64,000 nt of DNA, from positions 21,952,501-22,016,500 of the forward strand of contig NC_090954.1 in assembly GCF_040807025.1 (NCBI RefSeq). Direction: 5' to 3'. This DNA is from Struthio camelus (lineage: Eukaryota > Chordata > Aves > Struthioniformes > Struthionidae). Position 1 is the first letter of the stretch. Each line of letters begins with the position of its first letter. Below the pieces are notes generated by a model, which worked only from the letters and a program-made list of their open reading frames with translations, made no database searches and was not told the DNA's origin. This document shows, one piece after another, positions 1 to 64,000 of the stretch. A program made the translations under genes and the position numbers.

Positions 1-3000
1 GGGGATCTGTGGGGCTGCCCGTGCCGTTCTCACCCCAGATGGACTGGCTGAAGGGGAAGAGGGAGGAAGGCGAGAGCCATGTTGGGCCCTCGCTGAGTTC
101 TGCTTCTGCTTTGTTCAAAGTAGAAGCAAGCCCGCGATAAGCAGAAGCTGTATTTCCACACCTAGCCACATCCATAGACACTTGTATGGGGCAGCCGTCT
201 CACACCAGAGGCTACCACTACTCCTAGCCCTCTGCAGTGGCTTTTCGAGGGATTCTTGGTGCAGGGCAGGGAGAGACAGGCCTAGGTTGCAGCCCTGGGT
301 CCCTGGGGAGCCAGGCCCTTGGAGGACATGGGGTGGTTATCAGCCTTGCAATCAGGAGCAGAGAAAGGCTGAAGGGTGTGAGATATTGACTTCGGGCATC
401 CTCTGTGTGCCCCTTGCCCTGCGGGCAAGGTTGGGTAACAGCAGAGCTGGAGTAACCACAAGCCCATGCAGGGCTCTTGCGAAAAGGGTTGCATTAAAGG
501 CCGCTGGGTGGGCCAGTGATGAAAGCGCTATCTCTTTGCAGGAGAAAACCTATCCCTGGCCCCCTAAAACTGGTTTCAAGGCAGATCAGCTCACGACTAA
601 GAGCAGAGAGCTCTCACCTACATCACTCCACAGACGACAGCTTTGGGCATTGTTGCCACTGTACCGCCCATCAGGACGGGCGGTCCCTGAGCACCCATTA
701 CTGCTTGGGTGTGCAAAGAGCAGGAGGGCCCTTGGGTGCTTGGGGGCCCCAGAGGGACCCCCTCTTTGCTGTGGGGGCAGAGCTACTTCCCTCCACTGTG
801 TCAGAAGGGAAGCTGACAGCTGTGCTCCTGGGGTACAAGGCCGTGGGTGCGTCACTCCTGGCTTTTGCTACCCAAGGGACACTGTGGGACTGGGGAGTTT
901 CACCCCATGGGACATCAGCCCAGGCACCCCGTGCAACCTAGCCTGGGTACTGGAAGCCCATGCCAGATCCTCACTGCAGTCTCTGCAGCAGAGCCCGGGG
1001 CTGATGTCCCCTCTGCACCCACAGCCCCTGCTGCAATCCTGGCCTCCCCGATCTCGCTCCGCATCCCTCTCAGCATGGGGCACCCAGAGCTGGATGAAGT
1101 GTTTCACCTACAGCCTCACAGGAGCGGAGGATTATCTCACAGGTTCCCAACAATTCACCCAGCCAACCTCAGTGACAATCCTCCTGCTTCTCCTTATTGG
1201 CAGGAATGTTCTAGCCTGTTTCTCCAATTTGGCCAGATCCTCATCCTGCCATCCCAGCACCTGCGCCCTGCCTGGCCCCGGGCTACTGCGGACATAGTAA
1301 ATATCTCCGTTAGCCCATGGGCTAGTGATGAAAACAGCAGATAGAGCTGGCCGCACCTGAGAATGTCAAAGATCTCCCCCACCAGCCAAACCTCAGAGTG
1401 TGAGTCCTGGGGCAGCCAGGTACCCCCACGGCAATGCAACAGGACACGTCTGAGGGCTTGCAAGGGGCGGATGGGGGAGCAGGGCTCTAGCAGGGAAGGT
1501 GAGAGCGGGAAGGAGCGTGAGGGGATGAGCCAGGAGGGTGGGGGACAGCACCTGAAGGAGGGCAGAGCCTGGCAGAGGAGCAGGACCCAGGGCAGCCGGA
1601 GCAGGGGCCAAGCGCGGCGGGGGGGTAGCGCCCGGGAGGGGGCAGGCCGGGAGGGTGGGGACAAGGATGGGGCCCGGAGGGTTGGCCTAGAGGAGGGACC
1701 GGCAGTGGGAGGCGCAGGCTGGGTGCCGTGAAGGCTGCCGAAGCCCGCCGGCCGTTCCTGTAGGGCTGCCTGCCTGTGCCCGGGAGCGGAGCCCTGTGCC
1801 CGGCGGGGACGTGTTGGCATCACCCTGAAGCCCAGAGCAGGGCAGCCTGGAGCCCACAGCAGCATTTCCATGCTGCTGCTCTGCTGGAGCTGGTCCCGGG
1901 GGCCATGGACTGCACTGCGGGGCGAGAGGTGAGGGAGCACCCCAAGGATGGCAGGAGGATGGGCAGCTTTGGGGGCGAGGGCGCGGTGGGAGGGGCAGGG
2001 GCGAGGGCAGTCCATGCCCACGCTCAGCCGACCGCGCTGGCTCGTTTGCATGGCTTTGCAGGGACAGGGGTAATTTCCACTTTCCAGTGCAAGTGCCACT
2101 ACTTGCAGGGCACGGCCAGAGTGCCCCGAAGGGCCACACCACAGCTCAGCGCCCGGCCCGGGCCTGATGCCCGGACGTGGGAGCTCTCGGGAGCCAGCTC
2201 CCTGTGGGAAGCTGCCTTGTGAAGCCCTGGGCAGGGCAGGCAGCGGGCAGAGCTGGCCGGAGATCACTGAGGGGGGTATGGGCACAAGAAAGGGGGGAAT
2301 GGCCCCCGTTTCAGTACCAGGCTGCCAGACTGAAGTGGGTCAAGCCCTTTAACTCTGCGGCAGAGACACCCAGCTGACTGCAGCATGGGACATCTGCCCT
2401 CCCTCACCCCCAGACCTTTCAACAGGCAGCCTTGCAGCTGAGATGTCCGCATCCCCTGCTCTCCTGGCTTCTCAGTCAGCTCGTGCTCCAACTGCCCTTG
2501 TTCACCACATGCTGGTGTGCAGTCACTTGCCCTACTGCAAGCCCCCAGCACACACACAGCCGCAGGGTTCACCACAAGCACCACACATACCCCACACCAA
2601 GCAACAGGCAGGCACACGAGCGTGCTCCCAGAGAGCCCCAATATTCACGTGTGCTTGCCTGACAGCATCCTCCCATGCACTTCCACACGCTCCCACGGTC
2701 GCCGCTGCCTCCTCTTGCACGCCAGCCTGCTCGCACTTCCCTACACGCTGCACTTGCAACACCTACCCCCTGCCTGCACCACTGCAAGCAGCGACTGGTA
2801 CCAGGCAGATACACACGCGTGTGCAGAAGCACACGTGTTCCTGCAGCATCTAGCCTGGGCAGGCTTCCCCTTGGAGGACTGGGATATGGCTCCCTCGGGA
2901 GGGGGAAGGGGATGCGTGGGAGAAGGCAGGCAGCAGGAAGGAAGCCTGCACTGAACAATAGAGGGAAATGGAGGAACTGGAAAAAGACCCAGTGGCAGCA

Positions 3001-3982
3001 CACTCAGCACAGATGGTTTAGTACAGAGCAGCATGATTCATGGGAAAAGGCACTCAGAGCTCCACAGAGAGCCTGCGGCTCCGTCCGGGGGCTGCAGGAG
3101 TAGTGCTGGCAAGGGCTTTTGGGGTGGGGGTCCTCTGCAGAGCGGGACACCGCGCTGAGGCCGAGGCAGTGCCCCCCACAAGGAGCCTGCGGCTCACCCG
3201 TCCATCTCGACCCACAGATGCTGGCGAGCTGTGCGGGAGCCCCTTGGGCAGGCTGCGGCTGGGCGCTGGGGGCCAGCCTGGCTCTCTGTGGGAGGCTATC
3301 CCCCTCAGCCTTCCTGTGAGTCATGCTGACCTCTCCCATGCCCTCGCCAGCAGTTAGAAAGATTATGGTCTGGTCCTTCCGGCAGCAGAGCCCTCCCAGA
3401 GCTGGTCGGCTTCAGAGATCATCCCCTGGGAGGGGCCCAGCTGCAAAGTAGTTGTCTGCCTCAGGCAGCCCCCTCCACTGGGATGCGGCAGGGAGCCTAA
3501 CTGCATCCCCGGCTGTGTCGTGCTCTCGTCCTCCGAGCTCAGGAGCGTAGCAGAGTCTGGGCTCACATCTGTGCAGCCAGGGATGCCACCGACTGGCATT
3601 GGCTTGCTCTCTGAAAGTGGGAAGCCCGCGCCTGTGTGAGACCCTTGCAGCCTGCAGGAGGGCTGGTTCCTGTCTAGGCTTGGGTCATGACCTCCTCGAC
3701 AAAGTGGAGTCAGGATCCAGCAGCTCTGGGGAGGGGCAGAGAGGTTTCGGGCTGCGAAACAACAGGATGTGTTCATAATGTCTGGCTGCTTGGACTGGGA
3801 GGTGAGTGGCTCTGGGGGTAGAGGCCAGGTTGGTGTGGATGAGCAGGGAGGGCTCTGACAGCATCCCACGCTCCCACCGATAAGAGTCATGCTGACAGCT
3901 TGGACTCACTGGCTGCTTCGTGGCAGCTGAGACCCCGTTCTCTCATCCTGCTGCCTCCTCACCCCCTTTTCTCCTTCCTCAG
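1..3982. other. Non-coding region upstream of first coding ARAP3 exon
   Basis: No exon with family similarity is recognisable on either strand. The open frames here overlap each other on both strands, are GC-driven and lack splice-supported partners. A CA-rich, histidine/threonine-codon-like low-complexity stretch lies at about 2530-2840. A diverged interspersed repeat sits at about 1150-1345 and has a second copy at about 8480-8690. A splice acceptor (pyrimidine tract plus AG at 3981-3982) sits just before the ARAP3 start, so at least one untranslated ARAP3 exon must lie upstream, either here or before the window. I could not place it. Confidence 0.6.
1150..1345. repeat. Unclassified interspersed repeat, copy 1
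   Basis: Partner of the copy at about 8480-8690, same orientation. It lies upstream of ARAP3 in non-coding sequence and is diverged, so it is old. Confidence 0.5.
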
Positions 3983-4022
3983 ATGACGGGCTGAACATTC
4001 ATCGCAGAGGGACCTCAGGGCC

Positions 4023-6628
4023 ATGAGCTTCCAGTACAGTCCTGACTCCGATATCGCAGACTGGCTGGCCACCATCCACTTGGAGAGGTACCAGGATGTT
4101 TTTAAGCAGCATGGGTACCATGTGGCCAGAGATGCCACCTTGCTGGACGGTGAGGATCTACAGCAGATTGGCATCACCGCCACTGGGCACCGCAAAAGGA
4201 TCCTGAACTTGGTGCAGCAGACACGGCTGCTTGGGCAGCCCCCGGGGGGACCTGCAGCAGGAGATGCCCACCCTCGAGCTGCCACGTGCACGGAGGCCCT
4301 GGATGTGTCCCGGAGCCCCCAGGCAGGCAAGGACACCATGAGAGGAGTGCTGGGAGGGGCTACTGACGTCTCTGGGATGCAGCAGCATGTTGCTGCGCCC
4401 AGCCAGGCATCCCCTCTGGAGAAGGATCCTGCTCCACCCCTCGCCAGGCCAGTTCCCAAGCCAAGGACGGTTTTCCATCGCTCAAAGCCAGAGCAGGGCT
4501 TGGCGCCCACACCAGCAGCACGGAGCACTGTGCTGACACAAAGCCTAGGCAGCGACCGGACACCTGGGGCATTCGTGGTACTAGAGGGGTTTGTGCCGGG
4601 GGAGAGCTCCACAGATCTGGAGAGCCCAGAGCCCAGGCCAGTGCAGCAGGCTGGCCCAAGAACAACCACTACCATGGGCATAGGAGCATCCCGGTCAGGA
4701 ATGCGGGAGAACTCCCAGGAGGAGAAACGACTCCCTGCAGCTATGGATCATGGACAAGCCCCAGAAGCCTCAGAAAAATCCTCCTCATCCGTCCCATCTG
4801 TGCCACCACGGCTCAGCCACAAGATCCCAGCAGCTGAACCCAGCCCACCAAGCCTGCTGGAGAGTTGCTCTACATCTGACCCTTCCCTGCACGCTGTAGC
4901 CACCCCAGCCAAGAGAGATCTTTTACCATACCCCAGGACATCCTCACAACCAGGCTCAGGGCAAGGCAGGCTGGAGATGGTATCCAACATCATCTATGAA
5001 GGACTCAAGCCATCTTTTGCACCCACTGAGGGTGGGGAAGATGGTCCACAAGGCTGGACTCTCACTGAGCCACCAGGTCCGTCCCTACAGGAGCTGACCT
5101 ACCTGGCCGACAAGCCTGAGTAAGTAGATCCCCTGCCTCAGGGAGTGGAGTGGGGTGCAGATCAGCCAGGGTTGGATGTAAAAAGCAGGGCTGGGGTTCC
5201 AGAGAGCCCACATTTCCCCTGGGACACCCATCACCCATGTTTTCCACAGCCATGCCTGGGTTCCTGGAGGCCCCATCCCCAGCCAGGCCATATCTCCTCC
5301 AGATGCTAACAAAGCCTCTTTCACTGTGCTCCCCTCTCGTTCCCTGGGCTCTGTGCAGAGAAGTGAGGGAAAGGTGTCCTGCAGGCAGCTAGATTCCTTA
5401 TGGTTTGAGAGGCCCTGGACCCAGGAGGGCTCATGCTATGAGGACACTGCTGCCATGTCTCAGCCCCCAGGCTGGAGCTTCCTGGAAGGTGCAAGTATGA
5501 CTGAGGGCTTGGGCTGTCTTACACTGGGACCAACACGAGGGCGGTTATAGGGGAAGCAGGGGTTGTGCTGGCATGGGAAATGCCTATGGACCTCTGGAGA
5601 CATAGCCTAACTGGTCCCAAACCGAAGCAGCTCTGGGGGGAAAGAGAGTAGGGATGGTGCTGGGAATGTGGGGGGAATGCTGCACATCCTTGGGAGACAA
5701 AGCTGGGCTGAGCCCTCATCAGATGCAGCCTCTGACCTGTGTAAGCCAGACAGGAAAACAAGGTGGGAAAAAATCATCAGCTATCCTGAGGTCCTGCCAG
5801 ACTCCCCATCCTGTGTCAGCTCAGCACAGGCAACCACAGCTGCAGTAACCCATCTCCACTCTTCCAGCAGTCCCGGCTGGCCCACCGCAGGCCTGCCCCC
5901 CGTCCCACAGAGACCGGCCGCCAAGCCAGGTGAGAGTCCCCAAGCCTTGAGTGTGTGCAGTGGGGTCCTCCGTGGGTAGAGGTCCCCATGGGAGGGCTGG
6001 GAGGGGGGGGGCACCCAATGCTCCCTCTCTTCCATGCCAGGTTCTGCCCTGTGCTCCTGCCTCACTCCAAGGAAGGGCCCAGCCTTGCATGTGTCTGGGC
6101 TGGCATCACTGCTTTGCCAGCTGGCATGCCCTGGATGCATGGGGTGCACCGAGGCAGGCTCAGGGGTACGTCCCCCTCCAGGGTTTGGTGGTCCTGGCTG
6201 GTAGTTGGTCTGCAGTGGGCACCACTGACTGCCATTTCTCTGCCCACAGATGTCAGTGACCAGCCTGTCAGCCCCTACAGTGAGGCCACCTTTGGGCACG
6301 GGGTCCCTGCCCAGGAACAGAAGGTGAGACAAAGCCTCTGGAGCCACTGGTGGCTCCTGCCATGAGTCAGAGTGCCGCAGGAGAGACTTCTCATCCCACC
6401 AGCAACTGCAAACTGGAGAGCCCCAGCTAGTGAGATGGAGGTGTTTGGTCACAGGGATGCTGGCTGGGCCCCCTGCACAGTGGGGCAGGCAGGATGAGGA
6501 GGCCTGGGATGGGACATGGCAAAGGGGGCAGGATATTTGACTGATATCTTCTTCCAGGGTATGGGCTTCCCCTCCAGGCAGAGCTACGAGAGAGGGGCAG
6601 AGGTGGAGCTGGAGAGAGAAGTGTGCAG
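4023..6628 (+). CDS. ARAP3: ARAP3 coding exons 1-4: SAM domain and SAM-PH1 linker
   Basis: Exons: 4023-5119 (coding part of an exon starting at 3983), 5868-5929, 6250-6323, 6558-6628; end phases 2, 1, 0, 2. The SAM core reads ADWLATIHLERYQDVF then ITATGHRKRILNLVQ, which in the family binds the SAM of SHIP2. Exon 1 is unusually large (366 codons) and encodes a proline/serine-rich linker with VPKPRTVF, shared with human ARAP3, and a tyrosine motif NIIYEGL. Exon 2 has a tandem NAGNAG acceptor (5865-5870), so it can start at 5868 or 5871. Linker exons 2-4 are the least certain because this part of the family diverges quickly. Confidence 0.8.
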
Positions 6629-9600
6629 GTAGGCATCACCCTTCTGCTTCGGGTACTCCCTCCTCTGGGGTGCAGAAACTGGACTGGGCTCTAGGGTCCG
6701 CGGCTTGCAGATGAGGGACAGGGGGCATACCTGGGGATGGTCCAAGTCCTGAGAGGTGGCTGGGGGTCCTTCCCCACCATAGATGCAGCAGACATTCAGG
6801 CAAGGCAGGGACTGAATCAGCCATCTGTGGAGAAAAGTTGATGTCCTGCTCAAAGAACAGAGGGAGCAGTGCTTATGGGCAGCTCTCAGGGGGACAGTGC
6901 TCACTAGCAGACCCTCCAGATGCCAAGCTCTCTGTCGGTAGCAGCAAACTGTCCAGTGGGTGTCAGGAGAGAGATCCAGTTGGGTGGTGAGGCAGTGCTG
7001 GGTGGCACTGGCTGTCTGCACGCTCACGGGGTCTGGGTTCGGCTGCAGGGAGCAAGGAAACACTACAGGGGTGTGTTGAGGAATGGGGTTCGAAGTGGCC
7101 CCTCAAGCCAGCTCAGGAACGGGAGGACTCTGAGCTGTGGCTGGGGAGATCCCCAATCCCCGAGACTCTCCAGCATCCTCAAGTCTGCGCTTGCTGCTCC
7201 ACCATGCTGTGGGTGACTGCACTGGGACAGCTTTGCCAAGGTTTTTAACTTAGTTAATAGGGTATTGAGGTTTCTCCTTGGCCAACTGTGGGTGCTCTTG
7301 GTCCTGCCAATTGCAGCAGAGTTTAGAGTTCTGCTCAGGTTTGATCAATCTGATCTTTACAGATGAAGTTGTTTTGCCCTCTTGGCAGCACTTATGGCTT
7401 TCTCTTTCCTCAGCAGCAAAATGGGGCTACTCATGTTGAAAAGTCTCAGTTAAGGCTTCCCTGCCTGGAGAGTCATTCAGCTGCTTGCACTGCTCAGCAA
7501 GCCCTTCCCTGCTGAAAGAGCAGCTAGGACCTGCAGACAAGAGGAGATGCCTTTCTCCTCCAGTGAGATTGTGAGGGCACCTTTAAAAATGCTTTTGAAA
7601 TGTACTTTCCATGACTCCTAACAGCATCTGAGAAAGAGGAAGGAAAGCTGCTCTTCCCATTTAGAAAGGGGAGGGTTCCTTTTTCCTGTGTTACTTAGAG
7701 AGAAGGAGGCAATTTGCAGCTCTGTGTCCTTCACTTCTCTCTGTGTCCTTGCTGGGCTGGTGTGTCCTTCTCTCCCTGTATTTCCAGCTTTACTGTAGGT
7801 CAGTCCACCCGTCCTCCTGCTCTGGGTGTGAGTCACTGCAGTATGGCCTGATCCAGTGTCATGGTGAGCCCAGATGTTGCAGCAGATCAGAATCAGGCCA
7901 CAAGAATGGGAATTGCAAACACCTGGGAACAGGAGTTTTCTAGGCAGAAATACTGAAATCTGCCATGGTGCCTCTGAACTCACCGTTCATTTCACCTCAG
8001 AGCAGGGCTGGGCACCAGCTCGTTGCTCACAGTGTCCACCTAGCAGCGTTCATGGAGCTAGGGTCCTGAGCTGATACCTCAAGTTGTGCCTGTGCGTGGA
8101 GGCAAGAAGGGGAAGGTGCCTTCCTGGCTGCATGGTCTCCCAGGCTGCATCGCTGCTTGCCCCACAGCCCTGTCCAGCACCTAGCGCTCTTCCTCAGCCA
8201 CACACTCACTCGCTCAGTGCTGGGGGCTAATAACAGTACAGAGGCATTGGCCAGGCACTCATGGTTCTAACAACACCTCCTGAGCCCTCCACAAAGTGTC
8301 TGCAGCCTAGATTCACTGAGAAGAGACAGGATGTGGCTATCACAAGGGTATCAGAAGCTGCAGTTCACAGTTTTTTTTCTCCCAGCCTGAGTGCTAAGCA
8401 GGCCTGGGGAGTCCAGAGGGTTGAACGAGAGACAGAAAAGCCTCTGAAGATCATTTTCCCTGTCCTCCCGGATGCCGTTGGCCAGGCCTCTGTTACCATT
8501 CTATCTCTCACCAGCTGGTCCAATGCCTTCTTCCCCAGACTGGCCCCACTGGTCCCGTCATGGCCAGTTTGTTATCTTGCTCCCCAGTGCCTGGCACCCT
8601 GCCCAGCACTGGACTATTGTGGACATAGTTAGCATCTCCTCTAGCCCATTAACCAGCTCATTAAGGGAAATATTTCCTAGTCTCAAAAGCTCAGAGAGGC
8701 TCTCCAACCCCTTTGGCACAGCATCTGCTTCTCATCCTAGATAACTCCTCGCACTCTGTCCTGGTAATTTAATTTCGATCTCAGTGCTCTCTGGCTCAGG
8801 GCTCTGGGCACCCAGTGTCAATGGTTAGTGCTGGGCAGTGGTCACAGTGGGAGAGCTGCCTTGGTCAAGGGCCAAGGGCCAGGTGGGCAGCTCCAACACC
8901 AAGCAGATGATCTGGGGACCTGGGCAGCCAGGAGAGTGCTCTCCAGTGAGAGAGAGGCCTAGTGTTTCTCTCAGTGGAGGAAAGGAAACACTGAGCATCC
9001 TTGGCAGGTTGCTACTTATCTCTCTTTTATCCTCCAGCTCCCCACAAGCAGGTCAGTTATTTAGCCCCTAACTTCCAGCTGAGGTAACCAGACCCATCTG
9101 TGGCTCCTTGGTCCCCCTACCACCACTCTATGCCCTTCTTCCACTCCTGGATCCTCCATCCTCCACCAGTTGTCCTGCGAGACTGCTGACAGAGGCTGCC
9201 TCCGCCCCAAATCAGTGCATCTCAGGCAAGTTCCCCCAGGCTCTGCTTTCCTGGAAATGCCTCATATAGTGAACCTCTTCCCTTCTCCTTGCCCAAGGGA
9301 CTTGCCTGGCCCTAAGGCTAGTTATCTTCACTGCCTGACACCAGTTGGAAACAGAGAGGACTTGACCTCCATGGCCTCCATGTCTGATAGCTTTCTCCAC
9401 CACTTTATCATCCAGAGCAGAGCTGGGGGATGGCATCTGTCCTGGCAAGCTCCATCCACTCCAGGTCCCTGGCATGCTGAGAGACCCTGTTCCTGCCAAG
9501 CCATGGGCTTTGCTTGTCCGAGCCAGGTGCTGCTTGTCCACTGGCTTTTCATGGTTTCAATGGCTGTAAATCATGGCCTGGGAAGAAGCACCATGTTTTT

Positions 9601-12600
9601 TTCCCCCCTTTTCTCTTTCCCTGACCCATTTAGCAGGTCTGTCTCCCACTCCATTCTGGTGCTCAAGGCTGATGTCTACATCTTTGACATACACAGTACT
9701 TCAATCTCCCATCTTGCTGGCCAGGCCATCTTGAAGAAGCTGGACATGGGACTGGGACTTCAGCCAGACAAATCGTCCCACCAAGGCTCTGGTACACTAA
9801 TTAAAGAGCAATTTTGGTTGTGCTTTGAAACTCCCAGCTCCTCATGGCCATTTCTCATATTTATGGCAGATACTGGTAACAAATATGCCATTTCCTTTCT
9901 CCACCCACCTCCTTGGCCCCATATGCTACCCCAGTTCTCTGAATCTGACCCCATGCCTGGGGCTCTGATTTCCTGGCATTGCAGCCCTACCTAGGGGCAT
10001 CTCAGCACCTTCAGCAAAGGTCAGGGTATGTTTAGAAGGAAGTCCTTCTCTGGGGACTCATCAGTCAGATCTCTGTGATCTTTGGATGCCAAGCACTTCC
10101 CCAGGATGCCAGGTCGGGCCCCTCTTCCAAGTCTTGATCTGCTCGCTTTCTGCTCATCATTTCCTTTAGTGGGAACTGGGGCTGTTACTGCCCCTCCCCT
10201 GTTGTCAGTCCCCAGTGCTCCCAGCCTCAGAGCCCTGTCCCCCAAGTCATCCTGGGGTTTAAGGACCTGGTGATTATGCCTTTCCTCTAATTCTGGCCCT
10301 AAGTCACCACAACAGATAACCAGCCTTGCAGAGACACATGGAAATCTAGTTTATGTGGTTTCGGCCCAATATGTTCCCATCCAGACTTCAGGTCTTGTCT
10401 CTTCCACATGGCCTAGGGACATCTGTTGCCTTACAGCCACATAGGGACATAGCAAGGTGCCTGTCCAGGGTCAAAGCAAAGGTGCATGCAGTATCCCGGC
10501 TCCCGCAGTGAGACAGTGATCAAAAGCAGGTGCTTAGAGAAGAATTTAAGATTAAGGGAAGTGTATAGGATAATTCTGCTGGTCCACAAGTATTTCTACC
10601 CCATGTACTTGTAATCTGGAGATGGTTTCTCATATTTAGTAGCCCCCTCCATCCACAGCATCCTGCGGCGGGGAGTCCCACAGATCAGCTGCTCCTTTCC
10701 TGTGTTGTTCTCTAGCCTGCTCCTGCGGGCTTTGTCCGGTGGCTCCCAACTCCTGTGACTGAAGTGAGGGTGACCAGGAGAAGCCCCCCTGTCCTCCCCA
10801 TGCCACTCATGACTTCAGAAACCTCTCCCCTATCAGTCACCCTTCCTGAGGCTGGGGAGCTCCAGCTTACTCAGGCCTTCCTCAGCCAAAAGCTGTTCCA
10901 GAGCTTTTATCTTCCTCACTGCCCTTCTTGGAGCCTTTTCTTTGTCCTCGGGCTGGGGCCAAACTCAGCATCACAAGCAAGTCAGTGGCATGAGTGCTCT
11001 CCTGCTGATGCTGGGGAGTCTTTGCTGCTGATGGCAGGCACCACCATGAGTCTTTTCCTGCCCATCACCACTGCACCTGGGCAGCTCCCCTGTGAGCTCC
11101 TGGACCATCAGGCATTCTCCAAAACATTTCCTTTTTGGGGAAAAAAAAAATCTGTCTGAGGGGAAGGGGCAGGCTTAGCAGTTTATTTTTATAATTTCCT
11201 TTTATTGTTACGGCTGGATAGTCTCGCCAGGTCTGGCTTGGGTTTTTAGCATCATTTTCCAAGAAAATGAGACTGATGCAGGAGCTCCACCTGTCCGTCT
11301 CTTTGTCCGTCTCAATCCCTTTGGAAACAAGCAGCCGCATTTCAGCTGGACATGAGAGAGGGACACAGGGTGCTGCAGGCAGAAGGACCTTCCCAGTGTC
11401 ATGAAAGTCAGCAGGATGGAAGGGAGAGGCGAGGTTGAAGCTCCCTGGTAGGGAGGGAGCTGGAATGGGTGTAGAGCAGGGCATACAATATGTAATATAG
11501 AAAGTATGTGACTTCAGTTTGCTGCCTATGGCGTGTTGAGGGGAAGGCAGCGTGGCCTGGGGTTTGAAGGTATGTGGTGTGTGGCATCACCTAAGGTGGG
11601 GAAAACATTTTTGCCAGCTGCCCCTAGCCCATCCTGGGGACCACTTCTCAGCATTGTACCTTTGGGTTTCCTGCCTTCATATAGGGCTGGGTAAGCCTCG
11701 GGCTGCTGACGGCCACAGGGCTCACGAGCACTGAGTCCTTATCCCACCCTGGTCACAGGGATGCAGAGACCCAAGCTGTTGGGTGCACTGGGGAACTCAG
11801 GGTTGGGGCCAGGAGCAGTGTTAGGCACCTTCTGAGGGGGTGGCATTGATCAGCAGCCCTGTAGGTCCTCACGTAACAAGTGGTCAAGCTGCCGCAGCAA
11901 GGGTGCCACAGCCCCGTTTCTTGCAGGACAAGCAGCGAGTGTAGCAGCGATGGAAAGAGCGAGGACGAAGAGACACGGACCAGGCTCATCGACCGCATCA
12001 TCCAGAATGACACAGAGGGCTACTCCACTGTGGAGGCACCACAGGCTGAGGGCACTCAGTTCAGTCTACCTCCCCACCTCTACCCAGACGAGGTTCTGGA
12101 TGACCTGACCATCTCCCCCTACGCAAGCTACACCTCCCTCTCCGAGCCCCGGCCCACCATGCTCAGGGGCTGGCTGGACAAGCTCTCCCCACAGGGGTAT
12201 GTGCCTACCTGCAGGGTGGTGATGGGGCAACCAGGTCCCCATAAGTTAAAACCCCCTTGGGCATTGCTGGAGATGTGGTTGGACTGGTCACCAAGCCCCA
12301 TAATCCCTCAGAGCCATTTGGGAAGCGCCAGACCTCCTCACAGACATCTCAGTACTCCTGGGCCTCCCAGCAGCAGTCCCAGTTCTGCAAGGGTGTCCCT
12401 GCAGCCATTCTGGAGGGGGAGGTCTGTGTGCAGGTGTGGGGTCCTCAGAGGCACCATGCACTTCCCAACAGCCCTGTTCTTCTGCCACCTTGACAGGAAC
12501 TATGTCTTCCAGAGGCGCTATGTCCGCTTTGATGGGAAGAACCTGATGTACTTCAGCAGCGAGAAGGTGAGAAGGGTCAGGAGGTGGGCAGGAGGGGAGG

Positions 12601-15600
12601 CTGCCCTGCCTCATTTAAGCAGGATGTCTTGGAACCTTCTCCCCTTTGCCTCCCCTTATCCCTCTCCTGTAAGAAGCCTGCATGGCTTTATCATGGCCAT
12701 GGTAGAGTGACCACTCCCCATTTGCCTGGCCAGCTCTGAGCATAACCCCGTCCCATAGGAAACCCGGGGGTACTGAAGATCCCTCTCCTGGGGAGCAGGT
12801 GAGGATAGTCTCCCCACGCTAGAAGCCCTAGGGCAGGCTGTAAAAGGGAGGTCTGAGTCTTTGCCTCAAACCCTTCCCAACGCAAATTCTCAGGCTCTGC
12901 CACAGGATGGCTTGGTGGTCTCCATGCCACAGGATGAGGGCAGCACCCAGCCAAGGATGTGGGAGATGTAGAGGATATACTAAACTGGGGAAGTTTTCTC
13001 CTTGCGGGTGCTGGCACAGCAAGTTAGGTGTGTGAGATGAGTAAACAGCTCTTTCCTGTCTCTCATTCTCTCAGCCTGCTGTGGGGTTTCTGTACAGCCC
13101 TGAAAGGCCTGGTGTCGGGAGCTGGCAGCTGCCACGCCAGCCGCGGTGGCAGATACTACTGCTCCAGTCTCACAACAGAGCCAACCAGGCTTACTCAGTG
13201 GCACCCAACACATGGCCCCAGAGCAGCTGGTACTGCAGGAGACCCCAGGCTTGCACCCAGCCTGCCACAGCCCGTTCCTTCCTCTGCCCCACAGTTTTGA
13301 TGTCAGTGCGTCCCGTAAGGTGGATGCTGGGGTAGGCAGGCTGCAGAGGCACCTGCAGGAAGGGCAAAGGGGGTAATCCAGCCTGGGGCTTGTTCCAGGA
13401 GCCCTACCCCAAGGGGGTGATTCCGCTGTCTGTGATTGAGATGGCTCGCTCCACCAAAGACAACAAGTTCCAGGTTGTCACCAGCCACCGGATCTTTGTC
13501 TTCCGTGCTGAGAATGAGGGTAAGAGAAACCCCAGACGGGACCCTTTGGTCCTCGAGGAACCATCCCTGCCTCCCTCCTACAGTGAGAGCTTCCCTGGAG
13601 CAGCTCTCACCCCATCCATACGCCAGGCTACCTGGCTGCAGTGAGTGGGTAGGCTTCTCTGCCCTGCCATCCCTGATGGGTGCTTTGCTCCATGCCGGCT
13701 GAGCCAGGTTGGTGGGAAGGGCTTGAACCCGCTTACTCACACCTCTCCTCCCTGCACAGCCCAGAGGAACGAGTGGTGCTCCACTCTGCAGAAGAAGGTG
13801 GCAGACCAGCGCTTGGTGGGCTCCCGGCCCCGGCCCGCCAACACCGCTCACTGCCAGAAGTCTGGCACCCTGGAGCTGAAGGGTCAGAAGTCCAAGGTGT
13901 TTGCAGCCCTGAGCCTGCCTGAGATGTGGCTGTACAAGAGCGAACAGGTTTGTGGCAATACCCCACGGTGAGCACAGTGGCCAGAGCAGGTCCCCAAAAC
14001 CCAGCTGGCACAGAGGGTTGTGCTGACAGCAGGTGCAGCAGAAAGCAGCAGAGAGATGGAGAGAGCTTAGCCAGGGCTGGTGCCAAAGGGGCTGTATGGA
14101 CACTGGAGAGGAAGAGGAAGGATGGAATGGATGAGGGGAAAGCTCAGGACCCTGCATCCCCTCCCCATGTGCAGGCACAAACTTTCAAAACAGGGCACCT
14201 ACAGTGGGAGTCTGGGCTATGAGATGTGGTTGGTGCCAGGACTCCCATCTCTGAGCAGACCTCCCTCCCAATCTCCCCACTAAAACTGAATTATCTTCAT
14301 CTCTGCAAAGCGTTCGGGTCTCAGTGACACCAAATCACCCCAGTGCATCACAGGACAGGTGGCTCAGTGACCACTAAATTACCAACACACATACCTGCTG
14401 CAGTACACTCTCACCCTGTGGGAGGCAGCAGATATCTCTGCTAGCCCTTTGCACCCAGACAGCTGCCCGTGGAAATCCCCACCTTCTTCTGCTAAATGTT
14501 CTCACCCATCCCTGTTTTTCTGGTCATCTCCTTTACAGTTTGCCTGGCTCGAAATAAGCAGGCATCGAGCGTCGGTGAATTTTGCTCACGTGATATCTGC
14601 TTCATTAGGGTGCCTGACCCAATCTGTTGTGGGCTACCAAAACAGAGGAATTTGACTGGCTGGGTTTCAGAGGCTCTGGACAGAATCTGCCTTTCATTCT
14701 AGGGTATAACACATTTGCAGGGGGCTTTATGTCAGCCCACATGGGACCACTGAGAGATGTGGTCGTGTCCCAGGTCTGGCTGCACCTGGCAGAGCAGGTC
14801 ATCACCCACCCCCAGGGATGCAAAACTGGGTGGTGCTGGGCCCAGCTACCTGGCTCCAGGCCTGGCATTGCAGGCATGCCCAGGGACATAAGCCCACCGC
14901 AGACATGGGCCCAGCACTGCCAAGCCAGCATCACCCATGCCACAGCTCACCAGTGTCACTCTGAATTGCAGTTCTTTAAAATGGGCATTGGCATCTGCTT
15001 GATTGAGATGCGTGGCTCTACCATCCGGGAGGCCAAGAACCGCAGCTTCGAGCTCATCACCCCCCTCAAAATATTCAGGTAACCCAGATGTCCAGGTGGG
15101 GCAAGGTGTAGGGAGCATCTGGGTACTGCACCCCCGGGCTGGGCGCTCTGGACCCATGAGTGTTTGGCTGCGCTTTTCTGCTCGTAGCTTCATGGCGGAG
15201 TCAGAGCGGGAGAAGCGGGAGTGGATGGAGGCCCTGCAGGAAGCCATAGCCGAGACACTCTATGACTACGAGGTGGCAGAGAAGATCTGGTCCAACAAAG
15301 CCAACAAATACTGCGCGGACTGCCGGGCTCAGAATCCCGACTGGGCATCCATCAACCTCTGTGTGGTCATCTGCAAGCAGTGTGCAGGCTAGTACAGCTC
15401 CCTGCAGGGCACCAGGGTGTACCAGGGCAAGTGGGCACATGGTGGGGACAGGGAGAAAGCTGGCATATGCTGAGCAGACCGTGAGGGGATGTTGGGATGA
15501 GAGGGAGGACTGTGTCCAGCTAGCAGCCAGGTGGCACGTGAAGGCTAAGTCTGCCTGGGTGGGCAGGGTTCTGACCAGGGTGTGGGCATGATTTTGGTGC

Positions 15601-18600
15601 CAGTTTCCCTGGCAGGGTCACTGGATGCTCACTTGCCTGCTCCCCACAGGGCAGCACCGGAGCCTGGGCTCCAATATTTCCAAGGTGCAAAGTCTGAAGC
15701 TTGATACCAGCGTCTGGTCCAACGAGATCGTACAGGTAGAGGCACTCAGAACGGGGAACTGGGGCTTGCATGGCACTCCCAGGGGCCAAGCTGCTTTCCC
15801 AGGCAGGGTAATAGCCCCACAGTCTCTCCCAGGATGTGTGGATGTGTGGAGGGTATGTGGGGATGCGAGGATGCTGAGCATCCTGCTGCCCCTGGCTGGG
15901 CCTGGCACTCTCCATGATGCCAGGACTTTTCTGTAGCTCTTCATCATGCTGGGTAATGACAGAGCCAATCGGTTCTGGGCCGCTCGCCTCCCCACCGCTG
16001 AGGCCCTCTACCCAGATGCGAGTGCTGAGCAGAGACGGGACTTCATCTCCCGCAAGTACCGGGATGGGCGGTACCGCCTGCCCCATCCCCACTACGCCAC
16101 TCAGGATGATGTGCTCCAGGTAAGGCAGCTTCAGCGTACATGTGTAATGTTGGAGTGCTGGGAATGACCGCAGAGCTTTGGGTTTGAGACATCAACTGCC
16201 CCTGCTCGGCTGACTGCGCCCACACCCTCACTCTGGGCTACCCTGTTGAGCAGTGGGCAAGGGTGGGAGATTGTGCTCCTGCTTTACCTGCCTTTGAGCA
16301 CCCCTGGCAGAGGGTCGGGGGGTCCCACAAGCTGAGACATGGTTGCTATGGATGCGTGTCTCATCCTAGGCGCTGTGTGCTGCAGTGACAGGACCAGGCC
16401 TGCTCAAGACCATCCTGCAGTTCTTCTCATCCTCAGAGGCTGGGCTGATGCCTGATGCCGGGGCCTACGAGGTGTCCCCAGGGGCTGACCTCTGTTGGGG
16501 CCCAGAGAGCAAAAGGCCCAGGAACCATTCAGGTAATGGGGACTCTCAAGCCCTGCAGTGGCTGTCATGGGGAACTTCCTCTTTGTCACTGCCCCTGCCC
16601 CCGACAGCATGTTCCATGCCTGCGGGACAGCAGTGGCATTAGATGCTGTGTGACACCATGGTTCCCTGAGGGACCAGGGGTGCCCCACTGCACCCCCCTC
16701 TTTCAGGATGGGGTAGGGTGGCAGGTACTTCTGGAGCCCCCTTTCTGTGAGCCCGCCTTGCCTGGAGCACCACATTGCCAATACATACATGAGTGGGGTT
16801 GCACTGCCACCCTGGGGGCTGCATTTTGGTCGGTCCCTGCTCCCATCCTCTCTCAGCACTGTGCCCCGCAGGGAGCCCAAGCACAGGAGAACCAGGCCCA
16901 GAGAGCGTCTACAACGAGATCACTCAGCCAGTGACACACAGTGGGTACCTGCACCGGGCTCTCGCCCTCCCCAAGCTCCCGAGCACCAGAAAAAGCAGAG
17001 ATGGTAAGTGAGGGAGCGTGGGAGGGCAGCCCACAGGGCGCTCGCCCTAGTGCCACTGACAGCATGCTCCTGCAGACTTCCAGCGCATCTGGTGCTCCCT
17101 GGAGAAGGCCCTGCTCTTCTTTGAGACGGACAAATGCACCGAGCCCCTGGGCCACATCGACAGCAGGGACCTCCTTTCTCTGGGTGTGAGCAGAACCCAT
17201 GCACTCACCAGCCCTGGCCCCACAGAAAGGTACCTCTGGCCTTGCCCCCTGTCCCTGCCCACATGTGTCACAGCCACCTGACCCAGATGGATGCAGTATT
17301 GGCACAGATGGACCTGCAGGCTAAGGCCCACAGAGCCCATGGGCACGCAGAGGGCAGGGATGGGGTTTGGCGTGGTTCAGCCAAGGCGATGGGGCAGGGG
17401 ATCTGAGCGAAGGTTCAGGGTGTGGAGGGCTACCATGTTGGGCTGGTTCATTTGCTACAGGTTTCGCTACACCCTCGAGCTCTTCCTCACTGGGGAAAAA
17501 ATGCAGCAGCTGGGAATCGATGGGCCTGACACGTTGCAGGCCTGGGCCAGCGCCATTGGCAAGGTGAGCCAGCCCCCAGCCCTGGGCACCCAGCACTGCT
17601 CGGGGCTCTGTCTCTGTTTCCTCAGCATGAGACTCCTCCTAGATCCCTACAGGTGAACTCTGCCTTTACCAGGCTCTTCTCTTCCTTCGGTCCCCAGTGG
17701 TTCACGCCTGTGAGCTGTCACTGCCTGCTGGGCTACGAGTTTCAGCGTGTGGGCCAGCTGCGCTACAAGTGCATGCTCAACCCCGAGCAGTGGCAGCAGG
17801 CCTTCTTCATCCTGCAGAAATCTCACCTCTTCATCTGCCCCACCGAGGATGATGGGGCTGAAGACAGCATTAACCTCCGGCGGCTGCAGGAGCTCAGTGA
17901 GTGTGGCAGGAGAGGGGAAGCTGCTCTGTGCCCCAGGGAGGGCATGACGCAGCAGGAGGCCATGGGTGACTGACCTCTCTGCTCCTCACCCCAACACAGG
18001 TATGGTCCCCCCCACAGAAACCCCAGAGAGGAAGGAGCTGCTGATCCTGGTGGAGATGGGGAGGTGAGCCTTGCAAGGGGCAGGTATCCCACTCACGGCT
18101 CCAGAAGGGATGGGAAAAGTGTCCCAGCAGGCCGTGCAAGCTCAGCAGGCTGCCTGGGGCAAAGGCACTCGTGTGGGCAGGCACTGATCCCAAATCAGCA
18201 GTGGAGACACTGCTGGAGCAGCAGGGTTGGAGCCAGCCCAGCTTACTCCCCTGGCCTGGGGGTCTCTCACTGGTGTATGGTGCCCCTCGGCTCAGCCTGG
18301 CTCTGCCTTACTCCCTACGCAATACCCCGGAGCCAGGCTGTGCGTGCAGGGAAGGGGGTGGTAGCACACCCCCCTGGCAACCTTCATTCCCTGTTCTCTG
18401 CCATTGTCGTTGTCAGGACATTTTACCTGCAGGGCTTGTCACGGGCAGACTCTGCAGCATGGTACACGGACATCCAGGCGTCAGCAGGGGGCCGGGGTAA
18501 CGCACTGCGGGACCAGCAGCTGAGCCGCGGGGACATCCCCATCATTGTGGACAGCTGCATCGCCTTCATCACGCAGTATGGTGAGCGCAGTGGCTCGCCG

Positions 18601-21600
18601 GTGGGCACAGCCCCTGGCCCCAGGCAGGAGGCTGGCATAGCCGGAGCGCTCCCTGGCGTGTGCAGGATGGTCGATGGGTCTGAGCAGGGGGAAGCTGTTC
18701 TCTAAGCTTCAGTACCAGTGGGAAGTCCCTGAGCGGGACCGGGCCCTCATGACTTCACGTCCCTTCCCCAGGGCTACGGCATGAAGGGATTTACCGCAAG
18801 AATGGAGCCAAGTCCCGGATCAAGGTACTAATGGAGGAGTTTCGGCGGGATGCGCGCAACGTCAAACTGCGCATCAATGACAACTTCATCGAGGATGTCA
18901 CCGACGTGCTGAAAAGGTTCTTCCGAGAGCTCGAGGACCCCGTCTTCACCCTGGAGCTACACCCACAGTGGAAGGAGGCTGCAGGTACGCTCCCTCACCC
19001 CGACCCCTTCTCCACACTATGCTGCCTGCTGTTGACCCTGGGGCTGAGCATGCAGATGGTGTCCCTCGGGATGGTGTCCTTCACAATGGAGTCCCAGTGC
19101 TATCCCCAGCGCCATGATAGGTTTGCCTGGCTTGATGATTTTCCCTGACTCTGTTTCCTCCTTCCAGGAATCTCCTCAAAGCCCCAGCGCCTGGAGCGGT
19201 ACAAAGAGCTCATTCACCGCCTGCCTCGCCTCAACTACAAGACCCTGGCTGCGCTGATCGGGCACCTCTACCGGTGAATGTGCCCCTAGGCCACCTCCCA
19301 CCAGGCCACCAGGGACCCTTGGTCCAGCTGGGGTCCCCAAGGCCATCCGATAGGGTTGGGTCTCCCCACTGGCCAGGAAACACTGGCTCCCATCTTCTGC
19401 TCCATCAGCTCCTGGACCTACTGCTGGGGTGTGCGGGAGGGTGCTGCTCTGGGACATCTCAAAAGGTAGAAACATTCCCAAAGTCACCCTGCAGCAGAGG
19501 GAGAGAGGAGGTTGGGGACTAGGCAATACCCCCTTCCAGGATGTCAACTGCACCAGTGTCCCAGAAGTAGGAAAAGAAATAGGCGTCCGTCTGAAATCAA
19601 GGCTTGCTATGAGGCTGTTGTCTGGTTTGATGGCAACTGGAAGTCCTGGAAACAGGAACTGCCTAGCATAAAATTCCCACTCTTGGTAACTTGGGGAGCT
19701 AGGGAAAAATGGGCTGACTCTTTAGGTGAGTCTGTAAGCAGTGGAAGAGGGTGGCTCGTGCTGGCCCCTCATGCCCATGTCCCCTTGCCCCAGAGTGCAG
19801 AAGTGTGCTGACCTCAACCAGATGAGCACCAAAAACCTGTCACTGCTCTTTGCGCCCAGCCTCTTCCAGACCGATGGCAAAGGGGAACACGAGGTCAAGG
19901 TGATGGAAGACCTCATTGACAACTATGTCAGCATCTTCAATGTAAGCTCCTTGTAGGGGCCTTGCTAGCCCCACTCCACACTGTTCAGTGTGCCTTCCCC
20001 TGCATCCTCCTCTTCAGTCCTGTTCCTCCCCCGCATCCGCCATCTTGGCTCTATGTGCCTCAATCCATATCCCCTTCCACCTTAACTCCATGCCTCCTCT
20101 CTCGTTCCCCTCACCCTGCACCCTTCCTCCAATAGATTGATGAGGACCAGGTATCCCAGATGGATCTGGAGAACAGTCTGATCACCACCTGGAAGGACAC
20201 TCAGGTACTAGGGATGTTCTTGCCAGCCTCTGCCACGCTGGAGACCATAGGCTTGTGGGATTGTTTGGAGGATGGGGGTAGCTCTGCTTCCCAGCGCCCC
20301 CACTCTGGGTCCCCCCTACTCTTCCACCTCTGCCTGCAGCTTGGGCAAATATCTGGGGAAAGACATCCCCCACCTTGTCTCCCCCTCATCCGTCACTGTG
20401 AGCCTCATGCCCAAGGGAGAAGCAGCCCCCTGTTCTCTGAGACGCTATTTACAGCCCCTGGGGACAGGCGATGCGTACCAGACCCACACCAGCATGGCAC
20501 CCAGCGCCACCTACTCTTTCCCCACAGCTATCACAGGCAGGAGACCTCATCATCGAGGTTTACCTAGAGCAGAAGCTGCCTGACTGCTGCGTCACCCTGA
20601 AGGTGAGTCCCAAGGAAGGGAGAAAGGGAGGAGGAGGCACAGGCTACTGGGCACAGCCTGTCCCTGGCGTGTCCAGCGCCATGCCCACTGGCAGGGGGAC
20701 CTGTCCCAGCACCACCCAGCCACAGCTCCCTACTATGTGTCCTGTCCCAGGTGTCTCCCACAATGACAGCAGAGGAGCTCACCAACCAGGTGCTGGAGAT
20801 GCGCAACGTGGCAGCCAGCCTGGATATCTGGCTGACCTTTGAGGTCCTGGAGAATGGGGAGCTGGGTAAGCCTCATGGGGATGGTGGGAAGGGGATGCTT
20901 GCAGCACGGCTGGGCTAGGCGAGGAGGGGGACAGGATATGGGGGGCAGTTTGCCATCAGGGAGATAGGCAGAGAACAGGGGGAATGGAGAGTGGCACAGG
21001 GGAGATGGCATGGTGATGAGGGTGTCCCTGCCTCCCCAGAGCGACCCCTGCACCCCAAAGAGAAGGTGCTGGAGCAGGCCTTGCAGTGGTGCAAGCTCCC
21101 AGAGCCCAGCACCGCATACCTCCTGGTGAAGAAGGTCCCCATCGGCGAGGGCAGCTGTCTCTTCACAGGTAAGACAACACATTGTGGTGCACCAGAGGGT
21201 CCCAGCCCTGGGGAGTCTGGATGGGCCCAGCTGGCAGGACAACTCTGCCCCAACTTCCTCTTACCCCAGCCACTGTCCTTCAGTTACCACTGGCACATCC
21301 CTGAGACCCTTGTGGACCCAGCCTTGCCCACAGAGGGGACGCCTTCTGATACTCCCCGACAACCTCACCTATCCCCCAGGCCAGGCAGACCTTCTGTCTC
21401 CTCCACTGTGCAGGTGCCAAGCGTGAGTCTCCCAAGTGTGGACTGCTGAAATGCCGTGAGGAGCCCCCCAAGCTGCTGGGAAACAAGTTTCAGGAGCGTT
21501 ACTTTGTCATCCGAGACCGGAAGCTGTTGCTGCTCAAGGAGAAGAGGGTATCTGGGGGATGCAGTGGGGCCAGATCTATATTCCGAGCGTGGGAGGAGAA

Positions 21601-24600
21601 CTAGGGTGTGCGGGGAGGGAAAGTCCGCGGTCACAGGGACAAGCGGTGGCATTGTCACAGCTGTGCAGGATCCTCTCCTGAGCAGGGTGGGCAGATGGGA
21701 GGGCATGTAATAGGCCCAGAGCTGGGCTGTGAAACCCTCTGGCTCTCATTCCTCAGAGCGCCAAGCCAGAGCGAGAGTGGGCCCTGGATGCGGCCAAGGT
21801 TTACATGGGCATTCGGAAGAAGCTGAAGCCACCAGGCCAGTAAGTTGAACCTTTACCGGACATGACCCTGGGGAGTGTATCCATCACCTCATCTCTCTTC
21901 CTGAGGTGCTGGAGCAGGCACAGTCTTCTACCTAGAGTCAGCTGCAGCCCTCGATCCCTGTACTGTGATACCTGACACTCCAACCTGGCCACTGGGAACG
22001 TCTCAGTCCCCACCAGGACCCAAAGCTATGCTGAGCCTGGGCCCAGTGGGGCATTCTGATCCCTCCACCCCACTAGCCATAAGCCTATGGCCACATCTGA
22101 GGTTTGGTGGTCCTGCCACACAATCTGTGTCTTACTTCCTTAGGTGGGGTTTCACCCTGACCTTGGACAAGCAGCAGTTGTGAGTATCTGCCCCTGCCTT
22201 GCTGGAGCTAGGGGTGGGGGGAATGCAAAATAGTTCCTGTCTCCAGTCTTAATGAGGCCACAACAGCCAGTTTTATCATGTTCCTGGGGCTCTAGAGGAT
22301 CCTGGAGGGCCAGGGCAGAGCCAGAGCTTGGCTGGGGCACTCAGGGGCACAGTTGTGGGGGTTGCACACATGGCACAACGTGGGCAGCACATGGACCAGG
22401 CTCCAGGGGCAATCGGTCCCCTAAGCTGGGCGGGCAGCCAAGAGAGGGACAGAGCTGTCAACACCTGGCCGAAGGAGAGAGTTGTGCCCACTGTCACCAC
22501 GGGGACTCATGCCCATGAGTGCTCCCTGCCTGCCCCATCTCCATGTGCACCAGCACATCCTGCTGATCCTCTCCCTGTTCCCCTGCCCCTGCTGATGCTG
22601 GGCAGTGCCCAGTACTGGGTCTGTAGTGCTGCCACCGGCTGGACATTTTGCCTGCCCATAATGTTAGGCTGAGACGTTCTTCTAGGGCCAGCAAGGACAG
22701 CCAAGTTGAGCTGCCTGGTGCCAGACTGGGCAAGCTCCTGTCAATCCTGTAAAGCAGTGATTTAGGCACGCAGAGAGTTTCAGAGGGCCATTTCCTGATA
22801 CCAGTCCTGGGATCTGGTTGTACATGACAGCCCCAGGCTCCCAGGCAAGGTGACAAGGGGACCTTGGCCCTGCTGGCCCTCCTCCCCGGCAGCTTCTCAG
22901 CTGACTCCTTTGCAGGTACTTGGCATGCTCAGGGCAGGCTGAGCTGTGGGACTGGACCACCAGCATCCTCAAAGCTCAGGTGGGTGAAGGCTGGCTTTGC
23001 CACCCAGCTGGGCTGGGATGGGCTGGGGGCCGTCAGGGTGGCCTGGTGTGAGCCCGCCTTGTCCTTGTGAACAGCACGATGACCTGCGCCCTGTGATCAT
23101 GCGCCGACGTTCCTCCTCCGACCTCGCCAAGCAGAAGTTCGGCACCATGCCGCTGGTGCCCCTGCACGGGGACAGCACTGACGCCACCATGCTTTCAGCC
23201 AACCAGACCCTGGTAAGGCCACAGCAGCTGCCCTTGCCTACAGGTGCTCCTGCACCCACCCCGAGACCAACTTGGAGAGGGGCATGTGTTGCCCAGAGCC
23301 AAGTGGGTACTTTGAGTGTGTGTCTGTGCACCCAGCAGTGCGTGTGTGCCATGTGCTGTGTTTGTGTGTCTGTGCCACTTCCCCATGCATGCAGGGCACT
23401 GTGGGGCATGCAGGGCCACATTGGTGCCCTGAGTGTTGACAAGAACTGCCTGCCAGCATGCCAGGGTGCTGTGCTCGGAATGAAGCACATACTGCTGTCC
23501 ATCCTGCGCCTGCTGAGGCAGGTTTTCCTGCAGCCCTGACCCTGCTATGCGCTATCAGGTGCTTATCTCTGCCCATCTCCTCTGTTTCTAGCGCCGCCTG
23601 CACACGCGAAGGACTTTGTCCATGTTCTTTGTAAGTATCTGCATGTGTGAGGTGTGCTAATGCAGGCTTTGAACTGTGCCTCATAGCTCCTGGGGACAAG
23701 GGCCTTTCTGCAGCATCCTGCCCATGCTTATGTAGGTACCCAGGCCATTCTGCCCATGCCATGTGGCAGAGGATGGGGTGTCCCTCTGTGTCCCACAAGT
23801 GGCTCCCTACATGGGTCTGATGTGTATAGTCAAGTCCACAGAAGTCCAGCCCAGCTCCTTACACCTCTCCCTTTGGGCCCTGCATTGCCCAGAGGGGCTG
23901 AGCATGAGAAATGTGAGGGAATAGGTTTGTCTCCTTCTCTCCACCAGGTTATTTCTGGCAGGGCCACCTACCCTGCCTGGCTTGCAGGACTTACCTTGCA
24001 TGGCTTTGGGCCCTGCCAAGGTCTGCCTTTCCTCCTAGGGCCATCTGTGCCAGGGGCTGCTGAGTGGGTGCACAGACCTTGAGCAGGCTGAGGCCCAAAG
24101 TGCTCACCCTTCTTCAGTGGTGGGGGAAAGAGCAATGTGAAGGAAGAGCAGCAGGAACGAGTAGAGTCTGAGATCACTGGCACCACAGCAGAGCCCTGGA
24201 CATGGTCTGTGACTTGTGCTGGTGCCCTGGCTCGCTTCCACTCCTGGGAACATCCCCTGGGGTACAGTGGTGGCACAATGCTGGAGACTGCCAGGGCCCA
24301 GGCTGAGCCCGAGGGAGAGAGGAGAGACCTGAAGAAGTGCAGGTCACCCAAGAGAGGTCTAGCAGAAGTATTAGCCCCATTGCAAGGGGACGAGGCCCAG
24401 CAGGTCTCTCTGGGGAGCACCCATGTCCAGGCAGGGTGAACTGAGGGTGGCAGGGCTGCCAGGGAGGTGAGCAAGGCTGAGCAGCATGGGCAAAGCCAGT
24501 TAAAGGGGGATGTATGGGGTTGTCCTGGGCTTCCCCCTCACTCTGGCCACTCCATCTTCCCCCAGCCCATGAAGATGCACCAGGACTCTCTGGAGGAGCA

Positions 24601-25201
24601 GCAGGAGAAAGAGGTGGACACAGAGCCTGTCTATGAGGAGGTGGGCAACTACCCTGAGCTGGCCTCACTGGAGCTGGACCGGGAGCTGCTGGCAGACCTA
24701 TCATCCGTCCCCTCCGTGGACAGGTCCAAGAAGTCGTCCCTGTTCCCCGAGCAGCCCCCAGCCCCAGCGCTGCGCTCCTCACTGCCCATCAGCCCAGCCC
24801 AGAGGGTCTCAGGTCCCTCTGTCACCAAAGCCCTGTCCCTCGAAAGGGGTTTGAACCTTGAGTGTGACAAAGGCCCAGCCCACGGCAGGTCTGCTGGGCT
24901 CAGACACACAAAAACAGCCTCTCTTGAGAGGAACCTGGAGCCTTCCCTAGTGCTGGCCAGGGACCAAGACCAGGTGGCCATGCCAGGGAGCAGTCCTAGC
25001 ATAGAGACCTCCCTGGAGATCCGCAAGAGGAACATCCAGCCTTCCTCACCCATCAACAACAAGCTGATGCAGGAGCTCAGCAGTATCATCCTCAAGAAGA
25101 ACGAGGGCCAGCCCCCAGGATCAGGACCAGGACCGGGGCCAGGGCCAGGGCAAGGGCCAGGGCCAGGGCCAGGGCCAGGGCCAGGCCAGCAGGTAACATG
25201 A
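4023..25201 (+). CDS. ARAP3: ARAP3, Arf-GAP/Rho-GAP with SAM, ankyrin-repeat-family, RA and five PH domains
   Basis: PI(3,4,5)P3-regulated dual GTPase-activating protein: its Arf-GAP acts on Arf6 and its Rho-GAP on RhoA, controlling actin and membrane dynamics at the plasma membrane (known for the family). Thirty-three coding exons join in phase to 5493 nt, giving 1830 aa. The domain order is SAM (about aa 8-70), PH1 (about 513-605), PH2 (about 622-710), C4 zinc-finger Arf-GAP (about 712-843), PH3 (about 918-1027), PH4 (about 1028-1130), Rho-GAP (about 1149-1348), RA (about 1350-1455), PH5 (about 1455-1560) and a proline-rich tail. Closest recalled relative is human ARAP3, not ARAP1 or ARAP2: near-identical blocks include SLKLDTSVWSNEIVQLFI and the Rho-GAP SRGDIPIIVD segment. 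The start is the first ATG after a 5' UTR acceptor (AG 3981-3982), with G at -3. The protein is about 290 aa longer than human (1544 aa), mostly in the SAM-PH1 linker and tail. One intron has a GC donor (15388). Exons are listed in the block entries. Confidence 0.95.
5868..5870 (+). promoter_or_regulatory. ARAP3: NAGNAG tandem splice acceptor of ARAP3 exon 2
   Basis: The sequence cttccagcag offers two AGs three bases apart after a pyrimidine tract. Both keep the frame and differ only by one serine codon. Confidence 0.6.
8480..8690. repeat. Unclassified interspersed repeat, copy 2
   Basis: The segment at about 8560-8655 (gccagtttgttatcttgc to tctcctctagccca) aligns along its length with about 1230-1315, sharing cores such as ccctgcc, ggacatagt and tagccca. 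By eye the identity is roughly three quarters. The family is unknown to me, and a weaker third match may lie near 14415-14445. Confidence 0.5.
10560..10765 (-). repeat. Probable old CR1 LINE fragment
   Basis: The stretch containing tagccccctccatccacagc, then gggagtcccacagatcagctgc and ending ggtggctcccaactcctgtg, resembles the reverse complement of the CR1 3' region common in crocodilian and turtle genomes. Recognition is by memory of the consensus. Confidence 0.45.
11927..15387 (+). CDS. ARAP3: ARAP3 coding exons 5-10: PH1 and PH2
   Basis: Exons: 11927-12196, 12497-12566, 13399-13519, 13760-13947, 14972-15078, 15188-15387. PH1 runs from RGWLDKLSPQG through NYVFQRRYVRFDG, whose basic residues in the beta1-beta2 region suit PIP3 binding, to NEWCSTLQKK. 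PH2 starts at SGTLELKGQKSKVF and ends in EREKREWMEALQEAI. Exon 5 opens with an acidic serine-rich stretch (SSECSSDGKSEDEE) and contains DDLTISPYAS, matching the human DDLISPYAS landmark and fixing the register of the linker. Exon 10 continues directly into the Arf-GAP zinc finger. Confidence 0.92.
15188..16119 (+). CDS. ARAP3: ARAP3 coding exons 10-12: Arf-GAP zinc finger
   Basis: Exons: 15188-15387, 15650-15735, 15937-16119. The C4 finger is visible as CADC...CKQC with the usual spacing, followed by AGQHRSLG, which holds the catalytic arginine of Arf-GAPs. The next exons give SKVQSLKLDTSVW and LGNDRANRFWAARLP, close to human ARAP3. Exon 10 ends at 15387 on CAG and the intron begins with GC, not GT: using any GT nearby would put an in-frame TAG into the finger, whereas the GC donor restores the family sequence exactly. 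Confidence 0.93.
16370..18580 (+). CDS. ARAP3: ARAP3 coding exons 13-19: PH3 and PH4
   Basis: Exons: 16370-16532, 16872-17003, 17076-17229, 17461-17563, 17698-17896, 18000-18063, 18417-18580. Landmarks are SVYNEITQPVTHSGYL (start of PH3), WCSLEKALLFFETDK, a tryptophan-bearing PH C-terminal helix LQAWASAIGK, then PH4 from the WFTPVSCHCLLG block through LRRLQELS to RTFYLQGLSRAD and AWYTDIQAS. The divergent linker in exons 13-14 has no ankyrin signature that I can see. Exon 19 also begins the Rho-GAP. Confidence 0.88.
18417..20204 (+). CDS. ARAP3: ARAP3 coding exons 19-23: Rho-GAP domain
   Basis: Exons: 18417-18580, 18772-18984, 19168-19273, 19794-19941, 20136-20204. The arginine finger lies in GIYRKNG at the start of exon 20. 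The other Rho-GAP hallmarks are KRFFRELEDPVF, LIGHLYR and LNQMSTKNLSLLFAPSLFQ, where the conserved asparagine stabilises the transition state in known Rho-GAPs. All catalytic positions look intact, so RhoA GAP activity is expected (inference). The domain ends with DLENSLITTWKD just before the RA domain. Confidence 0.93.
20528..22979 (+). CDS. ARAP3: ARAP3 coding exons 24-30: Ras-association and PH5
   Basis: Exons: 20528-20602, 20751-20865, 21040-21168, 21414-21547, 21757-21839, 22144-22179, 22916-22979. The RA domain runs from GDLIIEVYLEQKLPDCCV through TAEELTNQVLEMR to ERPLHPKEKVLEQALQW; in ARAP3 it binds Rap1-GTP and stimulates the Rho-GAP (known). PH5 runs from LLGNKFQERYFVIRDRK through VYMGIRKKLKPP and WGFTLTLDK to LWDWTTSILKAQ. 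Exon 29 is only 36 nt but is needed to keep frame and matches the human sequence. Confidence 0.92.
23075..25201 (+). CDS. ARAP3: ARAP3 coding exons 31-33: C-terminal tail
   Basis: Exons: 23075-23212, 23592-23630, 24566-25201 (TGA). RRRSSSDLAKQKFGTMPL and RRLHTRRTLSMFF match the human tail. PVYEEVGNYPEL retains the tyrosine motif that Src-family kinases phosphorylate in mammalian ARAP3, although one VYEE copy is present here where human has two. The last exon ends in a Gly-Pro dipeptide run encoded by a hexanucleotide repeat (about 25115-25190), followed by the stop. Confidence 0.9.
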
Positions 25202-25613
25202 CTTGCTATGCTGAATGGGTGGCCACGTGACCTGGAGTGGCAGGAGGTCAAATCATGTCACGCGGCAGGTACCTGGGCAAGGGGTTCTGGGTACCAAGTG
25301 CTCCCACATCAAGGCACCTGTGTCCTCCCTCCTCCTGGCCTGACCCCAGAGCCAGGCTGGGAGCCGGGGCAAGGCTGGGACTGGGGGACCAGGGCACACA
25401 GCAGCTGGCATGGTGTTCCTCCAGGGTGCCAGCCGAGGTTGAGCTTGGGGGGGGCTGAACCGTGGCACTGGGGCCATGCCAACACAGCCATCCTGACTCA
25501 TGAGGGCGCAGGCTGGGGACACTGTCCTGCACGCCTTTGTCGCGGGTGGCACATCCACTGTCTGACGGCTAGGTGCACAGGGCCCAGCACTAAAGGAAGC
25601 AAGTAAAAGGGAA

Positions 25614-25619
25614 AATAAA
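25614..25619 (+). terminator. ARAP3: Proximal poly(A) signal of ARAP3
   Basis: AATAAA about 410 nt after the stop, followed within 20-40 nt by a GU-rich stretch (tgtggtgtctgc). This is a plausible short 3' UTR end. Confidence 0.6.
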
Positions 25620-26010
25620 AGCAGAAATGTGGTGTCTGCAAGTTTTGGCTGCGTGACGCAGTACCAGGCTGAGGAACATGAGGTGCCTGCCTGCACAGGC
25701 ACATGCAGCAATGGGTGCGTGGGTGTGCTGAGTGCACAAAGGTTCAACTTTCTTCCCACACGGGTCCTCTGAGACATATCTCGGTTTTGCCAAACATCCC
25801 GTGCCCAGAGCTGCGCCCTTGGGGGCAGGATGGAGACATCTAAGCTATCCACCACATCCCTTCTTGCATTTACCATGGCATATTAGTGGGGTGGGGAGGG
25901 TTTGTAAGGAGCAGGGCTGACCATATGTGCCCAGCACATAGTCCTGGTGATGGAGGATGGCTCCTGCTCAGCTAGGATATTTAAACCGGTTTCTTCCTTT
26001 ATCAGAGGTA

Positions 26011-26024
26011 AATAAAGGTTTATT
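26011..26024. terminator. Back-to-back poly(A) motif between ARAP3 and the receptor gene
   Basis: AATAAAGGTTTATT reads AATAAA on the plus strand (26011-26016) and again on the minus strand (26024-26019). Plus-strand ARAP3 ends upstream and the minus-strand receptor ends upstream on its own strand, so both could use it. The plus side is followed by U/G-rich tttgtatgctggagggtttgg, and the minus side by a T-rich tract. Confidence 0.5.
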
Positions 26025-26872
26025 TGTATGCTGGAGGGTTTGGTCAATGCAGGGTGAGCAGTGATGGCACCGGTGGTCCTGCGGGCATGGATCCGGGTGG
26101 TGCCAGGCCCTGCGCCATGCAAGGCTGGCACCCAGCTGTGGGAGCCAGCAGGATGCGAGCACAGAGGGGCAATGCTGGGGGCTGCAGCAGGGACACCAAG
26201 CCCTGTGACATGCTGCAAAGGGGCTGTGCCCAGGAAAGCCTATGGAGGAACTGCTGCTTTTGTGGTCGGGGGGGTGGGGGGGGAGGACTGGGGAAGGGGA
26301 AGCTGTTGCAGGTTTCAGAGAAGTGGATCTGTCCTAGTTGGGACCATTCCACCACCAAGGGTGCCTGGCTGCTCCCAGCACCTGGCACAGTGGGATGGGG
26401 GCAAGGCAAGGGGCTGGGAAAGAGCCTGTGCAGAGGGAGAGGCCGACGAGATTAAAAACATCAGGATTTCCTGTCAGCAGGGTCCAGCATGGGTCATTCT
26501 ACACCTTCCTGTGGAGCTCCAATGCTCTTTGGCAAAGTCACAGCAAATTTCCAATCCAGGAGGGATTTTTTACCTGAGTCTGCTGCCAGCCTTGGACGTG
26601 CACTCAGGGAAAGGGCTGCTCCAGGGCCTGGATGGCAGCTGGGAACAGCACTGGTCTCATGGCAAAGTCTGAACGACAGCACGTCCATTTGTGCTTTGGC
26701 CGCTGCATTTTGTGGAGCCGAGGCATACACGGGTGGGTTGGGGCAGAGGCAGTGCCCGCGGTGCTGATATGGCACGGAGCCATAGAGAGGCATGACTGGG
26801 TGCTGGGCACTGAGCCACAGGTTCCCCCCACCCCGGGGCGGGGGACACAGCCCAGCACCCCCCTGCCTATGC

Positions 26873-27897
26873 CTATGGCTGGCTCTGCTCGCTGGACCTC
26901 AGGGGCAAGGCCACCTTCTCAGAGGCTCTCCCTGTCGAGCTCTTGAGCTGCCTGGGGCAGCAGGTGCCTCCATCCCAGATGCAGGCCCGAAAATCTCTGG
27001 AGACGTAGAAGTAGATGAAGGGATCAAAGCAGGTGTTGAAGGCGCTGAGCACCAGTGCTAAGGCATACCAGATGTAGGTGATGTTGTGGCATCCAGTAGC
27101 ATCCAGCACATAGTGGTTGAAGAGCAGCACATTGCTGGGGGTGAAGCAGAGGATGAAGACCAGGAGGACCAGGGCCAGGACGTGTACCATGTGCCCATAT
27201 TGACTCCCCTTGGCCACCAGCCGCACTAGGATGCAGCCATAGGAGATGGTGATGAGCACAAAGGGCAGGCCAAAGCCCAGCCCTACCAGGGAGAGGAAAT
27301 AATAGAAGAGGAACTTTTGATCATCCTTTTCTAGGACATCGTGGCATGTAGTGATGTTCAGCCTTGAGATGTGTTTTGTCTGGGGAATGAAGAGCAGAGG
27401 GCTCACGCCCAGCCCCACTGCCAACCAGATCCCCACACAGACACCCACCCTGCCCCACATCCACCTGGACCCCTTCCACAGGAATGGGTGCACCACAGAG
27501 ATGCAGCGCTCCAGGCCAATGCAGGTGAGGAAGAGGATGGAGCTGTACATGTTCCCGTAGAAGAGGGCTACCATGGTGCGGCACAGGTAGTCCCCAAAGA
27601 GCCACTGGTTGCCCAAGAGGTGATAGAAGATCTTGAAGGGCAGCAGGAGGGCAAAAAGCAGGTCAGCACTGGCCACGTTAAGCAGGAAGAAGGTGGTGGA
27701 ACATCTCTTGAACTTGGTCACCAGGACCCAGCAGGCCAGAGCATTGGCTGGCAGCCCCACAAACAACACCACGGAGTAGAGAGCAGGGAGGACACGGGTG
27801 GTCACAGTGCTGTTGAGAAAACCTTCCACGGAGGCGCTGGGGCACTCAGCTTCTTCTTGGGGAGTGAGAGGGATCAAAACTCGCCCTTTGCCATGCA
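26873..27897 (-). CDS. PAR-like receptor exon 2 (cleavage site, 7TM, tail)
   Basis: The acceptor is a strong pyrimidine tract, ctcctgtgtcctcctcag, ending at 27898. Translation gives the protease site at 27895-27878, TM1 from about ALYSVVLFVGLPANALACWV, TM3 with YGNMYSSILFLTCIG (compare PAR2 YGNMYCSILFMTCLS), extracellular loop 2 TTCHDVLEKDD, TM6 ILCFTPSNVLLFNHYVL, TM7 SAFNTCFDPFIYFYV, and stop TAG at 26875-26873. No break is seen and all helices are intact. Confidence 0.92.
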
Positions 27898-30736
27898 CTG
27901 AGGAGGACACAGGAGATTAGGCTTGTCCAAGAGCACCCTCCCACTGCCCCTTCCAGCTTGGAACCATGTAGGAAGCTGTCACCCCTCCCTGCAGAGCAGC
28001 CAGGAAATCCAAGAGCTGGCATCAGCCCGGTCAACAGCAAAGGGCAGCTTGAGACCCAGAAGTCCTGCATCCTAGTCCTTAACCTCCTGGTCCCTGCAGA
28101 TGTTCACAGTGCCTCAGCTGAGGCAAACTCTACCCTTGCTGGCACTGTGCTCCTAAGCTGTAATACCAAGCAGAGGAGCACTATCACCCCCAAGGACCTC
28201 CCTCCTGCCCCACACATCCCCCAGCACCCCACAGGAGTGTGAAAGGCCATGGAGAAGTGACATCCCCAAGTAAGACACTGTGTAGTCAGCAAGAAAAATT
28301 CACAAGAGCCACAAAGCTGCCCTTGCCGCAGAGCCATGCCACATCATGTGCTGCTCATGCCATGCTGCTCGCCTAGCATCGCGGTCATCTCAGTGCCAGC
28401 CCAACCAGGCTTGGAGAGGAACAGCAACCCTGTCTGGAGTCTAAGATGGTCTCTGCTCACACGCATGCAGACATGCACATGTCGCGTCGCACTGACAACG
28501 TCCCTTTCCCTAGCACGTTCATGCCCTGCTCTAGTAGGAGCAAACCATGCGCAAGATATGGCGGATGCCCGTCCCCATCCTGCTCCTCCAGCTGTGTGTG
28601 CCAGGAAGAGCTGCAGATCAGACCCTGGAGCAGCACCTGGCCAGTCTTCACAGCAAAAATAACCAAAGGAGGCCCTGTGAGCCTGACAGGCTGTCTGGGG
28701 CAGATGGGGGAGTCATGGGGAGCGTGATGGTGGAAGAAAAGGGGTGCATGGCACAGGGTCCCACTCAAAAGTACCTGGCATGGTCTCTGCAGTATCCCTG
28801 AATGTGCCTAGGTGCTCTGGGGGGTGACACCAGCCTTTCAGGACTTTGGGGACAGCTCTGCCCTGGCTCCCCAGTACCTAACCTACAGGCTGGGTCTAGC
28901 ACATGACTGTCTCCCCAGAAACGCAGTGGATATAAAAAGGGCTGGGTGGCCTGGGAAGAGGCAGGGATCCTGTCTCTGCTGAGGCAGCAGCGCCCCAGTA
29001 ACATACGGTCCCTGCGCCTGCCAGCTGGCGAAAAGCAGCTGTGGGAGGCTGCACTTCACCCGCAGCCTCGTGGCCTGATCAGACACCTTAGTCAGCAGCT
29101 CGCAGAGCCCCGGATTGCCCAGCCTCTGACGCAGATGGGACACGCCACCCACGCCACGACGGGGGATGAGACGGGGATGTTCTCCCCCCTGAGCTGTCCG
29201 CAGTCTCTCACCTCTTCCCCTCAGGCGGGCCCAGGCAGCCAGGGCCCCCCCGCCTCGGCCACGGCTGTGCATACCTCCCCCCGCTCCCTGCAGAGCTTTT
29301 GACTCAGAGCAAAAGCACAGAACAGGAAGGTCCTAGGTCACCAAAAAAAAAAAAAAAAACCCCACTGATCAAATCCCTTTTCTTAATATTTTCTTCACTC
29401 TAAAAATGCAACCAGGCTCTGCTTCCTGCACATCACTCCGACGTGCGTTGATACCTGTATGAGCAGCTCCCCTCCCTGATCCTACAATACACCTAAATAT
29501 ACCCTTCCTAAAGCCTTCCCTTCTGCCCCACTGCACTGCTCCCAGCTGGGGGGCTGGCCAGAGAGATGCAGCCCCCCTAGGAGCCTGTTTTGCCAGGGCT
29601 AGATGTTAACACTTCTTGGCATCTGCCAACATGCGCTGCTAATGCATCGCACCAGGGAACAGTTAAGGCAGTCCCCTGAGCCTGAATGCACGGAGTGGCC
29701 AGCTGTCTTGAGTGATTACCCTCATCATTACAGCAGCCCATGTGGTTCTCTGCAAAGCTTTTCCTGAGACAGCTTTCCAAGCGCTGCCACGGCTGCCGGC
29801 TTGCCCTACGGCTGCCTCACAGCCCTAGACCTGCGGGAACTGAGTTGCCCTTTGAGTGGGCACATAGCGAGCCCCAAGGGACAAGGGAACCATCTCAGCT
29901 GCTCAAACATGATGAGCCCAATCTGCCATGACCGTCAGCTCCAAGGAGCGGCAGCGGTCGCAAGTCACCGCATCCCACTCTGGGACAGGAAGCAATGTGG
30001 AGATTTCCTGAGAGCAGGCACCCATGCTGGCTTGGGCACAGGGCACGACACTCCATGCAAGACCACTTCCAGGACAATGTGTTCAGATCTGGGACTTAAG
30101 AGAAAGTTTCCTGGCTCCAATTTAGCCTGAGATGAATGGCTCCAGCTCCAAAACCCCAGAGACTTTCAGTTGGTCCCCAGGATGCTTGAGGTCTAGGGCA
30201 CCAGCAGGGCCCAGTTATGTCCAACAGCTTCCTACAAAGACTGACGTCTCTGCCCTCCCCACTCACGGTGGAGGCAGTAGAAATTTCAGGTTACAACAGC
30301 AATAATTGTATTTTTGCTGTGATAGGGAGGGGAAGAGCAGCAGAGTTTCAGATGATCGATGGGGTTTTCAGTATGGACAGTAAAAAGACCCAGAAAAAGC
30401 AATAGAGCTGTCCCCCAACCCATCTCTGTAACAGGCAGCAGTTCCCGTCCGAGTGCCAAGCAACACAGTATTGGGATATCCTGGCCTCCATATGGTCCGT
30501 GCCCTCCTTGTCCTGCCCCATCGCCTCCCAGCTGGCACATGCCCCCCACCCCAGCCGGCTGGCCTCTCCTGAGCCTCCTTAACCAGATCCCCAAGAAGGA
30601 TCTTCCCCAGAAAGGGAGCGAGAGACCTACCAGGGTGCTTAGCTGTGGAGAGTTCGACAGCTGAGCAGATCCAGGTGCAGCCAAGCAGGAGGGAGACGTA
30701 AATGGCAGCAGAGCAGGGGGAAGGCAAAAAATACAT
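26873..30736 (-). CDS. Protease-activated receptor-like GPCR (F2R/PAR family)
   Basis: Class A receptor of the PAR family, activated in known members when a serine protease cuts the N-terminus and exposes a tethered ligand; it acts at the plasma membrane through G proteins. Two coding exons, 30736-30631 and 27897-26873, join in phase 1 to 376 aa, the classic PAR layout. Exon 1 encodes a signal peptide (MYFLPSPCSAAIYVSLLLG, cut probably after CSA at about aa 26). Exon 2 opens with HGKGR/VLIPLT, predicted cleavage after Arg41, then an acidic EEAE patch, an N-glycosylation site (NST), seven helices, Cys in LCRTMV paired with the TCHDVL loop, and DPFIYFYVS in TM7. TM3 ends in LERCISVV, not the usual D/QRY. 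The tail is short with a CC palmitoylation-like pair. It is convergent with ARAP3 and head to head with FCHSD1. It is closest in cleavage site to PAR2 (F2RL1) but sits outside the known PAR loci, so no symbol is assigned. Confidence 0.88.
27898..30630 (-). other. PAR-like receptor intron (2.7 kb)
   Basis: Single intron of the receptor, phase 1, gt-ag. It contains an A17 homopolymer at 29343-29359 and an isolated plus-strand TATA-like motif at 28931-28939. No other gene is recognised. Confidence 0.7.
29343..29359 (+). repeat. A17 homopolymer
   Basis: Seventeen consecutive A. No retroelement body is recognisable just upstream, so it may be a simple repeat or the tail of a decayed retrocopy. 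Confidence 0.8.
30631..30736 (-). CDS. PAR-like receptor exon 1 (signal peptide)
   Basis: ATG at 30736-30734 with A at -3. The exon has 35 codons plus one base and ends CACCCTG/gtaggt. The hydrophobic core AAIYVSLLLGCTWIC is followed by small residues (CSA) suited to signal peptidase. The leftover G joins TG of exon 2 to make Val36. Confidence 0.85.
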
Positions 30737-31950
30737 GTTTGTGGTGCGACCTCTGCAGAAACAGCTGCTGGCTTTCTTCTGGGGTCCAGAGAAGTGCCAC
30801 AAGCAGGGGCTGGCCCTGGACTGTGAGTCATTGCGAAATGACAGATGCTAGCCCTCTCCTCCAGAGCACCCTTCCTCTTTCTTTTCCATTTTGCGCCTGG
30901 GGGCTGCTTTTTGTCCCTGAGGTCTGAGCAGCGAGACAGACGCTCGAGAAGTTGGGAGCCGAGATAATTGCAAACTGCAAGCTGTCTCTGAGCGCTCAGA
31001 GCCAAGGACAGATGGATGGAGGATGTCACCGAGACACATGACCTTAGGGTGGTTTCCAGTCACTCTTGCGCATTTGGGTGGCTTTGGGGAGGAGGAAGCA
31101 GATGTGGGTGCAGCTACAGAAAGATATTTTACGGACTGCAGCAGGTAGGTTAAGTAGTACATGACCTAGGTGCATGGCAGGAGAGACAAGGCTGGCTCCC
31201 AGGGCACCCGAGCGAGCTCCAGCCCAGCTCTGCGTGCCCAGACCCCATTGCAGAAGGGTGCTGCTTACAGAGCAAGACCCACCATTCCCACGCAGCAGCA
31301 CCCCGAGATCCAGGGCACCCCTACCCCTGCCTGGCCGCCCCAGGGAGGCCCTGAGGACCAGAAGCTCCCCGCTCTCCGGCCTCCGATCACTTTGGTTGGG
31401 CTGACGAGCCGGTTTCAACTCGCAGACAGGTGGCCACCTTGCCTCATCACAGCTGTGCCATCCTCTTCCTGCCACACAAGTGGGTGGTGGATGGGCCCCA
31501 TGGCCACCCTCCTGGCTTCCCACGACTGCCCGGAGCGGAGGAGCCATGGAAGGGAACAACCGACCCAGTGACCAGCAGGGACAGCCCCACGGCCCAGCCT
31601 CGCACATGGACACGCTCTGGGGGAACCTGGAAATGTGCAACTGCCCCAAAAACTGTAAGTGAAAAGGCAAGAAAGGGACAAAAGGGACAGCAGGAAGGGC
31701 CAGGAGAGCTGCAAGAACCATGCAGGCAGTAAATGGAGGAAAACTAGGGTAAAATAGCCAAATGAAAGATAAGCGAGGGAGGAATGGGAGGATGGGGGGG
31801 ATGGAGAGGGGACAGAAAGGGACGAGGAAGCACAGGGAAGGTTGGCTGGTGAGCCCTCAGGGATGCCAGGCGCCCCCACACCAGATGCCACTGCTGAGCA
31901 CCGCACGCACGTCCCCACGGCAGGATCCCGCCAGGCCTCCTCCGCGTGAG
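30737..31950. promoter_or_regulatory. Head-to-head interval between the receptor gene and FCHSD1
   Basis: About 1.2 kb upstream of the receptor ATG on the minus strand and leading into the FCHSD1 CpG island on the plus strand. It must carry the receptor promoter and 5' UTR unless an untranslated exon exists. No TATA box was found on the receptor side. No coding sequence is recognised. Confidence 0.5.
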
Positions 31951-31959
31951 CTGGCACCA

Positions 31960-32209
31960 GCCCCCAGCGCGCCGCGCGTCCCCGCCACCGGACCCCAGCG
32001 CTCCGCGGGGAACGCGCAGCGGCGGGCGCGGCGGGGGCGGGGCCAGAGGGGCGGAGGGGCGGGGCCGCGGGAGGGGAGGGGCCGGAGCGGGGCGGGGCCA
32101 GGGGCGGGGCGGGGCCCGGCCGATCCCGGCAGTTCCGGGCTCCGCCCACGCGGGGTGGCGGCGGCGGCGGCGGCGGCGGCGGGGCCGGGGCCGGGGCCGG
32201 GGCGCGGGG
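31960..32209 (+). promoter_or_regulatory. FCHSD1: FCHSD1 CpG-island promoter and 5' UTR
   Basis: Very high GC with dense CpG and repeated GC boxes (gggcggggc-type motifs at about 32030-32115), no TATA box, ending at the FCHSD1 ATG. Typical of a broad Sp1-type promoter. Confidence 0.75.
32157..32203 (+). repeat. FCHSD1: (GGC)8 followed by (GGGGCC)3 in FCHSD1 5' UTR
   Basis: Eight GGC units (32157-32180) run directly into three GGGGCC units plus GGGGC (32181-32203), ending six bases before the FCHSD1 ATG. Confidence 0.9.
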
Positions 32210-42178
<9,969 letters not shown>

Positions 42179-42808
42179 CCCGGGCAGTCCCCCAGTCTCT
42201 CTCCCTGCACCCGCTGGGTCCTTGGGCCTGCAGTCTGCGAAAGCGTCACCCGAGCAAACCGCGTCACCCGCTCAGGATGCTCGTCCTACACGGCAGGGGC
42301 TGGCACAGAGGGCAGCGCTAGGACGTGCCCTCCTGTGCAAGCAGAGACCTGCCCTGAGCCCCACTGCTCCCCCGAGCTGGTCTCTCGGGGTCGGGGGGGC
42401 GCATCCTGCCAGGGCGCCCACGGTACTCAGCATAGCTTGCGGAGCAGACCTGCCTGCGGGCGCAACACCGGGCAGCCACGCTCACGCCTGGAAGCACCTT
42501 TACCCAGAGCAAGGCAAGGAGCTCAGTGGTGCAGCCATGTCCTGCCTCTCCCAGTGCTGATGGGTCTCGCCTCTGCCCCTTCTCCAGGCCCCCAGCTGGC
42601 ATCCCTGTGCACCCCCCCCGCCGCCCTTGCAGACGATGCAGCCCATCCCTATGCCCTGGTCCCTCGGAGGGCGGGGGGGGGGGGTACACCCCTTCTGCCA
42701 CACATCTGCCGCGCTGCCCACCCCAGGGGGGCACAGGGAGCCCGGACATCTCCCTGCCTGGGAGGCAGTGGGGGCAGGCAGGAGCAGGCACCCTGGTTGC
42801 TGCGCCCC

Positions 42809-42814
42809 AATAAA
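42809..42814 (+). terminator. FCHSD1: FCHSD1 poly(A) signal
   Basis: AATAAA 630 nt after the stop, followed by ggccaacgtgttcag and a T-rich stretch. It is the only good signal before the intergenic region. Confidence 0.8.
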
Positions 42815-42839
42815 GCGAGCTCACTCGGCCAACGTGTTC

Positions 42840-45800
42840 AGCAGCTTTAATGGTTTTAGCTCATCTATTTACAGTGCGGTTAAACACCAAAGCTTGCCCT
42901 GGGCCTGGCCACCGCTGGCTGGGTACACTGGTGCCTCCATCTTATCTACCCCCCCACACACCCGGAGCCAGGCTCTGGCCCCTCCTGAGCCGGGACAGGG
43001 CCGGAGCGAGGCCGGTCCTTTGCTGTTCCTCTTTGCGTTGGCACCTCCTGGGGACTGCCATGGTCCCCCTGCAGCGAAGATCCAGGGCTTGTGCCAGCAT
43101 CTCCCCGGGGCTGGCTGGCACCCACGACTGCTCTGCGCGATGTCGGATGCTGCCCCGTGTCTCTGCTCTGTGTCTGCTGTGCCAGCTCAGCTGGTTGGTG
43201 GCTGGCACCGCTGAGGCCAGGATGCCCCGTGGGGCTGTGCTCTGCATTTAACGTGCCAGGCTGGTGCGGATGTGCTGCCACAACCATGCGTGGGCTCAGC
43301 CGGTGCCTCGGCATGGTCAAGCACCTGCATCCCTACCCGTTTGCTTGGCAGGGGCTTGGCTCCATCTGATGCTGTCCTTTCTGCAGCACTGGCTGCCCCG
43401 GGGCTGCCGGAGCTGCAGGGACCCATGCGGGCAGCAGGGCTGGGCCAGGATGGTGCTGGTAGTGTCCTGCCCATGCCAGGCCGTAGGGGCCTGAGATGCC
43501 CCTATGAGGCCTGGTGTGTTTGGGGGGGGGGGTCTCTGTGGCAAGTGCAGTGGAGGTGGGAGTTGGGTAACTATTGCCAATGGGATGAGGTCTGTCGCCA
43601 AGTGCAGTTGTCTGTTTAATGTCCGCGCGTCGCTCTGGCCATGCCAAGCACGTAGCTGCTCTTCTGGGCTGGGGCTGGCCGCCATCAGCCCCCACGGCCC
43701 TGCCACGGCAGAGCCCTGAGCCCGGCGCGAGGGATGGGGGCTGTGCACCTCCCATCGGCCGCCCGAGCCGGGAGCAGAGAGGAGCTGTGAGAGAAAGAGG
43801 GGCTGAATGGGAGCCCTCGGTCTCATCCACACTGTTGTGGCTGCAGCCGTGCCCGCCCCCATGGGACAAGCCGTGGCTCAGCCAGACTGTCCAGACCCAC
43901 TTTTGCCCCTTGTTCACTTGCTTCCAGGCCTGGCATGGCAATCCCTGAGGGGCTTCTACCAGTGGCTGTGCCTGGCACTGCCCAGCTCAGGCCTGGCACG
44001 TGGGCGAGTGAGCTCCAGGACTCTCCGTGACCCAGGAGACAGAGATCCTGCCTCTTGCAGGACCTGGAGGCCCCTGTTTCTGTACTAGATGCAGGCTAAA
44101 AAGTCAGCTGGGAAGGTGGGCACTGACGCTCCTCAAGAAAGGGCACAAGCTCGCTGCAGGCTTTGCCCTCTCTGCAGCACGGGCCCAGGCACAGCGGGCC
44201 ATAACCCACCCAGGGCGTGGACAATGCCCACAGCTTCCCCCTCGGAATCCCATGCTCTTTGAAGACATCACAACCCAGGGGCCAGAGAGAAGCACTTACG
44301 TCAGATGGTTATTCCTGGGTCCTGCACTACGGCGCTCAGCTCCTGTAGGGAAAGGAGGAGAGACAAGCACATCAGGCATGATTCAGTGCTCCCATGGGAA
44401 CAGGATAAGTTGCAGATGGGGAGGCTATCACCTCGGTTGGCGGCTCTGTTGGCCACAGCAGTGACCTATGAGGCCAAGGTCCCAGGAGCCAACTACTGCC
44501 CAAGAGCCAACTACTGCCCAGCTGCATTTGCTCTGCCCTTCCCAGTCACCTTCTAGCAGAGCATCCTGCAGGACCTGTTGAGCAACAGCTGACAGCCCTT
44601 GCCCTAGCCCTGGCTAGGAGGTTAGGGATTAGGGAGCTGCCAAGCAGCTCCAGGGCTTGGTGGCAAACATCGCAAGAAGGTCTCATCCTTACGTGCCCTG
44701 GTGAACAATACAAAGCTATGGGAAAGGCTTTGCAAAGCCTAGTGGAGCAGCCCCAGCATCCCACAGACCCAGGGTCGGGCACTTTGGTGTCCCTTGGGCT
44801 GTGTGCTCCCCAGTAGAGCTCCTCCCAACCCACTTCACATCTTACCCCACAGCTGCAGGGCTGGGGGAAGTAACGCCTATTGCCTCCCATACATTCCCAG
44901 CTCTGCTCAAAAGCAAACTAAACCGCAGGATTTGATACAGAGCCTGGCACTCTCCTGATACCACAGAAGGGACTGATGGAGGGCAAAAAAAATCTCCACA
45001 TCCCCCAGCTTGCCCTGCACAAGCCTCTTCTTGTGCAGATCAGAGGGGCCATGGCCATCGTCCGAAGCTTGGTGGTCCATAGGAGGGAGAGCAGCCTGTT
45101 GCTGCTTCTCCAAGCCTCTCTGGAGAAGGGTTTGTCCTGCATGGCTGCCTTGCCGTATCCAAATTCAGGCCCACCCTCCTTCCCTCCTTCAAGCACAATC
45201 CAAGCCCAGCAGACTGCCAGCCCTGCCCATGGCTCTTTAACACGTCTCTCCCGCTCTTCCACACGACAGGCTGCAGCGGTTCAGCTGCGGGAGCTTGCAG
45301 CCCTGTGCGCACTGTACAAGTCTTGAGTTTGGTGCTTTCCCGGATCCCCCTGCCACATCCTCCAGCTGAGCCCCTCCAAGCAAGACGTACTGGCCCACAG
45401 CCGCACTGTGCTGCTGAGGCCACAGACACAAGCGGAGTCACATCAGCAGTGAGATTCCTCTGCCTTCAGCATCCAAGCTGGGCGGGAGTGGGACCATTGC
45501 AGGGAAGCCTGGGGTGATTACTGCTGTCAGAAAGGGATAGGAGGAAAGCCAGTCGCCAAGAGAATGGTGCCAGCAGGGACAAGAGGATGTGAGAACCCTG
45601 CATATTCTCCCCTGAGAAACAGCAGAAACCTCTAGCCAAAAGGAGTTCAAACCCCTCCAGCCCAGGCACCAGGAAGTAAAGAGAGAAAAGATAAATGCAG
45701 CAGGTTCTTCTTTTTCCTTAGCTTATGTATCTTGCCTCTCCCATGCCCCAGCTCATGCTCCCACCATGACTCTGTCCCACTCTACGTCATCTCCATGCCA

Positions 45801-47548
45801 GGGACTGTTGGCACACACAGTGCCTGGCCCGTAGGGCTCAGCAAACCATGCAGTGCCAGCCTTGGGGAAGTCCCTGGCTCGGAAGCATGCTGTGGTTTTT
45901 AATCACACCATTTGCTTCCTTTTTCTTCTGAACGAGTTGTCATGTGAGCCCTGGTGCTAGTTTTGTCCCCTCTCTCCAAGGCAGCCCAGTGGAGGCTAAT
46001 TCTTGGGGCTGCTCGATATGGCCACGTCTGGCAGGGAGCAGGTCTGCACGCTGGGTGACTTCACCCAGCCTCTGTCCTAAAAAACAAAGGCCAAGCAGGA
46101 AGGACACTGCTTCCTGAAGGCCTGAAGGCAGTGAAGGGCGAAAATTTCTCTTGCGGGCTGCAATATCCAAGGCCAGATGACCTGTGTGCTCATGAGAGCT
46201 AGCCTGGAGCTCTCTAGCATCCACAGAAAGGCAATCAGTTGGGAAGGCCCAGAGCAGCACTGCTTCAGGCCTGCCCATGGATGGAGATAACCAGGGTGCT
46301 GGTGTACATGTGGGCTGGGAACACATCAGCTCTGGCAAGGGTGGGCTGTTCTCCTCTCTGAGCATGGCCAGCACTGGCCTTCTCTAGGCAGCAGAAGAAC
46401 AACTAGGAAACAGCCAGGTTGGCTTTACAGTTCCCTAGACTTCAAGGCAAGAAAGATTCCTAGAGACATCTTTCCCTGCCTATACATTGCTGGCCATGTT
46501 AAGCCCCAGAACTTCAGCAAAGCTAAAGCTTCGAGGACTCTAAAACTGCATGTGGAAGCAGAGAACCACCAGCCAAAGGGGCAAGAAAAAATGATCCCAA
46601 TGGATGTGCCTAAAAGCAAGAGACTCTCAGGTCTCCTCCACACAGATCAGGCTGGAAAAACTTCTTCTATCTTTCAAAACAGCTTTGAGCTGACCAGGCA
46701 GCAAGACCTGTGTGAAGGCCTAAAATGGGCTGTGCTGGAACAGGACAGGGGTTCAGCAAGGCCTCGTCTCACTACAAGCACTGAAAGCAACAGTGGCTTT
46801 ACCCCAAGACAGAATCATGCCTAAGAGCCACCCATAAGGGAAAACGTATCTCTTGTCCGAGGGTCTGGGAGCAGCAGGTCTACCCCTAGGTCTCTACTTC
46901 ATCTCCCAAGCAAGTCAGTGATCTGCCTCTTTTCTGGAGTAAGGATACTGGCAGGATGGGAACTGTTGTGGCCACCCTCAACAGGGGTAGACTGGACTCT
47001 GAGTGCCTCCAGGAGAAAACATGTCTCTTTGGACCCATCTTGTGCCTTGACAAGCAGTATGAGCATTACTGAGAGGGGCTCAGAGAATGCACATGAAACA
47101 AGGACTTTCCTGGGGAAAATAAAAGACAGACTGCCTAAGGTGGGAGCTTTGCACAGCCCTTGAGGTATCCCCTAGGTACCCACTACTGGGCACAGAAGGA
47201 GCTGTCACCTCCCTGCTGCCCTGAGCACTGGGGAAGAGCCCACGGTCTCTGCCAGCCTGAGGAGCCTTGCAGAGAAAAGGCCCGTCTGTCCAGAGGGATA
47301 GTATCGCTCTTTTGCCACTGCCTGAGACATTAGAAAAAGGGAAGAGAAAACACAATAAACAATAAAAGGAAGTAGAAATGGGGGGAGGCAGAAGAGAAAG
47401 GCTGGGCAAAACAGAACAGGTCCCAAGCCGCAGACAGGCAGACCCGGAACCATTAGTTCCAATGTAAGCCTTGGCTTATCTGTTCCCTGCTGCACAGGTC
47501 ACACCACTGGGCTCGGGCTGGATGGTCTGGTCAGCAGTACCAACCACA
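42840..47548. other. Intergenic region between convergent FCHSD1 and RELL2
   Basis: No gene recognised. The RELL2 3' UTR should occupy its right part. A minus-strand ATTAAA at 45903-45898 is the only obvious candidate signal, about 1.65 kb past the stop. Two plus-strand AATAAA at about 47350-47361 are unassigned. A 16-bp direct duplication (agccaactactgccca) occurs at about 44488-44521. Confidence 0.5.
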
Positions 47549-50500
47549 CTAGGACTTGCTGGTGCTGTGCCATAAACTTTCAAGCCCCTCCAACCCAGGG
47601 GGATTCCATGGGGACAAGGAAAAGTAGCAACCTACCTGCTGCCCCATGTCCTCTGCTCCAGGCTGTTTCCTGCTGGTGTAGTTGCTTCCCAACTCACCAG
47701 CTTGTGATCCTTCTTGTAGACTCAGGCTTCCGTGAATATCTGATACTTCATCTGCTGACCCCAGTCCAGCCTCCTCCTGGCAGATGCTGGCTCTCTGCCC
47801 TCCTTCCTCCACAGGCTCTCCTGGGGTGCTGGCACTTGACCCTCCCAGTGCCCGATGGCCCACATGCTTCCTTTGGCGACTAGCACTCCCAAAAGCAGTG
47901 TCAATATTCTGCAATGAGCTTGCCTTCCCAGGCCCCTTGCCATCTGGTCTATTGCTGCGAGTACCCGAGTTGGCTGGTGTGTTTGGAGCTGGGGCATTTG
48001 AGTAACTCTGCTCTGTTCCTTTGCTGCTCTGTGCACCCTTCTGGACAGCTCCGTTCTGCAGGCCGTCCGTGGGGACAGTCCCATTGCGCGCACTCTCCTC
48101 ACGGAGCCGTTCATTGCTGTGCTCTAACTCCTCTGTGCTTGGCTCCTTGCTGCCATCAGGTGGGGGAGCATCCTGCTGCTCATGGAAAGTGGATTTCTTC
48201 CCAATGTGTGTGACACGAAACCTAGAATGAGGGATGGTCAGGTAAAACTATCTTCCCCCCTCTCTCCCACCAATATTTCCAGCCTGCCCGTACTTCCAGC
48301 CTCTGATCCCCTTTCTTTAACACGGACCCATTGTACACCACTGACCATACCCTTCCAGGTTCTGGTAATTTCCTTCGCTATGTTATCAGCCACCTTTTAA
48401 ACACGTTGACTGTGATTGCTAATGCACATCTTTCTCTTTTTAAGCATATGTGAATTTTTCAAGTATATGTGAATGCTGCCACTGTGCTCCACACCCCTTC
48501 CACTCCTATACACTTCACAGGCAACTGGCTTTTGAGCACCTTCAAACTGAACTGGCCCCAGCCCTGCCATGGCAACCAGCCTTGGCCCTGCGCTCCCATC
48601 CCAGAGTCATGTTCCCATTGACCTGAACCCATTTTTCTTTGATTTTGGCATGGCCTCTGAAGAAAGTGCAACAAATAGGAAGTGATGCAAAGCAAAGGAT
48701 GCCAAGTCTAATCCAGACACCGGCTGGTGCAGGCCCCAACAGTCTAAGTCCTCCTGGCGATGAAATGGGTCACCTTTCTTGGAAACACTCCGAGATGCAC
48801 CTTGGCCAAATAGGACCTTGTACAGAAACTCAGTTGTAAATTCAGCGAATCAGCTGAGTGGGGGAAGGAAGGAAGGAAGGGATGGTCATGTGGAAGCACA
48901 TGGACATCATGTCCAGTGGCCAGCTGCTGTAAGTGGAACAAGAACCAGAGTCTTCAACAGTCTGTGCAGGCTGAGTAAAGGCAGGCAGGACCAGGGTTTT
49001 GGCAGGACATGCTGTATTTGGGTAGAGAGTCCAAAAGCCAGGAGGAGTTGTTTGGCTAAAATCTGCCAGAGCACATCTTGTGCACGATCCCTTGGAGTGA
49101 CGGGTGGTATCTAAGTGGTTCACCAAGGCTCTCTGGTGTACCAATAAACCAGCCTGTGTTGGTTAGGAGAGGAAGGAGAGCTACTGCAGAAGTTGGTCTG
49201 ACACCCACAAAGGATGCATTTATAATCCGAGATGATCGCAGTACTGCATGTGGGAAGAGAGAAGTTCAGGAACTACCATAACTTTGGAAGTGGTGACGTG
49301 TAGGCAACATGGGTGCATTCTAAATTGCAAGTGAGTTTGTTGTGACTGACAGTGATTCTTCTTCATAAGCAATGCAAATCACTGCTGGATCAGCAGACAG
49401 GAAATCTCCTCCACAGCGAGCTAGTGTCCATCAGCCAGAGAACACCGAACCCCAGCAGAAAATTCCTCCTGATGCAACATGTGACTCATTCAGCAACTGG
49501 TTCTAGCTGCACTTGAGTCACACATGGAGAAGCTACAGAAGACACTGGTTCTGCTGAAATTGAGCTGTGATTCAGTGTCTGGGCAAAATACTATTTCAGC
49601 AGCAATGTTCAAGCATTGCTGGGGTTGAAAGAAGAAGACCCAAATGTTAAGTGAATGGTAATATGACTGATGAAGAAGAAAGCTGACAGGATGGTCTTTG
49701 ATGAGATGCCACAGTTTACTGAGTGAAGGAGGCCACCACCAGACAGCACTGGGCTGCATAAAAAAACCCAGAAGTGGAACAAAGAAAGAGAAACAAGTGG
49801 ATAGGCCAGCAAGTAGAGGACAGCAACAAGGAATATGGCTTCAGGAAGATGTTCAGGTTACTTGGTCACTGGCAGAAGTTCTTAAACCCTCAAAGCTGGA
49901 TTCACTACATCAAAAACAGGGGAGGAGCAGGTCCTAAGCAGGTGGCCAGAATGCTGAATGGCCAAAACCATGAAATAATGTTGATATTACAGACTCCTCA
50001 GCATTACAATCAGAAATGCTGCCCAAATTAGAAAGGTCAAAGAGAGAACTGCTCCAGCTCTGGATGATGTACCCACAGGACTGCTTGGGTCAGGCCAAGC
50101 AGCAGCAAATATGACCTTTTAGGTCTATGCAGGCATTTGGAAACAAGGCAATAGCACTGTGATTTGAGAAGATCAAAGAGTGTTCCAGTCTCAAAGAGAG
50201 AATGGGAAGAGGTACAAATGACAGGATCACTTCTTGGTAATGCCTTTAAGCAATGCCAACCTGAAAGATCCAGGAAAGGATTCAAAGGATCCTTTGAATC
50301 AAAGGATACATGAAGTAACATAGCTCAGGATCACGATGAGAAAGGCAGCAGAATTTTGGCTGTCTGCCTAGTCAGCATCACCAAGGCTTTTGATTCAATA
50401 GGACTTGACACACTATAGCTGATGAAGCTCAGGACAAGATCTCCATCAGATGCAGATGGTTTGGTGGATAACCTACGTAACTAACAGCAGACAGCATACC

Positions 50501-53500
50501 AGCAGGAACAATCCTGGAGTAGTCTGCAGACAGGAATGGTATGAGAAAAGGGAAGACTCCTTTGATGTGGCTGTCCAATAGCACTGTAGAGGTGGCAAAG
50601 ACAAAAGCATTGGAAAGTTTTAGGGAAAGTCCTAAGATAGTAAATTATTCAATAATTCGAGGCTACAGATGATATAACCCTGATTACCTTAGATTTAGAG
50701 AATGATTTAGATTGGAAAGACCCTGAGGAGGTCTCCAGTCCAACCCTTTGCTCAGGAGGTCTCCAGTCCAACCCTTTGCTCAAAGCTGGATCAATTTCAA
50801 ACCTCAGTCAGGTTGCTCAGGGCCTTTTTCAGTTTGGTTTTAGGGATCTGCAAGGATGGAGATCTCTCCTCTCTTCTGGGCCTTGTCCTAGGGCTGCAAC
50901 ACTCTCAGGGTGAAATATTTCTTCCTTACGTCCTATCTGGATTTCTCTTGTTGCAACTTGTGATCATTAACTCTTGTCCTTGCACTGTGTATCTCTGAGA
51001 AGAGTCTAGCTCCACCTTCTTTGCAAACTTCCCCACCCCTTCAAGACATTGTAGAGAGAAATTAGATCCTCACCTTAGCCTTCTCTTCTCCACAGTAAAC
51101 AAACCCCATTCCCGCAGCAGCTCCTCATATGCCATGTACTCCAGCACCCTGACTACCCCGATGGCCCTCCACCGAATTTGCTCCTTTCCACATGAGGTTT
51201 CTTCACCTATGAGCTAGTGACTACCAGATGGGGACCAGACTTACTCACTAAGCTGTATGTAATAGGAGAGAGGACTGGACTCACAACTACTATATCCAAG
51301 ACAGAAATGAAAGCTAAAAAGAAAGAGGAATAAGACCTGAGGATTGCAACAGAAGAGGCTGGTTACAGGAGCTTTTGTATGTAGGATCAGTTATGAATCA
51401 AGATAGTTCATGTAATCAAGGTATTCACAGGAAATTAGGCACATCAAGAGCACTCCCAGAAAAATCACTGAAGATCAAAAAGAACATGGGGTCAGCTTGG
51501 AAGCAAGAATCAGAATTTGGAGGTAATTTTGTACCTCGTGGTCACATAGACCCCATAGGAGTCAGACCTCATAGAATAGAGATTCAGCAAGCAAAAGCGT
51601 TCAAAATATAACCTTGGAAAAACATAATAACCGTCCTCTGGAGAAGGCTGATCTGACACAGGATCTTAACAGGCAGAAAAGACTGAAAACTGAGATGAGA
51701 CAGAAGGTGTGTTTAGGTAGGAGAGGAGACCGTCTTCTTCAGGCACTCAAATGTAACTGAAAGGAGACCAAGAAGAGCATGGATGAAGGACATGGAGCAG
51801 CAGAGGGAACTGAGCATCAGCCAGAGAATGAGATTAACCATGAATAAGCAAGTGTGCAGAGGTGTGGCTTACCAAACAACAAACCTTAAACGGAGTACAG
51901 CTGACAACAGCGGGCAAAGAGGCAGAAGCTGTCAGTCTCCAGGAAAGTGCAATTTCAGCTGGAGTTCAGCATGGGGAGGTGCTGCAGGTCTCTTCCCTTT
52001 AACAGCTCCCCATAAAACTCCCAATTCACCTATCACATAAGACTCCTAGTTCTGATGGAGGAAATACCCACAACCCCCAAAGGTTTGCCTGGCCCAATCG
52101 GGCTCAACATTACTATGAAAAGACTGTCTCTCTGGACCACAATATGCAGCTTTATCAAAACTTAGCTGAATGAAGACCCTCGGCATGCTCTGAGCACAGC
52201 AGAGTTGTGTCTTCTCTGGGTGGCCACCAGGAATTAGCAGTTCCTTGTAACTCTACCACGATCACCATGGCAGTGGGGAGCTGACGTCTGGCACACCTTG
52301 CTAAAGGACGACGTGCACTCTAAATGTTTACGCTGGGGAAAGAGGCAACCTGGGCAAGACTGTGGAAGAGAAATGTATTGAAGGCTACTAACTACATGGA
52401 GACCACAGGTAGCTCATGAAGTCCCTTGAGCTGAGAAAGTTGGAGACTGGGACAGTATCTGTGAGAAGTATCAGATATGTTCCCTTATTCTTATATTCCT
52501 CCCATGGCATCCATTTACAGCCATTATTAAAGGCAGAGTCCTGGAGGACTACAGCCACACTTTTATTCTGATGGTGGTGGCTGGCAATCTGCACATCGCA
52601 CCTCCTCTCATCTCCTCTCCCTCCTAACCAGACCCCTGAAGCCTGGGGTCACTGCCCCTGCCTGGCAGGACTAGCTCTACTTGCATGTGACTGGGGCAGC
52701 AGGCTTTAAATAGATGTGTATTTGAAGCCCGGCACTGAGTCAGCAGGACAACCCAGGCCCAAGTCACCTTCCTTGGGAAAAGCAGGGAGAAAGGGGAGGT
52801 GTCATTAGTGCAAGACACTGGCACAGCATGGCTTACTGCATTTCTGCACGGACTCATTAGCAGGAGCTGTACTGCAGACATTCTGAGGGGCAGGAGGCAC
52901 CTGGATCCTCAGGACTCTCAATTGTGAGCTACTGTGACCTCTAAATGGGGAAAAGCAAGAAGGTACCTCATGTGGGTGAGCGGGGAAAGGAACAGGGGGC
53001 AGGGAAGACTCTCTGTTATGCTCGTTCAGCCAGAGCAGATGAGTGATGTCTGGCAAGGCTCATTTAAGTACCTGCCCACTGAGAAGACAGTGGTCTCTCC
53101 AGGATGCATCCTGCCTTTGCCATCCTTGGACCTCCCTTGTCGATGCAGTGGCGGCTTCTTCCTCTTGCTGCAGTGGATGCAGGGGGCCTGCGTGGAGCCC
53201 AGGTGCACCGTATGGTGATGTGGTGGTCCCCCGTCTTGACTGTTACGGTGCGGACAAAGGCTGCAATAGGAAAAGGACATAGCAGGTCATGTCAGCTGGA
53301 GGAGTCTTCCCTACCTTGGTGCAGCCTCAGTGCAGCAAGCCCTGAGAAGCAGCAACTCTGGAGGGGACCTCCTGTTAGGACAGGAGCGAGAGATGTTACA
53401 ACTGACAGTGGAGTAAAGCATAGCAACACCCATGCACCGGGGGAACTACAACTCCTTGTTGGGAAGATGCTTTGTAACAAATCATTGAGATGGAAAGGGG

Positions 53501-56305
53501 CTAGCTGAACAGTCTCAAGACCAAGGTGGTACCAAAGATGGCTCCCTTATTCTACAAGGGACACAGCATGGTGTACACTTCCCTCACCTGGGCACTGGCA
53601 CTGGGACATCCCCTTCATTGTCCCCCAGCATCTCCTTGAGAGCCTCCGCGTTTGCTGAAGAGAGAGGAGAAAGGGAATGTGTCAGGCAAAGCAGCCAGCT
53701 GCCAGGAAGTCTTCAAGCCAGCCCTAGAAAATGCTCACCTTCATTTTGGATGATGCATCTCACAATCTTCTCCACGGTGTCCTCGTTCAGCTCCTCCTCT
53801 TCATCTGAAAGGAGAAAACATGGCACTGAGGGATTCACTACCTCACCATTTCCTCCCACAGGACAACTATGAGTACTCTGGGTCAGTACAGATGGAGAGG
53901 TCACAGAAGCCCTGCTTCCCGCATCGTTCCCAGGAAGCATCTGAGGTACACTAGAGCTCTGACTCTGGAAAAGAAATGGCTAAAAGCACAGCCATGTGTG
54001 CACAGAGCAAGGGGCTATATTTTTCCTCCACTATGAGAGCTAGGGAGCATCAAACGAAATGAATAGGTAACAGGTTTGAAACAAGTATAAAGAGGTGGTT
54101 CTTCATGGGCACAGCTAAGCTCCTGGCTGCAGGAATGTTGTGGATGTTAAAAGTTTACCTGTGTCTAAGGATAAATGGGACATGTTCATGGAAGAGAAAT
54201 TCACTGGGGGCTGTTAAATACATAGAAACCTTCTCTGACAGAGGAAGTCCCAGAGCTACACAGCGTTAGAGAATTAAAAGAGTATTCTGGAGAAATATCA
54301 GTACATGTTTGATCTGTTTTTGTATCCATAGACACCTGCTTTTGGACATTGTTGGAGACAGGAGACTTGGCTGGATGGACCTTCAGCCCAGCCTGTGATG
54401 CTGGGCATATGTTCTCATGAGTAGGTCAGAGCTCCGGTCTGGCAGGGCAACTCCCTGGAGAGCACACTTCTGGGGCTGCCACTGCGTTTCTGGACATCCC
54501 CAGAGACATTTCCCTGGGCTGTAGAGTCTCCAGTGGGCAAAACCAATTCTGAAAAGTTTGAACGTTGTCTCTATGTAATGGCAAGTCATTAAATCTGGAG
54601 GGCTGTACCAAAATCTGCCTGGAAGCTCCTCACTGCTTCCACATATACTCCGAGAGAGTTATGTTTCCCTCCCCTGCGTACTGAGTCCCAATGTGAGGTG
54701 CTAACCCTCCCAAGCTCTGCTGATGGGACAAAGGAGTCGGTGGAGTTTTCTAACACCATTTGGCCATTTTTAGTTAAATAAATAACCTGAGAAATGCATC
54801 TTCTCCATTTCAGCAGAGACTAAGGAAATCAGCAAATGACAGATCTCGCTAGGACCGAGCTGTGGCTTGCACCCATGCTCGATGCTGCCCTGAGTTCCAA
54901 ACCCCATTCCCACAGAGCCACTTATGGTGGCCTCAGGTGACTGAAAACCCCTTGGAGGTCCCTTTCCCGCATGGGGCAAAGATCCCAAGGAAACGCCCCT
55001 CTTCCTCCCCGAGAGTCTCCAAACACACAGAACTAGAGGAGCATATGATCGATAACGAACACCCAAGAGCCTCTTTCTGGATGTCATAACACAAAAGAGA
55101 CAGAGGGACAGCTTGTATCTCAGCTGGGTTATTTTTGCTGGTAGGGGACATGGGTTATAACTCAGATGCTGGAGATTCATCAGAGATTCTGGCTCTTATT
55201 CAGAATTATCACTTTACGATAATGCCACTCTGGGAACTGCCATGCGCTGATTTCCCACCCTCCCCGACACCACTAGCCTTCATAAGCCTTCTACCACCTC
55301 AGAGTCAACAATTCAGAGGGCTCTCTGGGACCTACGCTCCTGAGCTTCGCCTCACTGCCAACGTAAGAATGGCCCTAGAGGACTGGGCCAAAGCTCCGAC
55401 TCTCCACCAAGAACCTCTTTTAACAGTAGCCAAACATGAAGGCCTAGAGAGTAAGAACAAGGCAAATACCCCATGATGCTGTCCCGAATACTCTCCTAGG
55501 ACCTGGACCAGCATAAAACATAGCGTGGTGGAGGCCAAGCATGGTCTAAGGGGCTCTCTCCCTCTTGAGGATGGGGCAGGGCTAACAAGAGCCTGTCCCA
55601 TCCTTCTATCCCATTAGCTCTCGTATGTTATGGCATGTTACAGTTTGGCTATCAAAGAGACCAAAGCCCCCAGGGAAAAAACAGCGGTGGTGGGAATGGC
55701 AGCCAAAAAGTGAAATGAGATAAAATGATAAAATCATTATGGCTGGCTCTCATGCAGTGTTTGGTGTCGGTGGATCATGGAGATCCTGGGGAAATCAGAT
55801 ACAGAAGCCCTTCACACCACGTGAAGTCCCATTCTCCCAAGCTGGGACCAAGTCCACCCTGCTGGGAGAGAGTATGGTGTTCAGGCAGCATTTCCGTTCT
55901 TCCCATCCCGCTGGCTGCATGCAGCCTTCATGCTCATGCAGGGAACGTGGTGCTGCTCTCACCATTTCATCCCTTTCCCAACCCACTGGTACATGACGGG
56001 TAACTCTTCCCACCACCAGCTCACTTCCGAGAACCGTGTTTAAGGAGCACGGCAGCACCAGAGCCCCCCCGCCGAGTCCTCATCTCCCAGTACTCACTGG
56101 CCTGGAGCTCCGTCAGCACGTCTTTGTTATCTGGGTCGAGCTCATCACGGAAAGTCCGGCACCGATACCCCTTCTTTTTCAGGACATGGCAGATCAGGAA
56201 ACCTACTAGCCCCATGATGAAGAAGACCAAGACAAGGAGGAAGACCATAGACAGGCTGTGCTGGGGGTCTGACTCCCCATCATCGGTGCTGTTCTGGTCT
56301 GACAT
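47549..56305 (-). CDS. RELL2: RELL2, RELT-like protein 2
   Basis: Single-pass membrane protein of the RELT family that binds RELT and the kinase OXSR1 and promotes p38 signalling in mammals. Five coding exons: 56305-56098, 53804-53739, 53654-53588, 53239-53072, 48221-47549, in phase, 1182 nt, 393 aa (human 303). A short acidic ectodomain with NST is followed by the transmembrane span SMVFLLVLVFFIMGLVGFLI and the cytosolic family signature CHVLKKKGYRCRT. Further blocks are ELNEDTVEKIVRCIIQNE, ANAEALKEMLGD, HHHTVHLGS, CIHCSK, KKPPLHRQGRSKDGK, GETTVFSVGR and RFRVTHIGKK, all close to human RELL2. The RELT-family RFRV motif is intact. The extra length is a serine/glycine-rich hydrophilic tail in the last exon. 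An alternative donor (CAG/gtaggt, exon end at 47636) could shorten that exon if another 3' exon exists. A pyrimidine-rich acceptor (AG 56313-56312) six bases before the ATG shows that an untranslated first exon lies upstream. Confidence 0.93.
48863..48880 (+). repeat. Short (GGAA)n microsatellite
   Basis: About four and a half GGAA units within the RELL2 intron. Confidence 0.7.
50279..50300. repeat. 22-bp perfect palindrome
   Basis: The perfect inverted repeat is centred on GGATCC: each arm is GATTCAAAGGA, with no spacer. It lies within the RTE-like LINE remnant. Confidence 0.95.
50697..51200 (-). mobile_element. CR1 LINE 3' fragment inserted into the RTE-like LINE
   Basis: The left edge agaatgatttagattggaaagaccc is the reverse complement of a CR1 3' end. 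The body (ggttgctcagggcc, atttcttccttacgtcctatctgga, cttctcttctccacagtaaaca, agcagctcctcatatgccatgtactccagcaccctga) follows the CR1 consensus. It is 5'-truncated, as usual for CR1. A 28-bp direct duplication lies at 50726-50781. Confidence 0.85.
50726..50781 (+). repeat. 28-bp tandem duplication inside CR1
   Basis: aggaggtctccagtccaacc plus eight more bases are repeated once, head to tail, with no difference between the copies. Confidence 0.9.
54230..54425 (+). mobile_element. CR1 LINE 3' end in RELL2 intron 1
   Basis: ttgttggagacaggagactt, then ggctggatggaccttcagcc and gcatatgttctcatga, matches the CR1 3' terminus (ttggagacaggatactgggctagatggacc...tgttcttatg) seen in turtles, crocodilians and old avian CR1. 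Confidence 0.7.
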
Positions 56306-56310
56306 GCGGA

Positions 56311-56863
56311 TCTAGGAGAAGGGGGAGGGCAGATCAGAGACCCTGGTACTCACCCCCCACCAGGCTCCCTGCTCTCATCCTCCTGACCCCCTGCCCTCCC
56401 CCTGCCATTGGCACAGCCCTGGCCCCAGGCCCTAGCTTGGAAAGAGCCTGCTCCCAGCTAGGGATGAGCTGGCAAGGACTCCTCTCTCGCTCCACAAGAG
56501 CTGGCCTGGCAGAGGGCCCTGCCAGCCCCTGTGCACGCAGGGGCAGCAAGGAGGAGAGGGCAGGCTGGACACAGCTCGGTGCAGTTTCCCAAGGACACCT
56601 CCACCCCACACGTACCCGGCAAGAGGCATCCCAAGGGCAGCAGCAGCAGCAGCCATGCAGGCCTGCCCAGCCATCCGGCCCTGAGCTGCTCCGTGTCTCT
56701 CTCCATTGCAGGCTCCTTCCCAAGGGCACAGGTCCTCCAGCTTCCCCCCGGCTCTGCAGCACTCAGCATCACCACCTCGCCCTTGGTGGAGGATGAATGC
56801 CCGCGGCCAGCGCTCTCGCAGCACCGCACCAGCCCGCTCCCCCCGCATCCCTCACTACTCACA
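56311..56863 (-). promoter_or_regulatory. RELL2: Probable RELL2 5' intron and upstream donor
   Basis: The RELL2 coding exon begins at 56311 after an acceptor with a long pyrimidine tract. Upstream on the minus strand the GC-rich stretch 56864-57050 ends in gtggcagct/gtgagt, a strong donor after 56863, making it a candidate untranslated exon 1. An alternative is an untranslated exon near the HDAC3 promoter. Confidence 0.35.
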
Positions 56864-57779
56864 GCTGCCACGGAGGGCCTCAGCCGGCAAAGGCAAAGGC
56901 AGGGTGGGCAGGGAGCCACTGCAGCCGGGCTTGCGAAGGGCTGAGCCAGCCGGCAGCTCCCGCATTGTCTGCCTTCCCCCGGGCGCCCCGCAGAACCGAG
57001 CTCCCTCCCTCTGCCGCTGCCTGCCCTGCTGGGTCTCTGCGTGGATCTCAAGGGCCTCCCTGGCTCCCCGCCCCGGGCATGTCCTGGGAGCTCAGGGGGT
57101 TGGCCGCCCGCTCGCTGGCTCCGCTCCTTGGCGCAGGCAGGGTCTCTCCGGCTGTCCCTGGTTACTGCTACGCAGGCATCGCTGTGCCGGAGAGCAACGC
57201 ACGCTGCCGCTGTGGCTGGTACCTTGAGCCTCTGGCGCTCTGCAGAGCTCTCCTCTTCACCTTCACCTGTCTCCTAGCAACCCAGCATCCCTGCGGCAGG
57301 GTACCACTTTGAGCATCCTTCTGCTGCCCCAGCTCCCGGCCCCTTCTCTTCCTCAGGAAGGAGGAAACGAGCCGCGCTGCTCCTGCCTGCCTAGGCAGCC
57401 CACTGCTGTCTGCTAGCGAAAGCACCTGCCTGTCCTGATCCAAGAAAACCTCTCTGAAACTGCTTCAGCAGATGAAGGTACAGAGAGAAGCTCAGGGAAA
57501 TGCCGGCAGCTGCAGCCAGGGGTAAACAACAGTGTCACTCAGCGAAGATGGTGCCAGCAAACTGCTCGCTGTCCCAGGGCAGATAACCTTGCCAGAAGGT
57601 AAGTCAGCCCTGACTCCCCTGGCACACTCCTTTCCAAAGCATCCGTCGATTTTTGGAGTAAGAACAGTGGTGAGGGGAGGGAAAGGGGTGGAAACGGGTC
57701 TCAGCAAGAACGGGATTGTTCCTGCATTGGTGTGTGCAAGGCATAGTGGGGCAGGCAGAAGAAGAGGTGCATGTTTATC

Positions 57780-58150
57780 TGCACTAACAGGTTCATGATC
57801 ATAGCACCAAAGAGTCAGAGAGGTCATGGAAAAAGAGCCTCAAAAGATAACACAGCCCAGCACCCTGCTCAGAGGCAGGTAAGCCAACTTTCTCTCTCTC
57901 AATCCTGAAAAAAGTTTGTTCAAACCACTCTTCAAAACTTCCATCAGTGGCAGTCCCAATACCTCCTTCTCCATCTCTTCCATATTAACTTCACTTTGGG
58001 AGGCTTTACCAAAATCTCCTTCACTACTACAAACTAAGCCTGCTCCTCTTGGTCCTACCCACCGTGGCCAGTCTTCCACCCAGACCTCAAAAAGTATATG
58101 CAACCCTTGAAATACCTGGTGACACCATATCTCCCATCCCATCTTTACTG
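57780..58150 (-). mobile_element. Old CR1 LINE fragment
   Basis: atcatagcaccaaagagtca, then ccagcaccctgctcagaggc and ctcttcaaaacttccatcag, follows the reverse complement of CR1 3' sequence (agtccagcaccctgctcagagg ... aaaacctccaatgatgga). Heavily diverged. Confidence 0.6.
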
Positions 58151-59439
58151 AACTACCTATATAAATATTCACTTGTGGAAAGTATCTCAAGTCCAAATGA
58201 ATTCTTAAGTTTTACCATGTATCAAGATTCTCTGATTCTCCTGTTTATTCCCCTCCTTCTTGCATGAGGTCAGAGGCAGCTAAGCTGCTCAGCATACCCA
58301 TACCCCATGTGGGTACATGTGCCCATGTGCGTATGATGTTAAAATGTGTGTGAACGCATGTGTTCAAACATCTCATCAGTTGTCACACTGGACAGCAGAG
58401 GCCTCACAAACTAGCTGCATCCCGACCAGAGCACAGACTGCTCCTGCATAGCTGCTTTGCTGTCATTGCCTGGGCTCTTTGCAGGCAGGCCTCATGCCAG
58501 AGCTGCGTACGGAGACCACCCTGCAGGGCTGTCCTCACCCCTTACCCTTTCTGGTAGGGTGCTGGCCCTCACTCCCCAGCCTTACTTCCAAAAGCGACCC
58601 TCTGCCACCACTCACTGATGCAATGCGGGGCCAAACTCAGAGGATCATCACAGGTGAATTGCTCCTGCCCCTGAATCCTCAGGGATCCCACAGACACCAG
58701 CTCCCTTACCATGGCATTTGGTATGGGTAAGAAGCTATCAGGAACACAGTCAAAGTTAGGAGGGCAGAAATAACACAACTGCTGAACCTCTTACATCTCA
58801 AAGACCCTCAGAGCTGAACTGGCCCATGTGGATGGGGAAGAGAGGTGAGCAAAGGGAAGTGTTGGCATACATTTGTTCTTGCCCGCTGCTGAGGCAACCC
58901 ACAACGCATTCAGACTAGATGCCCCTTGCAGCCATCTATGCGGTGGTGAGAGCCCTCGTTCCTATCCACAAGCGGTCAGGCGATTCATGGAAGTAACACT
59001 CAGGAGCCCAAGATTCTCTTTTATCCCCATGACTTCACCAGGTTACAGCACATCATACGTGCCATTCTTCTGTCTGTTATCCTGGCTGGAAGACAGGCCA
59101 CGGCCATAATATAGTCCCAGTACGGAAAGAAAAGACCACGGGCAGTGGGAGACCTTTTGGGCCTGATCCTGCCACGCGTTGCTGGCGACACAGGATAGGA
59201 GAAGTCTCCTGACCACAGTCTAGCGAGCTGCCACAAACTACAACATCACATGAGTCTCCGCTGATCAAGATCTCAGAAGCAGTTCACGCCTTGCCTTCTT
59301 CTTCTCAGAAGAAGTTCACGCTTCTCTGAAGAGACACTGGGCCAAGGACCTTGCAGTTTGGACTTTCTCCTAAGCCCTAGGGTAATGTAGTCATGGTAAG
59401 CTTTTTTCCCATTTGTTCTCGTGCCCACGCTGTCCTTTA

Positions 59440-59625
59440 GAATAAATCATTCTTTCTCCTCTCTTGTGTTTCCGCCCACCCGATGTATTTCTGCATGGCA
59501 ATCCTATCCCCTTTCAGCCTTCATTTTTGCCAGGCTAAACAAGCCCAGTTCACTTAACCTCCTCCTGCAAGACAAGATTTCCATTCTCCTGCTGCCTCAG
59601 CTGTCTAAGCATTTCCAAAACCAAG
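59440..59625 (-). mobile_element. Old CR1 LINE fragment
   Basis: ggcaatcctatcccctttca, then ggctaaacaagcccagttca and cctcctgcaagacaagattt, matches the internal 3' part of CR1 in reverse orientation (cctctcagccttctttt..aggctaaacaagccaagctc). Confidence 0.7.
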
Positions 59626-60247
59626 GAGGCACATGATGGGGAGAAGGAGGAAGGCACAGCAGCCTGTCCTGGGACATATCCTGGCTCTGCCTGGGGTGTA
59701 GGAGGTTGAACCAGGACAAGCAATGAGCTCCTTAGCTCCGTTATCTCAGTCGATTGCCTTCCTCCTCCTCCTGGGGGTCTTGAGCCGCACCGGCTGCAGC
59801 GCATTGTACTGGGCACTCGGGAATACAAATAACGAAGCAAAGACTCGGTGCCACCAGTCGCAGGATGCCCAGAGTCTGCTTTGCCTTGGATTTGTGTCCT
59901 TGCTCTCCCCTGTCCTTCCACCTACTCCTGCAACAGCCTCAGCTCCTTCCCCCCATCCTCTGTGACCCCAGTAGTTAAGACAGAGCACGAGATCAGACAG
60001 CGCTGGAGCCAACAGCAATTCAGCAACAGCTCCCGGGCAGGCAGCTGCCTGTTTGCTGCCTGCCTGCTGCACTCACCGCTGAGATCCCCCCTGCCTTTCC
60101 TCCCCAAGTCACTCACGTGGACTGTCCTGGCAGGTGCATATATAAATCCTGGAGGAACCTCAGGATCTTTGAGGCTTCTGTCCCTCTTGTGAAATTGCCC
60201 AGAAGCAATTTCAAATTTAAAATTTTAAGCCATCAGGTTTGAAAGTT

Positions 60248-60285
60248 ACTGGGGGAGGGGGAGGGAGGGGGGGAGGGAGGGAGAT
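60248..60285 (+). repeat. G-rich simple repeat
   Basis: Runs of three or more G separated by single A (gggggagggggagggagggg and onward), able in principle to form a G-quadruplex. Confidence 0.7.
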
Positions 60286-62969
60286 GGAGAGCATGAGCCA
60301 CATGCATCGTCCCCTCGGGTGACCAGCTCCCCAGAGAGACGCTGCTCCATCGCGCCATGCAACAAACCATCCCACAAGCTGCAGTCCCAATTTATCACCA
60401 TATTGCTGCTTTTCTGCTCTTTTATCACGGCTTCTCTACAGTGATTATAATACACGTCATACCACAAACAATGCCAATGCACCCATTTTGTGGATCATCC
60501 GCTCTGGCCGTATTGATTGTCCACGTGGCAGTTAACAAAACAGGGCAGATTTCTAGGCTCTGAAACTCCTGTGGACAGGCTCCTTGTGGGGTCTCTACCA
60601 TGATGCTCAGCATGGAAATTGCCACTATTTCTGTGCAAATTCTATGCCTAAATTGCATTTCCTAAAACATTACCCTGAATCTTAAAACCATTTAAGACTT
60701 TCTAATGTGCCCAGCAAGCTAATGGCCTTTAAAATGCAACGTATTTTTGCTATTTGCACACAAAGAGTATCTAAAAATATCCTTCTCCTATGACTTCTTT
60801 GCAGTGCTCCAATACCTGTCAAAATGCCCTGAACAGTTACTGATTTTCAGAAAGTGAATTCAGCTAGCAAAGTCTCCATGCAAGCAAAATATACTCAAGG
60901 AAGGAACGCATTTCTTACCTATTTGCTCCTTTCCCATAGCCAGGCGGGTCTGTGGCTCAGCCGAGCCGTTTACGTAGCTCTACAAACCCGTGGGGTTGTT
61001 ATCTGGTCGCTGCACCTTTCTGATCTGCAAACAGCCCGTCATGCTGACTGATCAGCCATCGGTGAGACGTCAGCTGGAGTGGAAACCCAGCCGGGGAGCA
61101 GAGCGCCGCTGACTTGAATCATTTGTTGCTACATCCTTGCTGCTTAGATCTAGCCCACTAAAGTCCACATTTATTTGACTTGGGGCTACACTAGGCTCCT
61201 GGGCCCTGAAATGCACGCTGTGTCTGGTGCATGTCGGGTACCGTCTGCACGAGGCCTGCTGCCACATGCAGCCCCAAGTGGCATGGGGGAAAGAGCTACT
61301 ACAAGCCAACCAATTTCCCTTCTGCATGTTTATTACCCAGGTAGAACATGCTTTTGCTGAGAAGCTGGGGAATCTCCCGGTACAAATCCGTAGTGCTCTC
61401 TATTCTGAATCTGCTCCTCTTACCATGCCCGCAGGGAGCCCCAATTTTGGGGCTGCCCATTTGCCCTGTTCCTCTCTGATACCCTACAGAAGCTGCCATG
61501 ACCTATTATACTGCAGGTGTCCGTGACCATCATGTCTCAAACGCAGCATCCTTCATCTCCAACCTCTTGCCAGTGGGATCCACGAGGGCAGATTTTCCCA
61601 GCTGCACAGGAAACCTGCAGGACCGATTCCCTGCTGACCTCAACTCTTCTGCTCTCAGTGAGGTTGAACTTGACCTAGAAAAGTAGTTTCTGTTGTTGGG
61701 TTCGTGGGAGGATGTTTTGTTTGTCATGTCTGTGGTTTAGCTGCAAAAATAAAGCTGTTGCAAAATTCCTGGCTAGTCTTTCGTCTACTTTAGGTCTCCC
61801 AGGCTCTTCCTGCCCGTTGCGTTTCCCTGTGTCTTCCTTTCCAGTGGTGTTAGCCCTGGAAAAATGGGACTGCCTCATCAGAAATTTAAAATAGAGAAGC
61901 ATCAGAAAGCTTTGAAGCAAAGCGAGGACTACATTGCAAGAGCCAGGCATCCCGTCTCCAGCGCAGGGCTATCGCCGCAGCGACAGCGACTGTCTGCAAA
62001 CCATCAGCGCCATCTGAAGCTGCTTCTTGTGCTCCCCAGCGAGAGGCCACCCTTTTTCTTCTAATTTCTCTCTCGGGATGTTCCTCTCCGTCAGTCCTTT
62101 CCCACAGCAGCTGTGGAAAGTCGGTCCTTTCCCGCAGCCCCTGCTCCCTCTCCTCCTGCGGCCAGCTCTCTGCGGGCTCCGGGGACGTCCCCGCCACGGG
62201 AGCCGGAGGAAGGTCGCCCTTCGCCGGCCCCACAGAAGGCCAGTTTCACACTCTTGCTAATCCCTTTTCTGACCCGCTGGGAAACGCCGCACGTCGCTTT
62301 CCTCTTTTCTTCTTTCCAGTGATAACACGTTTTTTGCCACCTCCTTCACCCACCCAGGGTCTCCTGCTCCTGGGGCAGGTGTCCGTGTACCCTGCCTGTT
62401 CTCCAGGGGAGGTTTAGGGGTTTTTCCCCTTTCCTGGTCGCTGTTTTTTTTATACACTTCAATTTTCCCCGTAGCTTTTGTTCTCCGGCTGCCCTGCCTG
62501 CCTCGAGGTGCCTCCCTGTCCCCAGTCGCTGCCAACCCGGGCTGATTATTTCTGAACGCTGCCAGAGGTCAGGAGGACCCATTTCTTGCGGGCTTTTCCC
62601 GGCTGTGCCGCGCCGGGGTGGGACGTTTGAGGTTGGCTCGGCCACGTCCCCGCCACGCCGGCAGCCCCCGGCCCGCTAGCGCCCCCCGTTCGGCGCGGCG
62701 CGCGGCCCCTGGACCCCCCCAGCGAAGGGCTGAGCCCCGCCGCCGCCGGGCTGCCACCCCGAGCCCTCGCGCCCCGTCCATGGCAGGGGCGGGCGGGCAG
62801 CCCCGGCCCCCCGGGCTCCCGCTCGGGGAAAGCGCGGGCAGCCGCCGGCTGTCCTCGACGGCAGCAGGGCCGGCACCAGCGCCCCGGGCCTGCCTGCGGC
62901 CCGCCACGTCCCGCCGGCACCTCGGAGGCAGGGGGCCGAGCCCCGGGCAGCCAGGGAGCCCGGCGTGGG

Positions 62970-63470
62970 GTGACCGGGGGGGGTCGCTGGGGGCAGCTGG
63001 GGGGGACTGGGGAAGTTAGGGGACTGGGGGAAAGCTGGGGGGGACTGGGGGGCAGCTGAGGGGGGACTGGGGAACCTAGGGGACTGGGGGGCAGCTGAGG
63101 GGTGATTAGGGGCAGCTGGGGGGGACTGGGGAACCTAGGGGACTGGGGGGCAGCTGAGGGGTGATTAGGGGCAGCTGGGGGGGACTGGGGAACCTAGGGG
63201 ACTGGGGGGCAGCTGAGGGGTGATTAGGGGCAGCTGGGGGGGACTGGGGAACCTAGGGGACTGGGGGGCAGCTGAGGGGTGATTAGGGGCAGCTGGGGGG
63301 GACTGGGGAACCTAGGGGACTGGGGGGCAGCTGGGGGGGACTGGGGAGGCCGGGGGGGCTGGGGAGCAGTTGGGGGGGACTGGCGGGCAGCTGAGGGGTG
63401 ATTAGGGGCAGCTGGGGGGGACTAGGGAAGCTGGGGTAACTAGGGGGCAGCTGAGGGGGACTGGGGGCCG
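62970..63470 (+). repeat. 59-bp G-rich minisatellite upstream of HDAC3
   Basis: The motif gactggggaacctagggg recurs at 63065, 63124, 63183, 63242 and 63301, exactly 59 bases apart. The first four units appear identical. Flanking degenerate units extend the array to about 62970-63470. Each unit has several G4-G7 runs, so the array is strongly G-skewed. Confidence 0.95.
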
Positions 63471-63479
63471 CCGGGGCGG

Positions 63480-63999
<520 letters not shown>

Positions 64000-64000
64000 G

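Follow-up and report, generated by a model that had tools for sequence, protein, structure and literature searches.

An intact fifth protease-activated receptor gene between ARAP3 and FCHSD1 in the ostrich, most likely the PAR4-related F2RL4

Our analysis of a 64,000-nucleotide stretch of ostrich DNA (the window, C13:21952501-22016500) did reveal an intact protein-coding gene for a protease-activated receptor (PAR), the fifth PAR gene of this genome. With a probability of about 0.82 we read it as a paralogue of PAR4 (F2RL3) that predates the parting of birds and mammals, and most likely as F2RL4. The gene has two exons, sits on the minus strand between ARAP3 and FCHSD1 and encodes a protein of 376 residues. 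Its features and those of its two neighbors are listed here in window coordinates; a slash within a sequence marks a protease cut or a splice junction.

30631..30736, minus strand: coding exon 1, with the ATG, a hydrophobic signal-peptide-like stretch and the first 35 codons (106 bases, phase 1 end)
27898..30630, minus strand: the single intron, GT...AG, phase 1, 2,733 bases, as read in the DNA
26873..27897, minus strand: coding exon 2, with the candidate site, seven transmembrane helices, the CHDVL loop, the cytoplasmic tail and the stop
27860..27895, minus strand: candidate protease site and tethered ligand, HGKGR/VLIPLTP, from comparison with PAR N-termini of the same genome and with human sites in passages of PMC12455044
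26019..26024, minus strand: AATAAA polyadenylation-like signal 3' of the receptor stop, a consensus match only
3987..25198 (approximate), plus strand: ARAP3, converging on the receptor gene, with SAM, ArfGAP and RhoGAP exons by Pfam
32210..41502 (approximate), plus strand: FCHSD1, head to head with the receptor gene, with SH3 exons

The start codon of the receptor gene lies at 30736 and its final stop base at 26873. The splice donor follows 30631 (CCTG/GTAGGT), the acceptor precedes 27897 (CTCCTCAG/TGCATG), and the spliced coding sequence comprises 1,131 bases, that is 376 codons and a stop, in an unbroken frame. Read in the DNA, the ATG, splice sites and stop agree to the base with the exon boundaries drawn in an earlier note on this sequence, and the PAR layout described there (two exons, a signal-peptide-like start judged by eye, a candidate protease site, seven helices and CHDVL) is likewise borne out. 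The protein begins with MYFLPSPCSAAIYVSLLLGCTWICSA, which is signal-peptide-like by eye, continues with VELSTAKHPVHGKGR/VLIPLTPQEE and then enters the seven helices. Exon 1 was also found as a match of its own in a protein search of the genome (C13:21983123-21983236). By chance, 340 open codons would be expected with p of about 4.5e-5, a crude figure that takes its stop frequency from the gene's own intron.

The encoded protein is a rhodopsin-type seven-helix receptor (Pfam 7tm_1, E 2.8e-45) with the PAR-type second outer loop (CHDVL), and the gene has what appears to be the PAR arrangement of two coding exons, a signal peptide in exon 1 (by eye) and an intron ahead of the putative site. Exon 2 of PAR1, PAR2, PAR3 and PAR4 of the same genome, read in the DNA, likewise fits a phase-1 acceptor. 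The best solved relatives by sequence were human PAR4 (216 bits), PAR2 (206), PAR1 (187) and P2RY8 (168); the top four matches among solved structures are PAR4 and PAR2 entries, and the score of human PAR4 exceeds that of PAR2 by only 10 bits. An AlphaFold2 model of the exon 2 protein, built with an alignment of the five PARs from the same genome, reached a mean pLDDT of 76.1 and shows all seven helices as well as the hairpin in the second outer loop; pLDDT falls below 50 at residues 1-19, which include the cleavage site, and in the tail (313-340). When this model was compared with solved structures by Foldseek, ten of the eleven best matches were PAR1 or PAR2 entries, rank 9 being P2RY8, and PAR4 (8yrq) was absent among the 50 matches listed.

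Identity, loop, motif and invariant-position counts cover PAR1 residues 99-384. The protein is 44% identical to bird PAR4, 43% to bird PAR2 and 42% to human PAR4. At 17 selected pocket and second-outer-loop positions of PAR1 it carries the human PAR1 residue 16 times, compared with 13 for the P2RY8-like row. His255 of the CHD loop is shared by the window gene and all seven other PAR rows, and each of the ten non-PAR rows lacks it. Of 45 positions invariant in those seven PAR rows the gene keeps 42, a count that fails to single out PARs because P2RY8 keeps 40.

The genome searched comprises 1.45 Gb in 262 contigs, and 109 of 238 candidate matches from the protein search were scored. Among the scored matches, the best after the gene's own exons was locus L002 (C26:5.39 Mb, 43% identity), followed by three genes found on both C40 and C41 (L003/L004, L005/L006 and L007/L008, 38-43% identity) and then by P2RY8-like and other receptors at 37% identity or less. 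Compared with human PAR cleavage sites as quoted in passages of PMC12455044, the N-terminal sites mark L003 as PAR2 (SKGR/SFIG), L005 as PAR3 (LIK/TFRG), L007 as PAR1 (RGR/TFLM) and L002 as PAR4 (PCPR/AIPG). L002 scored 336 bits to human PAR4 versus 245 to PAR2, and two SIN3-type PAH matches are found 17-19 kb away from it; human F2RL3, we assume, adjoins SIN3B. The PAR3, PAR1 and PAR2 genes lie within 86 kb on C40, in an order and orientation that we take to be those of human 5q13, their identities being assigned by gene order and cleavage sites. All four other PARs are present in the same genome, and the window gene is therefore a fifth PAR and not a relocated copy, in line with the earlier note, which proposed a fifth paralogue. 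A mammalian loss, which that note also proposed, is implied by the tree placement given below, taken together with a human complement of presumably four PARs. We also observed that C40 (70.4 Mb) and C41 (89.9 Mb) each carry a nearly identical PAR1-PAR2-PAR3 trio, which would fit either a palaeognath's Z and W chromosomes, little differentiated from each other, or two haplotypes.

Phylogenetic analysis placed the window gene next to PAR4. The main tree held 18 rows, namely 15 of 25 loci and fragments of human PAR1, PAR2 and PAR4 without the N-terminus; human PAR3 was left out, as were the near-identical second copies L004, L006 and L008, three loci whose longest frame was not the receptor (L010, L015, L019) and four that were not chosen (L021, L023, L024, L025). 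In this tree bird PAR4 and human PAR4 form a pair (100/97), and the window gene joins that pair as its sister with support of 92/91. Three further trees, one of nine rows, one with PAR3 removed and one with another model and stricter columns, gave the same fork at 87/91, 98/96 and 90/88, with bootstraps of 99-100 for the PAR4 pair; the sister position was thus recovered in all four trees at bootstraps of 87-98. Eight AU tests were made in all. One-to-one pairings of the window gene, either with only human PAR4 (p 0.006) or with only bird PAR4 (p 0.009), were rejected, and the split therefore predates that of birds and mammals, within the rows used. PAR4 is likely the nearest PAR neighbor of the window gene, as judged from these alignments. 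The tree groups the gene with PARs over other delta-group receptors, the place of P2RY8 among the PAR lineages and the base of the PAR family being poorly settled in the 18-row tree. Pairing of the window gene with P2RY8 was rejected (p 0.011), a single clade of all eight PAR rows gave p 0.502 with a log-likelihood 0.41 above the free tree, and P2RY8 fell outside the PAR lineages in two of the further trees with weak support (59/68 and 56/78).

Other readings of this placement were weighed. The gene could belong to the PAR1/PAR2/PAR3 side of the family, or represent an independent PAR lineage, and have been drawn to PAR4 by long-branch attraction. At the 0.05 level the AU test did not reject pairing with PAR2 (p 0.060), PAR1 (0.078) or PAR3 (0.118), nor a clade of the seven other PAR rows that excludes the window gene (p 0.102), and the candidate cleavage site is PAR2-like; however, the gene joins PAR4 in every tree and finds its top score in human PAR4, though by the narrow lead over PAR2 given above, and we regard this origin as unlikely. 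The gene could instead be a PAR4 duplicate that is recent or specific to this lineage, which would fit the sister position, but its identity to the genome's own PAR4 is only 44%, whereas bird and human PAR4 share 54%, and the pairing with bird PAR4 only is among those rejected; such a duplication appears highly improbable. Just as improbable is a pseudogene that lost its function recently. Its DRY motif reads ERC, which might be taken as decay, but PAR2 has QRY and bird PAR3 SRY, so that variation here is ordinary within the PAR family, and the 376 open codons, the GT/AG splice sites and the 16 of 17 matching pocket and loop residues speak against it. It is the intact frame that suggests a working gene. 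A one-to-one orthologue of F2RL3 or F2RL1 that has moved, for which the closest human relative being PAR4 might speak, is the least probable reading. For F2RL3 it was rejected within the rows used, since the genome has its own PAR4 near the SIN3-type matches and since both one-to-one PAR4 pairings failed the AU test. Against F2RL1 stands the genome's own PAR2 gene, with SKGR/SFIG, which the tree unites with human PAR2 at a bootstrap of 100%. The window gene neither pairs with human PAR4 nor has SIN3B as a neighbor. The earlier note had named such a relocated orthologue as the case against its proposal and a PAR family tree as a check; with PAR1 to PAR4 found separately, and with the window gene outside the bird-human PAR4 pair in a tree of 18 rows from human and one bird genome, that case did not materialize.

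An ancient paralogue of PAR4 in a bird has a precedent in the literature. In the passages available from Rinne et al. 2019 (PMC6504862) it is stated that 'Near F2RL3, a group of amphibian/birds(5) ... was named F2RL4', and 142 clades without human orthologues are reported, among which F2RL4 presumably counts. As an additional PAR4-side gene in a bird, the window gene fits this clade in tree position and in the taxonomic range given in those passages, and we infer that it is F2RL4. The match is one of description, the clade being represented here by its name and one Xenopus protein identifier (ENSXETP00000005770). Very probably, then, the clade of the window gene already has a name that the earlier note overlooked, and the gene is a real, little-studied one, not new as a kind. 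In its passages on this point, a zebrafish PAR1 study (PMC3408399) reports no homologue of PAR4 in zebrafish. In the literature searched, whose scope left out most subscription papers, the name F2RL4 occurred in PMC6504862 only, and neither a functional study of F2RL4 nor a paper on the synteny of ARAP3 and FCHSD1 was found.

With PAR4 the window gene shares, besides its nearest position in all trees, the phase-1 intron before the site and the CHD loop, and its third inner loop is short as in PAR4 and PAR3. It differs in that a separate PAR4 gene is present and in the absence of a Pro ahead of the candidate cut, PAR4 having PCPR/AIPG in this genome and PAPR/GYPG in human, as quoted in passages of PMC12455044. 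P2RY8, which among the matches listed comes nearest of the non-PAR receptors in both sequence and fold, has CFDVL in place of CHDVL. The candidate site itself is closer to that of PAR2 than to that of PAR4: GKGR/VLIPLT compares with SKGR/SFIGQK in the same genome, SKGR being, as we assume, also the residues of the human PAR2 site. The human PAR2 ligand SLIGKV, given in passages of PMC12455044, has Leu-Ile at ligand positions 2-3, as does the window gene. PAR2 differs in its place in the trees and in a third inner loop longer than that of the window gene.

These comparisons give an indication of how the receptor might be switched on. The candidate site GKGR/VLIPLT has no Pro ahead of the cut Arg and is followed, by eye, by only a short EEAE stretch and no long acidic hirudin-like one; such a Pro or such a stretch would mark a thrombin-receptor site of the PAR1/PAR3/PAR4 type. 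Since the site is PAR2-like and the main activator of PAR2 is trypsin according to passages of PMC12455044, a trypsin-like activator is predicted, and an agonist peptide would begin VLIPLT. A tethered-ligand mechanism would be the natural reading of the putative site, the pocket and the loop: the signal peptide would be removed first, a trypsin-like serine protease would cut after GKGR, the freed N-terminus VLIPLT would bend back to reach the CHDVL loop and, beneath it, the pocket, and the receptor would then couple to G proteins like other PARs. The position of the cut, the protease, signaling and expression are all predictions from the gene as read here.

The two flanking genes were identified by their domains. 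For ARAP3, three of six frames gave domains in the Pfam search and the other three none. Its last frame ends at 25198, where a Gly-Pro repeat (GPGPGPGPGQGPGPG...) at 25110-25198 closes the coding tail; this is apparently an expanded simple repeat. On the other side, an SH3 exon matched the KIAA0769 protein and F-BAR and double SH3 domains protein 2 at 91 and 89 bits (next best 43), Pfam found SH3 in two of nine frames of the FCHSD1 region and no match in the other seven, and the start exon at 32210 (MQPPPRK) is one that we take to be like that of human FCHSD1. A search for FCH domains gave 11 matches genome-wide and none in the window, where the domain was perhaps missed because it is split over exons. 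In human, ARAP3 and FCHSD1 are presumably adjacent with no GPCR in between. The start codons of the receptor gene and FCHSD1 are 1.47 kb apart (30736-32210), and a shared promoter is possible. A CpG-rich stretch lies on the FCHSD1 side (32001-32500; GC 0.81, observed/expected 0.97).

A paralogous block at C1:222.47-223.84 Mb (L021, L022) also has delta-group receptors between FCHSD and ARAP-type genes:

C1:222.47 Mb: FCHSD2-like SH3
C1:222.66 Mb: P2RY2
C1:222.71 Mb: P2Y6-like gene, taken for P2RY6 (best solved match P2RY4; P2RY6 absent among the matches listed)
C1:223.84 Mb: ARAP-type RhoGAP exon

A wider reading, which we put forward tentatively and at somewhat less than even odds, is that birds and amphibians retain an uncharacterised fifth sensor of the PAR4 lineage, with a PAR2-like, thrombin-independent switch (GKGR/VLIPLT), that was lost in mammals. 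More boldly still, the ARAP-FCHSD block might be an old receptor home, because its paralogous block carries P2RY2 and the P2Y6-like gene. Research on clotting and inflammation presumes four PARs. An ancient fifth PAR outside mammals, if true, would alter the reading of protease signaling in birds and amphibians, and it poses the direct question of which protease cuts this receptor and whether it has replaced or complemented PAR4. The window gene would also exemplify the loss of a receptor in the mammalian lineage, in a neighborhood that can be dated.
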